A stretch of 64,000 nucleotides of DNA from Acidobacteriaceae bacterium. GTDB lineage: Bacteria; Acidobacteriota; Terriglobia; Terriglobales; Acidobacteriaceae. The DNA lies in assembly GCA_003134995.1 (NCBI GenBank), contig PLDC01000020.1:175-64174 (forward strand). Reading direction: 5' to 3'. This document shows, piece after piece, positions 1 through 64,000 of this stretch (its first letter is position 1; every line of letters starts with the position of its first letter). Made by a program: the position numbers and the translations under genes. The notes below the pieces were generated by a model, which worked only from the letters and a program-made list of their open reading frames with translations, was not told where the DNA came from and searched no databases.

Positions 1-1554
1 TACTCGAACCCATTGACCGCCACCGGAGGAACAGCCCCGTACAGCTGGACGCTCACTTCCGGCACGCTGCCAACAGGAATTACGTTGCAATCAAGTGGAT
101 CGCTCTCGGGAACGACCACGCAGGCCGGGCAATTCACTTTCACCGTGAAGGCGTCAGATTCCTCTTCGCCGCAGCTCACGGCCTCGCAATCTTTCACACT
201 AACGGTCAACGGACCTCTGCTCCCAGCAACTTTCTTCGGATTCTCGGAGTCGGATACGAATGGCTCAACCTGGCCCACTGTGACCTATAAAATGCAGCGC
301 TTCTGGGATTCTCCGGGGCTGCAATGGCCGTCCCTCAACACCGCTTCTGGCGTGTTTGATTTCACCAATCTGGACGCGGATCTAGCCTTGGCCCTGTCTA
401 ACGGTGCCAATGAAAACATGTACACACTATCCCGCACTCCACCCTGGGCGACTTCCAATCCGAACGACACCACCTGCAATTACACTACGGGCATCGGAGG
501 AGGCAACGGGGAGTGCGATCCGCCCATCGACCTGAACAGCGACGGCAGCGGATCCAACGGCATCTGGAAGGCGTGGATTACGGCGATTGCGTCCCATGTC
601 AATGACCCAACGTACTTGCAAACGCACGCCCACATCAAATACTGGGAAATCTGGAACGAGCCGGATACCAAGGTATTCTTTGCAGGCAGCATCGCGCAGT
701 TGGCGAGGCTTACGGAAGATGCCAACTGCATCATCACTGGCCGGGGAGTGATCCATGAGAACGGCAACGGGACCGCTACTCCCTGCACCGCAAACCCAAT
801 CGATCCCACGGCGCAGATCGTGATGGCCTCGGCGCACGCCAAGACCGTCGCGTTGGTCTTCGGACAAAACGAACTGTATTGCAACAACACTTCCGGGATA
901 CCGTCGTATGAACTGCCTTGTCCTAATCCACCGAACGTGATTGCTACGGCAGTGGACATCGTCAACTTCCACATGAAGCCCGGAAACGAAACCGGGAACA
1001 ATTGCCCGGCTCCGACGCCTTGCACGCCGGAATCGGCAATGCAAATGTACCTGTCGAATATTCAGGGAATCCTGCAACCCGCGGAGCTGGCGAAACCGCT
1101 GTGGAACGGAGAGGCGCAGTACTCAAGCACCGGCTTCATCAATGCCTATGCCGACCCGGATATGGCGGCTTCCTTCATGCCGCGCTTCTATCTTCTCAAC
1201 TGGTCGCAAGGGCTCGGTGGAATCGCGTGGTACATGTCCAGTTCTTCTGTGGCTGAGCCGGCAGAAGCGGAGACGTCCTATCAGCAGACTTACAACTGGC
1301 TGGCCAGTGCGTCTCTGGTTACTCCGTGCGCGGCCAACGGATCCGTGTGGTCCTGCGAAATCCTCAACTCAGGCACGCTGTACCTTATTATGTGGGATGC
1401 TTCACAAAGCTGCGCGAACGGTTCGTGCACCACGGCGAACCAGACGGTAGCCTCGCAATGGACCGAGTATCAGGATATGACAACTGCGAGCACTCCGATT
1501 CCGATCTCGGGGAATGTCGTTCCGGTAGGGATTAAGCCGGTGATACTTCATTAG
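1..1554 (+). CDS. Secreted Ig-domain / glycoside-hydrolase-like protein, 5' end outside the window
   Basis: The reading frame is open from base 1, so the true start and any signal peptide lie upstream; 517 residues are visible. Residues 1-70 look like a putative-Ig (He_PIG) domain. The rest resembles a clan-A glycosidase TIM barrel. A WNEP motif gives a candidate acid/base Glu at visible residue 220, and LWNGE gives a candidate nucleophile Glu at 371. The overall layout matches the protein at 21356-24496, and the two are probably paralogues. Substrate is unknown; export and action on a polysaccharide are inferred. A strong terminator follows the stop codon. Confidence 0.75.
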   Translation, partial: YSNPLTATGGTAPYSWTLTSGTLPTGITLQSSGSLSGTTTQAGQFTFTVKASDSSSPQLTASQSFTLTVNGPLLPATFFGFSESDTNGSTWPTVTYKMQRFWDSPGLQWPSLNTASGVFDFTNLDADLALALSNGANENMYTLSRTPPWATSNPNDTTCNYTTGIGGGNGECDPPIDLNSDGSGSNGIWKAWITAIASHVNDPTYLQTHAHIKYWEIWNEPDTKVFFAGSIAQLARLTEDANCIITGRGVIHENGNGTATPCTANPIDPTAQIVMASAHAKTVALVFGQNELYCNNTSGIPSYELPCPNPPNVIATAVDIVNFHMKPGNETGNNCPAPTPCTPESAMQMYLSNIQGILQPAELAKPLWNGEAQYSSTGFINAYADPDMAASFMPRFYLLNWSQGLGGIAWYMSSSSVAEPAEAETSYQQTYNWLASASLVTPCAANGSVWSCEILNSGTLYLIMWDASQSCANGSCTTANQTVASQWTEYQDMTTASTPIPISGNVVPVGIKPVILH

Positions 1555-1582
1555 GAGCAACCAGCTTCATCCCTGCTTCTTG

Positions 1583-1611
1583 AAGGCCCGCACTTGTTGC
1601 GGGCCTTTTTT
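1583..1611 (+). terminator. Rho-independent terminator
   Basis: A perfect 8-bp stem (GGCCCGCA, 1585-1592, with TGCGGGCC, 1598-1605) has a 5-nt loop and is extended by two A-T pairs. A run of six T follows. It lies 30 nt after the glycosidase-like stop codon. Confidence 0.9.
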
Positions 1612-1626
1612 CTGCGGGCCTAAGGG

Positions 1627-1671
1627 ATCGTTCGAACGGTCAGCCGGGGTTTCTTTACGAAACTTTACGAA
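1627..1671. promoter_or_regulatory. Palindrome and direct repeat upstream of the sigma-54 activator gene
   Basis: A perfect 10-bp palindrome (CGTTCGAACG, 1629-1638) is followed by a direct repeat of TTTACGAA (1654-1661 and 1664-1671, 10-bp period). The two lie 100-145 bp before the regulator start and look like protein-binding sites, possibly autoregulatory. Function is inferred from position only. Confidence 0.35.
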
Positions 1672-1771
1672 GTTCACATACCTTCTTTAATTTTAATGTG
1701 CTCGGCGATATGCTAACTTCAAGACCGCGTGGAGGAAGTAGCCAATCACAATTAGGTCGGTATCTTGCGCG

Positions 1772-4177
1772 ATGCCGCTTTCTGAAGACAGCACGATGCG
1801 AACGCAGGAAGACGCTCTGCACAATAGCGAGGAGCGAATCCGCCTAATCCTCGACTCCGCCACGGAAGCGATCTGTGGCTGCGATTCAGAAGGTACCTGT
1901 CTTTTCTCAAATCTTTCGGCGGCACGCATACTCGGGTACGCCGATCCCGCGGAATTGATCGGGAAAAACATGCATGCGCTGGAGCACCATACCCGAAAAG
2001 ACGGCACCCCCTATCCGATTGAAGAATGTCCCATCTATATTGGCTTCCAAAAAAACGAGGACGTCCACAGCGACGATGAGGTTTATTGGAGAAAGGATGG
2101 AACGAGCTTTCCTGTGGAATTTTGGTCCCATATTGTCGTTCGCGAAGGTAAAACCCTGGGCGCCGTGATCACCTTTATCGACATCACGGAACGGAAACAG
2201 GCGGAGGCGGCGCTGCGGAAGAGCGAGGAGCGGTGGCGGTCCGTGTATGAGAATTCAGCCATCGGGGTGGCGCTTACAGATCTCAACGGACGTTTCCTGG
2301 CGGCGAATCGCGCGTACGAGAAAATGTTGGGCTACACCGAAGAAGAACTCCGCAAGCTCACTTTTCTGGAGATCACCGAGGAGGATTATCGCGACGCCAA
2401 CTGGGAGTTGATCAACGAGCTGTTAGAGGGAGAGCGACAACAGTTTCAGGTCGAGAAACAATATCGACGCAGAGATGGCACCCTACGGTGGGTCAGCAAC
2501 AACGTTTCTTTGGTTCCGGGTACTGAAAGCATGCCGCGATTTATCATGGCGCTTTCTGAGGACATCACGCAGCGGAAACAGGCGGAAGCGGCGCTGCGTA
2601 AAAGTGAAGAGAAGAACCGCATCCTGCTTCAGATCAACAATGCCATCATCACGAATCTGACCCAGGAAGCTCTCCTGCATTCCATTTCCGAGGCCTTGCG
2701 TCCTGTCTTTCCATTTGACCGATGCGCGATAACCCTTTATCAGGCGGAGAGAGACTCATTCCGTTTCCTCGCCGTGGAGGGAGAGCTGCACTCGGACTAC
2801 TTTCAAACGGGACTGGAGTTTAGCCGCGACGAGACCTGCGGCAGTTGGGTGTTTGAACATCTGCGACCTCTCGTGCGCCGCGATCTTGAAAAGGAGCAGC
2901 AGTATCCCAATGAGCGCCGCCTCGCCGCAGAGGGTATCCGGTCGATGTGCGTCGTGCCCCTGGCTCTTCAGGGAAAGTGTATCGGACTGCTCAGCCTTGT
3001 GAACCAGCAAAAGGATCGCTATTCGGATGAGGACGCCATGTTCTTGGGGGAAGTGGCGAACCAGGTCACATTGGCGATTCAGAATATGCAGTCCTTCCAG
3101 GAAATTGACAACCTGAAGGCAAGGTTGGAAAAGGAAAACGTTTATCTCCGGGAGGAACTGCGCACGGAGCACAACTTCGACGAAATCGTGGGCAATAGTC
3201 CAGCACTGCTCAAGGTGCTCCACGCCGTCGATCAGGTCGCTCCCACAGATTCAACCGTGCTCATTTACGGGGAAACGGGGACGGGGAAGGAACTCGTGGC
3301 GCGCGCGCTCCACAGCCGCAGCACCCGCAACGGCCGTGCCCTGGTGAACGTGAACTGTAGCGCCATCTCGGCTGGTCTGGTGGAGAGCGAACTGTTCGGC
3401 CACATGAAGGGGGCCTTCACGGGGGCGCTGGAGCGGCGCATCGGCCGCTTCGAACTTGCTCACGGCGGCACGATCTTCCTGGACGAGATCGGGGAGCTAT
3501 CTCTGGAGACACAGGTGAAGCTGCTCCGCGTTTTGCAGGAACACGAGTTTGAGCCGGTAGGGAGCAGCCGCTCTTTGCGCGTGGATGTGCGCGTGATTGC
3601 CGCCACGAACCGCAACCTCGGTGAAGCAGTCCAGGCGGGCCGCTTCCGCTCAGACCTCTTCTACCGCCTCAACGTTTTTCCCATTGACCTTCCCCCTTTG
3701 CGAGAACGCCGATCCGACATTCCCCAACTGGTGGCTTTCTGCCTATCCCGGTTCTCCAAGCGGTTAGGGAAGAAGATCGACGGCGTTTCGCGGGAATCGA
3801 TGGAGAACCTGATGAACTATCCTTGGCCCGGAAACATTCGGGAACTCCAGAACATCACCGAGCGCGCAGTCGTCTTGTCAGTGGGTCCAACCCTAAGGTT
3901 GGACCGCGATCTAATGCCGCTTGCTGCATCTACGAAAGAGACGGAGGCTCCGGAGGCAGATGCTTCAGATGGACGCCCGGCTGACCGCAAGTCTCCACAG
4001 CCACTCCTACCGCTGGACGAGGTAGACCGAAACCACATCCTCGCCGCCCTTCAACATACTGGCGGAGTGGTGGATGGTCCAAAAGGTGCGGCGAGGATCT
4101 TGAACCTCCATCCAAACACTCTTCGCCACCGGATAGATAAGCTCGGCATCAAGGGATCTCGTCACCGCCCATCGTAG
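1772..4177 (+). CDS. Sigma-54-dependent activator, PAS-PAS-GAF-AAA+-Fis
   Basis: This is an 801-residue enhancer-binding protein that would remodel sigma-54 RNA polymerase using ATP. Two PAS domains (about 20-140 and 150-270, each followed by a similar RKQAEAALRKSEE linker) and a GAF domain (about 285-430) form the sensory half. The AAA+ domain (about 465-700) has Walker A GETGTGKE at 500-507, the sigma-54 contact loop GAFTGA at 547-552 and Walker B FLDEIG near 568. A Fis-type helix-turn-helix occupies about 750-795. There is no receiver domain, so control is probably by ligand or redox sensing through PAS/GAF. A second ATG at 1796 is an equally plausible start, because neither has a strong Shine-Dalgarno. 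Its targets are unknown; a sigma-54 promoter occurs at 19867. Confidence 0.93.
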   Translation: MPLSEDSTMRTQEDALHNSEERIRLILDSATEAICGCDSEGTCLFSNLSAARILGYADPAELIGKNMHALEHHTRKDGTPYPIEECPIYIGFQKNEDVHSDDEVYWRKDGTSFPVEFWSHIVVREGKTLGAVITFIDITERKQAEAALRKSEERWRSVYENSAIGVALTDLNGRFLAANRAYEKMLGYTEEELRKLTFLEITEEDYRDANWELINELLEGERQQFQVEKQYRRRDGTLRWVSNNVSLVPGTESMPRFIMALSEDITQRKQAEAALRKSEEKNRILLQINNAIITNLTQEALLHSISEALRPVFPFDRCAITLYQAERDSFRFLAVEGELHSDYFQTGLEFSRDETCGSWVFEHLRPLVRRDLEKEQQYPNERRLAAEGIRSMCVVPLALQGKCIGLLSLVNQQKDRYSDEDAMFLGEVANQVTLAIQNMQSFQEIDNLKARLEKENVYLREELRTEHNFDEIVGNSPALLKVLHAVDQVAPTDSTVLIYGETGTGKELVARALHSRSTRNGRALVNVNCSAISAGLVESELFGHMKGAFTGALERRIGRFELAHGGTIFLDEIGELSLETQVKLLRVLQEHEFEPVGSSRSLRVDVRVIAATNRNLGEAVQAGRFRSDLFYRLNVFPIDLPPLRERRSDIPQLVAFCLSRFSKRLGKKIDGVSRESMENLMNYPWPGNIRELQNITERAVVLSVGPTLRLDRDLMPLAASTKETEAPEADASDGRPADRKSPQPLLPLDEVDRNHILAALQHTGGVVDGPKGAARILNLHPNTLRHRIDKLGIKGSRHRPS

Positions 4178-4440
4178 TTCCTCTCACACCAACTAGCACG
4201 TGATTACCGTATGCGGTGGTTCCGCCCTCTCAGTCCATGGCCTTGGAGCAGACAGCAGTTTGTGCGCCCCAGGAGGCGGATGGCCAACCGATGGCGGCAA
4301 GCTTCGCAACTGATTGATTCTAGGTAAATATTGGCCCAAACGGCCTCGGCGGGTCCGGGGAGAGAGCTTACACCCAGCCTGATTTTTGTGAAGGGCATGT
4401 CAATTGCTTTATCAAGTCCAAGGAGATCGGGTGAACCGCG

Positions 4441-4731
4441 ATGCTAAGGGTCACGGTTGTCGAATCGTCAAGAAGGACCGTCACCCTTCGGGTAGAAGGT
4501 CGGATAACGGGTGCTGCGGTCGAGGAACTCCGCAGAGCATGCGATGTGCATACTTTCGCCGAGGAGGTTCAATTGTCCCTCGAGCTGGCGGACGTTTCAT
4601 TCGTGGATGCCGCAGGTATCGTACTCCTCAAGGAACTGCGAAGTCGTGGTGTCGGTCTTATGCGAGCTAACCCGTTTATGGCCGAACAACTCAAAGATGG
4701 GACATCATCTGACGAATCTAGAGTCACTTGA
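4441..4731 (+). CDS. STAS-domain protein (anti-anti-sigma-like) without the phosphorylatable serine
   Basis: This 96-residue protein has the beta-strand/helix pattern of a STAS domain. The diagnostic segment is SFVDAAGIVLL at 53-63. In SpoIIAA-type antagonists this region reads D-S-S-G and the first Ser is phosphorylated by an anti-sigma kinase. Here it is D56-A57-A58-G59, so that switch appears absent. An AGGAG about 15 nt upstream supports the ATG. It precedes an ECF sigma gene by about 160 bp and may modulate a regulatory partner, but no kinase partner lies in the window. Confidence 0.7.
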   Translation: MLRVTVVESSRRTVTLRVEGRITGAAVEELRRACDVHTFAEEVQLSLELADVSFVDAAGIVLLKELRSRGVGLMRANPFMAEQLKDGTSSDESRVT

Positions 4732-4894
4732 GGAGTGAAATGGCATCTCGGACGACGGCCTAGGCATTTCCCTCGACGATTTAGAAATCCGCTTTCCTCA
4801 ATGTGGGAAAGGTTCTCAGTTAATTGACGCCGGACGAACTGGCGCGTCGGGGTGGGCTGCAACCGTGCGTCCGCGCTGACTCAGGAAAACGCAA

Positions 4895-5515
4895 ATGGGG
4901 AATATTGGACTTGGCTCACAAGCGATGGTCCGATTCGGGGCTTCGTCCTCGCGGGACGATCAACCGTTGGCAGGATTCGAAGATTTAGCCATGCCCCTGT
5001 TTGATTCCCTTTACAACTTCGCGCGCTGGCTGACACAAAATTCGAATGATGCCGAGGATCTGGTACAGGAAACCTATCTTAAGGCTTTGCGCAGTTTCGC
5101 CTCGTTTCAGTCCGGCACCAATTTCCGCGCATGGATCTTTCAAATCCTCAGAAACAGCTTCCTAAGTTCGCGTTCGAAACTCGAGCTGCGCATGACCGTT
5201 GCCATGGATCCGGAAGAGGATGGACCTGAACTAGCAGTTGATATGGAAACTCCCGAAGCGATTCTCATGAATCGCTCTGATTCGGAACTCCTGCAGCGTG
5301 CCATCGAGCACCTGCCGGTGCATTACCGGGAGACCCTCCTTCTTTGCGAAGTGGAGGAGATGTCGTACCAGGAGATCGCGGACATATTGGCGATTCCGAT
5401 AGGAACCGTTATGTCGCGGCTGGCCAGAGCCCGGAAGGCAGTTCGTGAGTCACTTCTTAGCGCGCCCTGCGCACCGTTGTCGACGGAGTTGTCTCATCAG
5501 ATCGATACGCATTAG
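4895..5515 (+). CDS. ECF RNA polymerase sigma factor
   Basis: This 206-residue protein has sigma region 2 (about 30-100, with the conserved DAEDLVQETYLKAL helix and FRAWIFQILRN) and region 4 (about 130-190, with an EEMSYQEIADIL helix-turn-helix and GTVMSRLARAR). It is a close paralogue of the sigma factor at 7049-7591. AGGA lies about 10 nt before the ATG. It ends 15 nt before the response regulator gene, so the two are probably co-transcribed. No anti-sigma gene is adjacent. The GGAATAA-type promoter found upstream of neighbouring genes is not visible here. Confidence 0.92.
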   Translation: MGNIGLGSQAMVRFGASSSRDDQPLAGFEDLAMPLFDSLYNFARWLTQNSNDAEDLVQETYLKALRSFASFQSGTNFRAWIFQILRNSFLSSRSKLELRMTVAMDPEEDGPELAVDMETPEAILMNRSDSELLQRAIEHLPVHYRETLLLCEVEEMSYQEIADILAIPIGTVMSRLARARKAVRESLLSAPCAPLSTELSHQIDTH

Positions 5516-5530
5516 GAAAAGGAAAAGCTT

Positions 5531-6277
5531 ATGGCAGCCACCACCTTGGCAGCGACCTCGAACCCTCCAACATCTGTCCTGCGATCGGCTCCAACGGAGC
5601 GGATTTTGGTTATCGAGCACGATGGCGCGTTGCGGAAGGTTCTGCAGCGGCTTTTTTCCTCGGAAGGATATGAGGTCGACGTCGCCTTCGATGCAGTGTG
5701 CGGTTTGGAGAGACTTCGCCAAGAAGTGCCAGCCGCAGTAATCCTCGATCTGCCGCGTCCCGGATCTTCGGGGTGTGATCTTTGCAGGGAGATTGCGAAT
5801 TTGGTTCCCGGTGTACCCCTGGTAATTCTGAGCGCGAGTTCAAATGTCACCAACAAGGTCCTTCTTCTCGAAATGGGTGCCGACGATTACGTGACCATAC
5901 CGTTCAGCCCGCGGGAACTCGTTGCACGTCTGCGCGCGTTAACAAGGCGTGCGTCTCGCTTCAGTCCGGAGGACACAGACGTACATGTCTTTGCGGATGT
6001 GGTGGTGGATTTTTTCAAGACCGAAATCACTCGTGGCGGCGAGAAAATCACAGTTACTCGAAAGGAATTTAAGACGCTGGAATTCCTGACAAAGAACGCA
6101 CAACGCGTGATCTCGCGCGAGGAACTTCTCAATGAAGTTTGGGGCTACCAGAACTACCCCTACACGCGGACGGTGGACAACCACATGCTGAGGCTACGAC
6201 AGAAACTCGAGAACGACCCTTCACGCCCGTCACACTTTCTTACGGTATACGGCCAGGGTTATAAGTTTTTGCCTTAA
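5531..6277 (+). CDS. OmpR/PhoB-type response regulator with a degenerate receiver
   Basis: This 248-residue protein has a receiver domain (about 24-140) and a winged-helix DNA-binding domain (about 150-247, ending in the usual VYGQGYKFLP). The acceptor Asp is present at D73. The invariant Lys of the DDYxxKPF motif is Ile (I123 in DDYVTIPF), and the acidic pair near the N-terminus reads E29-H30. Typical phosphorylation switching needs these residues, so the protein probably works without phosphorylation or with altered activation. No histidine kinase is adjacent. It follows the ECF sigma gene by 15 nt and converges on the anti-sigma gene with 13 bp between them. Confidence 0.88.
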   Translation: MAATTLAATSNPPTSVLRSAPTERILVIEHDGALRKVLQRLFSSEGYEVDVAFDAVCGLERLRQEVPAAVILDLPRPGSSGCDLCREIANLVPGVPLVILSASSNVTNKVLLLEMGADDYVTIPFSPRELVARLRALTRRASRFSPEDTDVHVFADVVVDFFKTEITRGGEKITVTRKEFKTLEFLTKNAQRVISREELLNEVWGYQNYPYTRTVDNHMLRLRQKLENDPSRPSHFLTVYGQGYKFLP

Positions 6278-6290
6278 GGCGAATGTCAAT

Positions 6291-7037
6291 CTATGACGCA
6301 GCTTTAAACAATTTCGTAAGACTATCGATGTCCGCAGCACTCGCATCGCTGATCACGAAATAGCGAAGGCCGCCTTGACTCCATGTTTCCAGGTTGAATG
6401 GCAGTTGCTTAGGCGAAAGAGAGTTTTCGTCCAGCTTGGCTGGCAGTGAGCGTTCCTGGAACACGAACACGGAAATATGGTGCTTCCGCACATCGTAAAT
6501 GAGATGTGCGCCCGGCGTTTGATCAAGATAGGTCATTCGACCACCAAGCAGAGAGAACTCTGTGTTCTGGAGTTCCGGCAAATTGAACGCGAAGGGAATT
6601 TTTCCCTGGAACCAAGGCTTCACCGTGTGCCGATCGGTGGAGATCACATCCACTGGAGATGAACTGGCCAAGGTTGCCACGTGCAAGTCCGCAATCTCGC
6701 TAAATAACTGATCTCTGGATCGAGTTCCTAGATAGGCTGAAGTCAACGTGCCGGCCACGAGAATGATTGCTGCCGCCGCAGCTAACGTCCATCTCAGACC
6801 AAAGCTTCTCTGCGGTTTTGGCGCAATCTTCTGCTGTATCCGCTTCCGGAACTCAGCGCTGGGAGTAAAACGTCTTCCAGCGTCTTGAATCGCGCGCCTC
6901 ATCTGCACGCGCGCAAGAGCATCCACCGAGCACGAGGGACAGCTACGCACATGAGCGTCGAAGCTGTGCATCTCCTCCTCTGGAACCTCAGCGTCAAGGT
7001 AAGTGTCGAGTTTTGCCTTCCAAGATTCACAAACCAT
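6291..7037 (-). CDS. Membrane anti-sigma factor with ZAS zinc finger
   Basis: This 248-residue protein has an N-terminal zinc-binding anti-sigma domain with C3, H29, C33 and C36 (the HxxxCxxC arrangement). A membrane segment follows at about 80-103, then a C-terminal domain of about 140 residues that would lie outside the membrane. The cytoplasmic finger should hold the sigma factor encoded immediately upstream (11-nt gap) inactive until an envelope signal releases it. The extracytoplasmic half resembles no sensor I can name. The operon's promoter carries the same motif as the neighbouring exported-protein genes, which implies autoregulation. Confidence 0.9.
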   Translation of the reverse strand: MVCESWKAKLDTYLDAEVPEEEMHSFDAHVRSCPSCSVDALARVQMRRAIQDAGRRFTPSAEFRKRIQQKIAPKPQRSFGLRWTLAAAAAIILVAGTLTSAYLGTRSRDQLFSEIADLHVATLASSSPVDVISTDRHTVKPWFQGKIPFAFNLPELQNTEFSLLGGRMTYLDQTPGAHLIYDVRKHHISVFVFQERSLPAKLDENSLSPKQLPFNLETWSQGGLRYFVISDASAADIDSLTKLFKAAS

Positions 7038-7048
7038 AAGTCACCATT

Positions 7049-7591
7049 TTAGTTCGTCCCCCTTACAAACTGTTGCTGTAGGCCACCGCGCAGCGCTTTT
7101 CTGGCACGGGATAAACGGGACATCACCGTGCCCATTGGGATGGCGAGAGCGGCAGAGATTTCCTGGTAGGACATTTCTTCAACCTCGCACAGCAGCAGGA
7201 TCTCGCGGTAGGCGACTGGCAGTTGCTCCAGGGCCTGCTGCACGAGCTGCCCGTCCGAACGCTGCAGCAAAATGCTCTCTGGTGTTTCCTCGATCGCGGG
7301 CAAGGCTCCCTCTTCGTCCTCAAGGTCGAGCGGCACGGTAGCGGTCGCCTTCAGCCCGGTACGGGAGGTCAGAAACGCATTCCGCAGGATCTTGTAGATC
7401 CAGGCGCGAAAATTCGTGCCCGACTTGAACGAGGAAAAACCCTTAAGCGCTTTGGCATAAGTCTCCTGCACCAGATCCTCGGCTTCTTGCCGGTCATGTG
7501 TTAGCCAGCAGGCGAAGTTATAGAGCCGCTCGAAATGAGGCATGGCTAATTGCTCGAACGACTCCGGTGGCAGGTTCTCTCCGACATGCAC
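7049..7591 (-). CDS. ECF sigma factor, first gene of a sigma/anti-sigma operon
   Basis: This 180-residue protein has region 2 (EAEDLVQETYAKALKGF, FRAWIYKILRN) and region 4 (EEMSYQEISAAL, GTVMSRLSRARKAL), closely similar to the sigma factor at 4895-5515. Its anti-sigma gene follows by 11 nt. The upstream promoter (7598-7625) matches the motif found before six nearby genes, so this is the best candidate to read that motif. The GTG at 7591 lies only 7 nt beyond the -10 element, giving a near-leaderless transcript. An in-frame ATG at 7543 (MPHFERLYNF) would keep region 2 intact and give a leader of about 50 nt, but its Shine-Dalgarno is weak, so the start is uncertain. Confidence 0.92.
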   Translation of the reverse strand: MHVGENLPPESFEQLAMPHFERLYNFACWLTHDRQEAEDLVQETYAKALKGFSSFKSGTNFRAWIYKILRNAFLTSRTGLKATATVPLDLEDEEGALPAIEETPESILLQRSDGQLVQQALEQLPVAYREILLLCEVEEMSYQEISAALAIPMGTVMSRLSRARKALRGGLQQQFVRGTN

Positions 7592-7597
7592 ACAAGC

Positions 7598-7625
7598 GTA
7601 AACCAGCGGATGATCGTTTTATTCC
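7598..7625 (-). promoter_or_regulatory. ECF-type promoter of the sigma/anti-sigma operon
   Basis: On the minus strand, GGAATAAAA (7625-7617) is followed by GTTTAC (7603-7598). The first G of each element are 22 nt apart, as in the six plus-strand promoters nearby. It lies back to back with the promoter at 7649 and suggests autoregulation. Confidence 0.75.
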
Positions 7626-7648
7626 CATAGCCCACAAAAAAATACCAC

Positions 7649-7676
7649 GGAATAAAACCGAGTGTCGCCGGTTCTG
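7649..7676 (+). promoter_or_regulatory. ECF-type promoter before the secreted-protein gene at 7770
   Basis: GGAATAAAA (7649-7657) and GTTCTG (7671-7676) have the shared 22-nt phase. The leader would be about 85 nt. It is divergent from the sigma operon promoter. Confidence 0.7.
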
Positions 7677-7769
7677 CACAACGAGTCAGAGAGCGAACTG
7701 GAGCCACCGGCGAGAATGATGGTGCGGAAGAACCACACGCTCTGTAGCAATTCCTTCAGGAGGAACAAA

Positions 7770-8618
7770 ATGAAAAACAATCTGAAAATGTTTGGCTTGG
7801 CGCTGTGCGTGCTGCCGATGTATCTGCATGCCGGAACAGGACAGGATCTGAAACAGGCGTCTCAGCCTACTCAACAGCAGAATGCAGGATACGGAGTCGC
7901 CATTCCGGCGGGCACCATTCTTCCTATCAGCCTGAATTCCACCTTGCGCTCGGACAAAAGCGGAAGCGGAGCTGCTATCACCGCGACGGTGATGCAGGAC
8001 GTGCCCCTAGGCAGCGGAGAAACGCTACGTAAGGGATCCAAGGTGACAGGCCATGTGGTCGAAGCCACGACTCCGGGGAAGGGATCTGACGAATCAAAGA
8101 TCTCATTTCAATTCGACCAAGTGCAATTTGGCAACCAGACCATCCCGATTACCACCAACTTGCGTGCGGTAGCGTCCAGGTCTGCAGTACTCGCTGCCAC
8201 ACCTCAGCTAACCTCGCCCGATTATGCCGATAACCAAATTCAAATCGGAGGCGACCAGATTTCCTACGGTGAAGGTGGGCCAGTAATGGTGGGAGAGCAG
8301 GTTGTTGGGAAATACACCAGGCAGGGCGTGCTCGCCTATGTGGACGATTCGGGCACACCATCACGGGACACGAACAATCAACATGCTCATCTGCAGGCGT
8401 TTTGGCTCTTCTCAATAAATGCCCGCGGCGCATACGGATTTGATGACCTCACAATTCCCCAAGCCGGACGCAGCGAGCCGCTTGGTGAAGTCACTTTGGC
8501 CTCCAGCAGGAAAGCCCTGAAGCTCGACAAAGGCATTGCGATGCTGTTGCGTGTGGATGGCAGCGGACCCGACGCGGCGCAGGCTCTCACACATTCTGCG
8601 CAAGGGATAGGGCAGTAA
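7770..8618 (+). CDS. Secreted protein of unknown function with a VirB10/TrbI-like stretch
   Basis: The start is the ATG at 7770, just behind a strong CAGGAGGA (7758-7765); the frame runs open further upstream but has no ribosome site there. The 282 residues begin with a signal peptide (about 1-24, ending near HAGTGQ). The segment GVAIPAGTILPISLNSTLRSD recalls the conserved strand of TrbI/VirB10 proteins, but the rest does not match that family well and no conjugation genes are present. I place it with conserved acidobacterial secreted proteins without assigning a role. It has its own ECF-type promoter and a terminator-like hairpin after the stop. Confidence 0.7.
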   Translation: MKNNLKMFGLALCVLPMYLHAGTGQDLKQASQPTQQQNAGYGVAIPAGTILPISLNSTLRSDKSGSGAAITATVMQDVPLGSGETLRKGSKVTGHVVEATTPGKGSDESKISFQFDQVQFGNQTIPITTNLRAVASRSAVLAATPQLTSPDYADNQIQIGGDQISYGEGGPVMVGEQVVGKYTRQGVLAYVDDSGTPSRDTNNQHAHLQAFWLFSINARGAYGFDDLTIPQAGRSEPLGEVTLASSRKALKLDKGIAMLLRVDGSGPDAAQALTHSAQGIGQ

Positions 8619-8624
8619 CGAGTT

Positions 8625-8676
8625 CGCGGGTTGCGGCGCAGTCAGTTTCGTCCAATCAGGTTCGCCGCAGCCCGCG
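8625..8676 (+). terminator. Terminator-like hairpin
   Basis: A 14-bp GC-rich stem pairs 8625-8638 with 8663-8676 with a single T-G wobble and a 24-nt loop. The downstream T content is only moderate. It lies 7 nt after the secreted-protein stop codon. Confidence 0.6.
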
Positions 8677-8730
8677 ATTCATTTCTCAAGCCCATCGAAC
8701 CACCGCAGGAGAATCTTCTTTAGGCAGCCT

Positions 8731-8758
8731 GGAATAAAAGATCAGAAACTCAGTTATC
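8731..8758 (+). promoter_or_regulatory. ECF-type promoter of the porin gene
   Basis: GGAATAAAA (8731-8739) and GTTATC (8753-8758) are in the same 22-nt phase as the other copies. The start codon is 43 nt past the -10 element. Confidence 0.75.
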
Positions 8759-8800
8759 TCCACTGAAACTCATGCAACTCAAAATTGGGGAGAGATACAC

Positions 8801-10783
8801 ATGAGACAAGCAGGAATGGCATTGGCCGTGTGCTTTATGGTTAGCGCTTTCGCGGCCGGGCAGTCGAGTAACGCACTGGGCAGCAGCAAGAAGAAGTCCA
8901 GTTCCGAGGCGGTGGCAGTTCGTTTGGCAGAAATGCAGAAGGCAATTGAGGCTCAACAACAACAGATCCAGCATTTGGTGGAACAAGTGCAAAGTCGCGA
9001 CAGTCAGATCCAAGATCTGCAACAACGGATGAATCAGGTGCAAACCTCGGCTTCGCAGGCGCAACAAGCCGCTGAGGCTGCAACTTCGCAAAATACACAG
9101 GTGGAGCAGAACATTACGGCGATCCGTAGTGACGTAAGCGGCCTCAAAGGTACCGTAGGCGACACTGCGCTGGCGTTGCAGGAGACACAGAAGAACGTGA
9201 ATGCTGCGATAGAGAGCCCCTTGGCTCTCCATTACAAAGGCATCACGATCACTCCCGGCGGCTTCCTGGCGGCGGAATTCGTGAGGCGATCCAGAGCGCT
9301 GGCCGCCGACGTCAACACTCCCTTCAATTCACTTACTATGCCGGGAGCATCGCAAAGCAGCCTCTCGGAATTCTTCGGTTCGGGGCGCCAGTCGCGCATC
9401 TCCATGCTGGCCGAGGGACGGTTGCAAAGCGCGAAGCTTTCCGGGTACGTGGAAGCCGATTTTCTGTCGGCAGGCGCGACTTCGAACAACAACGAGAGTA
9501 ATAGCTACTCACTGCGTCAACGCCAAGCCTTCGGGCAAGTCGCACTCGACAATGGTTTCACCTTCACGGGCGGGCAGATGTGGAGCCTGGTTACCGAGAC
9601 AAAGCATGGTGTGGATAACCGCACTGAAGCTGTTCCCATGACGATCGACGCGCAGTATAACGTCGGCTTCAGTTGGGCCCGGCAGTATGGGCTTCGCATA
9701 GCCAAGAGCTTCAACAACAAGGCCTGGTTCGCGGTGTCGGTAGAAAACCCGCAAGCCACTTTGACCACTCACAACAACGGTGACAATTTTCTATTGGGCT
9801 CCGCCGGCGCCAGTGGTGGACTTTTCAATGCCGCCGCCACCAGCGCCGGTGCCAACATCGCCAATTATTCCTTTAATCCTTCGCCTGATGTCATCGCGAA
9901 GCTGGCCCTTGAACCCGGCTTCGGACACTACGAAGTGTTCGGAGTGTATAGCCGATTCCGCGACCGCGTATTTCCCTGCGGCGAGGTAGCCAGCAGCACG
10001 ACGCTTTGCGGCGGTAGCTCGGTTGCTGGCCCGAACGCTCTCGGAGCTAACAACGCCTCGAAAAATGGCGGAGGTGTTGGTGCGAATGCCCGCTGGTCGT
10101 TCGACCACAAGCACATCGACTTCGGTCTGCACGCTTTTGGCGGCAGCGGAGTGGGCCGTTATGGCACCGGCGGCCTTCCCGATGCTTCGATCCACGCGGA
10201 CGGCACTCTCGATCTGATCAAGAGTTACCAAGCTCTGGGAACTCTCGAGTGGCATGGGTCGAAGTTGGACGTTTACATGAACGCAGGCTCTGAGTACGCC
10301 GGCCGGGCATCTGATTTCGATCCTACCTCGGGGAAATTCGTCGGCTACGGATCGCCCATTTTCAACAATACCGGCTGCTTCACTGAAATCGCTCCTACAG
10401 TCAACAACGGTTTCACTCCTGCGGGCCTTTCGAACTGCACGGCCGACACGCGTGTGCTGATCGAAGGCACCTTCGGCATCTGGTTCAAGCCGTATGACGG
10501 CTCAAGAGAAAAGGTGAACCGCGGCCGAATCCAATGGGGGCCGCAGTTCTCCTATGTCGAGCGCAATACATGGTCGGGCGTGGGCGGGGAGCCGCACGGG
10601 CTGGATGCAATGATCTTCACTTCGTTCCGCTACTACCTTACCGTAGCGTGTGCGAGCCTCACTCCCGCGTTTGCTCTCTCCTTTTCGCGCGGGGGTGAGG
10701 TTTTTTTGTCGCTGGCACGAATTGGGATTGAAACGAACGCTCGCTACGAACAGGCAAATCTAGGAGAGGTATGGCGATGGTAA
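8801..10783 (+). CDS. Outer-membrane porin with N-terminal coiled coil; 3' end probably frameshifted
   Basis: The 660-residue ORF starts behind GGGGAGAG. It has a signal peptide (about 1-21), a Gln-rich coiled coil (about 40-125) and a beta-rich porin domain (from about 145), the layout of DcaP-like trimeric porins. The last strand should end the protein near FRYYL (residue 615). Instead the frame runs on for about 45 residues, straight through a strong terminator hairpin and over the start of the next gene. Removing one base near 10637-10641 would give FRYYLP and a TAG stop, so the tail is probably an artefact or a recent mutation. Role: passive uptake across the outer membrane, substrate unknown. 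Confidence 0.8.
   Translation: MRQAGMALAVCFMVSAFAAGQSSNALGSSKKKSSSEAVAVRLAEMQKAIEAQQQQIQHLVEQVQSRDSQIQDLQQRMNQVQTSASQAQQAAEAATSQNTQVEQNITAIRSDVSGLKGTVGDTALALQETQKNVNAAIESPLALHYKGITITPGGFLAAEFVRRSRALAADVNTPFNSLTMPGASQSSLSEFFGSGRQSRISMLAEGRLQSAKLSGYVEADFLSAGATSNNNESNSYSLRQRQAFGQVALDNGFTFTGGQMWSLVTETKHGVDNRTEAVPMTIDAQYNVGFSWARQYGLRIAKSFNNKAWFAVSVENPQATLTTHNNGDNFLLGSAGASGGLFNAAATSAGANIANYSFNPSPDVIAKLALEPGFGHYEVFGVYSRFRDRVFPCGEVASSTTLCGGSSVAGPNALGANNASKNGGGVGANARWSFDHKHIDFGLHAFGGSGVGRYGTGGLPDASIHADGTLDLIKSYQALGTLEWHGSKLDVYMNAGSEYAGRASDFDPTSGKFVGYGSPIFNNTGCFTEIAPTVNNGFTPAGLSNCTADTRVLIEGTFGIWFKPYDGSREKVNRGRIQWGPQFSYVERNTWSGVGGEPHGLDAMIFTSFRYYLTVACASLTPAFALSFSRGGEVFLSLARIGIETNARYEQANLGEVWRW
10657..10707 (+). 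terminator. Rho-independent terminator inside the annotated porin 3' end
   Basis: A 13-bp stem pairs 10657-10669 (CCTCACTCCCGCG) with 10688-10700, with one T-G wobble, and is followed by seven T (10701-10707). Its position just past the expected porin stop supports the frameshift interpretation. Confidence 0.85.
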
Positions 10784-11226
10784 ATCCCTTTGATCTTAAG
10801 ACGGCCCTTCTGGCCAAGCATGCGCAACATGTCGTCCTGATCCATTTTCCAATCGGTTTGTTCATCACGGCAGTGGCCTTCGACCTTATCGCGCAATGGA
10901 CGAAGCGACGTGGCTTGGCGCAGGCAGCCTACTACAATCTGCTGGCGGCGGCTATTTCAACTGTTCCGGTCCTCATTACTGGGCTACTCGCGTGGCAGTT
11001 CCAACTCGAAGGACAGAAGCTGAAGGGCATTCTATTGCTGCATCTGGTTCTGGCGTGTGTTTCGACGGTGATGATCTGGCTGGTGTGGTGGGTGCATTTC
11101 CACGCACGACGAAAGACAGTTTACTTGCCGGCCTACCGTTTGGTGCTCGAAGTTTTGGCGGTTGGCATTGTGGCGCTAACTGGGCATTTAGGCAGCTTTC
11201 TCAGCGGCGTAAACCTGCCAGGTTAA
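10771..11226 (+). CDS. DUF2231 family integral membrane protein
   Basis: This 151-residue protein has four predicted membrane helices (about 21-42, 52-72, 84-108, 124-145). The N-terminal KHAQHVVLIHFPIGLF stretch matches the His-rich first helix of DUF2231 proteins, a family of unknown function sometimes linked to haem or redox. GGAGAGG lies just before the ATG at 10771. It overlaps the run-on end of the porin frame by 13 nt. If the terminator at 10657 is used, read-through from the porin promoter would be limited and its own promoter is unidentified. Confidence 0.85.
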   Translation: MAMVNPFDLKTALLAKHAQHVVLIHFPIGLFITAVAFDLIAQWTKRRGLAQAAYYNLLAAAISTVPVLITGLLAWQFQLEGQKLKGILLLHLVLACVSTVMIWLVWWVHFHARRKTVYLPAYRLVLEVLAVGIVALTGHLGSFLSGVNLPG

Positions 11227-11514
11227 ATGGCCACTCATCTTAATTCATAATTGCCCAGCTTACGAATCCTTATGCTTGGTCTCGCGCCCAAACCTCTTAG
11301 CTCAGACCACAGCAGGTCACTCGACGATTATTTTCTCGGCAGCTCTGCCAAGCCAGTCCGCAACATTCTCCAGCGCACCACAGAAAAATCTTTTACCAAA
11401 ACCTAACAGAGCTGTGACCTCCCGCTGACAACACGCAAATGTTGCCAAGGTACATTCCTCACCACGGCACACAAACAGACTGTCGGAGAGAAGAAATTTA
11501 CAGCGCAATATGCG

Positions 11515-11542
11515 GGAATAAATCCTTCACTTGCCGGTTATC
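11515..11542 (+). promoter_or_regulatory. ECF-type promoter of the delta-60 repeat protein gene
   Basis: GGAATAAA (11515-11522) and GTTATC (11537-11542) keep the 22-nt phase. The -10 context is CGGTTATC, identical to the copy at 14365. The leader would be about 55 nt. Confidence 0.75.
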
Positions 11543-11603
11543 AGCCTTGGTAGATTGTCTGCCTGTGACCAAAATCAAACTTGAAACTAAAAAGGAAAAA
11601 GCA

Positions 11604-12881
11604 ATGAGGAAAACTGTATTTCATATGATCGCCGGACTACTAGCAATTGGCCTGGTGTTTGGCATTAATCGGTCAGAAGCCCAGGCCGGCACTCTTGACC
11701 CAACCTTCGGCAATGGTGGCACGGTTACCACCAGCTTCGCCAATGGCTCCGCAGGAGTGGGCAGCTTTGAACAATCAAATGGCGACATCGTGGCGGTCGC
11801 CCAAGTCGACTTTGTGGAAAACGAAGGCACCGGAATCGGTTTGGTGCGCTACACCTCAACCGGAGCGCTGGATACCACGTTTGGCACGAACGGGATTACG
11901 AACACCACATTCGCCGGCTTCACCTTCACTCCGTTCGGATTTGCGGTGCAGACGAATGGCGACATCCTGGTTGCAGGAGAGGCCATAAGCAGCGCAGGGC
12001 GGATTGAATTCGGACTCGCGCGGTACACGTCCAACGGCATTCTGGATGCCACGTTCGGAAACGGAGGCCTGGTGACCACCGTTGTAGGCACGCGGACCGA
12101 CGTTCCCACCGCCATGCTGCTGCAACCCAACGGAAAAATCGTGATGGCCGGCTTCGAGGTTGCCCAGGAAGGGGTTGCTCCCGGAAAGATGTCGATGGTG
12201 CGCTACAACTCGAGCGGCAGCCTGGACACCACGTTTGGCACGGGCGGAATCTCGCTGGTGACTGACACAATCACAGGGCCCGATGCGCTTGCGCTGTTGT
12301 CGAACGGCGACTACCTGGCCGTGGGGCAGAGTGGAAGTGGCAAGACAGGCATAGCAGTGGAGTTGAACTCCAAGGGTGTGCTGCTAGTGAAGGTGACGGC
12401 GGGAACATTGACGGCTGCCCTGTCGTCTTCGCAGAGCGGCTTTTCTCCGACCATTTTCCAGGCGAACGGCGACTACATTGTGGCGGTGACGAGCTGCACC
12501 AATGATTCGCAGTGCCGGGGACACAAGATCGGCGTGAGCCGCTTCCTCGAAACAGGGAAAGTGGATACAAGCTTCAACGCCAACTCCTTCGAATCGTTCG
12601 ACCCGCCCGCGACGACTTCAGTGGGGACGGCAATGGCTCTGCAAGCGAATGGGCAGATCGTGGTCGGCGGCTTGATTTCGCCAACTCAAGGCGGCATGGC
12701 GCGTCTCGATGCAAATGGCGAGCTGGATACCACCTTCGGTACCACCAACTCGTTTGGCGGCTGCTGCACCGTGACCAGTGAGCAGACGTTCACAGGTCTT
12801 CTGATCCAGACAGATGGAAACATCGTTGCCATCGGAGAGCTAGACGGAGATCTGGCGTTGGCTCGGTACCTGGCGAACTAA
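11604..12881 (+). CDS. Secreted delta-60 repeat (beta-propeller-like) protein
   Basis: The ATG at 11604 (MRKTVFHMIAG) follows an AAGGAAAAA ribosome site; upstream codons in frame overlap the promoter. The protein has 425 residues, a signal peptide (about 1-27) and at least six LDxTFGxxG repeats spaced about 50-70 residues apart (the delta-60 repeat, TIGR02608). Each repeat has the form LDPTFGNGG followed by an NGDIxVAG-like strand. These repeats usually form propeller-like exported proteins whose function is unknown. It is monocistronic behind its own ECF-type promoter. Confidence 0.88.
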   Translation: MRKTVFHMIAGLLAIGLVFGINRSEAQAGTLDPTFGNGGTVTTSFANGSAGVGSFEQSNGDIVAVAQVDFVENEGTGIGLVRYTSTGALDTTFGTNGITNTTFAGFTFTPFGFAVQTNGDILVAGEAISSAGRIEFGLARYTSNGILDATFGNGGLVTTVVGTRTDVPTAMLLQPNGKIVMAGFEVAQEGVAPGKMSMVRYNSSGSLDTTFGTGGISLVTDTITGPDALALLSNGDYLAVGQSGSGKTGIAVELNSKGVLLVKVTAGTLTAALSSSQSGFSPTIFQANGDYIVAVTSCTNDSQCRGHKIGVSRFLETGKVDTSFNANSFESFDPPATTSVGTAMALQANGQIVVGGLISPTQGGMARLDANGELDTTFGTTNSFGGCCTVTSEQTFTGLLIQTDGNIVAIGELDGDLALARYLAN

Positions 12882-12987
12882 CCGGCTGTAAGTGAGAAGC
12901 GGTTCCGTCAGAAGCCTGCGTAGGTCAATGAAATTGTTCTCTGAGCAAAACATTTTCTTGGCCTGCGTTTCTCCCTCGATGTTGTCG

Positions 12988-13015
12988 GGAATAAAAGTAG
13001 CTCGTGCGAGTTATC
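12988..13015 (+). promoter_or_regulatory. ECF-type promoter of the WAVG-repeat protein gene
   Basis: GGAATAAAA (12988-12996) and GTTATC (13010-13015) keep the 22-nt phase. The start codon is about 52 nt downstream. Confidence 0.75.
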
Positions 13016-13066
13016 AAACCCTTAGTAAGAGTTGTCAAATTTAACAAAAACTATTCAGGAGGAATT

Positions 13067-14242
13067 GTGAAACTTACGTTTAACGCGGTGATGTTTCTAG
13101 GATTGGCGCTTGGCGCAGTTCAAAGCGTGCCGGCGATCGCCCAAGCCAACGCAGGCTCGACATTTCAGGTAGTCCCAACACCCAACGGGAACAAGGCCAA
13201 CAGCAGCATCTTTGCTGCATCGGCATCTTCCGCCACCGACATTTGGGCGGTAGGAGATTCGACGATGCACTTCGACGGCACCAAGTGGACAGCTTTCGCC
13301 GCACCGTTGATTAATGGCGAGCTTACTGCGGATCTCCAGGGCGTCGTCGACATTTCTTCCACAGAGGCCTGGGCCGTGGGTAATGTAACCCTGGGAGCGA
13401 ATCCCGGCCAGATCATCGAAAAATGGGACGGAACCAAGTGGAGCCTGTTCCCGAATCCCACGCTCCTGCCGAATTCTCAAGGGGATCTTTTCGCCATGAC
13501 CTCGACTTCGGCGACTGACATTTGGGCCGTCGGCAATCTGGTGCAAACCTTTTCAAATGGCGGCTCCACAAGCTACAACCTTTTTGAGCACTGGGACGGC
13601 ACGTCATGGACGCCCACCTTTATTAACACTGCTGGGTTCGAGGGTCTCACTGGCGTGTCCGCAGACGCCACCAACGATGCCTGGGCGGTGGGCGATAACG
13701 GCGGTTCAACTCTTGCAATTCACTGGAATGGCGCAAAATGGGCCGCTGTAGCGACTCCAGATAACTTAGGCGAGGGACCAAACCAGCTCAATGCCGTGGT
13801 GGCATTGGCTCCAGACAACGCATGGGCAGTAGGCTATTCCACGCCGGGTCTTGCAGGACAATCTGCCACGCTCACGTTGATTCTGCACTGGGATGGCACG
13901 ACTTGGTCGATAGTGCCAAGCCCGAATGTTGGGCCGAATAGCACAAGTCAGTCGAACCGCCTGCTTGGAATCACGGCGAATTCGGCCGATGACATTTACG
14001 CTTTCGGTTCTTACTTCGCGGCCGATGGATCCGGACATCAGATGACGCTGCTTCTGCATTGGGATGGAACCAGTTGGACGATTGTTACCAGTCCCAACCC
14101 GACGAAGGGCAATTTCCTCGATGATCTTCTGTTTGCTGGAGTTGTACCGGCACCCGGCAACGTGTGGATTTTCGGAAATGAGGATGAAGGGGCTCAGGGC
14201 GGCATGGGGACTTTGGCAATCCATTCCACAACTGCGAAATAA
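13067..14242 (+). CDS. Secreted protein with seven WAVG/WDGTxW repeats, predicted beta-propeller
   Basis: The start is the GTG at 13067 (VKLTFNAVMF), set by CAGGAGG at 13056-13062. The 391 residues have a signal peptide (about 1-26). Seven units follow, each with a D-x-WAVG strand (last ones IYAFG and VWIFG) and most with a HWDGTxW strand. Seven units suggest a seven-bladed propeller. I recognise the repeat style from acidobacterial and actinobacterial secreted proteins but not a function; binding outside the cell is inferred. It has its own ECF-type promoter and a terminator. Confidence 0.8.
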   Translation: MKLTFNAVMFLGLALGAVQSVPAIAQANAGSTFQVVPTPNGNKANSSIFAASASSATDIWAVGDSTMHFDGTKWTAFAAPLINGELTADLQGVVDISSTEAWAVGNVTLGANPGQIIEKWDGTKWSLFPNPTLLPNSQGDLFAMTSTSATDIWAVGNLVQTFSNGGSTSYNLFEHWDGTSWTPTFINTAGFEGLTGVSADATNDAWAVGDNGGSTLAIHWNGAKWAAVATPDNLGEGPNQLNAVVALAPDNAWAVGYSTPGLAGQSATLTLILHWDGTTWSIVPSPNVGPNSTSQSNRLLGITANSADDIYAFGSYFAADGSGHQMTLLLHWDGTSWTIVTSPNPTKGNFLDDLLFAGVVPAPGNVWIFGNEDEGAQGGMGTLAIHSTTAK

Positions 14243-14268
14243 GCCGCATTTTCACCCTATGAGTTGAG

Positions 14269-14296
14269 AAGGCGGACAGAAGAAGCCCGCCTTTTT
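14269..14296 (+). terminator. Rho-independent terminator
   Basis: A 7-bp stem (AAGGCGG, 14269-14275, with CCGCCTT, 14287-14293) is followed by T residues to 14296. It separates the WAVG protein gene from the promoter at 14345. Confidence 0.75.
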
Positions 14297-14344
14297 GACT
14301 TCGCCGACATCGCGAAAGTTTCTGAAGTTTGTTCGTTTCAAGTG

Positions 14345-14372
14345 GGAATAAAAGCGACTCGCTCCGGTTATC
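14345..14372 (+). promoter_or_regulatory. ECF-type promoter of the phosphoesterase-cupredoxin genes
   Basis: GGAATAAAA (14345-14353) and GTTATC (14367-14372) keep the 22-nt phase. The phosphoesterase ATG is 32 nt past the -10 element. Confidence 0.78.
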
Positions 14373-14403
14373 CACTGAGAACGTCACAAACCACGGAGGA
14401 CAA

Positions 14404-15381
14404 ATGCCAGACAAAAAGCAAGACCTTATCGATCAGAGTTTGCAAGACCTTAATAACGACGGCGTCGACCGGCGCGGATTTCTGAAATGCATGGCATGGG
14501 CAGGTACCGGCCTTGTCTGGACCATGAGCGGCGGGGTCCCGGTGTCGCGGGCATTCTCCAAGGGTTACGGCAAGGATGCCGGCAAAGGCGCGGACTTTAC
14601 CTTTGTACAGATCAGCGACAGCCACATCGGGTTCAACAAGCCGGCGAATCCAGACGTCACCGCTACCTTACAGACGGCAATCAACAAAATCAATGCGATG
14701 CCACAGAAGCCGGACTTCATCATCCACACCGGAGATTTGAGCCAGCTCTCGAAGCCAAGTGAGTTCGATACGCTCGACCAGGCCCTAAAAAGTGCGTCTG
14801 CGAAACAGATTTACTTTGTGCCAGGCGAGCACGACATGCTCTCCGACAACGGCGATCAATATCTTCAGCGTTATGGCAAGGGAACTAAAGGATCGGGGTG
14901 GTACAGCTTCGATCACAAGGGCGTGCATTTTGTTGGCTTGGTGAACGTAGCCAACCTGAAGGCAGGCGGCATGGGGTCGCTCGGACATGAGCAGTTGGAG
15001 TGGCTTGAGGACGATCTACATGGACGCTCGGCCAGCACTCCGATCGTGCTCTTTGCTCACATTCCGCTGTGGACAATCTATCCGGATTGGGGCTGGGGCA
15101 CCGACGACAGCGAACAGGCTTTGTCCTACGTGAAGCGTTTTGGCTCAGTGACGGTGTTGAACGGCCATATTCACCAGATCATGCAGAAGGTTGAGGGCAA
15201 GGTCTCATTCCACACCGCGATGTCGACGGCTTTTCCTCAACCTGCGCCGGGGACTGCGCCTTCGGCGGGTCCGATGAAAGTGCCGGCTGAACAGTTGCAG
15301 CGGGTGTTGGGGATTACGGATGTGAATTACATGGTGAGTGGTCGCAGCCTCGCGGTGGTTGATTCGCCGCTGGGCAGCTAA
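14404..15381 (+). CDS. Tat-exported metallophosphoesterase
   Basis: The ATG at 14404 follows ACGGAGGA; codons upstream in frame overlap the promoter. The 325 residues begin with a twin-arginine signal (R23-R24 in DRRGFLK). The calcineurin-like metal-binding motifs are in order: SDSH (D72, H74), HTGDLS, PGEHD in place of the usual GNHD, FAHIP and NGHIHQ. The enzyme would hydrolyse a phosphoester in the periplasm with two metal ions; the substrate is unknown. A cupredoxin gene follows after 66 nt, probably in the same transcript. Confidence 0.9.
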   Translation: MPDKKQDLIDQSLQDLNNDGVDRRGFLKCMAWAGTGLVWTMSGGVPVSRAFSKGYGKDAGKGADFTFVQISDSHIGFNKPANPDVTATLQTAINKINAMPQKPDFIIHTGDLSQLSKPSEFDTLDQALKSASAKQIYFVPGEHDMLSDNGDQYLQRYGKGTKGSGWYSFDHKGVHFVGLVNVANLKAGGMGSLGHEQLEWLEDDLHGRSASTPIVLFAHIPLWTIYPDWGWGTDDSEQALSYVKRFGSVTVLNGHIHQIMQKVEGKVSFHTAMSTAFPQPAPGTAPSAGPMKVPAEQLQRVLGITDVNYMVSGRSLAVVDSPLGS

Positions 15382-15447
15382 TTCAGTATCCGATCAGCAG
15401 CAAAGGAACGTGCAGTAAATAGCGCATATCGAGATTTAGAAAGGAAA

Positions 15448-15810
15448 ATGATCATGACGAAGAACAAGCTTTGGATTTCAGGCGTAGCGGTGCCGGTACT
15501 GATTGCGATGATGCTATTGGCATTGTCCTCTCGCGTCACTGCGAATGCCGAACCTTCAGCGCCAGCAGCTGCGGTAAAAATCGATAATTTCGTATTCGGA
15601 CCTCAGGCGCTCACGGTGCCAGTCGGAACGACTGTCACCTGGACTAACAGTGACGACATTCCTCATACCTCGGTCAGCACAGAGGGGGTGTTCAAGTCGA
15701 AGGTGCTGGATACGGATGAAAAGTTCTCCTACACGTTTACCAAGGCGGGAACGTATCCCTACTATTGCACGATCCACCCGAAGATGACCGGCAAGATCGT
15801 CGTGCAGTAA
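15448..15810 (+). CDS. Exported cupredoxin (plastocyanin/amicyanin-like)
   Basis: This 120-residue protein has a signal peptide (about 1-33) and one type-1 copper domain. The ligands are H73 in IPHTS, then C107, H110 and M113 in the loop CTIHPKM. The short C-x2-H-x2-M loop is typical of amicyanin-like cupredoxins, so it probably carries electrons in the periplasm; no redox partner is adjacent. GAAAGGA precedes the ATG. It appears to share the phosphoesterase promoter and ends before a hairpin. Confidence 0.9.
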   Translation: MIMTKNKLWISGVAVPVLIAMMLLALSSRVTANAEPSAPAAAVKIDNFVFGPQALTVPVGTTVTWTNSDDIPHTSVSTEGVFKSKVLDTDEKFSYTFTKAGTYPYYCTIHPKMTGKIVVQ

Positions 15811-15822
15811 ACACACTTTCTA

Positions 15823-15853
15823 AGCAGGGTCGAAGTGATTTTTCGATCCTGCT
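15823..15853 (+). terminator. Hairpin between cupredoxin and sigma genes
   Basis: A 12-bp stem pairs 15823-15834 with 15842-15853 with one G-T wobble and a 7-nt loop. No T tract follows, so it may be a weak terminator, a processing site or an attenuator that reduces read-through into the sigma gene. Confidence 0.5.
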
Positions 15854-15871
15854 GCAAGCAGGGTGAACACT

Positions 15872-16555
15872 ATGAGCGCAAGCGTAACCCAATTCGATGT
15901 AACCGCGCAAATGAATGACGACATGGACCTAGTCCATGCCTGTAAAAATGGCGACGTTGCCGCCTTCGAGCAACTGGTGAAGCGCTACGATCGCAAACTC
16001 TTCCGCATCGCCCAGAGCGTCACCCATAACCGGGAAGATTCGCAGGATGCGGTGCAGGAAGCTTTTCTGAAGGCCTACCAGCACTTGGCCGACTTTCGAG
16101 AAGCTTGCCTGTTCTCAACCTGGCTGATTCGTATCACGGTGAACCAATCGCTGATGAAGCTGCGCAAGCAGCGCGGTACAAAAGAAATGTCTCTCGATGA
16201 TGATTTTGAAAACGACGAGGGAGATTTCCTGCCAAAGGAAGTCACGGATTGGTCTCCTAATCCTGAACAGCTTTGCTGGGCCTCTGAATTGAAAAGCATT
16301 CTGGTAGAGGCTTTGAAGGATCTTGAACCCATCTCGCGGACGGTTTTCGTCTTGCGCGACATTGAAGGTCTTTCCATCGACCAAACCGCCGAAGTGCTGA
16401 ACATGAGCAACTCCGCAATCAAGGCGCGGCTATGGAGAGTTCGCCTGCAGCTTCGTGAACGGCTGAGCAAACGCTTCGGCGTCCAAAAAGATAATGAGCA
16501 GTTAGGCTCCAGTGCTTTACAAAGCGATGCGACCAGCGCTTCTGCCTGCTCATAA
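15872..16555 (+). CDS. ECF RNA polymerase sigma factor (RpoE-like)
   Basis: This 227-residue protein has region 2 (about 22-95, with NREDSQDAVQEAFLKAY and FSTWLIRITVNQ) and region 4 (about 140-200, with DIEGLSIDQTAEVLNMS and AIKARLWRVRLQLRERL). It is more distant from the other two sigma factors than they are from each other. The ATG at 15872 follows GCAGGG; a GTG 9 nt earlier is possible. No anti-sigma gene is adjacent. It follows the cupredoxin gene by 61 nt across a hairpin, so it may be read from the ECF promoter at 14345, which would form a sigma cascade. Confidence 0.9.
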   Translation: MSASVTQFDVTAQMNDDMDLVHACKNGDVAAFEQLVKRYDRKLFRIAQSVTHNREDSQDAVQEAFLKAYQHLADFREACLFSTWLIRITVNQSLMKLRKQRGTKEMSLDDDFENDEGDFLPKEVTDWSPNPEQLCWASELKSILVEALKDLEPISRTVFVLRDIEGLSIDQTAEVLNMSNSAIKARLWRVRLQLRERLSKRFGVQKDNEQLGSSALQSDATSASACS

Positions 16556-16841
16556 CGACCAGCACGGCCGCGAATAGTAGCAATATCCCAATCCACTCAA
16601 TGTTCTTCTCCGAGTGTCCCGATCCCTCGACCTATTAGACGCGCCCGAGTTGTCCCCTTTTTAGTTATTTCGTGCTAACCACAAACGACACGGCCCTGCG
16701 GTGTGCACTGCATGTTACGACGTGGCGACAAACAGTTGACAATCAAATGACATCATTCACGTATCCCTGCTCATAAGTACCGCGTCCAACGTACATAGGT
16801 TGTGAAACATAGTTGATGAACCGGCCTTTAGACACATTGCT
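16556..16841. other. Intergenic stretch without a recognisable gene
   Basis: This part of the 353-bp gap between the sigma gene and the secreted-protein gene has no credible ORF, RNA or terminator that I can see. The ECF-type promoter at 16842 closes it. Confidence 0.5.
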
Positions 16842-16869
16842 GGAATAACGTCATAAGAGGGCAGTTCTC
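16842..16869 (+). promoter_or_regulatory. ECF-type promoter of the small secreted-protein gene
   Basis: GGAATAA (16842-16848) and GTTCTC (16864-16869) keep the 22-nt phase. The A-run is shorter than in the other copies. The start codon is 40 nt past the -10 element. Confidence 0.65.
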
Positions 16870-16908
16870 AACATAAATACTTCGCGACACTTCAACAAAG
16901 GAGAACTT

Positions 16909-17316
16909 ATGAATAGGTTTTACGTAGTCGCCGTACTTACACTGACGTGCCTGCTTGGTGTGGGTGTAGAAGCTCATGCTCAAGACGCCGAGATCAGTGT
17001 AACGGTTCCATTTGAGTTTGTGGCTGGAGGCCAGACTCTTCCTGCGGGCCAGTACATCGTTGGCCGCACCTCCGCCGATGCGCATTCAGGCATAACAATC
17101 CGCAGCTACAACAATGTCGCACTCATGCTCCCCATTGTCGTTGATGAAACTCCTGCTTACCAACCGAAGCTTAGCTTTGTGCGTGTTGGCGGCGAGTACT
17201 GTCTCAGCAAGGTTGAGGCACCGCAAGGTATCTACACCTTTAGGGCACCACGCGCGATGGTCATGCTAGCACAGAAGAAGGACCAATCCTCCGTGTCTTC
17301 CGCTGGCGGGAACTAA
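16909..17316 (+). CDS. Small secreted protein, acidobacterial VPFxFxxG family
   Basis: This 135-residue protein starts behind AAAGGAGA and has a signal peptide (about 1-25, cleavage near AHAQD). The mature part begins with VTVPFEFVAGG and LPAGQYIV, a pattern I recognise from many short secreted acidobacterial proteins of unknown function. It is predicted to be beta-rich. The thiO gene starts 45 nt later, so the ECF-type promoter could also feed the thiamine operon; no separate promoter or riboswitch is visible between them. Confidence 0.75.
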   Translation: MNRFYVVAVLTLTCLLGVGVEAHAQDAEISVTVPFEFVAGGQTLPAGQYIVGRTSADAHSGITIRSYNNVALMLPIVVDETPAYQPKLSFVRVGGEYCLSKVEAPQGIYTFRAPRAMVMLAQKKDQSSVSSAGGN

Positions 17317-17360
17317 GTCGGGCACAGCATTGGCATTTATACGGTTGCGGTGGGGAGTTC

Positions 17361-18508
17361 ATGGATAAAAAGCAAGTTAGTCGACCTGAACTCCCCCTTC
17401 ATCCGGCTACTTTGCCCTTTCGAACAACACTGTTATCGGGTGGCGGCTTGCTAGGCCGGCTTCTGGCATGGCGCGCGTCCAGAACCGGCCTGCTTGTTGC
17501 TCTCTATGACGCAGCTAGTCGTTCTGGAGAAGATTCTGCCGCGTGGGCCGCAGCCGGAATGATTACTCCTTCGGCAGAGGCAGTTGATGCCGACCCGGAA
17601 ATCGTAGCGATGGGGCGGCGCAGCCTGAACCTGTGGCCGCGGTGGCTCGCCGAATTACCAGAGCCGGTTTTCTATCGTGATGACGGAACTCTCCTGCTCT
17701 GGCATCGCGAGGATGCAGGGGAGGCACGTCGCTTCGAGAGACTCCTCGCAAGGCGCGACGCGTCGGCGCATCTGGTTCACGTGGATGCGGCTCGGCTCAC
17801 TCAGATGGAACCGGCACTCGATTCAAGGTTTCAGCAATCGCTGTATCTTCCTGGCGAGGCGCAGATTGACAATCGGGCCCTGCTGAAGACTCTCGCCCTC
17901 GCGCTCGAAGAAGCAGGTGTCCAGTGTCACTGGCAAACGTTTGTGGCGGCGGATGCGCTGCCCGCTGCGGGCATCGTCGTAGACTGCCGCGGTATGGGTG
18001 CGCGCCAGGATTTATCGCAACTACGTGGCGTTCGCGGCGAAATTGTACGTCTCGATGCGCCGCACGTGGAATTGCGCCACATGCTGCGCCTGCTGCACCC
18101 GCGGTTTTCCGTGTATGTGGTACCTCGTGCCGAGGGCAAGCTGGTTGTCGGGGCCACCAGCATCGAGAGTGACGATCGCTCTCCGATGTCAGTGCGCGGC
18201 GCATTGGAGTTGCTCACCTCTGCGTATTCCATACTACCGGCCCTAGCCGAGGCCCGCATCCTGGAGTTCACCACGCAGCTGCGACCAACCCTTCCCGACA
18301 ACCGGCCTGCGTTTTTCTATCATCTCGGAAAAACGTGCTGAGAATCAACGGGCTGTATCGTCACGGTTTTATGCTGTCGCCCGCAATCGTTGAGGAGGCA
18401 TTGCCCTTGCTATCCCGGCAACGGGAAGAATCATACACCGGGCGATGGTCCTGCCTGCGCATGTGTGCCCACGAGGTCGAGGAGGAACAAGCATGTCCGT
18501 CCTTGTAA
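17361..18508 (+). pseudogene. thiO: thiO, FAD-dependent glycine oxidase, frameshifted near the 3' end
   Basis: ThiO oxidises glycine to the imine used in thiazole formation. The uninterrupted frame (17361-18341, 326 aa) has a dinucleotide-binding N-terminus (LLSGGGLLGRLLAW, slightly degenerate) and DAO-family motifs such as RPTLPDNRP near 312. It then ends abruptly at FYHLGKTC. One extra A in the A5 run at 18329-18333 would restore the family C-terminus (NGLYRHGFMLSP) and extend the frame to 18508, giving about 382 residues, the normal ThiO length, with a 16-nt overlap onto thiS. Either a real mutation or a homopolymer sequencing error explains it. Without the tail the FAD domain would be incomplete. 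Confidence 0.85.
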
Positions 18509-18690
18509 ATGGACGAATGCAAAATCTACCAGAGCCGCCAACTTTGGCGGCATTGTTGGTAGTGCTCGCTCCACCAACTCCATTCGCCGTAGCCTGCAAT
18601 GGCGAATTTATTCCGCATGCAAACTATGCCGGATGCGAAATCCAGCCGGGCGACCATATCGACATCGTGCATCCTGCGGCGGGAGGTTAG
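18493..18690 (+). CDS. thiS: ThiS sulfur-carrier protein
   Basis: This 65-residue ubiquitin-like protein starts at MSVLVNGRMQ behind GAGGAGGAA. It has the ThiS signature near residue 30 (VACNGEFIP), DHIDIVHPAAGG at the end and the essential C-terminal Gly-Gly, which is adenylated and thiocarboxylated to donate sulfur for the thiazole ring. It overlaps the restored thiO frame and ends 1 nt before thiG. The adenylating enzyme is not in this window. Confidence 0.93.
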   Translation: MSVLVNGRMQNLPEPPTLAALLVVLAPPTPFAVACNGEFIPHANYAGCEIQPGDHIDIVHPAAGG

Positions 18691-18691
18691 C

Positions 18692-19549
18692 GTGAACGAT
18701 AGTAAAACAGAAGACACACTCACTTTGTATGGAGAGACCTTCGCGAGTCGCCTTTTGCTAGGCACATCGCGGTACGAATCTCCTATGCGATTGGCGGCTG
18801 CTATACGCGCAGCCGATCCCGCTCTGCTTACCGTATCGGTTCGGCGGCAACTTACTGGTGGACGCCTGGGTTCACAGGATGCAGGTGAGTCTTTTTGGAA
18901 TTTGCTGCGCGAGACAGGTCGCAAGATCCTCCCTAACACGGCAGGTTGCCTCAGCGCGGGTGAAGCCATAAAGACAGCCTGCATGGCCCGCGAGCTGTTT
19001 CAGACGAATCTCATAAAACTCGAAGTCATCGGAGATGAAGTCAGTCTCCAGCCAGACCCGTTTGGTCTGCTTGAAGCCGCAACCAAACTCGTAAAACGTG
19101 GCTTCCAGGTCCTACCATATTGCACAGAAGACTGGGTACTATGTAGCCGTCTGATGGATGCAGGCTGTGAGGTCCTCATGCCATGGGCAGCCCCCATCGG
19201 AACCGGTCAGGGACCACGCAATCCTCGCGGTTTACGCGAATTGCGCGAACGCGCTCCCGAGATTCCCTTAATCGTGGATGCGGGCATAGGCCTTCCGTCT
19301 CAAGCCTGCCAGGTGATGGAGTGGGGATTCGACGGCGTATTACTAAACACCGCGGTATCGCGAGCTCTTGATCCTGTTCGAATGGCCGGTGCCTTTGCCG
19401 AAGCCGTCAAGGGAGGTCGCAGTGCATTCCTGGCTGGACCAATGATTATGCAAGAGACCGCTGTCCCGAGCACTCCTGAAATCGGTCGTCCCTTTGCATC
19501 GAGCCCATCGCGATTCGAAGGCCTGGCGCCTAGCTTAATGCGAGGGTAG
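18692..19549 (+). CDS. thiG: Thiazole synthase ThiG
   Basis: ThiG condenses deoxyxylulose phosphate, dehydroglycine and ThiS-thiocarboxylate into the thiazole phosphate of thiamine. The GTG at 18692 (VNDSKTED), one base after the thiS stop and behind GGGAGG, is chosen over upstream codons that lie inside thiS. The 285 residues include the Schiff-base Lys, K109 in LIKLEVIGD, plus PWAAPIGTG and VDAGIGLPSQA phosphate-binding motifs. The thiO-thiS-thiG order is a standard pathway cluster. Confidence 0.95.
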   Translation: MNDSKTEDTLTLYGETFASRLLLGTSRYESPMRLAAAIRAADPALLTVSVRRQLTGGRLGSQDAGESFWNLLRETGRKILPNTAGCLSAGEAIKTACMARELFQTNLIKLEVIGDEVSLQPDPFGLLEAATKLVKRGFQVLPYCTEDWVLCSRLMDAGCEVLMPWAAPIGTGQGPRNPRGLRELRERAPEIPLIVDAGIGLPSQACQVMEWGFDGVLLNTAVSRALDPVRMAGAFAEAVKGGRSAFLAGPMIMQETAVPSTPEIGRPFASSPSRFEGLAPSLMRG

Positions 19550-19749
19550 CTCTACTAATTTACGTCGTTCGAACCGACACTACATACTGGCTGACTGAAG
19601 TTCGTCCCCTCTAGCATTCATCCCTCGATTTGTCAGTCCCGCGAGTCTTGCCTCATGGATTTATCGGCATGATCGATCTGCGCACGGTTGACGGTTTGTC
19701 TTGTGCGCGAATCAGCTGGTTAATCTTGCAAGTCGTCGGTGACACCGTA
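19550..19749. other. Intergenic stretch without a recognisable gene
   Basis: This is the first part of the 439-bp gap after thiG. I see no ORF with a ribosome site or a terminator. The second part holds the candidate enhancer and sigma-54 promoter. Confidence 0.5.
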
Positions 19750-19781
19750 TGACGCGTCACTGTCACTCGACTCCGAGTGAC
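19750..19781. promoter_or_regulatory. Paired palindromes, candidate enhancer for sigma-54 activation
   Basis: TGACGCGTCA (19750-19759, perfect palindrome) is followed by GTCACTCG-N4-CGAGTGAC (19762-19781). They lie about 110-140 bp before the expected start of the sigma-54 promoter at 19867, the usual distance for an upstream activating sequence. Confidence 0.5.
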
Positions 19782-19866
19782 GCCACGGTCATTGTTAATT
19801 CTCCCTAATCTCTGCAAATCTACGCCGCTTGAATGATCCGACACTCCAAGAGGCGATTCTCAGCTT

Positions 19867-19882
19867 TGGCACTGTCTTTGCT
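19867..19882 (+). promoter_or_regulatory. Sigma-54 (-24/-12) promoter
   Basis: TGGCAC-N5-TTGCT matches the consensus with the required 12-nt GG-to-GC distance. It lies 107 nt before the ATG at 19989. Confidence 0.7.
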
Positions 19883-19988
19883 CTACCGTAATTCGAGTTT
19901 TCTAGCGATGACACCAGGAACTTTTTGCTTGCATAGCTCACGTAGGCCGGCAATCGATTCTGCCTAGCAATGATGGAACTCGGAGGGA

Positions 19989-20991
19989 ATGATGAAAAGA
20001 ATTAAGACTCGAGGCTTTATTCAAAGATTTGGGAGCAGCCTAACCTTCGTGAGGACAGACTTCCAGAGTGAACAAAAGGGCGCGATCTCTTCAGCAGGGC
20101 TGTGGTTATGCTGGGGGCAAACCCGGCCGGCCTTATGGATTCTGTCAGTCACGATGAGCATCTTGTATTGCGGCGTCGTGGCGGTCCGCGCACAGGAACC
20201 TTCCTATGTAACGAAGACTGTGCAGCAGTCTTCAGACACAGCTAAGACAGAGCAGGAGTCTTCGGACATCGCGAAAACAGCACAAAACCCGATTGCCCAC
20301 ATAATATCAGTGCCCTTCGAGAATGACTTTTACCCGCAGACAGGCATTAACAAGGAAAACGAATACGTCTTGGAGATAAAGCCTGTGGTCCCAATCCCGT
20401 TGTCGAGGGAGTGGAACCTGATCACGCGAACGATCATACCCGTAATTCAAACACCCGACCTTACGGCTGAAATAAAAGGGACAAGCGGGCTAGGAGATAT
20501 ACAAGAATCTTTGTTCTTCTCACCAACAAAGGCGGGTCTAGGTGGGATTATTTGGGGAGCGGGGCCGGCCATTTCAGCCCCCACCGCCACAGAGCACATT
20601 TATGGGACGGGAAAAACAAGCGTCGGTCCTACTGTTGTTGTCCTGAAGAGCCAAGGGCACTGGTTGTTTGGATCGCTTGTGCAAAATCTATGGTCGGTCG
20701 AGGCCGGCCCCAGGGAGCGGCGCCGTAAACCAGATGCTGCTGCAGCCTTTCGTGAACTACAACTTGCCGCACAAATGGTATCTCACTTCGTCGCCTATCA
20801 TCACCGCAAACTGGAAACTGGACGAAGGACGGTGGCTCGTCCCCGTGGGTGGCGGAGTCGGAAAAATTGTGCGTTTCGGAAAAGTACCTGTGAATGTCTA
20901 CGGACAATTTTTCGGAAATGCGGAATACCCGAACGGGACGAGCAAGTGGTCGGCAAGGTTCCAGATGCAGTTTCTATTTCCGAGAAGGTGA
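19989..20991 (+). pseudogene. Outer-membrane channel-like protein, frameshifted near 20700
   Basis: The start follows CGGAGGG. The first frame encodes a membrane/signal segment (about 50-70), two short tandem Ser/Thr/Gln repeats (about 75-98) and the beginning of a beta-barrel-like family I know from proteobacteria and acidobacteria (VPFENDFYPQTG, then WNLITRTIIPVIQTP, then GLGDIQESLFFSPTK). After LWSV near 20700 the frame turns to nonsense. The family's C-terminus (VNQMLLQPFVNYNLPHKWYL and the final FQMQFLFP) continues in the +1 frame to 20991. One surplus base between 20695 and 20715, in a C/G-rich tract, explains it. The intact product would have about 333 residues. The first-frame ORF runs to 21026. 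A sigma-54 promoter lies upstream. Confidence 0.75.
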
Positions 20992-21090
20992 AGGAATCGG
21001 AGAACAGCTTTGAGGCCGCAAGCTGATCGTCAATCTAAAGGAATGTACGCTCGGGGCCCAGATCGGCTACACCGTAGAGGAGGAATCGAG

Positions 21091-21378
21091 ATGTTCGGAG
21101 CAACAAAGCTTGGAAAGCAGCAACCCTCACCCTATGCCACCTCGACGGATTTCTGTCAAATCTTCGAGACGGACATGAACCGATTGTATCGCTTGTCGTT
21201 CCTGCTCACAGGAAATGAGCCTGTCGCTGAGCAATGTTTTCTCGGTGGCCTGCAGATGGCTCAAGAAGGGAACCCAATCTTCAAGAGTCGGCACCATTCG
21301 TCTTCAATCAGGCAGCCTTGGAAGATGCCTTTCCAAAACGATGGGGAGATCGCTACTACTGGTTCACAATTAGAGTGA
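21091..21378 (+). CDS. Short ORF, probably a truncated member of an acidobacterial regulatory family
   Basis: The ATG at 21091 follows GAGGAGGA, so translation is likely. The first 60 of 95 residues (CQIFETDMNRLYRLSFLLTG, then AEQCFLGGL) resemble the N-terminus of small acidobacterial proteins that look like a sigma region-2 relative. After NPIFK the sequence loses the family pattern. The ORF overlaps the 3' end of the opposing 1046-residue gene by 23 bp, so the original C-terminus was probably lost there. Confidence in function is low. Confidence 0.4.
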   Translation: MFGATKLGKQQPSPYATSTDFCQIFETDMNRLYRLSFLLTGNEPVAEQCFLGGLQMAQEGNPIFKSRHHSSSIRQPWKMPFQNDGEIATTGSQLE

Positions 21379-24300
21379 CGGTAGGGGCTTGATGAGTGAG
21401 TGTCCCAGAGGTGCCAGTCACAGTGATGGTGTAAGTGCCCGGTTGCGTGCCTTGCTGCTGCCCGCCGCCACCTCCAGCATTGCTGCCTGCTACACTGCTG
21501 CTCGCTCCTCCGCCACAAGACATAAGCAACAAAGCCAGCATAAATAATCCGAGCAGAGGAACCGGGAGAGAAAGCTTTCCGCGTCGCACTCTGCGCGTTT
21601 TTGTGCCAAGCAGCACAAGTCCAGGCAGGGCCAGCCAGAAGGCGTAGAAAATCGCAGTCCTGTCGGGTCGTTGTGGAGAGACGCTAGCCGAACTGGACGT
21701 AGTGCTTACGGTCATGACGACCGGCCCGGAACTGCTGCCCGGAGTCACGGCGTTCGGGGCGAAACTGCACCGCGAAATCGCGGGTCCGCCGGAACAGGAC
21801 AAACTAACAGCGTTGGAAAACTCTCCCACGGGCAGCACGCTGAAATTGTATGTAGCTGATTGACCCGGATTAATGGTCTGCGTCGTCGGCGTGATTGAGC
21901 CGAGCGCGAAATCCTGAATCACCGTCAGTGGCAGCGTGAGAGTCTGGACTGTCTGTCCCGAGGAGTTGGCGACGGTTAGAACAACGTTATATGGGTTCGC
22001 CGGGTTAGGCGCAGCGCTGTTGGGTACGCTGACGGTGAGGGTTAGCGTAGTTGAGATCCCCGCAGTAAGCTGCGGATTTTCCGGCGTGACCGAGCATTGA
22101 CCCGAAAGCGCGCTGGCACTGCAACTCGCGGTCGCCGAGCCACTGTAGTTGGACGTGACAGACACTTTGGCGGATTGCTCGGATCCTGCATCCGCGGCAT
22201 TGGAAAAGGATTGGGTCGCTGCCAGTTGGAAACTGTTGGCTATGATCAGGGATGCGGTCGCCGAGTGCGAAAGCGAGCCCGACGTCCCCGTAACCACCAC
22301 GGGATACGTTCCCGCGGTCGAGGTGCTGCTAGTGGTGATCGTCGTCACCACTGCAACTGAGGCGTTCCCCGGCGTTACCGGATTCGGAGTGAACTTGCAC
22401 TGCGCCCCGGAAGGAATCCCGCTACAAGAAAGCGTCACGGCACTGGCGAACGATTCGCCGACCGGCAGCACATTGAAATTGTAGCTGGCTGACTGACCGG
22501 GTGTGATGGTTTGTGGAGTCGGTGTGATTGAGCCGAGGCTGAAATCATTCACCGGGCTTACCACCGTGAGAGCGATGGTCAGGGAGTGGCTGGGGGCGCC
22601 GGTGACATCCTGTGTGGTGATTGTGATGTTATAAGTGCCGGATGCGGCATCGCTGGGAATACTGATTGTGGCAGTCACAGCCACCGCGGCCCCATTGCCA
22701 ACTGTGATGGGACTTGCCGGGCTGAACGTGCAGGTTGCGCCGGCGAGAGCCGCAGTATTGCAACTGGCAGTAACCTGGCCGCTGTAAGAGTCCTTGGAAG
22801 TGAGGGTGAGGTTCGCGGTTACTTTATCTCCGGGTGAGGAGGAAACCGATGCCGGGCCAGTAATCGAGAAATCTCCGACGTTGAATGACACGTTAAAGGA
22901 ATTAGTGATGGAACCCGATGTGCCCTGCACGGCAATCTGGTAAGCGCCTGCAGAAAAACTGGTTCCATTGATTACCAGAGTGGCCGTGGCCGGGAAGGTT
23001 TTGACTGACGTAGGACTGATGCTGCAACTACCAACTCCAAATGTGGCGGGACAACTCAAGGTCACGGTCCCGGTGAAGCCGTCCTCCGCCGAGATCGTAA
23101 TCGGACCGCTGGTGCCGGTGCTGCCAGCTTTTACGTTGGGGAACGCGCCAGATTCACTGAAAACGAAGTTAGGACTCTCCGTGGTTGTGCTGGTTTGCAG
23201 CAGGATGGGTTCGACGCCGACGGTTACCGTAGCGCCTTTGTAAATGGTGTGCTCGATCCCGCTCAGATCCAGATAGTTCACATACTGGCTGGATGGGGTA
23301 TAACTGGCATTGCCACCGGGGTTCCACACTGCCTGAGCGGAGTAGCCGTTGGATCCCGTTAAACCGCAAGTCCAGATCCCCGAGCTATTCTCGGAACACA
23401 GAGTGCTCATGGTGCGGCCGGACATCCAGCTCTCTACTTGCGTGTATGCATCTCCGGCAGTGTTGGCTATGCCGTTGACTTCCAGCGTTCCCGTGCTGAA
23501 ATCGTTCCAGGCATACCAGTAATGTCGCACCACGCCATTGGACCAGAGCAGCAGGTACGTTCTCGCTACATAGCCCGCCTGATCCGTGGAACCGGGAAGA
23601 ACGCTATCGGTCCCCCACGCACCTTCGGTTGACCACAGCGGCATGGAACTTATGTTGTATGTGGACATGACGCTCTGATAGCACTGAATCACCGGCACGA
23701 TGTCTTCGGCCGTGGTGGTGTAGTAGGTGTGAAACGCGAGGATGTCAATATACGGGCCGAGCCCTGCCGCCAAGTATCCGGCCATTTTATCGGGCATCGT
23801 GCAATTTGAACTCGGATAGCTGTAGCTCAACTGCCCGTTGGCCATGCTGATGATTTGTGCCGTCGGTATATATTTCAGAATGTAGGTGCGCGCATCCTGC
23901 GCCATGCGCACGAGTTGAGCGTCTGTTCCATTCCATTGATTGGGATCATGGGGAGTGTTCCACAGTTCCCAATACACGATGCTGGGAGCGTGCTGCGCAA
24001 CGGCGCTGACAAAATTAATCCAGTCCTGATCCGTACCGGTTCCGTCGGAGTTCAGGTCACTCGGAGGCCAACAGGCACCTGGAAATCCATCGCAACCCGA
24101 ATCATTGGGATCGGAACTGGCCCATTTGGGAGTGAATCCGAATGTATAAATTAATTGGATATTGTGGGTCGCCGCCTGAGTGATCCAGCTATCCAGGGTA
24201 GTCCAGTCATAGACACCGTTCGCGGTGTTGAGTTCCGCCCACGAGGTGTTCGATTCCCAGAGCCGCATGCCGTAAGTGGGCATGCTCGGCCACGCGTTGC

Positions 24301-24496
24301 CATACAGCACGCCGTCGTGAGCTGAATTATCGAACAGACTTGCCGGTATCGATGTTGAGGTGACGGAACTGGGAGCGATGGACTCCGGAGTGATCGCAGC
24401 GTTTGGGTCAGCTTGCGCGACCAAGAAGGTTGCCGTCGTTAGAAGCAAAACACCAACCAGCAGGGTGCAGGGCACATGATCGCTCTTCGCGCTCAT
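21356..24496 (-). CDS. Large secreted glycosidase-like protein with Ig-like repeats and C-terminal membrane anchor
   Basis: The start is the ATG at 24496 (MSAKSDHVPC), set by TAGGAGTGATCA; the frame extends upstream without a ribosome site. The 1046 residues comprise a signal peptide (about 1-28), a clan-A-like barrel (about 45-430) and about five Ig-like beta domains (about 440-945). Two hydrophobic segments follow (FYAFWLALPGLVLLG and LLGLFMLALLLMSCGGG), then a Gly/Gln-rich linker and a last Ig strand. In the barrel the WNEP position reads W179-N180-T181-P182, so the usual acid/base Glu is Thr; a candidate nucleophile remains at E291 (STEGAWG). It may bind a polysaccharide rather than cut it. 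Probable paralogue of 1-1554. Confidence 0.8.
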   Translation of the reverse strand: MSAKSDHVPCTLLVGVLLLTTATFLVAQADPNAAITPESIAPSSVTSTSIPASLFDNSAHDGVLYGNAWPSMPTYGMRLWESNTSWAELNTANGVYDWTTLDSWITQAATHNIQLIYTFGFTPKWASSDPNDSGCDGFPGACWPPSDLNSDGTGTDQDWINFVSAVAQHAPSIVYWELWNTPHDPNQWNGTDAQLVRMAQDARTYILKYIPTAQIISMANGQLSYSYPSSNCTMPDKMAGYLAAGLGPYIDILAFHTYYTTTAEDIVPVIQCYQSVMSTYNISSMPLWSTEGAWGTDSVLPGSTDQAGYVARTYLLLWSNGVVRHYWYAWNDFSTGTLEVNGIANTAGDAYTQVESWMSGRTMSTLCSENSSGIWTCGLTGSNGYSAQAVWNPGGNASYTPSSQYVNYLDLSGIEHTIYKGATVTVGVEPILLQTSTTTESPNFVFSESGAFPNVKAGSTGTSGPITISAEDGFTGTVTLSCPATFGVGSCSISPTSVKTFPATATLVINGTSFSAGAYQIAVQGTSGSITNSFNVSFNVGDFSITGPASVSSSPGDKVTANLTLTSKDSYSGQVTASCNTAALAGATCTFSPASPITVGNGAAVAVTATISIPSDAASGTYNITITTQDVTGAPSHSLTIALTVVSPVNDFSLGSITPTPQTITPGQSASYNFNVLPVGESFASAVTLSCSGIPSGAQCKFTPNPVTPGNASVAVVTTITTSSTSTAGTYPVVVTGTSGSLSHSATASLIIANSFQLAATQSFSNAADAGSEQSAKVSVTSNYSGSATASCSASALSGQCSVTPENPQLTAGISTTLTLTVSVPNSAAPNPANPYNVVLTVANSSGQTVQTLTLPLTVIQDFALGSITPTTQTINPGQSATYNFSVLPVGEFSNAVSLSCSGGPAISRCSFAPNAVTPGSSSGPVVMTVSTTSSSASVSPQRPDRTAIFYAFWLALPGLVLLGTKTRRVRRGKLSLPVPLLGLFMLALLLMSCGGGASSSVAGSNAGGGGGQQQGTQPGTYTITVTGTSGTLTHQAPTVTLIVNQ

Positions 24497-25587
24497 TTGA
24501 TCACTCCTAAAATTTCTATTGGACGGCGAGACGAATGGAGAAACTGGGAACTTGGAACGCACGAAATATTACACGAGAGGCGGGAGCTGGCGAAACAGGA
24601 AAGTCTAAGAAATTTACTCAGAAGTTCACAGCGGCGTCCGGCCCTTCTCCATAGTGCAAGAAACTGCACACAGGCGGCTGCGAGCGCAAACGCAACCAGG
24701 CCGACCGCGTGAGCTGGAATCGGGTTCGCGTTTCTTTCCTAGATGCGGATTGCTCGAGAAAATAGGCTCTGTGTATGGTGAGGTACAATTTTATCTGAGA
24801 CCAGCGCAGAGCTTATTGAACTCGTCGAGGCTTGTCCGCGGTATGTGGATTGATATTCAGCTCCCCACGAGACCATGAGTCGAACTTTGTTCTGGACCCG
24901 GAATGGGCGCTTGGAAGCTCGGCGGAGAGCCTCAAGCAGACGAATCCCGGCTTTCTAAATGATCGACCTTCAGTTGAAACGAATCTCAGCGAAAGCCCAC
25001 GCCCATGTTTGTTGGTGCATCATCCTCACCAGAACTGTGCACTGAATCGAATGTCGCCGACTAGTGATATTTGCGATACCATCCCTGGGTCAACCCAAGC
25101 GGCCCCATCTCCAGTTCGTCATCCTCGCGGAGGAGTGTCAGATGGCACGTTCACAGGTGCGGTCCTTACGACCAAAATCACACCCCCTTCATCAGAAATG
25201 GCCTCAAGTCTTGAACCGACACCGAACTCTCCCAACTCAGGCAAACAGGGCAAGGCTCCTGATTTCTCGAAGTCCCACGGCATTGCTGAAAGGTTTCGTG
25301 CCTATGTTAAAGGGAACGTGTTGCAACTGACGGATGCAAGCAAGTTCTACAGGAAAGAAGCCGAGGTTGCACTTGAGGTATCCGATTATGTCGAAGCGTG
25401 TGCTGGATCAAAAGATGACTATGTACTGAAGAATGGATTCGAGACTTTTTTTTCCACAACCTGCCTTTGCTCTTGCCATTTCTGCAGCCGGGACCAGCTA
25501 CAACAGTTGCCGCTATGCTGCCAACTAAACCAGTTGACGTTCTCATCACGACCGTGGGAATGGCGCCAACGTGCCACAGGGAGGAAT
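24497..25587. other. Long stretch without a convincing gene
   Basis: This is most of the 1.3-kb gap between the Ig protein start and the glycosyltransferase. One long frame (24832-25593, 253 codons) has no ribosome site, an unusual Cys/Ser-rich end after a T8 run near 25446, and no family I recognise. I read it as decayed coding sequence or non-coding DNA. The gap ends in a dispersed repeat copy. Confidence 0.4.
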
Positions 25588-25663
25588 AACTGACTGTTGA
25601 AACCAGGCCGTTACGCTCAAGTGCCTAGCCATGATGAGTGTAACGGCGATTCTTCGCCAGCTG
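25588..25663 (-). repeat. Dispersed repeat copy A
   Basis: On the minus strand this copy runs from a GGCGAAGAATCGCCGTTACACTCA-like block, quoted here only by its ends GGCGAAGAATCG and GTTACACTCA, to GGCCTGGTTT. It aligns with the plus strand of 32682-32751 over about 70 bp and with part of 27915-27971. It lies upstream of the glycosyltransferase gene. Confidence 0.6.
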
Positions 25664-25810
25664 CCCCCAGCGACTCGAATTCCCGACGTTTTTGAGACCC
25701 TTGATCCAGCAACTGACACGCTCCATCGAATCGCGATGAGACTTATCTTCAAATTCGTAGTGTTTCTGCGAATAGGCGTGTTTTACTACTTATGTTCTTG
25801 ATGCGGAGAA

Positions 25811-27868
25811 ATGATGAAGGCAGAGGCGCGTGCAATTTCGCAACCCGCGACGGGAATCACTGACACATTCCATTCACTGCTCAAGCGGTCATGGGTAAAA
25901 ATAGCCGCGGTCATGCTCTTGCTCCTGATTCTCGAATTCCAGTTGTTGTACTCCGTCAAGCACGAGTCGCTTACGTTCGATGAAGGCGATCACATCTTTG
26001 CCGGATATATGTCTCTCAAGCATCAGGATTTTGGTCTAAACCCTGAGCACCCGCCGCTGGTGAAGATGATTGCTGCCGTTCCGCTGCTGGGAATGAACCT
26101 TCATGAACCGCAATTGCAGAACCGTTATTTCAAGGCCGAGGCCTACCTGAGCGGACGCGATCTCATCTTTCAGAATGATCACGAGATGGTCATCTTCCGC
26201 GCCCGAATTGCAGCATCGATCTTTGCGCTGCTGGTTGCGCTGCTGGCGTTCCTTACAGCACAAGAAATGTTTGGCGCTGGCGCGGGATTCATCGCACTCG
26301 TGCTGATCGTCTTCGAGCCCAACTTCCTGGCGCATGGCTCCTTGGTGACGACGGACACGGGCGCGGCGGCAGCGCTCGTGTCCAGCATCTATGCGTTCTA
26401 CCGGTATGTGAAATCTCCCTCGTGGGGACGCGTCGCAGTGCTGGGTCTCGCGGCAGGCCTCTTCTTTATCGTCAAGCATTCCGCAGTGCTGCTGCCGGCG
26501 ATGCTGATCTTACTCGCAGCCAGCGAGTTGTTGCGTCCCCGTCAAGCGGGCGAAGAGACCCGCCTGCATCAGGCAGCACGCCTGGGTGGTGCGCTCGTGA
26601 TTGCCGGAATCATCGCCGTTGGCATCATGTGGGCGTGTTATGGATTCCGCTACGCTGCTCGTCCCGCCGGGACGCGGATGAATCCACCATTGGAGGATAC
26701 ACTCGGGACCCTGCGTCCGGCGGAAGCCAAAGTGATCAAGACCATGGCGCGCTGGAAAGTGCTGCCCGAGTCATGGCTCTATGGTTTGGCGGACGTCCGC
26801 TCGGTGGCGAATACGTGGCCCAGTTACATGTTTGGGAAGGTCTATGCGCATGGGGTATGGTTCTATTTTCCGGTGGCGTTCGTCATAAAGGCGACCCTGA
26901 CCACATTGATCTTCGTCCCGCTGATCGTATATGCCATCGCCACTGGCAAGCTCCGTGGCTGGCGCGAGATCCTGTTCCTGTCTGTGCCGCCCACGCTTTA
27001 TTTTTGTATTTCGATGACTTCGAGTCTGAACATCGGAGTGCGGCACATCCTTTTGGTCTTTGTCTTCGTCCTTGTGTTGGCGGGCGGAGCAGCTTGGAGC
27101 CTGATTCAAAGCGATCGCCTCTGGGTATGGCCCATTGCTGTTCTCATCATTTTCCATGTCGTGACTTCGCTCCGCGCGTTCCCCACCTCGTACATTCCGT
27201 ACGCGAACGAACTCTGGGGCGGGCCGGCCAACATCCACAAGTATCTGACCGACTCCACCACGGACTGGGGACAGCAACTAAAAGCCGTCAAGCGTTACGT
27301 TGACGAGCGAGGGATCAAAGAATGTTGGTTCGCGTACACGGCCGAGCCGTTGATTCCGTTCCACGCCTATGGCATTCCCTGCAAGACTCTGCCCACCATG
27401 GACACGATCTGGGCTGGGCTGAAGACCGAAACCCCTCCAGTCATCCAGGGGCCAGTATTCTTCAGCCACATTTCACTGACGTTCTATGAATCAGGCTCAG
27501 CCCTTCTAAGCCCATACCGTCAGTTCATGGAACTCAAGCCGACCGCTGTGATCGAAGATGGCGTGTTTGTTTACGATGGTACCTTCAACGTTCCATACGC
27601 CGCTGCGTTGGATCGCGCCGTCATCTCAGGAACCCTGCTCGAGCAACACCAACCCGAACAGGCGCTTTCCGAAGCTCAGGCCGGAGTTGCCCTTGCGCCC
27701 GATTCCTTGCAGGCTTTGATGGCTTTGGGAGATGCGCAGAAGGCATTGCAGAAGAATGCCGAGGCGCGCACGACTTTTGAGAAAGCACTTGAGCGAGTTC
27801 ACCTCATGGAGCCAACTGCTCAAGAAGTCTGGATTCCCAAGGTTCAGGAGAAGATGGCAGGTCTATAA
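25811..27868 (+). CDS. GT39-like membrane glycosyltransferase with C-terminal TPR
   Basis: This 685-residue protein starts at ATG-ATG behind GGAG. It has about ten membrane helices. The first extracytoplasmic loop carries FDEGDHIFAG and NPEHPPLVKM, as in the GT-C fold of the PMT/ArnT families, where an acidic residue there is catalytic. A soluble domain (about 480-600) and two TPR-like helices pairs (about 605-680) follow. It probably moves a sugar from a polyprenyl-phosphate donor onto protein or lipid at the outer face of the inner membrane. The substrate is unknown, and no lipid-sugar synthesis genes are nearby. Confidence 0.82.
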   Translation: MMKAEARAISQPATGITDTFHSLLKRSWVKIAAVMLLLLILEFQLLYSVKHESLTFDEGDHIFAGYMSLKHQDFGLNPEHPPLVKMIAAVPLLGMNLHEPQLQNRYFKAEAYLSGRDLIFQNDHEMVIFRARIAASIFALLVALLAFLTAQEMFGAGAGFIALVLIVFEPNFLAHGSLVTTDTGAAAALVSSIYAFYRYVKSPSWGRVAVLGLAAGLFFIVKHSAVLLPAMLILLAASELLRPRQAGEETRLHQAARLGGALVIAGIIAVGIMWACYGFRYAARPAGTRMNPPLEDTLGTLRPAEAKVIKTMARWKVLPESWLYGLADVRSVANTWPSYMFGKVYAHGVWFYFPVAFVIKATLTTLIFVPLIVYAIATGKLRGWREILFLSVPPTLYFCISMTSSLNIGVRHILLVFVFVLVLAGGAAWSLIQSDRLWVWPIAVLIIFHVVTSLRAFPTSYIPYANELWGGPANIHKYLTDSTTDWGQQLKAVKRYVDERGIKECWFAYTAEPLIPFHAYGIPCKTLPTMDTIWAGLKTETPPVIQGPVFFSHISLTFYESGSALLSPYRQFMELKPTAVIEDGVFVYDGTFNVPYAAALDRAVISGTLLEQHQPEQALSEAQAGVALAPDSLQALMALGDAQKALQKNAEARTTFEKALERVHLMEPTAQEVWIPKVQEKMAGL

Positions 27869-27914
27869 GCCGATCATCGAATTGTCTACGTCCAATAAGA
27901 CGGGCAAGCAGGAG

Positions 27915-27971
27915 TCAACTGTCGAAAACCAGGCCATTTCGGTCAAGTGCCCAGCGCAAGACCATGATGAG
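27915..27971 (-). repeat. Dispersed repeat copy B
   Basis: On the minus strand it carries TCATCATGG and then CACTTGACCGAAATGGCCTG. It shares the GGCCTGGTTT block with copy A and CGAAATGGCCTG with copy C. It lies about 50 bp after the glycosyltransferase stop codon, in the same orientation as copy A. Confidence 0.6.
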
Positions 27972-27973
27972 CA

Positions 27974-28201
27974 AGCCGGATCAGGCAGTCCTCGGACGTC
28001 TGGGGGTTGGAACAGTACCTGACACAACGCCGTAAGGAGATTGACCGCAAGTATCAATTCCGCGCTTCGCACCTGACTCAGGTGTTGGGAGAACTCCTGC
28101 ATGAAAAACGGATCAGCGAGCGCGAACTGCGCGGTTTGCACGAGGACAAGCTGAACTCTGTGCGGTCTTTCGCCAAACTTCTGGCCGAGAGCGTGGCTTG
28201 A
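27974..28201 (+). CDS. Small hypothetical ORF or gene remnant
   Basis: A frame open from 27971 contains a charged, helix-rich segment (TTG at 28007, then EQYLTQRRKEIDRKYQF, then ERELRGLHEDKL; 64 residues). It has the composition of a real protein, but no ATG/GTG with a ribosome site precedes it, and the dispersed repeat lies directly upstream. It is probably the 3' remnant of a gene cut by that repeat. I cannot name the family. Confidence 0.3.
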   Translation, partial: SRIRQSSDVWGLEQYLTQRRKEIDRKYQFRASHLTQVLGELLHEKRISERELRGLHEDKLNSVRSFAKLLAESVA

Positions 28202-28358
28202 CTCGGGTTTTGAGCGAAATCGCTTGGTTTCGCAACCCATCCAAGCTTCCCTTCTATCTTGGCTGTACGACGTTGTTATCTCCGGCTTGCCGTTGGCGAA
28301 ATTTTCTGGTTTGTATTCGTCGGAAGCGATAACATGGCGGCCCGAGCAGGGGATCACT

Positions 28359-31300
28359 ATGAGAGCCTTCCACTTCAAGACTAGTGCCGTATTTGTGTTG
28401 TGTTTTGCCGTGTCGAACATCGTGCTGGGTTTTGGGCAGACGACGCAAACGTCCAGTTCGGAATCGTTGACCAATCTCCGGGAACGCGCGGATCAAGGAA
28501 ATGCCGACGCCCAGCTTGCTCTGGGGAAAATATACCGCGACGGGAAAAAGGCGCCGCAGGATTTTAAGGAAGCGGCGGTGTGGTTGCGCAAAGCCGCCGA
28601 TCAGGGCAACGCAGAAGCTCAGGAGCGCCTCTCGATGCTCTATTACAACGGTCAAGGCGTATCCCGAGACATTGAAGAGGCGATCCGCTGGCTGCGCAAG
28701 GCAGCCGATCAAGGCTATGCACCGGCCGAAGTGGTGCTTGGACTCACGTACGACGAAGGTAGCGGAGTGCCCAAGGACTTCAGTGAGGCGGCCCGCTTGT
28801 GCCGCAAAGCCGCCGATCAGAATAATGCAGATGGGCAGTACTGCTTGGGCCACATCTACTTCTATGGCAAGGGAGTACCGAAGGACTTGGGCGAAGCCGC
28901 CCGCTGGTGGCGTAAAGCGGCTGACCAAGGCAATGCGTTGGCGCAAGCAGAACTCGGCCTCATGTATCAGGACGGCGAAGGGATGCCGGTGGACCTGAAA
29001 GAGGCAGCGCGTCTTTTCCGCAAAGCTGCCGAACAGGGAAACGCAAGCGGAGAAGTGAATCTCGGTAAGGCCTACGCCCGGGGCGATGGCGTGCCGCAAG
29101 ATCTGAAGGAGGCGGCGAGTTGGTGGCGCAAGGCAGCCGATCAGGGCGAAGCCGCGGCACAGTACGATCTGGCCGATATGTACGCGGCGGGAGTGCCTGC
29201 GGCAGGAGTGCCTCGGGATTCCAGTGAAGCCGTGCGCTGGTATCACAAGGCTGCGGATCAGGGCTTCGTGCAGGCGCAGTTCAAACTCGGCGGAATGTAT
29301 TACCGTGGCGAGGGCGTGACCAAGGATCCGCACGAAGCAGCGGTCTGGCTTCGCAAAGCCGCCGATAAGGGGCTGGCTGACTCTCAGGAGGCGGTGGCTA
29401 CCCTTTACTCGCAGGGCATTGGAGTGCCCCAGGATGCTGCAGAATCGGCTGCCTGGACGCGGAAGGCAGCCGATCAGGGCAATGCGGAGGCGCAGTACAA
29501 TCTTGCCCTTTTCTATGAAGACGGGAGAGGAGTGCCGAAGGACTTCAGCGAAGCGGCGCGCTGGTACCGCAAGGCAGCTGATCAGGGCTACGCAAAAGCG
29601 CAGGCGAATTTGGGCCTGTTGTACGACCACGGCGACGGTGTGCCGAAAGATCTGACCGAAGCAGAGCGCTGGCGCCGCAAAGCCGCTGATCAGGGCGATA
29701 TGGCTGCACAGCTGGGGCTAGCCGGGATGTACGAAAGGGGCGAGGGGGTGCCCCAGGACTACGGCCAAGCGGCAGTTTTGTATCGCAAGGCTGCCGACCA
29801 GGGAAACGCAGTTGCCCAGGCAAATCTCGCGTACCTGTACGCAAACGGCAACGGAGTGCCCAAAGATTTTAAAGAAGCGGAGGCTTGGTACCGCAAGTCT
29901 GCCGATCAGGGTAAGGCGGTCGCCCAGATCAATCTTGGCAAAATGTTCATGCGCGGCGAAGGCCTGCCGCGAGACTTTGCCGAAGCCGCGCGCTGGTACC
30001 GTAAGGCCGCCGATCAGAATTTCGCAGAGGCGCAGTACTGGCTGGCAAACATGTACTACTACGGGGATGGAGTGCCGAAGGATTTCAGCGAGGCCGCCAG
30101 CTGGTACCGCAAGGCTGCGGAGCAGGGCTATCCGGAGGGTCAATTCTGGCTGGGCAATTTGTATTTCGACGGAAAGGGGGTACCGAAGGACCTCGGCCAG
30201 GCAGCCGCGTGGCGGCGCAAGGCTGCCGATCAGGGGTATGCGCCGGCACAAGAGGCACTGGGTTCCATGTACCAGAGCGGCGACGGTGTGACCCAGGATT
30301 CTGCCGAAGCCGCCCGTTGGTTCCGCAAGTCTGCCGATGGAGGTTACGCGCCTGCCCAGAGAAAGCTCGGGGGCCTGTACCAAAACGGTCGGGGAGTGCC
30401 TAAGGATTACAAGGAAGCAGCGCTCTGGTATCGCAAGGCCGCCGATCAGGGGGACGCATACGCGCAGACCGATCTTGGCTACCTGTACAACAGCGGGAGC
30501 GGAGTGCCTAAGGACTTAGGCGAGGCCGTCAGTTGGTACCGGAAGGCCGCGGATCAGGGCGACGCGATTGCACAATTCGATCTCGGCCACATGTACGAAA
30601 ACGGCGAGGGAGTATCCAAGGATTCCAGCGCAGCGGTGAGCTGGTACGCCAAGGCTGCCGATCAGGGACTGCTGCAGGCGGAGTCGAGGCTCGGGCTCAT
30701 GTACCACGAAGGTGAGGGAGTGCCCAAAGATCTTAACGAAGCGGCGCGTTGGTACCGCAAAGGCGCCGATCAGGGGGGTGCATCTGCCGAGGAGCGGCTC
30801 GGCCTGATGTATGAAGAAGGCGAGGGAGTGCCCAAGGACTTAAGCGAAGCGGCGAAGTTGTACCGAAAGGCTGCCGATCAGGGCGTCGCGTCTGCACAGT
30901 CCGCTCTCGGCCGTCTGTACTATGCGGGCGATGGAGTGGCCAAGGATCTGAACGAAGCGGCACGATGGTGGCGCATGGCCGCTGATCAGGGCTTTGCGCC
31001 AGCGCAGCTTAATCTCGGCCTGAGATATGAAAACGGCGAGGGCGTGCCTAAGGACATCGCAGCAGCAGCGGTCTTATTCCGCAAGGCGGCCGATCAGGGG
31101 CTGGCACAGGCGGAAGGCAAAATGGGCCTGCTGTACCACGATGGCGAGGGAGTACCCAAAGATCTCACTGAAGCGGCAAAGTGGTATCGCAAGGCCGCCG
31201 ATCAAGGCAATCTGGGTTCGCAGATGTTGCTCGGCCTCATGTTCGAAAAGGGTGAGGGGATGCCCAAGGATTCCACCGAGGCGGCGCGCTGGTATCGCAA

Positions 31301-32624
31301 GGCCGCCGAACAAGGTGAATCGTCCTCACAGCGGCGACTGGGCATGATGTACGAAGACGGCGAGGGAGTACCGAAGGACGTCAGCGAAGCGGCAAAGTGG
31401 TATCGCAAAGCCGCCGATCAGGGCGACGCCCAGGCGCAGTTCAATCTTGCCAAACTGTATGCCTTGGGCAATGGAGTGCCAAAGGATGCTAACGAAAGTA
31501 TCAGCTTGGTGCGTAAGGCCGCTGAAAAGGGCAATGCGGAGGCGGAGGTGCGCCTCGGTTTGTTGAATCGCAACGGCGAAGGAGTGCCCAGAGACTTCAA
31601 CGAAGCGGTCCGCTGGTACCAGAAGGCGGCAAACCAGGGCGACGCAAGCGGAGAGTTCTTTCTAGGCGCGTCCTACGCCTTGGGCCAGGGGGTGGCTAAA
31701 GATCCGAGCCAAGCGGTCAACTGGTACCGCAAGGCTGCCGCGCGAGGCCACGTCAAGGCAGAGTTCTTCCTGGGCTTGGCGTACAACTACGCGGTGGGCG
31801 TGCCAAGAGACCTGACTGAAGCGAAGCGATGGTACGAGAAGGCCGCCGCTCAGAACTATGCGGATGCCCAGGTAAGCCTCGGCTATCTGTATGAAAACGG
31901 AGAAGTGGTTCCCAAGGATTACAGTCAGGCAGCGAGTTGGTACCGCAAAGCCGCGGATCAGGGCGACGCGACTGCCCAGTACCATCTCGGCCTGCTGTAC
32001 TACGCCGGCAACGGAGTGGCCAGGGATGCGAGCGCGGCAGGAGGCTGGTATCGCAAGGCCGCCGATCAAGGCAATGCAGACGGGCAACTCAAGCTCGCCC
32101 AGTTATATGACGGTGGCGAAGGCGTTCCTAAAGATCTGGCCGAAGCAGCAAAGCTATATCGCAAGGCGGCCGATCAGGGGAAGGTAGTTGCGCAGGAGAA
32201 TCTCGCCAAGATGTACTACGCCGGCGATGGCGTCCCCAAGGACTTGGAGCAGGCCGCAATCTGGATGCGCAAGGCCGCCGATCAGGGGAGTGCGGGTGCA
32301 CAGTACGATCTCGGCTTCCAATACGAACATGGCCAGGGAGTGGCCAAGGACCTCGACCAGGCCGGGCTCTTATACCGCAAGGCGGCCGACCAGGGAAATG
32401 CGCAGGCACAAGCCAATCTCGGCATCCTTTACACGCAAGGGGAAGGAGTGCCGCAGAATAATGTCACGGCGTATATGTGGATGACCATCGCCTCGCAAGG
32501 GATAGAGAAGAGATTAATGGAGAATCTTACTGCGAGGATGACAGAGCTAGCCGGAAAAATGAGTCCGCAAGAGATTGCGGAGGCGCGACGTCTGGCGAAG
32601 GAGTGGAAACCATCTACTAAGTGA
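28359..32624 (+). CDS. Secreted protein of 37 tandem Sel1 repeats
   Basis: The ATG at 28359 (MRAFHFKTSA) is preferred because a signal peptide (about 1-27) follows it; the frame runs open 135 nt further upstream. Of the 1421 residues, about 1335 are Sel1-like repeats of consensus AADQGxAxAQxxLGxxY followed by GxGVPKDxxEAAxWYRK. I count 37 units, all of 36 residues except the seventh, which has a 3-residue insert (VPAAGVPRD). About 45 residues cap the C-terminus. Sel1 arrays form a TPR-like superhelix that binds proteins, and known members act as adaptors or in host interaction. The length is far above the usual 4-12 repeats. Its binding partner is unknown. Confidence 0.93.
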   Translation: MRAFHFKTSAVFVLCFAVSNIVLGFGQTTQTSSSESLTNLRERADQGNADAQLALGKIYRDGKKAPQDFKEAAVWLRKAADQGNAEAQERLSMLYYNGQGVSRDIEEAIRWLRKAADQGYAPAEVVLGLTYDEGSGVPKDFSEAARLCRKAADQNNADGQYCLGHIYFYGKGVPKDLGEAARWWRKAADQGNALAQAELGLMYQDGEGMPVDLKEAARLFRKAAEQGNASGEVNLGKAYARGDGVPQDLKEAASWWRKAADQGEAAAQYDLADMYAAGVPAAGVPRDSSEAVRWYHKAADQGFVQAQFKLGGMYYRGEGVTKDPHEAAVWLRKAADKGLADSQEAVATLYSQGIGVPQDAAESAAWTRKAADQGNAEAQYNLALFYEDGRGVPKDFSEAARWYRKAADQGYAKAQANLGLLYDHGDGVPKDLTEAERWRRKAADQGDMAAQLGLAGMYERGEGVPQDYGQAAVLYRKAADQGNAVAQANLAYLYANGNGVPKDFKEAEAWYRKSADQGKAVAQINLGKMFMRGEGLPRDFAEAARWYRKAADQNFAEAQYWLANMYYYGDGVPKDFSEAASWYRKAAEQGYPEGQFWLGNLYFDGKGVPKDLGQAAAWRRKAADQGYAPAQEALGSMYQSGDGVTQDSAEAARWFRKSADGGYAPAQRKLGGLYQNGRGVPKDYKEAALWYRKAADQGDAYAQTDLGYLYNSGSGVPKDLGEAVSWYRKAADQGDAIAQFDLGHMYENGEGVSKDSSAAVSWYAKAADQGLLQAESRLGLMYHEGEGVPKDLNEAARWYRKGADQGGASAEERLGLMYEEGEGVPKDLSEAAKLYRKAADQGVASAQSALGRLYYAGDGVAKDLNEAARWWRMAADQGFAPAQLNLGLRYENGEGVPKDIAAAAVLFRKAADQGLAQAEGKMGLLYHDGEGVPKDLTEAAKWYRKAADQGNLGSQMLLGLMFEKGEGMPKDSTEAARWYRKAAEQGESSSQRRLGMMYEDGEGVPKDVSEAAKWYRKAADQGDAQAQFNLAKLYALGNGVPKDANESISLVRKAAEKGNAEAEVRLGLLNRNGEGVPRDFNEAVRWYQKAANQGDASGEFFLGASYALGQGVAKDPSQAVNWYRKAAARGHVKAEFFLGLAYNYAVGVPRDLTEAKRWYEKAAAQNYADAQVSLGYLYENGEVVPKDYSQAASWYRKAADQGDATAQYHLGLLYYAGNGVARDASAAGGWYRKAADQGNADGQLKLAQLYDGGEGVPKDLAEAAKLYRKAADQGKVVAQENLAKMYYAGDGVPKDLEQAAIWMRKAADQGSAGAQYDLGFQYEHGQGVAKDLDQAGLLYRKAADQGNAQAQANLGILYTQGEGVPQNNVTAYMWMTIASQGIEKRLMENLTARMTELAGKMSPQEIAEARRLAKEWKPSTK

Positions 32625-32681
32625 TGCAACAGAGGTCTGTTCACCGCTGGATCAGGTGGGCCACCCACTATTGAATTTGTC

Positions 32682-32751
32682 CAGTTGGTGAAAAATCGCG
32701 GTTACACTCAAAGCCCCTCAATGAGCGAAATGGCCTGTTTTCGTAAACTGA
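32682..32751 (+). repeat. Dispersed repeat copy C
   Basis: It carries CAGTTGGTGAAAAATCGCGG, then TTACACTCA, then GAGCGAAATGGCCTG. It aligns with the minus strand of copy A and partly with D. It lies about 57 bp after the Sel1 gene, inverted relative to copies A and B. Confidence 0.6.
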
Positions 32752-32870
32752 GAATTCGCCGTGCACAATACTGTCTAGAGTCAGGAACTTAGTCCGACCA
32801 TCCATCTCTTCGATCACAAATGCGATCATCATTACTACTTCGCGAAAGGGATTCTAGACAAACGTGGTTC

Positions 32871-33449
32871 TTACTTGTAAACCACGGCATGAGAATGCCG
32901 CTTGGCGATCGCCGCGTCTTCCGCTTCTGTCACCGGCACGTTCTTTTCCCCTTCTCGAACGGAGACCTCGCGCATATACTGCTCGAAGCCTGGAGCCGAA
33001 AATACTCCCACCGCCCGGATGTGGTCTTTCCCAACGTTGGTGACAGAGATCCAAGTGTCCGCAGGGATGAACACGGTGGCCCCGGCGTGCACCTCCCTGA
33101 CCAGGTCTCCCACCTGAACGCGGGCGGTTCCAGACTCTAGGAATAGAATCTCGTCTGCACCGGGGTGACGGTGCGTTGGAATTTCTCCCTCCGGCGCGAG
33201 GTCCGCTGTAAGGAAGACGAGATGCGAGGACCCGCCATTCCTGGGGTCTACTTTCAGAATGAAGCTCTCTCCCGGCTCAGAATGTCCAGGCCATCCCCTT
33301 ACCACACGCCGTTCTCCCTCGTTCTCCTCCAGAACGAGAGGACTTGTCTTGGCGGCTATGGTTTCCCGTTGGCTCGGAGCCAACAGTGCGCCGCCATACG
33401 CGCAGGCTGCTACAACGCAAATACCCCTGACTAAAGATGGCCATTGCAT
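32871..33449 (-). CDS. Exported cupin-domain protein
   Basis: I start this at the ATG at 33449 (MQWPSLVRGI), which puts a signal peptide or anchor at the N-terminus; the frame is open to 33503 through a region resembling no signal. The 192 residues contain one cupin barrel. Motif 1 is intact (EIPTHRHPGADEILFLESG, with the metal ligands HxH and E). Motif 2 reads GATVFIPADTWISVTN, in which the usual His is Ile, so at most three metal ligands remain. Enzymatic function is unknown. It is convergent with the Sel1 gene. Confidence 0.8.
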   Translation of the reverse strand: MQWPSLVRGICVVAACAYGGALLAPSQRETIAAKTSPLVLEENEGERRVVRGWPGHSEPGESFILKVDPRNGGSSHLVFLTADLAPEGEIPTHRHPGADEILFLESGTARVQVGDLVREVHAGATVFIPADTWISVTNVGKDHIRAVGVFSAPGFEQYMREVSVREGEKNVPVTEAEDAAIAKRHSHAVVYK

Positions 33450-33532
33450 AAGAACCTGCAGGTGACCCACCGAAGTGAGTCTGGCCACTTTATTCCAAAG
33501 CACGTTCTTAGGGGAAGTGTAGGTTTACCCGT

Positions 33533-33560
33533 GGTTGGCGAAACATCGCGATTACACGCA
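33533..33560 (+). repeat. Dispersed repeat copy D
   Basis: GGCGAAACATCGCGATTACA matches the first block of copy C with three substitutions. It lies 70 bp before the IS110 transposase start and may mark the left side of that element. Confidence 0.5.
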
Positions 33561-33630
33561 ATATAAAAGGCGCCCACTTTGCGGTAGGTTGTGATTGTTG
33601 GAGATCACCACTGACCGAAGGAGCGCCGTT

Positions 33631-33768
33631 ATGAACCAGGAAAAGTATATTGGCATGGACGTTCACCAAGCAACGATCTCAGTTGCTGTTTCTGAGGGAA
33701 AATTCGTGTCTTTTCCATTAAGGTTTTCCTGTAGTTCTAGTCATGGCGCAGCTCGCTTTTCGTTGTGA
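33631..33768 (+). pseudogene. IS110-family transposase, N-terminal remnant
   Basis: The ATG at 33631 follows GAAGGAG. The first 25 residues (YIGMDVHQATISVAV) match the N-terminus of IS110 DEDD transposases, including the first catalytic Asp. The frame then leaves the family and stops after 45 codons, against about 340-400 in intact members. Nothing of the Tnp20 domain or the C-terminal Ser region is visible in the following 200 bp, so the copy was deleted, not just interrupted. Confidence 0.8.
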
Positions 33769-33967
33769 CGGTCCACGAGCTCATCGGACCTAGCTTTGCG
33801 ACAATCCTGCTCGTGACATAGCTGTTCTGGCCAATGACCGTGTGTGCAGGGCTGACCCAGAAACGCTGGATACTGAGTGCCTTCGCATCTCAATTCGTTG
33901 ACTCGCGGATGCCGCGTTCGTAAGATGGTGCGACCTAAAAGCCTGGGAAATGTAGCGGAGAAAACTT

Positions 33968-36583
33968 ATGGCAGTGCGGAACGCCTTGAACTGTTTCTTG
34001 GCAGGAGCGGTCGTTGTTTTTGCTTGCGCAATCTCTGTACGCGTCGAATCGCAGTCCAGCCTATCGTCATTAAACGTGGCCTCAGCGCCGGTTGTTGCGA
34101 GCGAGAGTGCATCCGGATATAACCAGCCGCCGAAAAATATTCTGGATGTGATGCATGCGCCCTCGCCGCCGCGGCCCAGCGTTAGCCCCACGCAAGACTC
34201 GATTCTGCTCGTGTCGTGGCAGGATTATCCCTCGATTGCCCGAGTGTCGACACCTTTTCTGCGGCTGGCAGGCGTGCGCGTCGAGCCCAAGAATCACAGC
34301 AAGCATGACACTCCCGGCGGTTACGGCATTACGCCCTGCGTCCGGAGCATGGAACTGGTGCACGTCGCCGCTGCTTCCTCAACAAACGCTGCTTCCTCTT
34401 CCTCAACAAATAAAGACAGCGCGCAGATTCATATCAAGCTTCCCGAGGGCGCGTGCCCCGGCGGGCCGGTCTGGGCCGCTGATGGAAAGCGATTCGCGTT
34501 CGTCAATCTCGCTCCCACGGCGGTCGAACTCTGGATCGGCGATGCCAAGACTGGTGAGGTGCATGCCGTGCACGGAGCGCGCCTCAACCCGATGTTCAAC
34601 GACGAGATGCAGTGGATGGCCGACCAGAAAACGCTGCTGGTTAAGCTGGTGCCTGAGGGCATGGGCGCGCCGCCGCCTGAACCGATTGTGCCGGCTGGTC
34701 CCAGCATTCAGGAGACTACCGGCGAAAAAGGGCAGAGCAGCACTTATGAAAACCGCGACACGCTGAACAGCAAGCACGACGAAGACGTTTTCGATTACTA
34801 CGCAACCTCGCAACTTGCTTTCGTCGACGCGGCGACCGGGGCGATCACGCCCGTCGGCAAGCCGGCGAATTACGAATCGCTCTCCGCCGCGCCGGACGGG
34901 AAGCACATTCTCGTCAGCGCGATTCACAAGCCCTACTCCTACGTCACCACGTTCGATCGCTTCCCGCAGCAGGTCGAAGTGTGGGAAGTATCGGATCGCT
35001 CCCATGTTCGCGCTCATACTATCGCGTCGCTTCCGCTGGCGGATCGCGTTCCCATCGCAGGCGTTCCGCTCGGTCCGCGCGATTTTTCGTGGCGTGCTAC
35101 CGAGCCGGCTACGCTGGTCTGGGCGGAAGCGCTCGACGGCGGCGACTGGAAGGTGCAGGTTCCGGCTCGCGACAAAATTATGCTGCTGAAGGCGCCGTTC
35201 ACCTCCCCCGCGGTCGAAATCACGCGGACCGAGCAGCGTTACGTGGGCGTCGCTTGGGGCGAACAACCCAGCCTCGCTCTTTTGAATGAGTACGACGAAA
35301 ACCGGCACTGGAGGCGCATCTTCATCATCGACGTCGATGCTCAGCCAACGAAGCCTCGCTTGCTGTGGGATCTTTCCACCGACGAGAAGTATGCCTATCC
35401 CGGCATGCCGGTGAGGCGCCAGCTCGCGAATGGCGTCTGGGTGGTTCGCGAGGAGGGCGATTCGATCTACCTCTCAAGCTTGGGTTCTTCGCCAGACGGT
35501 GACCGGCCGTTCCTCGACCGGCTTGACTTGAAAACGCTGAAGTCCGAGCGCCTGTTCCGCAGCGATAAAAATTGCTTCGAGCTGTTTCTTTCCTTCACCG
35601 GTCCGGACACAAAGACGTTTCTTACCTGGCATCAATCGCCCACGGACCCGCCGAATGCCTTTTTGCGAACGCTGGGGAGCAGCATCACGAATGATGCGCC
35701 CGCCGGAGAAGCGGTCGTTGCCTCAACAAGTGTCGCGATCACTCACGTTCCCGACCCCACGCCCGAAGTGCGGGCGATCAAGAAGCGGTTGGTCAAGTAC
35801 AAGCGCGCTGACGGGCTGGATTTGTCGTTCACGCTCTACACGCCGCCCGGATATAAAGACGGAACGCGCGTGCCTACGATTCTTTATGCTTATCCTCTCG
35901 ATTATGCCGACGCTTCGAAGGCCGGCCAGGTTTCAGGCTCGCAAGAAACTTTCACGCAGCTGCGGCAATATCGGCTGTTGCTGCTTGCGGGTTATGCCAT
36001 CATCGACAACGCTTCGTTCCCCATCGTCGGCGATCCGAAAAAAGCCTACGACACTTATCTCGAACAACTCGTCGCCGATGCCAAGGCCGCAGTCGACGAG
36101 GCTGTGCGGATGGGCGTCGCCGATCCGGATCGGATTGGAGTCACTGGACACAGCCACGGCGCATTGATGACCGCGAATCTGGTCGCGCATTCCGACCTGT
36201 TCCGCGCCGGCGTCGCTACCAGCGGCTCTTACAACAAGACGCTCACACCGTTCGGATTCCAGAACGAACGGCGATCCGTTTGGGAGGCATCGGATGTCTA
36301 CTTGAAAGTCTCTCCGTTTTTCTTCGCCGACAAATTGAAGACGCCGCTGCTCATCGTGCACGGCGCCGAAGATGCGAATCCCGGCACCACGCCGCTGCAA
36401 GGTCAAAAGCTGTATGAAGCGATTCGAGGCAACGGCGGTATCACTCGCCTGGTCATGCTGCCGCACGAGCCGCACTGGTATACAGCGATGGAATCGAACG
36501 AGCAACTGGTTTACGAGATGCTGCGCTGGTTCGATAAATACGTGAAAGACGCGCTTCCGCGGACGGCGACCGGAACCCGGTAG
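33968..36583 (+). CDS. Exported S9 peptidase, glutamyl-endopeptidase-like
   Basis: This 871-residue protein has a signal peptide (about 1-29), a beta-propeller-type N-terminal domain (about 60-600) and an alpha/beta-hydrolase peptidase domain (about 610-860). The triad is S729 in GHSHGA, D802 in HGAEDANPG and probably H836 in PHEPHW. The stretch from S729 onward, including YNKTLTPFGFQNE, closely follows the chloroplast glutamyl endopeptidase (S9D) group, which cleaves oligopeptides after Glu. It is probably a periplasmic peptide scavenger. It lies alone in its direction and converges with the proline dehydrogenase gene. Confidence 0.9.
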   Translation: MAVRNALNCFLAGAVVVFACAISVRVESQSSLSSLNVASAPVVASESASGYNQPPKNILDVMHAPSPPRPSVSPTQDSILLVSWQDYPSIARVSTPFLRLAGVRVEPKNHSKHDTPGGYGITPCVRSMELVHVAAASSTNAASSSSTNKDSAQIHIKLPEGACPGGPVWAADGKRFAFVNLAPTAVELWIGDAKTGEVHAVHGARLNPMFNDEMQWMADQKTLLVKLVPEGMGAPPPEPIVPAGPSIQETTGEKGQSSTYENRDTLNSKHDEDVFDYYATSQLAFVDAATGAITPVGKPANYESLSAAPDGKHILVSAIHKPYSYVTTFDRFPQQVEVWEVSDRSHVRAHTIASLPLADRVPIAGVPLGPRDFSWRATEPATLVWAEALDGGDWKVQVPARDKIMLLKAPFTSPAVEITRTEQRYVGVAWGEQPSLALLNEYDENRHWRRIFIIDVDAQPTKPRLLWDLSTDEKYAYPGMPVRRQLANGVWVVREEGDSIYLSSLGSSPDGDRPFLDRLDLKTLKSERLFRSDKNCFELFLSFTGPDTKTFLTWHQSPTDPPNAFLRTLGSSITNDAPAGEAVVASTSVAITHVPDPTPEVRAIKKRLVKYKRADGLDLSFTLYTPPGYKDGTRVPTILYAYPLDYADASKAGQVSGSQETFTQLRQYRLLLLAGYAIIDNASFPIVGDPKKAYDTYLEQLVADAKAAVDEAVRMGVADPDRIGVTGHSHGALMTANLVAHSDLFRAGVATSGSYNKTLTPFGFQNERRSVWEASDVYLKVSPFFFADKLKTPLLIVHGAEDANPGTTPLQGQKLYEAIRGNGGITRLVMLPHEPHWYTAMESNEQLVYEMLRWFDKYVKDALPRTATGTR

Positions 36584-36607
36584 CAGGCTCGCACTATCGA
36601 ATGGAAT

Positions 36608-36642
36608 GCGGGCGCTGAATGCTCCTCGTCGTTCACGCCCGC
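36608..36642. terminator. Hairpin between convergent genes
   Basis: A GCGGGCG/CGCCCGC stem (36608-36614 with 36636-36642) is extended inside by TGAA/TTCA with one bulged base. There is no T-run. It sits between the convergent peptidase and proline dehydrogenase genes and could stop transcription from both sides. Confidence 0.5.
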
Positions 36643-37559
36643 AACAAATTCCGCGCGATGAAGAAAACGTTGGCCGGGCGCTCGCCCAGCCGCCGCATGA
36701 AGTAGGGATACCACTCCGTGCCGAACGGAATATAAATGCGAAGGCGCCAGCCGTCCTTCACCAGCTTTCGCTGCAAGTCGCGGCGGATGCCGTAGAGCAT
36801 CTGGAATTCGAAGGAGTCGTGGGAAAGTTTCTCGCTGGTCGCGAAGGCCTGCGCTTGATGAATGATGTTCTCATCGTGTGTGGCCAGCCCGTGATAGATG
36901 CCACTCTTCATCAGAATCTTCATGAGCTTCACGTAGTTCGCATCCACGTCCGACTTGGCAGGGAAAGCGATTTCGGCAGGTTCTTTGTAAGCGCCTTTGC
37001 ACAGGCGAATCCGGATATTTTCCGCCAGCAGTTTTTCAATGTCGCTCTCGGAGCGCTTCAAATAAGCCTGAATCACTGTGCCCACTGAGTTCGCATTGCC
37101 GGGCATGCGGTGCAGTTCGTGAACAAAATCTAGCGTGCGCTGCGTGTAGGGCGAGCCCTCCATGTCGACGCGCACGAAGCCCGGCGGATTCATGGATGCC
37201 GCTTTGCCGACCAGCCCGCTGACGATGTCGCGAGCCAGCTTCTCATCCACATCGAGCCCCATGTGCGTGAGCTTGAGGCTTATGTTGGCATTGAGTTGGT
37301 TGGCAGCGATGGCCTCAAGAATCTGCTGATAGAGCTGCGCGCTCTCGCGAGCCTCGTCCGGATTGGTGACATTTTCCCCAAGGTTGTCGATGGTTACGCT
37401 CATGCCGGCGCGATTAATGGCTTGAGTAGCGCGGACCGCATCGGCAATCTCAGTTCCGGCAACGAACCGGCTGGAAACGCGGCGGCCCAGTGAAGAACGC
37501 TCGGCAAAGTTGCGCAACGATGGGTTTTCAGAAAGACGCACGAAAAAAGTTCTTAACAT
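36633..37559 (-). CDS. Proline dehydrogenase (monofunctional)
   Basis: This 308-residue FAD enzyme oxidises proline to pyrroline-5-carboxylate. Family motifs are clear: SLKLTHMGLD near 95, VRVDMEGSPYT near 130, IRLCKGAYKE near 185, LATHDENII near 225 and the C-terminal YIPFGTEWYPYFMRRLGERP. There is no P5C dehydrogenase domain and none is encoded nearby, so the second step lies elsewhere. AGGTGCGGA precedes the ATG. Confidence 0.93.
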   Translation of the reverse strand: MLRTFFVRLSENPSLRNFAERSSLGRRVSSRFVAGTEIADAVRATQAINRAGMSVTIDNLGENVTNPDEARESAQLYQQILEAIAANQLNANISLKLTHMGLDVDEKLARDIVSGLVGKAASMNPPGFVRVDMEGSPYTQRTLDFVHELHRMPGNANSVGTVIQAYLKRSESDIEKLLAENIRIRLCKGAYKEPAEIAFPAKSDVDANYVKLMKILMKSGIYHGLATHDENIIHQAQAFATSEKLSHDSFEFQMLYGIRRDLQRKLVKDGWRLRIYIPFGTEWYPYFMRRLGERPANVFFIARNLLRA

Positions 37560-37715
37560 TCCGCACCTGGAAGTTCATCAGCCGGAAAGGATTGCCGGAT
37601 AAAGATAAGGAAGAGGAGCACAGAACGTTTTATCACAACGGAGGCATGCCGCAACAAACCTCACATCATCGAAGGCCGAGATGTCGAACAGACAGGCAGG
37701 ACGACGGGTCGAGCG

Positions 37716-38048
37716 CTAAGGATTAAATCTCAACTCAATCGTCTCATGGGTTTCGTGCGGAGCGGGCGCCCATTTCCACTGGTGTATCGCCGTCTGGGCA
37801 GCGTCCGCAAGCAATGGATGGCCGCCGCGCACCTCGATCGACGTCACCGCGCCGTTGGGCGCCACCAACACATCCAACCTGACAACGCCCTGGATGTTCA
37901 TGCGGCGAGCGACGCTGGGATACTGCGGAACCACTTTGTCCACAACTTTACGGACGCCTGCAGACGCTTCCTGGCCACGAGCGGAGCTTGGAGCAAGCGT
38001 GAGGACTGACGCGAGAATAACGAAAGCAATGGCGATACGATTCTTCAT
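37716..38048 (-). CDS. TonB C-terminal domain protein (short energy-transducer-like)
   Basis: This 110-residue protein has an N-terminal hydrophobic signal or anchor (about 1-25) and a TonB C-terminal domain (about 35-110, with YPSVARRMNIQGVVRLDVLV and AAQTAIHQWKW). It lacks the long Pro-rich spacer of classical TonB, so it may be a periplasmic adaptor and not a full transducer. No ExbB/ExbD genes are adjacent. Confidence 0.88.
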   Translation of the reverse strand: MKNRIAIAFVILASVLTLAPSSARGQEASAGVRKVVDKVVPQYPSVARRMNIQGVVRLDVLVAPNGAVTSIEVRGGHPLLADAAQTAIHQWKWAPAPHETHETIELRFNP

Positions 38049-38171
38049 GGGGCCAGTCTTCCAAATTCAGAATAAGAGGAATGTAATGACGAAAAAAGAT
38101 TACCCCGGTAATCTCATGCGGGCGATCTCGACTCGAACATTCGTCGATCTGGGCACACGCTTGCTGAAGGC

Positions 38172-39104
38172 TCAGCTTCCGTGCTCTTCCATGAACTTTT
38201 CGACCTCAATGGCAGCCATGCATCCGCTTCCGGCGGCTGTAATAGCCTGGCGATAACGCCGGTCCTGCACGTCTCCACAGGCATAAACGCCGTGCACGCG
38301 CGTGTGCACATAATTGTGCGTCTTCAAATACCCGTCAGCGTCTTCATCGAGCTGGCCCGCGAATATTTTTGCGTTGGGCACGTGCCCGATACCGAGAAAA
38401 AGCGCGCTGGTGGGGAAGTCGTAAACCTCGCCGGTCTTCACGTTTCGCAGCTTGAGGCCGGTGACTTCCTGCTTGGTGTGATCGTAGACATCTTCAACAA
38501 CAGTGTCCGTAAGGAAATGGATCTTGGGATTTTTCTGAGCCCGTTCCAGCATGATTTTCGAAGCGCGAAAGCTGCCGCGGCGATGGATCAGCGTGACCTT
38601 GCTGGCAAAACGAGTCAGGAACGTCGCTTCTTCCATGGCAGAATCGCCGCCGCCGATCACCACAATTTCTTTTCCTGAAAAGAAAAAGCCGTCGCACGTT
38701 GCACACGAAGAAACGCCGTGGCCAATAAGCTTCTGCTCGTTGGGCAGGCCCAGCCATCGCGCGGATGCTCCGCTGGCGATAATGAGCGTCTGCGTATGTA
38801 CCTGATGCACGCCCAGATGCAGCAGAAATGGACGCTTGCTGAGATCCACACTGGTGAGATGGGCCATGCGGTATTCCGCGCCGAAACGCTCCGCCTGCTT
38901 GCGCATGTTCTCGACCAGTTGCGGTCCCATGATCCCCTCAGGGAAGCCAGGGAAATTTTCCACCAGCGTGGTTAGAGAAAGCTGGCCGCCAGGTTCGTGC
39001 CCTTCGACGACAAGAGGTTTCAGATTGGCGCGCGCCGTGTAAAGCGCGGCCGTATGTCCGGCGCAGCCGGAACCAATGATCACGACATTGCGAGTTTCGC
39101 TCAT
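38172..39104 (-). CDS. trxB: Thioredoxin reductase
   Basis: This 310-residue FAD/NADPH flavoenzyme reduces thioredoxin. The FAD-binding loop is GSGCAGHTAA at 11-20 (family GSGPAGYTAA), the redox-active pair is C134-C137 in CATC, the NADPH-binding loop is GGGDSAMEEA near 155, and the second FAD motif is GVYACGDVQD near 272. Length and order are normal for bacterial TrxB. It lies 123 bp before the TonB-like gene in the same direction; co-transcription is possible but not shown. Confidence 0.96.
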   Translation of the reverse strand: MSETRNVVIIGSGCAGHTAALYTARANLKPLVVEGHEPGGQLSLTTLVENFPGFPEGIMGPQLVENMRKQAERFGAEYRMAHLTSVDLSKRPFLLHLGVHQVHTQTLIIASGASARWLGLPNEQKLIGHGVSSCATCDGFFFSGKEIVVIGGGDSAMEEATFLTRFASKVTLIHRRGSFRASKIMLERAQKNPKIHFLTDTVVEDVYDHTKQEVTGLKLRNVKTGEVYDFPTSALFLGIGHVPNAKIFAGQLDEDADGYLKTHNYVHTRVHGVYACGDVQDRRYRQAITAAGSGCMAAIEVEKFMEEHGS

Positions 39105-39217
39105 GATTAGCTAGCCGTTAGATTGCGAATTCAAAATTAAGATGCAGAGCCCAATAGGGGGTAGAGGTTTACCCCGTGTAACCCCGTGCCCCCCGTGGTA
39201 AAGATTTTGCTCTTCCG

Positions 39218-39979
39218 TCATTTCTTTTCGTCGGCAGGTTTAGCTCCGGGTTTAGCAGACTTTGGTTTCGCTGTTTCCTTCCCACCTGGAATCTGTGCCA
39301 GTTCAGCCGGCACAGTCCGCCGGACGCTGAGCAAAGACCGGTAATTGGCCAGCACCTCGGAAGCGCTGCGGAATAACGGCTCATAAGCGCTCTGGTCCGG
39401 CGGCGGCCCGTTTTCAGATCCCGAGCAGCGAGCCAGCGCGATCGATGACTTTCCGAAACGTTCAAGCCGCACACGGCTGGCAGGAGTATTGGCCGCGACC
39501 ATACTTTCCGGACTGCCGATCGCCGAAGCGCTGTCTTCCATCGAAAGCTGAATCAAATCTTTGGGCTCGCGCACATGCAGCACCAGGGTCTCGACCATGT
39601 TCTGCCCATCGTTGCTGAACGAATACTGCACGCTGGCGAACAGCGCTTGCACGGCGAATTCGCGGCGAATGCGCACATAGCGGGCGACCGACGTCTCGTC
39701 CGACATTTGCGCATGCTGACCCGGCTGAAGAAAGTTGGGAGCGTCGGTCAGCGTGGAAACACCATGCGAAATCTCGAAGTCAGGGGAAAACAGCGGCTGC
39801 TTGGGCACCCGCGCCAGGGCCGCGGCGATTTCCTTCTGCTCCTCAGCCGACGGCGTGCAAACATTCAGCAAATTCACCTTCACCTGCGGCTGGCTCGAAT
39901 TGGGTTCAGCAGCCTGCTGAGCCAACGCAGAAATGGTTAACAACAATACTGTCAGGAACAGGATGAGTTTTGAGAGCAC
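39218..39979 (-). CDS. Exported hypothetical protein with Lys/Pro/Ala-rich tail
   Basis: The GTG at 39979 (VLSKLILFLT) starts directly at a signal peptide (about 1-21); the frame extends 42 nt upstream into the border of a large inverted repeat. The 253 residues contain no domain I recognise. A low-complexity tail (AKPKSAKPGAKPADEKK) closes it. Its only notable context is the palindrome that separates it from the divergent gene at 40135. Confidence 0.6.
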   Translation of the reverse strand: MLSKLILFLTVLLLTISALAQQAAEPNSSQPQVKVNLLNVCTPSAEEQKEIAAALARVPKQPLFSPDFEISHGVSTLTDAPNFLQPGQHAQMSDETSVARYVRIRREFAVQALFASVQYSFSNDGQNMVETLVLHVREPKDLIQLSMEDSASAIGSPESMVAANTPASRVRLERFGKSSIALARCSGSENGPPPDQSAYEPLFRSASEVLANYRSLLSVRRTVPAELAQIPGGKETAKPKSAKPGAKPADEKK

Positions 39980-39999
39980 GGCAGAATGATAAATGATTT

Positions 40000-40091
40000 C
40001 ACCACGGAGACACTGAGGCACGGAGAAAATCTCGAATTAAAAGGACTTCCTTAGATTTTAGCTTTCTCCGTGTCTCAGTGCCTCCGTGGTG
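40000..40091. repeat. Large inverted repeat, CACCACGGAGACAC type
   Basis: Two 29-nt arms (40000-40028 and 40063-40091) are complementary at all but two positions, with a 34-nt AT-rich loop. The arm begins CACCACGGAGACAC, a sequence I know as a widespread interspersed intergenic repeat. It lies between divergent genes. Confidence 0.75.
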
Positions 40092-40134
40092 AAAGCTCTT
40101 TGGCCTTAGACGCCAAGACGATTAGAATTCACAC

Positions 40135-40335
40135 ATGGCAAATCTCACGCTGGTTTACGGCATGCGGCTTCTGCCCTCTGAAGATGTGGCCGAAGTGGGC
40201 CAGGCTCCGGTCAAGCTCACGAACGGACGCGAGGCCCACGTGACCATGCACGTGCTTGAAGGCAGCAAGGAAGAAATCGAGAAGCAGTTACGCACCAGCC
40301 TGGAGGCGTTCTTCGATCTGTACCCGGAGATCTAG
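40135..40335 (+). CDS. Small conserved hypothetical protein
   Basis: This 66-residue acidic protein (MANLTLVYGMRLLPSEDVAE) has no signal peptide or membrane segment. Predicted strands come first and one amphipathic helix last (SKEEIEKQLRTSLEAFFDLY). It ends 18 nt before the SpoIIE phosphatase gene, so the two are probably co-transcribed. I recognise no function. Confidence 0.6.
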   Translation: MANLTLVYGMRLLPSEDVAEVGQAPVKLTNGREAHVTMHVLEGSKEEIEKQLRTSLEAFFDLYPEI

Positions 40336-40353
40336 TTCCAGCGAATCGTCATC

Positions 40354-42567
40354 ATGAAGCAGTTCTATTGGAATCTGCGCGCACGAATAACGACGGCCGG
40401 TCTATGGCCGCACGGATGGGTTGCGCGCGGAGCCGCCTACTCGCTGGGCTCGGCAATCGGACTCTTCATCCTCGCAATGCTGTTGAAATTGGTTGCGCCC
40501 AAGGCCAGCGACAGCCTTGGCGGATGGGTCAAGTTTCTTCTATTCGACGCGGCTGTGCTCTTTTCCATTCTGGCGTTCCGTTGGCTAAAGCGAAAACTTC
40601 TGTGGCGCCTGCGCAATCGGCTCATCGTGACTTACGTCTTCATCGGCGTAATCCCCGCCGTGCTGCTGATCGCGATGGCCCTCATCACGCTCTACGGATT
40701 CGCCGGACAGTTTGCCAGCTTCGTCGTAACCTCCGAGATCGACTCCCGGTTGCGCACCATGCAAGCGGCAAATGCGGCCGTGGGCAACGAACTGGCTGCG
40801 CGGATCGAAAAGGGCGAGTCCCCAACGGCGGAGTCGTTGGCTGGTCTGCGGAAGCGTGATCGCGCCTGGGGAAGACGGCAACTCGCCGCCTGGCATGGTT
40901 CGACAGCGTTGCCGCTTAAAGCGACGGAGATTGCGCCCGTAACATTTCCTGACTTCTTGAACAAGCGGGACAACGAGCTGGCGAAGGCGATTCGCGAAGG
41001 TCAGCCCTTCAAAGAAATTGTTCGCGACAAAGACGAGTTATATTTGCGCGCGGCCTCCTGGTTTGACGTGGGGCCAGACAAGCTCACCGTGGTGACCAGC
41101 GAACCTCTTGACAAGAACCTGGTTGCGGATATCGCCGCGAACCTCGGAGAGATCACGCTTTACGCCGCTGACGCCACGCAGCAGAAGGATCAAAACCAAG
41201 GCGCTGCCAAAGGGCAGGGTTTCCAAACCCGTCTTTTTGACGACAAGGATAAAAGCGAAACCGTCGTGCAGGAGCGGAAGACCGGCCACAGCGATACCCA
41301 TCATTTCCATCCGGCGTACACCGTTGGTTCGCTCGCCGCGCCTGCGGGTATGACGGATCGCGAGATCACATTCGGCACTCCTCTTTCGGTTGTGGACTGG
41401 GCGACGGGCGAAAGGGAGACAGGGGCGCTCGTGAGCGTCCGCACGCGACCATCCGTCTTGTATAGCCACTTGTTTGCGTCGCTGGGAGACATCGCCCAAG
41501 GCGTGGAATACATTCTGCTGGGCATCTTAATCTTCTTCGCCGTGATTGAACTAGTGGCGCTGATTATCGGCACGCGCATGACTCGCACCGTTACCGGCGC
41601 CGTGGCGCAGCTTTACGACGCCACGAAAAATGTGGACCGCGGCGACTTCAGCCATCGCATTCCTGTTAAATCCGCCGACCAACTCGCGCAGCTCTCGTTG
41701 TCGTTCAACTCGATGACCGAATCGATCGAGAAGCTGATTCTCGAACAGAAAGAAAAACAGCGCCTCGAAGGCGAGTTGGCCATCGCGCAGGAAGTGCAGG
41801 CGCAACTTTTCCCGCGGCAGGTTTCAGAACTCGAGTCGCTCGAAGTGCATGGCTTCTGCCGTCCGGCGCGCACCGTGAGCGGCGACTACTATGACTTCCT
41901 CACAGCCAGCTCCCACAAGCTGATTCTTGCCGTAGGCGATATCAGCGGGAAGGGAATTTCAGCGGCGTTGCTCATGGCGACCATCCACTCCGCGGTCCGC
42001 GCCTACAGCGTCGAGAGTCTGCCGCAGATGCGCGAACCCGTTGCAGTGGGCGCGGTGGCGGGGGCAGGCAGAATCATGGCGGCGTGGCCCGAAGGCATCG
42101 AGATTTCTCCCGGAGCCTTGCTTGGCCTGCTCAACCATCAACTCTACGAAAGCACTCCGCCGGAAAAGTATGCCACGCTCTTCCTCGGAATCTACGATGG
42201 ACGATCGCACAAGCTGACCTACAGCAACGGTGGCCATTTGCCGCCCATCCTGATTGGCCGGGACGGTGCGGTGCGGCGACTCGAAGCCGGCGGCACAGTT
42301 GTCGGTCTGTTCGACAACATGACGTACGACGAAGGCGCAGTAGAAATGCATCCCGGAGAGATCTTCCTGGCCTATAGCGACGGCGTCACCGAGCCCGAAA
42401 ACGAGTTCGGCGAATTTGGCGAGGAACGGCTCATCGACCTGGTGAGCGCGAACCGAAATTCTCCATTGGTGCAAATCAGCGAGTCGGTCACCTCCGCAGT
42501 CGATGACTGGATCGGCGACAACGAGCAGCCGGATGACATCACGCTGGTGCTCGCTCGGGCGCGATAG
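40354..42567 (+). CDS. Membrane SpoIIE-type PP2C phosphatase with HAMP domain
   Basis: This 737-residue protein has three membrane helices near the N-terminus (about 28-48, 62-80, 95-118), an extracytoplasmic region (about 120-385), a fourth helix (about 388-408) and HAMP (about 409-460). The catalytic PPM/SpoIIE domain (about 480-735) has GDYYDF near 510, VGDISGKGISAALLMA near 530 and SNGGHLPP near 628. Such RsbU-like phosphatases reactivate anti-anti-sigma (STAS) proteins in response to envelope signals. The only STAS protein in the window (4441-4731) lacks the phosphorylation site, so its partner is probably elsewhere. Confidence 0.93.
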   Translation: MKQFYWNLRARITTAGLWPHGWVARGAAYSLGSAIGLFILAMLLKLVAPKASDSLGGWVKFLLFDAAVLFSILAFRWLKRKLLWRLRNRLIVTYVFIGVIPAVLLIAMALITLYGFAGQFASFVVTSEIDSRLRTMQAANAAVGNELAARIEKGESPTAESLAGLRKRDRAWGRRQLAAWHGSTALPLKATEIAPVTFPDFLNKRDNELAKAIREGQPFKEIVRDKDELYLRAASWFDVGPDKLTVVTSEPLDKNLVADIAANLGEITLYAADATQQKDQNQGAAKGQGFQTRLFDDKDKSETVVQERKTGHSDTHHFHPAYTVGSLAAPAGMTDREITFGTPLSVVDWATGERETGALVSVRTRPSVLYSHLFASLGDIAQGVEYILLGILIFFAVIELVALIIGTRMTRTVTGAVAQLYDATKNVDRGDFSHRIPVKSADQLAQLSLSFNSMTESIEKLILEQKEKQRLEGELAIAQEVQAQLFPRQVSELESLEVHGFCRPARTVSGDYYDFLTASSHKLILAVGDISGKGISAALLMATIHSAVRAYSVESLPQMREPVAVGAVAGAGRIMAAWPEGIEISPGALLGLLNHQLYESTPPEKYATLFLGIYDGRSHKLTYSNGGHLPPILIGRDGAVRRLEAGGTVVGLFDNMTYDEGAVEMHPGEIFLAYSDGVTEPENEFGEFGEERLIDLVSANRNSPLVQISESVTSAVDDWIGDNEQPDDITLVLARAR

Positions 42568-42602
42568 ATCGGATTTCTCGGCGTCCTCCGCGGCCGTTGT
42601 CC

Positions 42603-42640
42603 GCGAACTCCGCGCTAAGATTTTTGATCGCAGAGTTCGC
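42603..42640. terminator. Inverted repeat between convergent genes
   Basis: GCGAACTC (42603-42610) pairs with GAGTTCGC (42633-42640) across a loop that contains a T5 run. The whole 42570-42680 stretch is rich in CTCGG/CCGAG-like half repeats. It separates the convergent phosphatase and MATE genes and may end both transcripts. Confidence 0.45.
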
Positions 42641-42686
42641 AGAGAAATTCCGCAGAGATCTCGGAGAGAAGATCAGAAATGCGCAC

Positions 42687-44099
42687 TCATATTTTCTGTC
42701 TCTTCCATTTCCCCTGCTTGAACAGAATCGCGCTGACCACGGCCATCGAACTCTCGGCGATGGCAATAGCAAAGAACGCTCCGTTCGAGTGCATCTTCAG
42801 CGGAATGGATAGCCAATAGGCTAGCGGAATCTCAAACAGCCAGAAGCCGAAAAAATTCACGATGGTCGGCGTGATCGTGTCGCCCGCGCCGTTGAAAGCC
42901 TGCATCATTACCATGAAATACGCGTAGCCGAGGTTGCCGTAGCTGATGATGCGCAGGCAGGCCGCGCCCAGCGGTACTACTTCAGGATCGTGCGTGAACA
43001 GGCGCACGATCGGTTCGGAAAACAATATAAAGATCACTCCAATTGAGCCCAGGAAAATTACATTGTAAAGTCCGGTGCGCCACACCGCTTTTTCAGCGCG
43101 CTCGGGATGGCCCGCACCCAGATTTTGCCCGACCAGCGTGGCCGCGGCGTTGCTCAATCCCCACGATGGCAAGATCACGAAGATGACGATGCGAATCGCA
43201 ATCGTATATCCAGCAAGTGCAGCAGCGCCAAAGATGCTGACGATGCGGACCAGGCCGATCCAACTCGAATGTGCGATGGCGAATTGCAAAATGCCGGTCG
43301 CCGACACGCGGATCAGCCGCCACAGCACGTTCCACTGCAAGTGAACTTGACTGGCTAGAATGCGAAGACGCTCCGTCCCGCGCATTAGGCGATAGAACTG
43401 ATAGAGCACGCCGATGCTGCGCCCGATCAGCGTCGCCAATGCCGCGCCGGTCACGCCGAGGCGCGGGAACGGTCCCCAGCCAAAGATCAGGCAAGGGTCG
43501 AGCACCAGGTTGATGATGTTCGAAACCCACAGCAGGCGCATCGCGATCGCCGCATCGCCCGCGCCGCGAAAGATTGCATTGTTGAGAAAGAGCAGGAGCA
43601 CGGCGAAACTTCCGCCGAGACAAATCCTGGTGTAGCCGCTGCCGGTCGCGACGATCTCCGGCGACGCTCCCATCCATCGCAGCAGATTCGGCGCATACAA
43701 CCCGCATGGCAGGCCGATCGCGAGCGAGACCATCAACCCAAGAGCGATCGCTTGCACTCCCGCGACCGCCGCGCCCTCCGGATCTTTCTCTCCGATGCGG
43801 CGCGCGACCATCGCAGTCGTAGACAAACTCAATCCCATCGCGACTGCGAAGATGAGGCTCAGCATTGACTCGGTCAGGCCCACGGTCGCGACGGCGTTTG
43901 CTCCGAGGCGTCCAACCCAGAAAACGTCGACTACGGCGAAGAGCGATTCGAGCACCATCTCCAGAACCATGGGGACGGCTAAGAGTAAGATCGCGCGGTT
44001 CAGGCTTCCGGTGGTGTAGTCCTGATGCGAGCCGCGAACGGCTTCCACCAGCGAGGCCCAGAGTGTGTGCTGCTTGTCGGAAGTTGATGTGGCTTCCAT
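42687..44099 (-). CDS. MATE-family efflux transporter
   Basis: I use the ATG at 44099 (MEATSTSDKQ), with GCAGG in front; a TTG 12 nt earlier is less likely. The 470 residues have twelve predicted membrane helices in two similar halves. Landmarks are LLAVPMVLEMVLESLF in helix 1, GADAIAM-like GAGDAAIAMRLL near 185 and GAGDTITPTIVNFFG near 410. It would export cationic or aromatic compounds with a sodium or proton gradient. No regulator is adjacent. Confidence 0.92.
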   Translation of the reverse strand: MEATSTSDKQHTLWASLVEAVRGSHQDYTTGSLNRAILLLAVPMVLEMVLESLFAVVDVFWVGRLGANAVATVGLTESMLSLIFAVAMGLSLSTTAMVARRIGEKDPEGAAVAGVQAIALGLMVSLAIGLPCGLYAPNLLRWMGASPEIVATGSGYTRICLGGSFAVLLLFLNNAIFRGAGDAAIAMRLLWVSNIINLVLDPCLIFGWGPFPRLGVTGAALATLIGRSIGVLYQFYRLMRGTERLRILASQVHLQWNVLWRLIRVSATGILQFAIAHSSWIGLVRIVSIFGAAALAGYTIAIRIVIFVILPSWGLSNAAATLVGQNLGAGHPERAEKAVWRTGLYNVIFLGSIGVIFILFSEPIVRLFTHDPEVVPLGAACLRIISYGNLGYAYFMVMMQAFNGAGDTITPTIVNFFGFWLFEIPLAYWLSIPLKMHSNGAFFAIAIAESSMAVVSAILFKQGKWKRQKI

Positions 44100-44111
44100 G
44101 GATGCCTGCAA

Positions 44112-44817
44112 TTGATACCTGTGAACTTTCCACGCTACTCTTCCCGAAAGAGCCGGGCGAGTGCGTCGATAAAATTGCCAGAGACAGAATGAGAGGTCCG
44201 GCGTGCGGACTCGGAGGATGGCGAACTACCGCGGGTTAAACATTGTCGTTCTCATGGCGCGACCTTCAGATGGAAGCGCAGGCCCCACAAGGAAATCTCT
44301 GGGATTGTATCGCGAAGCGGCTCCATCCGACAAATGGATTGCTCAAACCTGCGTGCCCCCGTTCGTCGCGTTTTTTGCGAGAAATGGGGAGGCAACGACT
44401 GCTGCCGCATCACACTCGATAATTCCGACGCCCCGCCTGCAATACACAAACGGAAATGAGACCAACCCGTCGCCTGGTTTTCCCTTGACTTCATCTCAAA
44501 CCGAGACGATACTGTTCTGCAAGGAACGGTTCCTTGAAAACTTAATATCGTTCGGATAAGTCCTTTCGCAAGAATATTTTAGCTCGTAGTCCGGCAGATT
44601 TCAGCCGCGACAGAAATAGCTCCATTGATTATAAAGGACTTAGTGAATGCTTGTGTGCCTAACTCCTTTTCCATCATGATTTTACAGGCAAGTTATTTGG
44701 AATCAATATTTTAGCGAGATCGGCTTCATGTAACGTCGGTTTAAGTTATTGATTCCAGATATTTTAGCGGATTAGCTATTCAATTTTTTTTGATCAGGAT
44801 TTCCGCCCCGCCAGCTC
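44112..44817. other. 700-bp intergenic region, AT-rich in its second half
   Basis: No convincing gene is present; the longest frame (44203-44559, plus strand) has no ribosome site or recognisable motif. CAAGGAAC-G-GTTCCTTG (44520-44536) is a perfect palindrome. The decamer ATATTTTAGC occurs three times in the same orientation (44574-44583, 44706-44715, 44759-44768). Base composition from about 44540 is clearly more AT-rich than the neighbours, which may indicate foreign or regulatory DNA. Confidence 0.55.
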
Positions 44818-45864
44818 TCACTTCTGCGGCAACAATGTCGCATGGTCGGTCACGGTTAGATCGCTTGCCATCCCTCCAAGCACCAGCGATCCAATCGGCG
44901 TGAAGACGATGCCCCGACCGTCGGCGCGCGGATCGAACGTTTTCTCGCTGACCCTTTCCCACTGGTGGTGGTGCAGATCGTAGGCGAAGGTTAAGGGCGA
45001 CGCTTCTGCGGGCTGTTCGTCCTCGTTGTAGGCCACCCCCTTGTAGTCGTGCGGGGTGGGCGTGCCTCCGGAGAAGAGGATTTTGTGGTCGCGGTTGTTG
45101 CCGCCTCCGGCGATGCCGAAGCGGGCTGTGCCGGGATGCGGCGGCAGCTTGCTCCATTCAATTTTGGTGGGATCTTTCTTGTCGATCTTGCCTTGCCAGC
45201 ATTCATCGCTGGCTACGAACTTCGGACCGCCGGCCGGGCCTGGTTTCGCTCCGTCGACGATCACGATGGTTTCGTCAGCGACGCCGCCGGAGAGTCCGAA
45301 AATTGGCGTGCCTGGAAACGGAGTCGCCTGACTCCACGTGTCTTTTTCTAAATCGTAGACTTGCACATTATTGACTGGACCTGTGCGCGAGCGACCGCCG
45401 ATAAGATAGACGAAGCGGTTGCGGATTACGCCCGCGACTGCGCTATCGACTGCGACCGGAATATCTTTTCCGCGAGACCAGCGGCGCGCGGACCCCTCAT
45501 ACACGTTTACGTCGGGGAGAGTAAGTTCTGCGCCCTGATTATCGACCACGAAGCCGCCCATAAGGATGACGAGGCTTTTCGCTCCGATGGCGGCGGCATT
45601 CACGCGGCCCGCGACTCCGGGGACGGTGCGACCCTCGCGCCACTTGGGGTGGGAGAGGCTCATGATGTAAACCTTGTTAGTAACGTCATTCCATTTTCTT
45701 TTTGGACCGATGCCCATGAGTGAAACTATTTCCAGTCCGTTTTCGAGAACGGCCACGGCGTTGCCGGAAACCGCGGCCGGCATGGTTGGGATTTTCTTCT
45801 GATCGTCCGCGGACAGTAAGGTCGCGGCACAGAGCATGACGAGGATGAAGACCTGTTTCTTCAT
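44818..45864 (-). CDS. Exported kelch-repeat propeller protein
   Basis: This 348-residue protein has a signal peptide (about 1-19) and kelch-like units with GG doublets followed by spaced Tyr/Trp (LVILMGGFVV near 95, FVYLIGGRSR near 153, GIAGGGNNRD near 255, GSLVLGGMAS near 330). The order resembles NanM-type or galactose-oxidase-like propellers, but the active-site residues of sialate mutarotase are not evident. Carbohydrate binding is a guess. It is divergent from the ABC transporter operon by 118 bp. Confidence 0.8.
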   Translation of the reverse strand: MKKQVFILVMLCAATLLSADDQKKIPTMPAAVSGNAVAVLENGLEIVSLMGIGPKRKWNDVTNKVYIMSLSHPKWREGRTVPGVAGRVNAAAIGAKSLVILMGGFVVDNQGAELTLPDVNVYEGSARRWSRGKDIPVAVDSAVAGVIRNRFVYLIGGRSRTGPVNNVQVYDLEKDTWSQATPFPGTPIFGLSGGVADETIVIVDGAKPGPAGGPKFVASDECWQGKIDKKDPTKIEWSKLPPHPGTARFGIAGGGNNRDHKILFSGGTPTPHDYKGVAYNEDEQPAEASPLTFAYDLHHHQWERVSEKTFDPRADGRGIVFTPIGSLVLGGMASDLTVTDHATLLPQK

Positions 45865-45982
45865 TGCTGAGATATTAATACGTTACGAGTTTGAAGAGGT
45901 ATCCCGATTATGTTCTACTAAGTCGATTTCGAGTGCGCCAGTCTGGGTTGAGATCGATGGCGACTTCCTCAAGGGACTTCCA

Positions 45983-46885
45983 GTGAATACTGTTGAGCTG
46001 AACAAAATCCGCAAATGTTATGACGAGTTTGTCGCCGTGGATGATTTGTCTTTGGTCATTCGGCCAGGGGAAGTTTATGGGTTGCTGGGGCCGAACGGCG
46101 CGGGCAAGACCAGCACGCTGCGCATGATGATCGGCATCACGGTTCCGGATTCCGGGAGCGTGTCGATGTTTGGCGAACCGTTACGGCGGGCGCACACGCA
46201 GCAACTCGGCTACTTGCCCGAGGAGCGCGGCCTATATAAGAAGATGAAAGTTTTGGATCAGCTGGTGTTTCTCGGAGAACTAAAAGGATTGTCTGCGCAC
46301 GATGCTACCGAGCGGTCGCAACAATGGTGCGAGCGCCTTGGCTTGAAAGATTGGACTGGCAAGAAAGTGGAAGAGCTTTCGAAAGGCATGCAGCAGAAAG
46401 TGCAGTTCATTGGAGCGGTGGTGCATGATCCTCAGTTCGTGGTCATGGACGAGCCGTTCTCGGGGCTCGATCCATCGAGCGCGCTGGTGCTGAAGGATGC
46501 ATTTCTGGAATTGAAGAACGCGGGCAAGACGCTTCTTTTTTCTACGCATCGCATGGATACGGCCGAGCGCCTGTGCGATTCGATCTGCCTGATCAATCAT
46601 GGGCGGGCGGTGCTGGAGGGCGATCTGGGCAAGATCCGCGCGGGATACGGCAAACGCAACGTGCAGATCAAGTATGAAGGCGATTCGCAATTCCTGAAGG
46701 ATCCAAAGCTGGTGCAGTCGTCGAATGATTACGGGAACTATGTGGAGGTGAGGCTGGCTGCGGGAGCCGATCCTCAGGAGTTGCTGCGGGCGGCGGCTTC
46801 GAATGCGCGGGTTAATAAGTTCGAACTGATGGAGCCTTCGCTGGAAGAGATATTCCTCGAAGCGGTGGGGAAGGCCAATGCGTAA
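45983..46885 (+). CDS. ABC transporter ATP-binding protein (NatA-like)
   Basis: I choose the GTG at 45983 (VNTVELNKIR) with AAGGGA in front; the frame runs open 147 nt upstream over the divergent promoter region. The 300 residues have Walker A GPNGAGKTS near 37, Q-loop LGYLPEERGLY, signature ELSKGMQQK (LSKGM in place of LSGGQ) and Walker B VVMDEPFSGLDP. The C-terminal extension (about 225-300) is typical of NatA/YhaQ-type exporters. The permease gene overlaps by 8 nt, so the two are translationally coupled. Confidence 0.93.
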   Translation: MNTVELNKIRKCYDEFVAVDDLSLVIRPGEVYGLLGPNGAGKTSTLRMMIGITVPDSGSVSMFGEPLRRAHTQQLGYLPEERGLYKKMKVLDQLVFLGELKGLSAHDATERSQQWCERLGLKDWTGKKVEELSKGMQQKVQFIGAVVHDPQFVVMDEPFSGLDPSSALVLKDAFLELKNAGKTLLFSTHRMDTAERLCDSICLINHGRAVLEGDLGKIRAGYGKRNVQIKYEGDSQFLKDPKLVQSSNDYGNYVEVRLAAGADPQELLRAAASNARVNKFELMEPSLEEIFLEAVGKANA

Positions 46886-48224
46886 TACGTCGTTACGGAA
46901 CACCTCGTTTCGGAACACCTGGTTAGTGATCAAGCGCGAGTATCTGGAGCGAGTGCGCCAGCGGTCGTTCATCGTGCTCACGCTGCTGCTGCCGGCGATC
47001 ATGATTGGCGCCTTCGCGATTCCGGCGAAGCTTTCGAGCATGAAGAATACGAAGATGCAGCGGTTGGTGGTGGTGACTTCGACGCCGCAGTTCGGCGAGA
47101 TTGTGCGCCAACAACTTGTGGCCAAGCCGGACGCTGCCCGCGATGATGCAGGCAAAGATAAAGATAGAGATAAAGATGCGGAGGATGAGGACAATCCCGG
47201 CCGCGACTACTCGATTGAGGTCGACTCAACTGCTACCGAGGCTGAGCGGGTGGCCCTGCGAGATCGAGTGAACTCCGGCGGCATCGATGGCTTTCTGTGG
47301 CTGAGCGACGATGCGGTTGCGGCGCGCAAGGTCACTTACTACGGGCGTGAGAGCGGCGGGGGCGGGTTCATGGAAAAATCGTGGCTCAAGGACCAGTTGG
47401 ACCGCGCGATCCTGCTGCAGGAACTTGCTCAACGAGGCGTGAGCGGCGCGCAGGTCGATCAACTCCTCAAGCCGGTGAAGCTTGAGTCCATGCGCATCGA
47501 GGGCGGCAAAGAAACCAAGGCCAATGACAAAGGAATGTTCTTTGCGATCTTTGCCATGGTGATGCTGCTGTACACGGCAGTGATTTTTTACGGAGTTTCG
47601 GTGATGCGCGCGGTGCTCGAAGAAAAGAACTCGCGCGTGATGGAAGTTTTGCTTTCCTCCGCGACGTCGACCGAACTGATGGCGGGGAAGCTGATTGGCG
47701 TGGGCGCGGTGGGGCTGACGCAAATCGCGATCTGGATTGTGATGGCCACAACATACGCGTTACCGGCACTGGCGGCGAGCGCCAGCACAGGAGAGATCCA
47801 CATTGCGCCGCTGACGCTGGTGGCATTTGCCGTGTTCTTTCTGCTGGGATACTTGCTGTTCAGCAGCATTTACGCGGCGATTGGCGCTGTCATCACAAGT
47901 GAGCAGGAAGGGCAGCAGATGCAGTTCATCATCATTCTTCCGCTCATTATTTCGGTTTTTATGATGGGGCCGGTGATGCACGCTCCGGATTCTCCGGTTG
48001 CGGTGTGGACTTCGATGGTTCCGTTCTTTTCGCCGGTGCTGATGTACTTGCGGATCGCGGTGCAGCCGCCGCCAGTCTGGCAAATCGCGCTTTCTCTAGC
48101 GCTGCTGGTTGGGACGATCACGGGAATTCTCGTTCTCTGCGCGCGCATTTACCGTGTCGGCATCCTGATGTATGGCAAGCGGCCGACGCTGCCTGAGATT
48201 CTGAAGTGGTTGAAGTACGCCTAA
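46878..48224 (+). CDS. ABC-2 type permease (NatB-like)
   Basis: This 448-residue protein has one helix near the N-terminus (about 33-50), a large extracytoplasmic domain (about 52-215, including a Lys/Asp-rich stretch near 90-110) and five or six helices (about 220-435). It pairs with the preceding ATPase and would export sodium ions, a drug or a peptide. The N-terminus contains a short tandem repeat (RNTSLRNTSFRNT) from 15-nt DNA units, probably a recent slippage product. Confidence 0.9.
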   Translation: MRNTSLRNTSFRNTWLVIKREYLERVRQRSFIVLTLLLPAIMIGAFAIPAKLSSMKNTKMQRLVVVTSTPQFGEIVRQQLVAKPDAARDDAGKDKDRDKDAEDEDNPGRDYSIEVDSTATEAERVALRDRVNSGGIDGFLWLSDDAVAARKVTYYGRESGGGGFMEKSWLKDQLDRAILLQELAQRGVSGAQVDQLLKPVKLESMRIEGGKETKANDKGMFFAIFAMVMLLYTAVIFYGVSVMRAVLEEKNSRVMEVLLSSATSTELMAGKLIGVGAVGLTQIAIWIVMATTYALPALAASASTGEIHIAPLTLVAFAVFFLLGYLLFSSIYAAIGAVITSEQEGQQMQFIIILPLIISVFMMGPVMHAPDSPVAVWTSMVPFFSPVLMYLRIAVQPPPVWQIALSLALLVGTITGILVLCARIYRVGILMYGKRPTLPEILKWLKYA

Positions 48225-48271
48225 TTGATTGACTAGCTAGCGTCGTACGAGCGCTTCGCATAGTCGCAACT

Positions 48272-48808
48272 TCATTGCTTGGTCAGCTTGAAGAGCGCGA
48301 ATGGCTTGGCTTCGCCTTTCACTACATTATCGAGCCGGTTATCCCAGGTGTTAGTTTTGGCATCGTAGATGAAGGTGTTGGTGAAGCTGGTTTCGCCGTG
48401 CTCATCGGTGAAGACGAAAGTGAGTTCATTCCCTTTGGGCGCGGCGACCCCGATGGATTCTGTTGTCAGGCCGCCGTAGATGTCGAGCCACACGCAGGCG
48501 TATTGCTTGGTCTTCTCGTTCCATCCGATGAAGACCGTCGCGTCGTACGAAGGTTCGCCTTTGTCGTTCTTGTCGCGCGAGACTTCGTTAAAGCGCAAGT
48601 AGTGATGCTGGAGAACCCACTCCGCGTCGAAGTCATGGGTCACGGATTGTTTGCCCACGGTCCCTTGCAACACCCACTTGCCGGAAAGGTGATCGAGCAG
48701 GGGAGAATTGACGGGCCGCTGTTGCGCGGTTGCAAGCAGAGCCACGAATATTGTTGCCAGGAATCCGAGTTGTTTAATTCGCATCTTCTGCATTGTGATT
48801 GGCCTCAT
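48272..48808 (-). CDS. Exported lipocalin-like / DUF1579-like protein
   Basis: The ATG at 48808 overlaps the dinB stop in an ATGA junction, which suggests coupled translation; ATGs at 48793 and 48784 place the signal peptide (MRIKQLGFLATIFVALLATA) closer to the start. The 178 residues then form a predicted beta-barrel (LLDHLSGKWVLQG, then DFDAEWVLQHHYLRF), similar to DUF1579 proteins. Ligand and role are unknown. Confidence 0.7.
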   Translation of the reverse strand: MRPITMQKMRIKQLGFLATIFVALLATAQQRPVNSPLLDHLSGKWVLQGTVGKQSVTHDFDAEWVLQHHYLRFNEVSRDKNDKGEPSYDATVFIGWNEKTKQYACVWLDIYGGLTTESIGVAAPKGNELTFVFTDEHGETSFTNTFIYDAKTNTWDNRLDNVVKGEAKPFALFKLTKQ

Positions 48809-49273
48809 TCGATTAAGCCTTGCCGCGCGGCATGGATGAAGTCCGTGTAGGCGGGCTGCTCTCCGCTGGCGCGCACATGGCTGGCGATCTGGCCGCGATG
48901 ATACGCCGAGTGCAGCGCGACGTGGGTCAGAATATCTTCGGCGGTGCTGGTCCACGGCTCGCCTTTACTGTTTTTGTAGGTGACTTTCTTCGCGAGCGCC
49001 GCATCGGAAAGCTGGCCTAGAAAGTCTTGCCACAGGCAGGCTAGTTCGTCGATTTGCGCTTCGCATTGCTCGATCGTGAAATCCGGCCACACGGGCAGGC
49101 TTTGCGCCTGGTTGCGGATGCGCTCCAGCCACAGGCGCTCGGCGGAGAGTATGTGCGCGAAAAGTTGGCGCGGCCCGCGCGGGGTGCGCGCTTGCCTTTA
49201 ATCCTGCGAGCACTTCGCGGTTCGCCCAGGCGCCGTAGGCGAACTGGCGGCGTAGATGTTCGAGTAACTCCAT
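48805..49273 (-). pseudogene. DinB-superfamily protein, frameshifted in its N-terminal third
   Basis: The ATG at 49273 begins MELLEHLRRQFAYGAWANRE, the first helix of DinB-like four-helix bundle proteins. After about 28 residues the frame must change to continue into QLFAHILSAERLWLERI and the long C-terminal frame (ending 48805) with HVALHSAYHRGQIASHVR, whose His residues bind metal. Removing one G from the G4 run at 49181-49184 restores one 155-residue protein. Family members include thiol-transferases and stress proteins; the specific reaction is unknown. A homopolymer error is as likely as a mutation. Confidence 0.8.
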
Positions 49274-49313
49274 GAATCTTCTCGGTCTCGCGTTCAGAAA
49301 CCAGCCGAAATAT

Positions 49314-49331
49314 GTTAACAGTCCGTTCACA
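49314..49331 (+). promoter_or_regulatory. Candidate PHO box before phoU
   Basis: GTTAACA-N4-GTTCACA is a 7-mer direct repeat with an 11-bp period, the spacing of PhoB boxes. It lies 24 bp before the phoU ATG. A related pair, GTTAACA-N4-GGAAACA (50243-50260), precedes the PhoB-like regulator gene. Confidence 0.35.
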
Positions 49332-49354
49332 ATCAGGGGGTAGACTGGCGAAGC

Positions 49355-50116
49355 ATGCCTCGTAAAACTGCAACCTCGCGGATCGCAATGGAAGAGGAGT
49401 CCGCCACGCCAGACACTGCCGCAGAGATACCCGGCCAGAATCCGACAGCGAGCAAGAAAGCCGCCATGAAGAGTACGGCATCGCTCGACGATCTTGCGCG
49501 CACGGCGCTGAAGGCATGCCTGATCGCCCGAGACGCCGCATTCAATGTGCGCGATCTGCTTACGCATTCGTCGCGAATGGCTTTTCTGGCAATTAAAGAA
49601 TGTGAGCAGGAACTCGACGTGATCGAACGCTACATTGATGAGCGCCTGCCCGCGGCGATCACGCGCGTGAACGAGATGCGGGCACGACAGCTGCTGACCA
49701 GCCTGAAGTGCACAACCAACCTGGAACGCATCGGCGATCTGATGATGAGCGTGGCCATGCGGGTGCAGTCGCGGACTTCGAAGATTCCAGCCTCCGATGT
49801 GCGGCAGTTGGTGGAGATGTCTTCGACGCTGCGCGAAATGCTCGACTTGGTGTATCGAGGATTTGTCGATCTCGATCTGGAGTGCGCCCGGAAGGTTCTG
49901 CAAATGGATAAGGACATCGACCGAGTTTGTCATGGTCTATTCCAGAAGCACCTTACTGAGCATTCGGAAAGTAATCCTTCGGGCTTTGATGTGCTGCTGA
50001 TGGCACAGGCTTTGGAGCGCGCCGGCGATCACACGACCAATCTTGCTGAAGATCTCTACAGCCTGATCGAAGGCCGCAGCCTGCGCCACGCGCCGAAGAA
50101 GCGGGCAGCAACTTAG
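49355..50116 (+). CDS. phoU: PhoU-family phosphate signalling protein
   Basis: This 253-residue protein has two PhoU three-helix repeats (about 45-135 and 150-235). Metal-cluster motifs are TNLERIGDLMMS near 125 and ALERAGDHTTNLAED near 212, both of the ExxRxGD/H type. A charged, Ala/Lys-rich N-terminal 40 residues is unusual for the family. PhoU represses the Pho regulon and restrains the Pst transporter when phosphate is plentiful. A PhoB-like regulator gene follows after a palindromic repeat; no pst genes are in the window. Confidence 0.9.
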   Translation: MPRKTATSRIAMEEESATPDTAAEIPGQNPTASKKAAMKSTASLDDLARTALKACLIARDAAFNVRDLLTHSSRMAFLAIKECEQELDVIERYIDERLPAAITRVNEMRARQLLTSLKCTTNLERIGDLMMSVAMRVQSRTSKIPASDVRQLVEMSSTLREMLDLVYRGFVDLDLECARKVLQMDKDIDRVCHGLFQKHLTEHSESNPSGFDVLLMAQALERAGDHTTNLAEDLYSLIEGRSLRHAPKKRAAT

Positions 50117-50118
50117 AA

Positions 50119-50222
50119 AACAGCCGCCAGTTGCCAGCTGTCAGTTGCCAGTTCTTGTGCTGGCTTGGGTGGAAGAGGCTTCGTTCTTACTGGCAACCGG
50201 CAACTGGTAGCTGGCGGCTGTT
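50119..50222. repeat. Imperfect palindrome of CAGTTGCCAGT units
   Basis: Arms 50119-50152 and 50189-50222 are nearly complementary, each built from AGTTGCCAG units and ending in the sequence AACAGCCGCC or its complement. The same unit occurs at 56581 and inside dnaE2 at 60909. It separates phoU from the regulator gene and could form a strong hairpin. Confidence 0.8.
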
Positions 50223-50345
50223 GTTGGGGAAATTTATCATTCGTTAACATGCGGGAAACATTCTCGCAATATTTTCAACATAGAGTTCTTGGCAGAATCA
50301 GGCGTGCCCCAGAAGCGTCGTCTTGCGCGCCGGCTGCCCCAGGTG

Positions 50346-51101
50346 ATGATGCACTTTCCCGCGGGATCTTACGAAGCGCTCGGCGATACGGATGTCGCCG
50401 CTGCTTCTCGCAGCCTTATCTTCGTAGTGGAAGACGACGGGGACATTGCGCGGCTGATTTCGCACAATCTGCAAGCTGCCGGGTTTGATGTGCAGAGTTT
50501 TGTGAGCGGCGGCTCGGTGGTTTCGGAGGCCCTGCGCGAGATGCCGTCGCTCGTTCTGCTGGACGTGATGCTGCCGGGGGCGGACGGCTTTGAGCTGTGC
50601 CGGCAGATCCGGCAGACTCCTACTCTTTCTTCGACGCCTATCATTTTCTTGACTGCCAAAACTGCCGAGGCTGATCGGGTGAAGGGGCTTGAGATGGGCG
50701 GGGATGATTACATCACCAAACCGTTCAGCCCGCGGGAACTGGTGGCTCGGGTGCGCAGCGTGCTGCGTGGCCTGCGACAACCGGCGGTCGCTCCGGAAGT
50801 GTTGCGCCTGGGAGATCTTATGATCGACGCCTCTTCGATGACTGTCCTGGCGCAGGGTAGGGCCGTTCTTACTACGGTGCGGGAATTTCGCTTGCTCGAG
50901 TATCTGGCTTCTCACGCCGGTCGCGTGCTCACGCGCGACCAGTTGCTCGATGCTGTATGGAAAGAGACCCCGTTTGTTACGCCGCGGTCAATTGACGTTT
51001 ATGTGCGGCGGCTGCGGGAGAAAATCGAACCGGACCCTCGCCATCCAAAATATCTGAAGACGCTGCGTGGTATTGGCTATCGCTTTGAGTCGCCACGGTA
51101 G
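50346..51101 (+). CDS. PhoB/OmpR-type response regulator
   Basis: I start at the ATG at 50346 (AGGTGA in front; a TTG at 50289 is less likely). The 251 residues have a receiver with the full set of key residues: E29-D30-D31, acceptor D73, T103 and K125 in DDYITKPF. A winged-helix domain (about 150-248, ending VYGQ-like LRGIGYRFES) follows. Next to phoU it is a good candidate for the phosphate regulator PhoB. No sensor kinase follows within the window. Confidence 0.9.
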   Translation: MMHFPAGSYEALGDTDVAAASRSLIFVVEDDGDIARLISHNLQAAGFDVQSFVSGGSVVSEALREMPSLVLLDVMLPGADGFELCRQIRQTPTLSSTPIIFLTAKTAEADRVKGLEMGGDDYITKPFSPRELVARVRSVLRGLRQPAVAPEVLRLGDLMIDASSMTVLAQGRAVLTTVREFRLLEYLASHAGRVLTRDQLLDAVWKETPFVTPRSIDVYVRRLREKIEPDPRHPKYLKTLRGIGYRFESPR

Positions 51102-51237
51102 CATGCTTGCTCTGCATCTTTCGCCGCAGTGCTCTGTTTGCTGGTTTCAGGATTCCCGCTAACTCTCCGGTGTTCGGCACGTCTGTAGTATCTTGTTCTA
51201 CGGCTGAAGTGTGTCGTCTACTTCCGGGAGAGGCTAT

Positions 51238-53361
51238 ATGTTTATCCGCCGATTCGTTTTGTATCTTCTGCTACTGACTTTGCCTGCGGCTGTGCTTGGG
51301 CAAAATGCCATCCCTTCTGTTACCACGAATGGCGCCGCCGATCAGGCGAAAGACGCGCCCAAGCTCGAGCATTTCGATCCGAATCTGGTCGACCCGGCGT
51401 TGAATGCTTGCGACGACTTTTATAAGTACTCGTGCAATAAGTGGCTCGCGGCCAACCCGATTCCGCACGACGAAGTGTATTGGAGCACGGGAAGCGGCCT
51501 GGAACTGTGGAACGAAACTGTGCTGCGCGAAACGATGGAAGCGGCCAGCAAGAACGACACGAAGCGTGGCGCCGTGCAGCAGAAGATTGGCGACTATTGG
51601 GCTGCGTGCATGGATGAGAGCGGCATTGAAGCGGCTGGGTTGAAGCCTCTACAGCCGGAACTGGATCGCATTGCAGCGCTCAAGTCCAAGAAAGAACTCA
51701 CACTTGAGATTGCTCATCTTCACCATCTCTTTCCCGGCGCGTGGGAGCAGCGCGACAATCAGACGAACTCACCTTTCTTTGGCTTCACGGGACAGCAGGA
51801 TTATGACGACGCTGCGAAAGTTGTGGCGCAGCTTGATCAGGGCGGCCTGAGCCTCCCTAGTCGCGACTACTACACCAAGACCGATGAAAAGTCGGTGGAG
51901 ACGCTCAAGAAATTTCATGCGCATTTGCAGAAGATGTTCGTGCTTACAGGAGAAGCGGAAGCACAGGCGAGCGCGGATGCGGGCACGGTGATTGAACTCG
52001 AAACCGCTCTGGCCAAAGCGCAGATGGATAACGTTAAGCGCCGCGATCCGAAGAACATCAACAACAAGATGAGCCTGGCGCAGATTCGCGAGCTGGCGCC
52101 CTCCATCGAATGGGATGTTTACCTGAAAGCGGTGAAGGCCCCGGCCAGCGGCCACTACATTGTTACCTCGCCGGATTTCTTTCGCGCCGAGGAGAAGTTG
52201 CTGGCCGCACATCCGCTCGAGCATTGGAAGGCCTACATGCGCTGGCATTTAATTGCCCAGGCCGCAGCTTACTCAACCAAGGCTATGGTCGATGAGAATT
52301 TCGATTTCTACTATCACACGCTGGCCGGCCAGGAGCAGATCGAGCCACGCTGGCGGCGCTGCGTTCACAACGCCGACCGCGACCTGGGTGAAGCGCTTGG
52401 CCAGGCTTATGTTGATCGCGCTTTTCCGCCGGAGAGCAAAGCCAGCACGCTTGAAATGGTGCATGCCATCGAACGCGCCATGCATGAGGATGTTGAAAGT
52501 GTGAGCTGGATGACTCCCGCGACAAAGGAACAGGCTTTCGTGAAGCTGAAGGGAATCGAAGATAAGATCGGCTATCCGTCACATTGGCGAGATTATTCCA
52601 GCGTGAAGATCACGCGCGAGAGTTATCTGGGGAACGTGGAACAGGCGTCGGCCTTCGAGTTCGAGCGTTGGGTGGCTAAGATCGGCAAGCCGGTCGATCG
52701 CGGAGAGTGGACCATGACGCCCGCTACCATTAATGCGTACTACGATCCGCAATTGAATACGATCAATTTTCCTGCCGGCATTCTGCAGCCGCCGTTTTTC
52801 GAAAAGGGGATGGATGATTCGGTGAATTATGGTGCCATCGGGATGGTGATTGGTCACGAACTTACGCACGGCTTTGACGATCAAGGGCGCAAGTTCGACG
52901 CCCACGGCAATCTCCGCGACTGGTGGACCGCGGAAGACGCCAAGCAATACGACGAGCGCGGCAAGTGCATCTCCGATGAATATACGCAGGAGGTTCCCGA
53001 GGCCGGCGCCGGAGTCAAGCAGAATGGTTTGCTGACTCAGGGCGAGGACACGGCCGATAACGGCGGCATGCATCTCTCGCTGATGGCGCTCGAGGCCGAA
53101 CTTAAGAAGCAAGGTAAATCGCTCGACGAAAAAGGTCCGGATGGCTGGACCTATCGCCAGCGGTTTTTCCTATCGTACGGCTATTCGTGGTGCGCCAATA
53201 TCAGGCCCGAGGTCGCGCGGTTGATGGTCACGACCGATCCGCACTCGCTGCCTATTTTCCGCATCGACAATGTGGTCTCGAATATGCCGGAGTTTGCGCA
53301 GGCCTTTGGTTGCAAGGCTGGCCAGAAGATGGTGCGGGCGAATGCTTGCCGGGTGTGGTGA
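51238..53361 (+). CDS. M13-family zinc metallopeptidase (neprilysin/PepO-like), exported
   Basis: The ATG at 51238 (MFIRRFVLYL) follows GAGAGG and gives a signal peptide (about 1-22). The 707 residues include the N-terminal M13 domain with DDFYKYSCNKWL near 58 and the catalytic domain with HELTH at 540-544, where H540, E541 and H544 are ligands or base. The third ligand is the first Glu of EDTADNGG (family ENIADNGG). The protein ends in CRVW, the family C-terminus. It should degrade small peptides in the periplasm. Confidence 0.95.
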   Translation: MFIRRFVLYLLLLTLPAAVLGQNAIPSVTTNGAADQAKDAPKLEHFDPNLVDPALNACDDFYKYSCNKWLAANPIPHDEVYWSTGSGLELWNETVLRETMEAASKNDTKRGAVQQKIGDYWAACMDESGIEAAGLKPLQPELDRIAALKSKKELTLEIAHLHHLFPGAWEQRDNQTNSPFFGFTGQQDYDDAAKVVAQLDQGGLSLPSRDYYTKTDEKSVETLKKFHAHLQKMFVLTGEAEAQASADAGTVIELETALAKAQMDNVKRRDPKNINNKMSLAQIRELAPSIEWDVYLKAVKAPASGHYIVTSPDFFRAEEKLLAAHPLEHWKAYMRWHLIAQAAAYSTKAMVDENFDFYYHTLAGQEQIEPRWRRCVHNADRDLGEALGQAYVDRAFPPESKASTLEMVHAIERAMHEDVESVSWMTPATKEQAFVKLKGIEDKIGYPSHWRDYSSVKITRESYLGNVEQASAFEFERWVAKIGKPVDRGEWTMTPATINAYYDPQLNTINFPAGILQPPFFEKGMDDSVNYGAIGMVIGHELTHGFDDQGRKFDAHGNLRDWWTAEDAKQYDERGKCISDEYTQEVPEAGAGVKQNGLLTQGEDTADNGGMHLSLMALEAELKKQGKSLDEKGPDGWTYRQRFFLSYGYSWCANIRPEVARLMVTTDPHSLPIFRIDNVVSNMPEFAQAFGCKAGQKMVRANACRVW

Positions 53362-53544
53362 GAGGATCGGTGATTGGGGGTGACGTGGAGTCCGATAACA
53401 AAATCGAATTGGACGCGCAGCATCGCCGCCCGCCCCTTCGACATGCTCAGGGCAGGCTCTTGCAAAAAACGCAAGGACGGGGCACCCTCAGCGGGAACGG
53501 CGGACGCGAAGATCGTAAAGGGTGTGCCACCCGGCGACAAATGA

Positions 53545-53573
53545 AATGGGCCAGCCTTCGCGGCTGGCCCATT
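53545..53573. terminator. Strong hairpin between convergent genes
   Basis: A perfect 12-bp stem (AATGGGCCAGCC, 53545-53556, with GGCTGGCCCATT, 53562-53573) has a TTCGC loop. It separates the M13 peptidase and DUF2911 genes and can act in both directions. The preceding 53362-53540 stretch holds an interspersed-repeat fragment with CCTTCGACATGCTCAGGGCA and no gene. Confidence 0.75.
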
Positions 53574-53595
53574 CTTACTGCGAAACGCCTTCCGG

Positions 53596-54660
53596 CTAGC
53601 GGTTAATGTCGTCTTTCGATTGCAGGCGCTTCATGTATTTTTCCAGGTTGGCGCGGTTGGCGTCATCTGGCGTGCCTGCGAGAGCGGATTGCATTTCTTT
53701 GACGGCTTTGTCGAAGTCGCCCTGGCCGCTGTAGACGCGAGCCATGCCTACGTGCGACGTCCAATAATCGGGGAACTTCTTGGCGTTCGAGCGAAAAATT
53801 GCGAAGGCTTCTTCCTGCTTTTTCTCGCCTTGCAACTGGCGGCCGTAGAAGTAAAGTTGCTGGGCTGATGCTTTTTCCAACGCTTCGTTGCGCGCTACCG
53901 TCGCGTCATCTTTGCGGCCCATAGCCTCGAGAATCTTCGACTTGGTGATCAGGTTGTCGAAGCGGGCTTCCACCTTGATCGACTGATCTTCATCCTTCAG
54001 CGCCTGGTCGAGATTAATTTTGTTGGTGAGATAGTAGGTGGCAACGTCGTCCCAGCTCTCCCAATAATATTGGTTTAGGCCGCGCAATTGCTGGTGAATG
54101 CTGGCTTCGACAGTGTCGTTAAGATTGACCGCAACCTTGAAAGGCACGGCAACTTTCTCCCAGCGCAGCGTAATTACGGCGGAATCTGGCTTAACGTCAT
54201 CAAAGTCGTAGGTCAGCGCGTCGTGGAAGTCGGCCGTCTGCGGTTTCACGGTGACGCGCAGCGCGTCCTCATCCTGCTTGTAGCTGAAGCTTCCCCATGC
54301 GGTGGACATTTTCGAGAAGATGACGGTCCACTGATTTTCGCCAGGAATCATGTGCAAGCCGTAGGTGCCCTTGTCGAGCGCCTGGCCTTCAATGGTGACC
54401 GGATCGGTGAAGGTGACGGTGGTATTTTCGTTGGCTCCGGCGCGCCAGACTTCTCCGTAGGGCACAACCTTGCCCCAGATCTGGCGGCTATTCACCAGAG
54501 GCCGGTGGTAGTTGACGGTGATGTCGGTGACGCCGATGCGCTGGATAATCTCAGCATGCTGGCTCTGCAAGGGCAGATTCAGCATGACGGTCTGGGCAGA
54601 GCAGATGCTGGCTAATAACAAGATGCTGGCGAGCAAAACAAGCAGCCGAGTTTTGAGCAT
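53596..54660 (-). CDS. Exported DUF2911 protein with TPR-like tail
   Basis: The ATG at 54660 (MLKTRLLVLL) follows GAGGAG; the frame runs open 90 nt upstream without a ribosome site. The 354 residues have a signal peptide (about 1-22), a DUF2911 domain (about 35-185, with DITVNYHRPLVNSRQIWGKV and GTYGLHMIPG) and TPR-like helices (about 240-340). DUF2911 proteins are common exported proteins of Bacteroidota and Acidobacteriota with unknown function. Confidence 0.85.
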   Translation of the reverse strand: MLKTRLLVLLASILLLASICSAQTVMLNLPLQSQHAEIIQRIGVTDITVNYHRPLVNSRQIWGKVVPYGEVWRAGANENTTVTFTDPVTIEGQALDKGTYGLHMIPGENQWTVIFSKMSTAWGSFSYKQDEDALRVTVKPQTADFHDALTYDFDDVKPDSAVITLRWEKVAVPFKVAVNLNDTVEASIHQQLRGLNQYYWESWDDVATYYLTNKINLDQALKDEDQSIKVEARFDNLITKSKILEAMGRKDDATVARNEALEKASAQQLYFYGRQLQGEKKQEEAFAIFRSNAKKFPDYWTSHVGMARVYSGQGDFDKAVKEMQSALAGTPDDANRANLEKYMKRLQSKDDINR

Positions 54661-54913
54661 GGAAGACTCCTCTTCTTCTTTCTCTTTCTCTATGGAGATA
54701 TCGAACAGCCGATTCAGCCGCAGCCCTGGGACGAAATTTGGATGGAGCACTTGCGCCTGACCGCTGTGCTGTTGGGCTTAGACGGAAGAGAGGAGTTGAG
54801 GTTAGCGGGGTGGGGAATATTATGAATGTAATGGCCTCGCCAATTCTCTCTTGCGGCTGATTAGGCGCGTCGATAGACTTTGCTGTCGAGGCGTCTCGTG
54901 GAGGAAGAATTTT

Positions 54914-55507
54914 ATGCGCGATGATCGAAAATTTTTGGTGTTCCTCGTCGTAAGTGTCCTTTGCTGCGGCTTGTGTCTGTTCCCCACCCTTGCGGCACAG
55001 GAAAACAGCGTCACTATGGGCCCCGGCTATGAAAAGGGTCAACAGAGCCAGAAGTCTTTGTCTTTCGCCATACCGCAAGGCTGGGTTAAGGATGAGAAGG
55101 CCGCGAAAAAACTCGGCTTGCACAGTGTTCTCGTGCCTTCGGGAATGACGTTGGAGAATGCAGACAGAGTGATCACAATCGCTTTCCAGAAGAAGGATGC
55201 GAATAAGCTCGGACTAGAGAATCTCAAGAACTTTGTCAAGGTTGACCTACAAGACACTCTGGCCCAGTTTCCCGATGCCCAATTTACAAAATGGCAACCA
55301 TCCAAGCTCGATCCCGACAAACTGAATTTCTGGAGTATTGAAATGTACGGAAAAAAGAAGGGCAAGCCATCCCCACAGCGGTTTCTCGTGTTGGATACGG
55401 GTGACGGCTATTTCAGCATTGCACTGACTGCTGGTACGAGAAATGATCTTCAACTCCCGACGTACGAAGGATTTTTTAACAGTTTAGGAATCGGGCCCTC
55501 CCAGTAG
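54914..55507 (+). CDS. Exported hypothetical protein
   Basis: The ATG at 54914 (MRDDRKFLVF) follows GGAGGAAG. The 197 residues have a signal peptide (about 1-28, ending LAAQEN) and a domain of alternating strands and helices beginning SLSFAIPQGWVKDEKAAKKL. This resembles small secreted proteins that share the fold of PsbP/DUF1795-like domains, but the match is weak. It is monocistronic and faces the imu cassette. Confidence 0.6.
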   Translation: MRDDRKFLVFLVVSVLCCGLCLFPTLAAQENSVTMGPGYEKGQQSQKSLSFAIPQGWVKDEKAAKKLGLHSVLVPSGMTLENADRVITIAFQKKDANKLGLENLKNFVKVDLQDTLAQFPDAQFTKWQPSKLDPDKLNFWSIEMYGKKKGKPSPQRFLVLDTGDGYFSIALTAGTRNDLQLPTYEGFFNSLGIGPSQ

Positions 55508-55578
55508 TCCTCGCCGTTCAATTGGGCGAAAAATCGGATTATCACTCATAACTAAATTCTGAACAGAGTTTAACCTGC

Positions 55579-55632
55579 TTGACAATCCCAGCCGCCGAGA
55601 GCACAATTCTATAGGCGAATAAAAAGCGAATA
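55579..55632 (+). promoter_or_regulatory. Promoter and direct repeat before imuA, candidate SOS operator
   Basis: TTGACA (55579-55584) and CACAAT (55602-55607) are 17 nt apart. A perfect direct repeat GCGAATA-N4-GCGAATA (55615-55621 and 55626-55632, 11-bp period) covers the expected start site. The period equals that of the direct-repeat LexA operators of alphaproteobacteria, but LexA binding here is an inference. Confidence 0.45.
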
Positions 55633-55683
55633 CGCCTCTGGGCCTTTCGAGCCCGCTGTTCCCTGAAATTTCCCGAGGAATTT

Positions 55684-56568
55684 ATGTCTTCCGCAGTGCT
55701 TTCCACTTCGGCGGCCCGTGGCCGCCCTTTTGTCTTTGATGATGAAGAGGTTGCTGAGGTATGTCCGCAGCCTTCCGGGGCGGAGGTTGCCGAGGCGCGT
55801 CCGCCGCAGCGAGCCGTTTTTTCTGCAGGAGCTTACGCAAAAACTTACAAAGATGCGCGGCTGGCTGGCGTTACCCCGGCGTCGCGGCTGGCGGCGCGTC
55901 CTGCGCCAGAAATGGTTTCGAGCGGCATCGTGGCGATGGACGCGCTTACCGGAGGTCTGCCGCGTGGCTGCCTGACTGAAATTTGCGGTCCAGCGTCTTC
56001 TGGCCGCACCACCTTATTGCTGGCCGCACTGGCCGCTGTTACCCGGCGCGGGGAATGCTGCGCGGTCGTGGATGCGAGCGATGCTCTCGATCCGCAGTCG
56101 GCTGCGGCAGCCGGGGTTGAGTTGAGCCGGTTGCTGTGGGTGCGGTGCGGAGAAAATTCTCCGGAGAAGAGCTTGGAGCAACTTTTGCGCGCGACCGATT
56201 TGCTGCTCGAAAGCGGAGGCTTCGGCATGATCGCTCTCGACCTTGGCGATTTGCCGCCGCAAGCGGCGCGCCGCATCCCGCTGACCACATGGTTCCGTTA
56301 TCGCCATGCTGTGGAACATACGTCCACGGTGCTGCTGGCCATCGAGCGGCAGTCGATTGCTGGAAGCTGCTCTTCGTTGTTGATCAAGTTGGGATCGCGA
56401 GGAAATCGGATAAAAGAGTCGGCGGACTCTAGGCTTCTTAAACCCACGCACGCGCAGTTGCTGACTGAACTAGAAATCACAGCGGAGTTAGTGCGATCGC
56501 GGCAGGAACGCAAGCCGGTTCGTTCCGCAGAAATTACGTTCGCGTGCAAAACCGCCTGGGCGGGATGA
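55684..56568 (+). CDS. imuA: ImuA, RecA-like accessory protein of SOS mutagenesis
   Basis: ImuA works with ImuB and DnaE2 in damage-induced mutagenesis. The 294 residues contain a RecA-like core (about 78-230): VSSGIVAMDALTGGLPRGCL, then the P-loop GPASSGRTT near 101, then ALDLGDLP as Walker B-like strand near 180. The P-loop Lys of RecA (SGKTT) is Arg here, so ATP hydrolysis may be altered or absent. An FVFDDEE-rich N-terminus of about 60 residues is variable in the family. It is the first gene of the cassette behind a TTGACA promoter. Confidence 0.88.
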   Translation: MSSAVLSTSAARGRPFVFDDEEVAEVCPQPSGAEVAEARPPQRAVFSAGAYAKTYKDARLAGVTPASRLAARPAPEMVSSGIVAMDALTGGLPRGCLTEICGPASSGRTTLLLAALAAVTRRGECCAVVDASDALDPQSAAAAGVELSRLLWVRCGENSPEKSLEQLLRATDLLLESGGFGMIALDLGDLPPQAARRIPLTTWFRYRHAVEHTSTVLLAIERQSIAGSCSSLLIKLGSRGNRIKESADSRLLKPTHAQLLTELEITAELVRSRQERKPVRSAEITFACKTAWAG

Positions 56569-56580
56569 AAAAACAGTAGC

Positions 56581-56648
56581 CAGTTGCCAGTACCCAGCTG
56601 CCAGAAAAAAACAACTGGGTACTGACAACTAGGTACTAGGTACTGCTT
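56581..56648. repeat. Palindromic interspersed repeat between imuA and imuB
   Basis: CAGTTGCCAGTACCCAG (56581-56597) pairs with CTGGGTACTGACAACT (56615-56630), followed by two AGGTACT units up to the imuB ATG. It belongs to the family at 50119 and inside dnaE2. The AGGTACT units replace the native ribosome-binding region of imuB. Confidence 0.75.
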
Positions 56649-56649
56649 C

Positions 56650-58254
56650 ATGTTTGCCTGCATCTTCGTGCCGAATTTTCCCGTGGCCGCGGTGTTTCGC
56701 GCCGAGCCGGAGTTGCGCGCGCAGGCAGTAGCTGTTTTCGAGGGCAAACCTCCGCTGGAAAAAGTTTTTGCCGTGAACGAGAGCGCAGGCCGAGTGGGCA
56801 TTGCACCTGGCATGACAAAAGCTCAGGCAGAATTGTGTTCGGAGTTGACGCTGCATCCGCGCTCTCGGTTGCAGGAGGCGTCGGCGCATGCTGCCCTGCT
56901 GGATTGCGCGCAATCGTTCTCGCCGCGCGTGGAAGATGCTGCACTCGATACGGCGCTGGTCGATCTTGCGGGCATGGAATCTCTTTTTGGCTCGCTACCG
57001 GAAATTGCTCATGCCATGTCTCAGCGCATTGCCGGCCTCGGTCTCGAAGCGAATGTTGCAGTGGCTTCGAATCCCGATGCTGCTGCGCTCGCTGGCCGCG
57101 GCTTTTCCGGCGTGACTGTGATTCCACAAGGGAAAGAAGGCGAGTCCCTAGGATCTCTGCCGGTGGAAGTTTTGTTTGCCGGTTGGATCGAAGGTGAGCG
57201 GGAAGGGAAGAAGAAAGAAGATGAGCGGAGAAAAAACTCCGAGCGGCTGCTCGCAACTCTTGAGCGCTGGGGTATTCGTACGCTGCATTCTCTGGCGGCA
57301 TTGCCGGAAGTTGCGCTGAGCGAGCGCCTGGGACAGGAAGGTCTGCGCTTGCGGCAACTGGCGCGGGGCGCGGCTTTTCGTACGCTCGTTCCGGTGGAAA
57401 CGCCGGCGGTATTTGAAGAGGGAGTCGAGTTGGAACATCCCATTGTGCTGCTGGAGCCGCTGGCCTTTCTGCTGAACCGTCTGCTCGAGCAGATTTGTGC
57501 GCGCCTGGCTTCGCGCGCTCTGAATACGCAGGAACTGCGTCTCACGCTGGAACTGGAAAGTCTTTCGTCTCGCAATCAAGAAGCACAAATCAGCAATCAA
57601 CAATTCTGCCGCACGCTTCGTCTTCCTCTACCCATGCTTGATCCCAAACTTTTTCTCAAGTTGTTGCAATTGGATTTGAGCGCGCATCCGCCCGGAGCGC
57701 CCATCCTGAAGATTCATCTCACCGCAGAAGCGGCGCGGCCGCGATCGGCGCAGGGTGGACTGTTTCTGCCTCCATCGCCGGAGCCGGAAAAACTGGAACT
57801 TACACTGGCGCGCATTGCCAGTTTGGTTGGCGAATCCCGCGTGGGCTCGCTGGAGTTGCTTGATACCTACCGTGCTGAAGGTTTCCGCATGAAGCGTTTT
57901 GTGCCGGGAACATATTCAGATGGAACAGTTTCAGAAACGGTTCGTCAAAAAGCTGCGGCAGAAGAAAAATCTGCGGTGACGGCTCTGCGCATGTTCCGGC
58001 CGCCGCTGCGTGCCACCGTGACTTTGGAAAACGGGGAACCCGCGCGCGTGCTCTGCTCGAAGAAAAAAGAAGTGCAGGGCGCTGTGCTCTGGAAGGCTGG
58101 CCCATGGCGCAGTTCGGGCGATTGGTGGGAGCGTGAAGCCTGGTCGCGCGATGAGTGGGATATCGCCTTGCAAACTGCAGACGGAGCCGGTCTCTTCCGG
58201 CTTATGCACGATCTGCTCGGCGGAAGCTGGTTTGTGGAAGGAAGTTATGACTGA
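56650..58254 (+). CDS. imuB: ImuB, inactive Y-family polymerase homologue
   Basis: This 534-residue protein has the Y-family finger/palm and little-finger layout (about 1-350) and a C-terminal adaptor region. The catalytic Asp of motif I (DxDxFFA in active polymerases) is missing: the N-terminus reads MFACIFVPNFP. The motif III region is DTALVDLAGMESLFG, without the paired acids SxDE. ImuB is therefore expected to recruit DnaE2 and the clamp, not to synthesise DNA. A Lys/Glu/Arg-rich insert (GEREGKKKEDERRK) sits near 182-198. It starts directly after a palindromic repeat. Confidence 0.93.
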   Translation: MFACIFVPNFPVAAVFRAEPELRAQAVAVFEGKPPLEKVFAVNESAGRVGIAPGMTKAQAELCSELTLHPRSRLQEASAHAALLDCAQSFSPRVEDAALDTALVDLAGMESLFGSLPEIAHAMSQRIAGLGLEANVAVASNPDAAALAGRGFSGVTVIPQGKEGESLGSLPVEVLFAGWIEGEREGKKKEDERRKNSERLLATLERWGIRTLHSLAALPEVALSERLGQEGLRLRQLARGAAFRTLVPVETPAVFEEGVELEHPIVLLEPLAFLLNRLLEQICARLASRALNTQELRLTLELESLSSRNQEAQISNQQFCRTLRLPLPMLDPKLFLKLLQLDLSAHPPGAPILKIHLTAEAARPRSAQGGLFLPPSPEPEKLELTLARIASLVGESRVGSLELLDTYRAEGFRMKRFVPGTYSDGTVSETVRQKAAAEEKSAVTALRMFRPPLRATVTLENGEPARVLCSKKKEVQGAVLWKAGPWRSSGDWWEREAWSRDEWDIALQTADGAGLFRLMHDLLGGSWFVEGSYD

Positions 58255-58260
58255 AAAACC

Positions 58261-58357
58261 AGTTCTCGGTTCTCAGTTCTCAGTTCTCAGTTGTAACCTT
58301 CCTGACTCTGCAGTGGAGAAAATCTTTACTGAGAACTGAGAACTGGGAACTGAGAAC
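58261..58357. repeat. Palindromic AGTTCTCAG repeat between imuB and dnaE2
   Basis: Tandem AGTTCTCAG units (58261-58290) face their complement CTGAGAACTGAGAACTGGGA (58329 onward, to 58357) across a 38-nt loop. The dnaE2 TTG start codon is the next triplet, so the repeat supplies the whole translation-initiation region. Confidence 0.8.
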
Positions 58358-61300
58358 TTGTACGTTGAACTTCACGCCCGCTCTGCTTTCAGTTTCCTTG
58401 AAGGTTCTTCCCTGCCTGAGGATCTGATGGCGACTTGCGCCCGGCTTCACATGCCTGCCATGGCCTTGCTCGATACTGATGGCGTTTACGGTGCTCCGCG
58501 CTTTCACCTGGCGGCGAAAAAAATGGGGATCAAAGCCCACATCGGCGCGGAGGTTACATGCCAGTCCTTTGCCCCTGTCATCCTGAGCGGAGCACATGCT
58601 TCACGAAGTGAAGCATGTGCGGAGTCGAAGGATCCCTATACCCAGCGAGCTGCTAAGCAGGCAGGGATTCCTCGCTTCGCTCGGAATGACAAGGTAGCTT
58701 GGAATGAGAAACCATTTCGTCTTCCTCTTCTCGTTTCCTCCCGCGCCGGCTATCAGAACCTCTGCCGCCTGATCACCAAAATGAAGTTGCGCTCAAAAAA
58801 AGGTGAAGGTTCGGTTCGCCACGAAGAATTAGAAGAGCACGCTGCTGGCCTCATTTGCTTGACTGGCGGCGCGGACGGTGCGCTGGCTGCCGCCTTGCAA
58901 CGCGGTGGTGTCGAAGAAGCTCGCAAGGAAATTGAGCAACTGATTGGATGGTTTGGCTGCGGCAATGTGTACGTCGAATTGCAGCGCCATTTTCATCGCG
59001 AAGAAGAAACTCGCAATCGCGCCGCCATCACAATTGCCCGGTCGCTGAATCTTCCTTTGCTTGCGACGAATGGCGTGTGCTATGCCGCCGAAAAAAATCG
59101 CGAGCTCTGCGACGCATTCACCGCGATCCGCCATCACCGCACGCTGTCGACCGCTGGACGCCTGCTGGCGCGCAACTCCGAGCGGCACTTGAAATCGCCG
59201 CAGGAGATGCAGCAACTGTTCGCTGACCTGCCTGAAGCGATTGCCAACACCTGCGAACTTTCTTCGCGCCTCGAATTCTCGCTCAATGATCTTGGCTATG
59301 AGTTCCCACGTTATCCGGTTCCCGAAGGCGAGACTATGAATTCATTTCTGCGCGAACGCGCATGGGAAGGCTTTCGCCAACGCTATGGCCGCGCTGCACC
59401 CGACATGCAAACCCGCGCCCGGCGCCAGGCTGAGCGCGAACTCGCACTGATCGGGAAACTGAAACTCGACGGATACTTTTTAATTGTGTGGGACTTGGTT
59501 CGCTTCTGCCGCGAGCAAAATATTCTTCTGCAAGGGCGCGGATCGGCTGCCAACAGCGCCGTCTGTTATTCGCTCGGCATCACCGCCGTCGATCCGATCA
59601 GCATGGAGCTTCTCTTCGAACGTTTTCTATCGGAGGAGCGCGGCGAGTGGCCTGACATCGATCTCGATCTGCCGAGTGGCGACGAGCGCGAAAAAGTTAT
59701 TCAATATGTGTACCGACGCTACGGCGAACGTGGCGCGGCCATGACTGCGAATGTCATCACCTACCGCAATCGAATGGCCGCGCGCGAAATGGGCAAGGCG
59801 CTGGGCTTCGATCCGGAAACACTCGCCAAGATTTCCGCCGCGGTCGCCACCTGGGAATTCCGCGACGAAAACGATGCGCTCGATCGCCGCTTCCGCGATG
59901 CCGGGCTCGATCTAAACCATCCCCGGCTGCGCAAATATTATGAGTTGTGCCTGGCCGTGCAAGACATGCCGCGCCATCTCGGCCAGCACTCGGGCGGCAT
60001 GGTTATTTGCCAGGGGCAACTCGACTCGGTTGTTCCGCTCGAACCTGCGTCCATGCCCGGCCGCGTGGTGGTGCAGTGGGACAAAGAAGATTGCGCCGAC
60101 ATGGGCATCATCAAAGTCGATTTGCTCGGGCTTGGGATGATGGCCGTGCTCAAAGATTCGATCGAACTCATTCGCAACCACTATCGTGAAGAGGTCGATC
60201 TGGCGCATCTTCCGCAGGATGATGCCACGGTTTATTCCGCGCTGCAAAAAGCTGACACCATAGGATTATTTCAGGTGGAAAGCCGCGCGCAAATGGCGTG
60301 CCTGCCGCGCCTGCGCCCGAAGCGCTTCTATGACATTGTGGTGCAGGTGGCAATTATCCGGCCGGGGCCGATCGTTGGCCAGATGGTGAATCCTTTCTTG
60401 CAACGCCGCCAGGGGCGCGAGGAGGTTACGTATGCGCATCCCTCGCTGGAACCTGTGCTCAAGCGAACGCTCGGCGTTCCTCTTTTTCAGGAACAACTGC
60501 TGCGCATCGCCATGATCGCGGCCAACTTCACCGGGGGTGAAGCGGAAGACCTGCGCCGCGCTATGGGTTTCAAGCGTTCGCAGGCGCGCATGAAAGAAAT
60601 CGAAGGCAAGCTGCGCGCCGGCATGACACAAAATAAAATTTCGCCGAAAGTGCAGGAAGAAATCATTCTTTCCATCACATCGTTCGCGCTCTACGGATTT
60701 CCTGAATCGCATGCGGCCAGCTTCGCGCTGATCGCGTATGCCAGCGCTTATTTGAAATGCCATTACCTCGCGGCCTTCACCGCGGCACTGCTCAACAACC
60801 AGCCCATGGGATTTTATTCTCCCGCCACTATTGTTACGGATGCGAAACGCCATGGATTGAAAATGCTGCCGGTGGATGTTACGCGGTCGGAGTGGTTGTG
60901 CAGTTTAGAGGCAGTGGCCAGTTGCCAGTTGCCGGTTGCCAGTGAATCAGTACCTGGTACCGAGTACCGAGTACCGAGCAGAACCTTTGCCAATTCAGAC
61001 CAGAAAATATCGCGAGCGATAGAAAAAACCTTTGTCATTCCGACCCCTGAGCGAACGCGAAGCGCGGAGGAATCTCGGTCTTGCTCGCAACTAGCATCTC
61101 CGGCGCTACGGCTTGGATTGCGTTATGTTCGCGGACTGCGCGAGGAGGCTGCGCAGGCGCTGGTGCGCGAACGCGCGCTTGCTCCGTTTACTTCGATTCA
61201 CGATCTGACTCGCCGTGTTCCGGAACTGCGAAAGGACGAACTTACTACGCTGGCGGAGATTGGGGCGCTGAATGCAGTAGCTAGTACCGAGTACCGAGTA

Positions 61301-61984
61301 CCGAGATTCCTCCGCCCCTCGCTTGCGCTCGGGGGTCGGAATGACAAATGCGTTACTGGGTACTCGGTACTAGGTACTCGGAACTCGCAACTTCATCGCC
61401 GCGATGCTCTTTGGCAGGTGGAACGCGCTGTTCGCGGTTCTGGTCCGTTGCTGGAAAAATTGCCGGAGCCCGATTCGCCTTCACCGCTGCAGCGCATGAA
61501 TCATGAAGAGCGCATCGTTGCTGACTTTCACGGCACCGGCCTCACCGTTGGACCGCATCCCATGGCTTACCGCCGCGACTGGCTCAATGCCATGGGCATT
61601 CGCCGCGCCAGCGAACTCCGCGACCTGCCCAACGGCAAGCGTCTGCGCATCGGAGGTTGCGTAATCGTGCGCCAGCGCCCGGGCACCGCGAAGGGGTTTG
61701 TATTTTTAAGTCTGGAAGATGAAACGGGAGTGGCTAATGCGATTATTGCGCCCGATCTTTTTCATCGCAATCGCCTGCTGTTGGCCTCAGAACGGTTTCT
61801 GGCTATCGAAGGAATTTTGCAGAATCAGGACAATGTGATTTCTGTGAAAGCGGAACGCGTGCAGCCCCTGTTCGTAACGAAAGCGGAAACGGTTTCACAC
61901 GACTCCACTAAGCGGTCGTTGGTCGTTGGTCGTTGGCCGTTCGCAAACGCAGAAGAAAATTTGAAACTAGAAACCAGAAACTGA
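58358..61984 (+). CDS. dnaE2: DnaE2 error-prone polymerase III alpha subunit, with in-frame repeat insertions
   Basis: DnaE2 is the polymerase of the ImuA-ImuB-DnaE2 mutasome. The frame codes for 1208 residues, about 150 more than the usual 1050-1080. A PHP domain (from residue 1, VELHARSAFSFLEGSS), the catalytic palm with D433 and D435 in PDIDLDLP, and a C-terminal OB fold are recognisable. Three stretches look foreign: about 69-120, 850-913 and 973-1011. Their DNA carries the palindromic GTACCGAG and GGAATGACAA-type interspersed repeats, and all keep the frame. The C-terminus (about 1183-1208) is also repeat DNA. The start is a TTG, immediately after another palindrome. Confidence 0.93.
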   Translation: MYVELHARSAFSFLEGSSLPEDLMATCARLHMPAMALLDTDGVYGAPRFHLAAKKMGIKAHIGAEVTCQSFAPVILSGAHASRSEACAESKDPYTQRAAKQAGIPRFARNDKVAWNEKPFRLPLLVSSRAGYQNLCRLITKMKLRSKKGEGSVRHEELEEHAAGLICLTGGADGALAAALQRGGVEEARKEIEQLIGWFGCGNVYVELQRHFHREEETRNRAAITIARSLNLPLLATNGVCYAAEKNRELCDAFTAIRHHRTLSTAGRLLARNSERHLKSPQEMQQLFADLPEAIANTCELSSRLEFSLNDLGYEFPRYPVPEGETMNSFLRERAWEGFRQRYGRAAPDMQTRARRQAERELALIGKLKLDGYFLIVWDLVRFCREQNILLQGRGSAANSAVCYSLGITAVDPISMELLFERFLSEERGEWPDIDLDLPSGDEREKVIQYVYRRYGERGAAMTANVITYRNRMAAREMGKALGFDPETLAKISAAVATWEFRDENDALDRRFRDAGLDLNHPRLRKYYELCLAVQDMPRHLGQHSGGMVICQGQLDSVVPLEPASMPGRVVVQWDKEDCADMGIIKVDLLGLGMMAVLKDSIELIRNHYREEVDLAHLPQDDATVYSALQKADTIGLFQVESRAQMACLPRLRPKRFYDIVVQVAIIRPGPIVGQMVNPFLQRRQGREEVTYAHPSLEPVLKRTLGVPLFQEQLLRIAMIAANFTGGEAEDLRRAMGFKRSQARMKEIEGKLRAGMTQNKISPKVQEEIILSITSFALYGFPESHAASFALIAYASAYLKCHYLAAFTAALLNNQPMGFYSPATIVTDAKRHGLKMLPVDVTRSEWLCSLEAVASCQLPVASESVPGTEYRVPSRTFANSDQKISRAIEKTFVIPTPERTRSAEESRSCSQLASPALRLGLRYVRGLREEAAQALVRERALAPFTSIHDLTRRVPELRKDELTTLAEIGALNAVASTEYRVPRFLRPSLALGGRNDKCVTGYSVLGTRNSQLHRRDALWQVERAVRGSGPLLEKLPEPDSPSPLQRMNHEERIVADFHGTGLTVGPHPMAYRRDWLNAMGIRRASELRDLPNGKRLRIGGCVIVRQRPGTAKGFVFLSLEDETGVANAIIAPDLFHRNRLLLASERFLAIEGILQNQDNVISVKAERVQPLFVTKAETVSHDSTKRSLVVGRWPFANAEENLKLETRN
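58592..58620. repeat. Perfect palindrome inside dnaE2 (insertion 1)
   Basis: GCACATGCTTCAC (58592-58604) and GTGAAGCATGTGC (58608-58620) form a 13-bp perfect stem with a GAA loop. It is part of a block (58562-58720) ending in a GATTCCTCGCTTCGCTCGGA unit, a known interspersed-repeat style. Confidence 0.8.
60905..61098. repeat. Interspersed repeat block inside dnaE2 (insertion 2)
   Basis: The block begins with CCAGTTGCCAGTTGCCGGTT units, continues with GTACCGAGTACCGAGTACCG and ends with a GAGCGAACGCGAAGCGCGGA-type segment. It codes for about 64 residues with no counterpart in other DnaE2 proteins I know. Confidence 0.7.
61276..61392. repeat. Interspersed repeat block inside dnaE2 (insertion 3)
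   Basis: AGTACCGAGTACCGAGTACC on the left faces its complement GGTACTCGGTACTAGGTACT on the right, so the whole block is palindromic. A CCTCGCTTGCGCTCGGGGGT hairpin lies in the middle. It codes for about 39 residues between ALNAVAS and LHRRDALWQVERA. Confidence 0.7.
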
Positions 61985-61992
61985 AACTTGCC

Positions 61993-62574
61993 TCACTGCG
62001 GCGGATCTTCGGGCCTGGCTCCGGGCGCGAATGGCAGCCTGACGGCTCCGGCCATTATGTCGAGTTCATCCTGTGTAAACATTTTCTTGAAGCGGCCGGA
62101 ATTGATGACCCGGTCGCGCTCGTCGGGAGGCATGGCGCTTAGATCGCGTACTGCAGTGGTTACCATGCGCCGCCGGTCGGGCGGAAGCTGCCGCATGCGG
62201 TTGACTACCTGCTTCTGTTCCGGCGTGAGGTGCGCCCAGCGATCCATGTTATCGACAATGCGTTGCTGTTCGCGTGGTGGAAGGCTCGCGAAATAGTGCA
62301 ATTGCTGCCGCAAACGCTGCTGTTGCTGCGGAGTCATATGGCGGAAGCCGGGATCGTTTTGCAAGGCGCGATCCTGCTCGCCCGGCGGAAGACCCTTATA
62401 GCGGCGCAGCCAGTCACCTGCGTGGGCTTCTCCCTGATGGTTGGGCGCTGCTGGGCGTGCCTGCACAGTATGGAGGTTGCTGCGCTGCGCCAGGCATGGA
62501 GAAAGCGATAGCACAACGGTGGCTGCCGACAGCACAGCCATAGCCATCCATCCCGTCATGAGATTTTTCTGCAT
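61993..62574 (-). CDS. Exported DUF3106 protein
   Basis: This 193-residue protein has a signal peptide (about 1-29) and a DUF3106 domain with repeated helix units of the type LPPxEQxR (LPPGEQDRAL, LPPREQQRIV, LTPEQKQVVNRM, MPPDERDRVI). The family is of unknown function and is often encoded after an ECF sigma and its anti-sigma, as here. It is the third gene of that operon, 51 bp after the anti-sigma stop codon, and is probably a periplasmic partner of the signal system. Confidence 0.88.
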   Translation of the reverse strand: MQKNLMTGWMAMAVLSAATVVLSLSPCLAQRSNLHTVQARPAAPNHQGEAHAGDWLRRYKGLPPGEQDRALQNDPGFRHMTPQQQQRLRQQLHYFASLPPREQQRIVDNMDRWAHLTPEQKQVVNRMRQLPPDRRRMVTTAVRDLSAMPPDERDRVINSGRFKKMFTQDELDIMAGAVRLPFAPGARPEDPPQ

Positions 62575-62625
62575 TCTCCCCCGCCCTTAGGTTCGTTCCG
62601 CTCTTAACTCTTGCTACTTCACAGC

Positions 62626-63126
62626 CTATGGATTCTCAACAACGTCGTGCTGAACCTGCAAATCATCCAGCAGATCGAAGTCGGAATACAGATCATGATT
62701 TTTCTCGAGAGCCTGCAGATCGCTCACAGCGGTCCCTGGTCCCGACGGTGTCTGAGGTTCAACCCGCGCGAACTGGCTATCGTTATATCGAGTCGCGCTG
62801 TTCTTAGTGAAGAACAATCCCACACCCACTGCGATCAGCACAGTAAGTGCCGCCGCAAGCGCAGGACGCCGGAACCACGCCAACCATGTGACTTGCGGTT
62901 TGGCCATCTCTTCGCGTAGACGCGCTTGCAGGCGCACATCAAAATATGGCGAGGGCTCCGGAGACTGCCACTCGTCCAGCAACGCCATGGTCTGCTTGAA
63001 CTCTTCGAGCTTTGCGGCGCACGCGCCGCAGCCCGCCAGATGTCCGCTGACCTCAGGAGTCACTTCCATCAAACCGGATGCCATGTCTGGCATCATTTCT
63101 CGAATCTCATTGCACTTCATAACCAT
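62626..63126 (-). CDS. Membrane anti-sigma factor with ZAS zinc finger
   Basis: This 166-residue protein has the anti-sigma zinc motif C5, H29, C33, C36 (HLAGCGAC), a membrane helix (about 88-107) and a short acidic exterior tail (about 110-166). AAGGGGA precedes the ATG. It follows the sigma gene by 78 bp and should bind that sigma factor at the membrane. The small external part suggests sensing through another protein, possibly the DUF3106 product. Confidence 0.9.
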   Translation of the reverse strand: MVMKCNEIREMMPDMASGLMEVTPEVSGHLAGCGACAAKLEEFKQTMALLDEWQSPEPSPYFDVRLQARLREEMAKPQVTWLAWFRRPALAAALTVLIAVGVGLFFTKNSATRYNDSQFARVEPQTPSGPGTAVSDLQALEKNHDLYSDFDLLDDLQVQHDVVENP

Positions 63127-63204
63127 TTCCCCTTAACTTCTATTCCTACCGTCAGTCGCCAATTCAGTTGTGATTCTGAGCGGAACGTACCCGCTCGTGA
63201 AGCA

Positions 63205-63999
63205 TCACAGAAATTCTCTTAACTGTTCCCGCAAAGTTTCATACGCGCGAAACAATAACGACTTAGTTGCCGACTCGCTTAACTTCAGTACATCGGCGAT
63301 TTGCTTGTAATCCATTTGCTGATACTTGTGCATTACCACCGCGAGCCGCTGCCGTTCCGGAAGAGTTTCTACTTTGCGCCGGATCGCCAGCATTCGCTCG
63401 CGCCGTACCAGTAATTCTTCGGCCGTCATCTTGCTGTCGGCCACATCCATTGTGGTGCCAGTCTCTTCATCCGGCTCGTCGAGGCTAACCGTCACCTCCG
63501 GACGTTCCTTGCGCGTGTCGCGCGCGTGATTCACCGCGAGATTGGTCGCGATGCGATACAGCCACGTGGTGAACTTCGCGCTGGCTTCATAACTCTGGCG
63601 CGAACGATACACGCGCAGAAAAACTTCCTGCGCAAGATCTTCCGCGGCGGCAGTGTTACGCGCCATGCGGTACATAAAACTCACCAGCGGCCGGCGATAC
63701 TTCTGCACCAGAAAATCGAACGCCGACTGATCTCCAGCCTTCACCCGCAACATGACTTCGGCGTCGGTATAACTTTCAGTGCCAGCCATCGCCGGTTCCA
63801 AACCGCCGGACGGCCCAAGCGCGGCCATCAGAACCCCTCCGTCCATGGCGGCAGTGCTCACACTAGTTCCAACCCTGGGAAGAGCAGAAAGTTCTTCTTT
63901 TTCTTGATCGACCGAACCTTGGGAAGTCCCCGCAGATGAGGGGGATAGACCGGGTCGAAGCGGTTTGGTTTGGTCCGGCATGAGGGTTACTTTAGGCAC
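63205..63999 (-). CDS. ECF sigma factor (RpoE-like), 5' end at the window edge
   Basis: The visible frame reaches the edge of the window; a GTG at 63999 and an ATG at 63981 are possible starts, or the gene begins beyond. The product (up to 264 residues) has an unusual N-terminal extension of about 75 residues rich in Pro/Ser/Gly. Region 2 (AAAEDLAQEVFLRVYRSR, FTTWLYRIATNLAVNHAR) and region 4 (MDYKQIADVLKLSESATKSL) follow. It is the first visible gene of the sigma / anti-sigma / DUF3106 operon. Confidence 0.9.
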   Translation of the reverse strand: MPKVTLMPDQTKPLRPGLSPSSAGTSQGSVDQEKEELSALPRVGTSVSTAAMDGGVLMAALGPSGGLEPAMAGTESYTDAEVMLRVKAGDQSAFDFLVQKYRRPLVSFMYRMARNTAAAEDLAQEVFLRVYRSRQSYEASAKFTTWLYRIATNLAVNHARDTRKERPEVTVSLDEPDEETGTTMDVADSKMTAEELLVRRERMLAIRRKVETLPERQRLAVVMHKYQQMDYKQIADVLKLSESATKSLLFRAYETLREQLREFL

Positions 64000-64000
64000 A

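Follow-up and report, generated by a model that had tools for sequence, protein, structure and literature searches.

The window, a 64-kb stretch of the genome of a soil bacterium of the Acidobacteriaceae, contains a gene cluster for an ECF sigma factor (S1), an anti-sigma factor and several proteins with signal-like N-termini. Seven copies of a two-part element, GGAATAA followed by GTT, are oriented towards these genes. The genes are arranged as follows.

4895..5515, + strand: S2, a paralogous ECF sigma factor, 63% identical to S1; no element, response regulator gene next to it
6291..7037, − strand: anti-sigma factor, zf-HC2; HxxxCxxC at residues 29–36, hydrophobic stretch at about 85–103, then a domain with HTVKPWF
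7049..7591, − strand: S1, an ECF sigma factor with regions 2 and 4 (Sigma70_r2 and Sigma70_r4_2) and the recognition helix GTVMSRL
7770..8618, + strand: secreted protein, signal-like N-terminus; a TrbI match below cut-off and none above
8801..10783, + strand: 660-aa frame, signal-like N-terminus, coiled-coil-like stretch
10771..11226, + strand: DUF2231 membrane protein (PF09990); no element of its own in the window
11604..12881, + strand: delta-60 repeat protein (TIGR02608, 2.2e-53; PF17164), signal-like N-terminus
13067..14242, + strand: WAVG-repeat protein, by its sequence and DUF2510 over one short stretch; signal-like N-terminus
14404..15381, + strand: calcineurin-like phosphoesterase (PF00149, 5e-16), Tat-type N-terminus DRRGFLKCMAWAG
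15448..15810, + strand: cupredoxin (PF13473, PF00127), signal-like N-terminus
15863..16555, + strand: S3, an ECF sigma factor, 52 nt after the cupredoxin gene; best model PRK11922, below cut-off
16909..17316, + strand: small protein, signal-like N-terminus; no family above cut-off

The signal-like N-termini were called by simple hydropathy. Family models confirm the sigma, anti-sigma, delta-60, metallophosphoesterase and cupredoxin assignments of the preliminary description, but in the same search no porin family scored above cut-off for gene 8801, which had been called a porin. The products termed secreted (7770) and small secreted (16909) do have signal-like N-termini, but match no family above cut-off. 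The phosphoesterase, cupredoxin and S3 genes probably constitute one operon.

The elements are the predicted S1 promoters listed below.

7598..7625, − strand: predicted S1 promoter of the sigma/anti-sigma operon, GGAATAAAA...GTTTAC; element shared by the upstream regions of orthologues
7649..7676, + strand: predicted S1 promoter, divergent, of the secreted-protein gene 7770; a 23-nt-phase element precedes the homologue in locus L128
8731..8758, + strand: predicted S1 promoter of gene 8801, matrix score 23.1
11515..11542, + strand: predicted S1 promoter of the delta-60 repeat gene 11604, matrix score 30.1
12988..13015, + strand: predicted S1 promoter of the WAVG-repeat gene 13067, matrix score 21.8
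14345..14372, + strand: predicted S1 promoter of the phosphoesterase, cupredoxin and S3 genes; element present at orthologous promoters
16842..16869, + strand: weakest predicted S1 promoter, of the small secreted-protein gene 16909, matrix score 18.6

All seven follow the pattern GGAATAA-N15-GTT, with the G of GTT 22 nt after the first G of GGAATAA, at the positions and on the strands given in the preliminary description. Dinucleotide-shuffled windows contain a mean of 0.05 such matches, and none of 100 shuffles reached seven. The continuation after the spacer was also described correctly: GTTATC at 8731, 11515, 12988 and 14345, GTTCT at 7649 and 16842, and GTTTA at 7625 on the minus strand.

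Distribution and conservation of the element

A weight matrix was trained on 35 sites, all from other genomes; these sites were chosen by their core, so the core dominates the score. Within the 64 kb the seven elements rank first to seventh, with scores from 30.1 down to 18.6; the next-best site scores 11.8, and the scores of the training sites begin at 16.0. The lowest of the seven, at 16842, lies barely above a site of 18.3 located in open frames elsewhere in the genome. A homologue of its gene in locus L148 has the element, whereas a homologue in L042 does not.

The whole genome (5.62 Mb) contains 16 GGAATAA-N15-GTT matches, including the seven in the window, against 3 for a reversed-pattern control. 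The stricter pattern GGAATAAA-N14-GTT occurs 8 times (control, 0). Summed over all 21 spacings, 137 places are found genome-wide, 16 of them at N15, with 112 in all for the reversed control. Nine sites score at least 18.6, namely the seven of the window, one near a second sigma gene and one near a partial cupredoxin copy; two further sites (18.3 and 16.6) fall inside the training range of the matrix. Open frames of at least 100 aa cover 6 of 7 low-scoring sites, but also 3 of the 9 high-scoring ones, and overlap with open frames is by itself a poor discriminator of real sites. Outside the cluster, the abundance of the element in this genome is near background. The proposed regulon is not strictly local, as this genome also has a second sigma locus and a cupredoxin remnant. 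In three relatives (G012, G014 and G018), moreover, the phosphoesterase operons lie away from contig ends, on contigs other than that of S1.

Twenty related loci were picked solely by their sigma protein, not by the element. They contain 51 distinct copies of GGAATAA, with GTT at 22 nt in 35 and at 23 nt in 4; other distances occur at most 3 times each (mean, 0.72). At 60 loci of distant ECF sigma factors (31–44% identity), GTT follows at 22 nt in 6 of 69 cases and at 23 nt in 3, with a mean of 1.0 for the others. In view of this small 22-nt excess, the element does not belong to S1 alone. Of the 20 sigma-selected loci, 15 carry the element no more than 260 nt before the sigma gene; L048, L053, L060 and L066 have no upstream element, and L043 lies at the edge of its contig.

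The constant phase noted in the preliminary description is true of the window, but relatives use either 22 or 23 nt. The 23-nt version occurs at the sigma genes of L028, L029, L036, L047, L055 and L056. A strict single phase was rejected, as the sigma genes of the first three loci only seemingly lack an element. Nor does the phase follow clades neatly: the 22/23 label takes six changes on a quick tree that has many open forks and long branches. Counted after the pentamer, the spacing is mostly GGAAT-N17-GTT, and N18 in some relatives.

S1 was recognised at E 1e-30 in 20 of 37 genomes within the genus and in none of 24 sampled genomes of other families. Matches to GGAATAAA-N14-GTT number 74 in the 20 genomes with S1 (control, 16), 20 in the 17 other genomes of the genus (control, 9) and 17 in the 24 remaining genomes (control, 7). 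For the roughly twofold excess in genomes without S1, either the control underestimates the background or a similar element is used by other ECF sigma factors.

The most constant target in relatives is the Tat-type phosphoesterase. The 22-nt element precedes it in 13 of 13 genomes with S1 versus one of five without (Fisher, 0.0016, uncorrected for relatedness); two of these five carry a 23-nt element there. The phosphoesterase genes of L044, L056, L145, L175 and L176 have no such element close upstream. DUF2231 homologues have the element close upstream in 7 of 18 distinct loci, and other genes behind it in relatives encode cupredoxins, di-haem peroxidase and ferritin-like proteins. Among 52 related loci, none has a homologue of gene 8801 (the supposed porin), 11604 (delta-60) or 13067 (WAVG). 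Edaphobacter aggregans DSM 19364 (L057), a deposited strain, also possesses the system. The comparison of orthologous promoters proposed in the preliminary description bears it out: the elements and their phase are conserved upstream of orthologues of the sigma and target genes, both within the genus and for some Terriglobia beyond it.

The S1 start codon lies 12 nt past the G of GTT in the window, and this distance is 8–17 nt in 32 of 34 promoters; in E. aggregans DSM 19364, an exception, it is 92 nt. The short distance predicts a nearly leaderless sigma mRNA. The same geometry bears on whether the elements are a repeat or an operator that precedes genes by coincidence. Their conservation is in two parts separated by a varying spacer, their phase is fixed, and they point towards genes at a set distance from the sigma start codon, all of which makes that explanation extremely improbable. 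The seven elements are very probably −35/−10 pairs of S1 that control its own operon and the neighbouring genes for exported proteins.

The sigma factor, its anti-sigma factor and its paralogues

S1 contains only sigma-70 regions 2 and 4 (PF04542, 1.6e-14; PF08281, 1.4e-18), and scores 105 bits against TIGR02937 (cut-off, 42.9), as an ECF sigma factor should. Its nearest solved structures are the SigH and SigE chains of M. tuberculosis. A profile search puts SigH first among native structures, whereas a single-sequence comparison places a SigE chain slightly higher (95.9 versus 94.0 bits). The −35 reading helix, TVMSRL, is of the SigH type expected for GGAAT, and the longer GTVMSRL is common to S1 and SigH (5zx2). 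The methionine of this helix, as in SigH, does not vary among the 15 S1 proteins aligned.

The HxxxCxxC anti-sigma gene sits behind S1. All 29 aligned anti-sigma proteins match zf-HC2 at E up to 0.01, with H29, C33 and C36 invariant. A hydrophobic 19-mer (residues 85–103; mean hydropathy, 1.95) is followed by a conserved second domain with invariant histidines at H119, H137 (of HTVKPWF) and H186. This domain, taken to lie outside the membrane, found no match in a profile search of solved structures. Only the N-terminal part did, within profile positions 1–77: DdvA (2.4e-6), B. subtilis RsiW (2.9e-6) and, more weakly, RsrA (1.4e-4). The sigma partners and targets of DdvA and RsiW differ from those described here. 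In membrane-bound anti-sigma factors, HxxxCxxC may be merely structural, according to a passage of PMC7406223.

The promoter resembles those of the ECF12 factors SigR of Streptomyces and SigH of Mycobacterium and Corynebacterium, which also have a zinc-finger anti-sigma factor. The anti-sigma factor of this group, such as RsrA, is soluble and redox-responsive, with no membrane helix. Promoters are given as GGAAT-N18-19-GTT for SigR (in a passage of PMC9205884) and GGAAYR-N17-18-GTT for SigH of M. tuberculosis (likewise PMC4803200), and the identical heptamer GGAATAA occurs at PtrxB1 of C. glutamicum (likewise PMC10012870). This shared GGAAT...GTT, together with the profile match to SigH and the weak one to RsrA, might indicate a plain actinobacterial thiol-stress regulon in an acidobacterium. 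S1, however, scores 120.7 bits against TIGR02947 (SigH_actino), far below the cut-off of 251.55, and the SigE chain ranks slightly above native SigH by single sequence. The anti-sigma factor has a membrane stretch and an extra domain, unlike RsrA. The post-pentamer spacer is 17–18 nt here versus 18–19 nt, a phase one nt shorter (22, sometimes 23). The targets are exported proteins, and those with families looked up include no thioredoxin, protease or thiol-synthesis gene. A plain ECF12 regulon is accordingly quite unlikely. The element is of the known SigR/SigH type, which makes this a new regulon with a known kind of element. RpoE-type systems of E. coli and other proteobacteria likewise have a membrane-bound anti-sigma factor and control envelope genes, and their promoters, GGAACTT...GTC, share the 22-nt geometry. 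The S1 element, in contrast, is GGAAT/GTT rather than GGAAC/GTC, and the anti-sigma factor of S1 has HxxxCxxC.

The preliminary description had S1 read the element and regulate itself. Conservation at sigma orthologues and the SigH-type helix agree with this, but paralogues could also read the element. S2, 63% identical and just past the anti-sigma gene, has a nearly identical region 4 recognition helix, and a second S1 gene on another contig is 84% identical, with its own element just upstream. The reader of each promoter is therefore not unique, and S2 may be a second reader rather than a target. It is nevertheless rather unlikely that a paralogue is the main reader, be it S2 (governed by its adjacent response regulator) or the second S1 copy, or that all three read the promoters together. 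S2-type genes (those of the window, L041 and L060) group together in the tree, and none has an upstream element, which directly precedes S1-type genes instead. Among 61 genomes, S2 was recognised solely in G000 and G005, with only part of the matches classified, while the element and its targets occur in other genomes that have S1.

S3 does not belong to the S1 family: its identity reaches at most 30% in the tree, and its branch is long. Of 20 other cupredoxin loci, 7 retain the cupredoxin–S3 order, and a second ECF sigma gene can form part of the presumed phosphoesterase operon.

A proposed envelope-stress circuit

In the mechanism we propose from these sequences, the anti-sigma factor encoded in the S1 operon would tether S1 at the membrane. 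Its outside HTVKPWF domain would sense an envelope signal and free S1, which with RNA polymerase would transcribe its own operon, the divergent gene and the downstream genes for exported proteins. Start sites would lie about 10 nt past the G of GTT. S3, encoded behind the phosphoesterase, might relay the signal as a second sigma factor. The genes linked to the element in relatives, among them those for cupredoxins, a di-haem peroxidase and proteins resembling ferritin, make envelope redox or copper stress the probable signal.

Acidobacteriota are common soil bacteria. In the open-licence literature searched we found no described ECF regulon for this phylum, no description of this switch and promoter signal, and no ECF sigma factor occurring together with a metallophosphoesterase and a cupredoxin; GGAATAA with a sigma factor and promoter was found only for C. 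glutamicum, in a passage of PMC10012870. Two predictions are new, specific and checkable: that the sigma mRNA has almost no leader, and that the phosphoesterase operon encodes a second ECF sigma factor. The promoter code, the sigma factor with its anti-sigma factor, the core target (the Tat-type phosphoesterase, often accompanied by a cupredoxin) and E. aggregans DSM 19364 make the system testable. More tentatively, a single acidobacterial genus, together with some other Terriglobia, may have an undescribed envelope-stress circuit in which the outside H119/H137/H186 domain responds to a metal or oxidant and releases a sigma factor made from a nearly leaderless mRNA, inducing exported redox proteins and, in part of the genomes, a relay ECF sigma factor. 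If so, the sigma mRNA may gain a preference in translation under stress.

Elements in the window and the genome

The window comes from an acidobacterium whose relatives point to Terriglobia, and lies on contig C3 (bases 175–64174) of a 5.62 Mb assembly. Seven copies of GGAATAA-N15-GTT, a candidate −35/−10 pair, were confirmed in its sequence at the positions of the preliminary description, 7625 (minus), 7649, 8731, 11515, 12988, 14345 and 16842, compared with 0.05 expected from shuffles. A scan of 7000–17400 for sigma-70-type promoters gave no match (mean of 5.3 in shuffles). Family models define three regulatory genes in this region.

6291–7037, zf-HC2 anti-sigma factor
7049–7591, minus strand, ECF sigma factor S1
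15863–16555, plus strand, S3, an ECF sigma factor of another family, behind a phosphoesterase and a cupredoxin

The phosphoesterase (PF00149, Tat-type N terminus) and the cupredoxin follow one element. Other elements precede genes for a delta-60 repeat protein (family models), a WAVG protein and the gene starting at 8801, which has a DUF2231 gene downstream. Two small or middling proteins behind elements received no family in the family-model scan. The signal-like N termini were called from simple hydropathy alone, and the earlier label of "porin" found no confirmation. The frame 8801–10783 crosses a terminator-like hairpin (10678–10695) near its 3′ end and overlaps the DUF2231 start; its true end may be earlier than 10783. 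A STAS-domain gene, the paralogous ECF sigma S2 (4895–5515, plus strand) and an OmpR-type response regulator are arranged in a row at 4441–6277. S2 has no adjoining anti-sigma gene on its strand, and the S2–response regulator pair recurs in locus L128.

The whole genome contains 16 elements, against three for the reversed control pattern. Over spacings N5–N25, GGAATAA/GTT pairs number 137 (control, 112). Each of the other 20 spacings holds about six, so the nine sites beyond the cluster are near background. Two of these stand out by a weight matrix built from 35 sites of other genomes: one immediately upstream of a second S1 copy, 84% identical (score 30.8), and one beside a partial cupredoxin copy (25.5). 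The remaining seven score at most 18.3, two of them (18.3 and 16.6) inside the training-site range, which begins at 16.0. Six of the seven fall within open frames of at least 100 residues on either strand. Since 11515, 14345 and the cupredoxin-copy site, three of the nine high scorers, also overlap such frames, this is weak evidence. The cupredoxin copy (L123, 7250–7550 on contig C10 of the same genome) is 91% identical to residues 61–120 of the window cupredoxin and, with its upstream element, probably represents what is left of a duplicated target operon.

Conservation, spacing and start codons

At E 1e-30 or better, an S1-like sigma factor is present in 20 of 61 genomes, that is, in 20 of 37 genus genomes (own included) and 0 of 24 from other families. 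A tighter motif with N14-GTT occurs 74 times (control, 16) in the 20 S1 genomes, 20 times (9) in the 17 genus genomes lacking S1 and 17 times (7) in the 24 others; the twofold excess without S1 makes the control an imperfect background. Within the genus, counts are higher with S1 (one-sided rank test, p = 2e-4; own genome excluded, relatedness not corrected).

S1 loci mostly carry an element before the sigma gene, often with an opposite-strand element for a divergent gene. To avoid selection by motif, loci were picked by a protein-only scan of named genomes (best 80). Edaphobacter aggregans (L057) and a Granulicella MAG (L058) are among the 20 closest of these 80 (L042–L060 and L066, at least 52% identity). 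The 20 loci span 274 kb and hold 51 distinct GGAATAA, followed by GTT at 22 nt (first G to first G) in 35, at 23 nt in four, and at any other distance of 10–40 nt at most three times. In the other 60 loci, with distant ECFs (31–44% identity), the counts are 6/69 and 3/69, slightly more than the mean of 1.0 at the other distances. Comparison of orthologous promoters upheld the shared element, which precedes the sigma gene in 15 of the 20 closest loci. L048, L053, L060 and L066 lack it, and L043 has almost no upstream sequence.

The constant 22-nt phase proposed earlier holds in the window; relatives have 22 or 23 nt (GGAAT-N17/18-GTT). Both phases coexist in L047, L054 and L055, and the 22/23 label requires six changes on a tree. 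SigH also tolerates one nucleotide in spacing, according to PMC4803200.

Of 34 sigma promoters, 32 have their first in-frame ATG or GTG 8–17 nt beyond the G of GTT; the exceptions are L056 (TTG at 18) and L057 (ATG at 92). No ribosome-binding-like word precedes the start in 31 of the 32 (L047 has one). The set leaves out the element-less L048, L053, L060, L066, L040 and L041, L031 and L043 (no upstream sequence), and duplicates. Other window targets have 37–99 nt from GTT to the start. ECF promoters usually initiate transcription some 10 nt past the first base of GTT. If so here, the sigma mRNA would begin at or near its own start codon and be nearly leaderless.

Proposed recognition of GGAAT and the anti-sigma factor

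M157 in the recognition helix (GTVMSRL) is invariant in all 15 aligned S1 proteins. Native Mycobacterium tuberculosis SigH (5zx2) aligns with the same GTVMSRL, whereas SigE chains have Arg at the Met position. A profile search places native SigH closest among native structures; by single-sequence comparison, SigE chains are about equal to or slightly above it. PMC10012870 describes a Corynebacterium glutamicum SigH homology model in which Met170 faces positions −31/−30, weaker GGAAT promoters, among those tested, upon its change to Arg, a reverse change in SigE that did not suffice for reading these promoters, and a test promoter, PtrxB1, that carries GGAATAA. Met170 would correspond to M157 of S1.

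Among 29 anti-sigma proteins, invariant residues include H29, C33 and C36 and, past a hydrophobic stretch, H119, the segment H137-T-V-K-P-W-F143 and H186. zf-HC2 is their sole common Pfam family; three others each occur in 2–4 proteins. Solved relatives found by profile search cover only the N-terminal part.

Targets, a possible sigma relay and a proposed signal

The phosphoesterase gene is present in 18 of 61 genomes, and its promoter has a 22-nt element in 13/13 of those with S1. Among the five without S1, G021 (76% complete) has a 22-nt element, in G013 and G029 both strands carry 23-nt elements, next to a different ECF, and G003 and G051 show no GGAATAA-GTT pair at this promoter. The anti-sigma of that ECF in G029 shares the HTVKPWF domain with the S1 anti-sigma. 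In a 52-locus comparison, a 22/23-nt element lies close upstream of the phosphoesterase in 26 of 31 distinct loci (L051 drawn from a separate analysis, L124 omitted as a duplicate of L042), or 21 of 26 once the motif-chosen L135, L138, L141, L148 and L149 are removed; L044, L056, L145, L175 and L176 lack one. The 31 include distant phosphoesterases of 33–36% identity (L051, L136, L144 and L145). Of 18 distinct loci with a DUF2231 gene, 7 have an element close upstream of it (L042, L046, L126, L133, L135, L141 and L149). A more distant ECF also adjoins the phosphoesterase in L172, L173 and L175; L172 and L173 have 23-nt elements, and L175 has GGAATAAA with GTC at 23 nt, spotted by eye.

Other products behind elements in relatives (partial list: 15 proteins scanned, nine with a family, the ninth being the L051 phosphoesterase, and six without)
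DoxX: L139
Ferritin_2 proteins: L057, L060
Di-haem peroxidase (DHOR): L060
PAP2: L057
Further cupredoxin: L138
LVIVD repeat: L125
Outer-membrane barrel protein: L148

S3, whose best model is PRK11922 (181.8 bits, below the cut-off of 204), would be co-transcribed with the phosphoesterase and cupredoxin, and this second sigma factor may relay the response. This gene arrangement, all on one strand and with 17–103 nt gaps, was seen again at 7 of the 20 other distinct cupredoxin loci (L046, L125, L128, L132, L133, L148 and L149; the S3 match in L133 is split in two). L148 also has an element at the small secreted-protein gene behind S3.

The ECF regulon is real and conserved, probably autoregulated and, as far as searched, undescribed; its promoter code, GGAAT...GTT, is of a known type. 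S1 is the best-supported reader of the elements, perhaps together with S2 and the second copy of the S1 gene. Divergent, overlapping GGAATA elements before a distant ECF in locus L062 (Rokuibacteriota, ~1540–1610) hint that the code could predate Terriglobia. Since several genes behind elements encode redox proteins, we propose that the signal may be envelope redox or copper.
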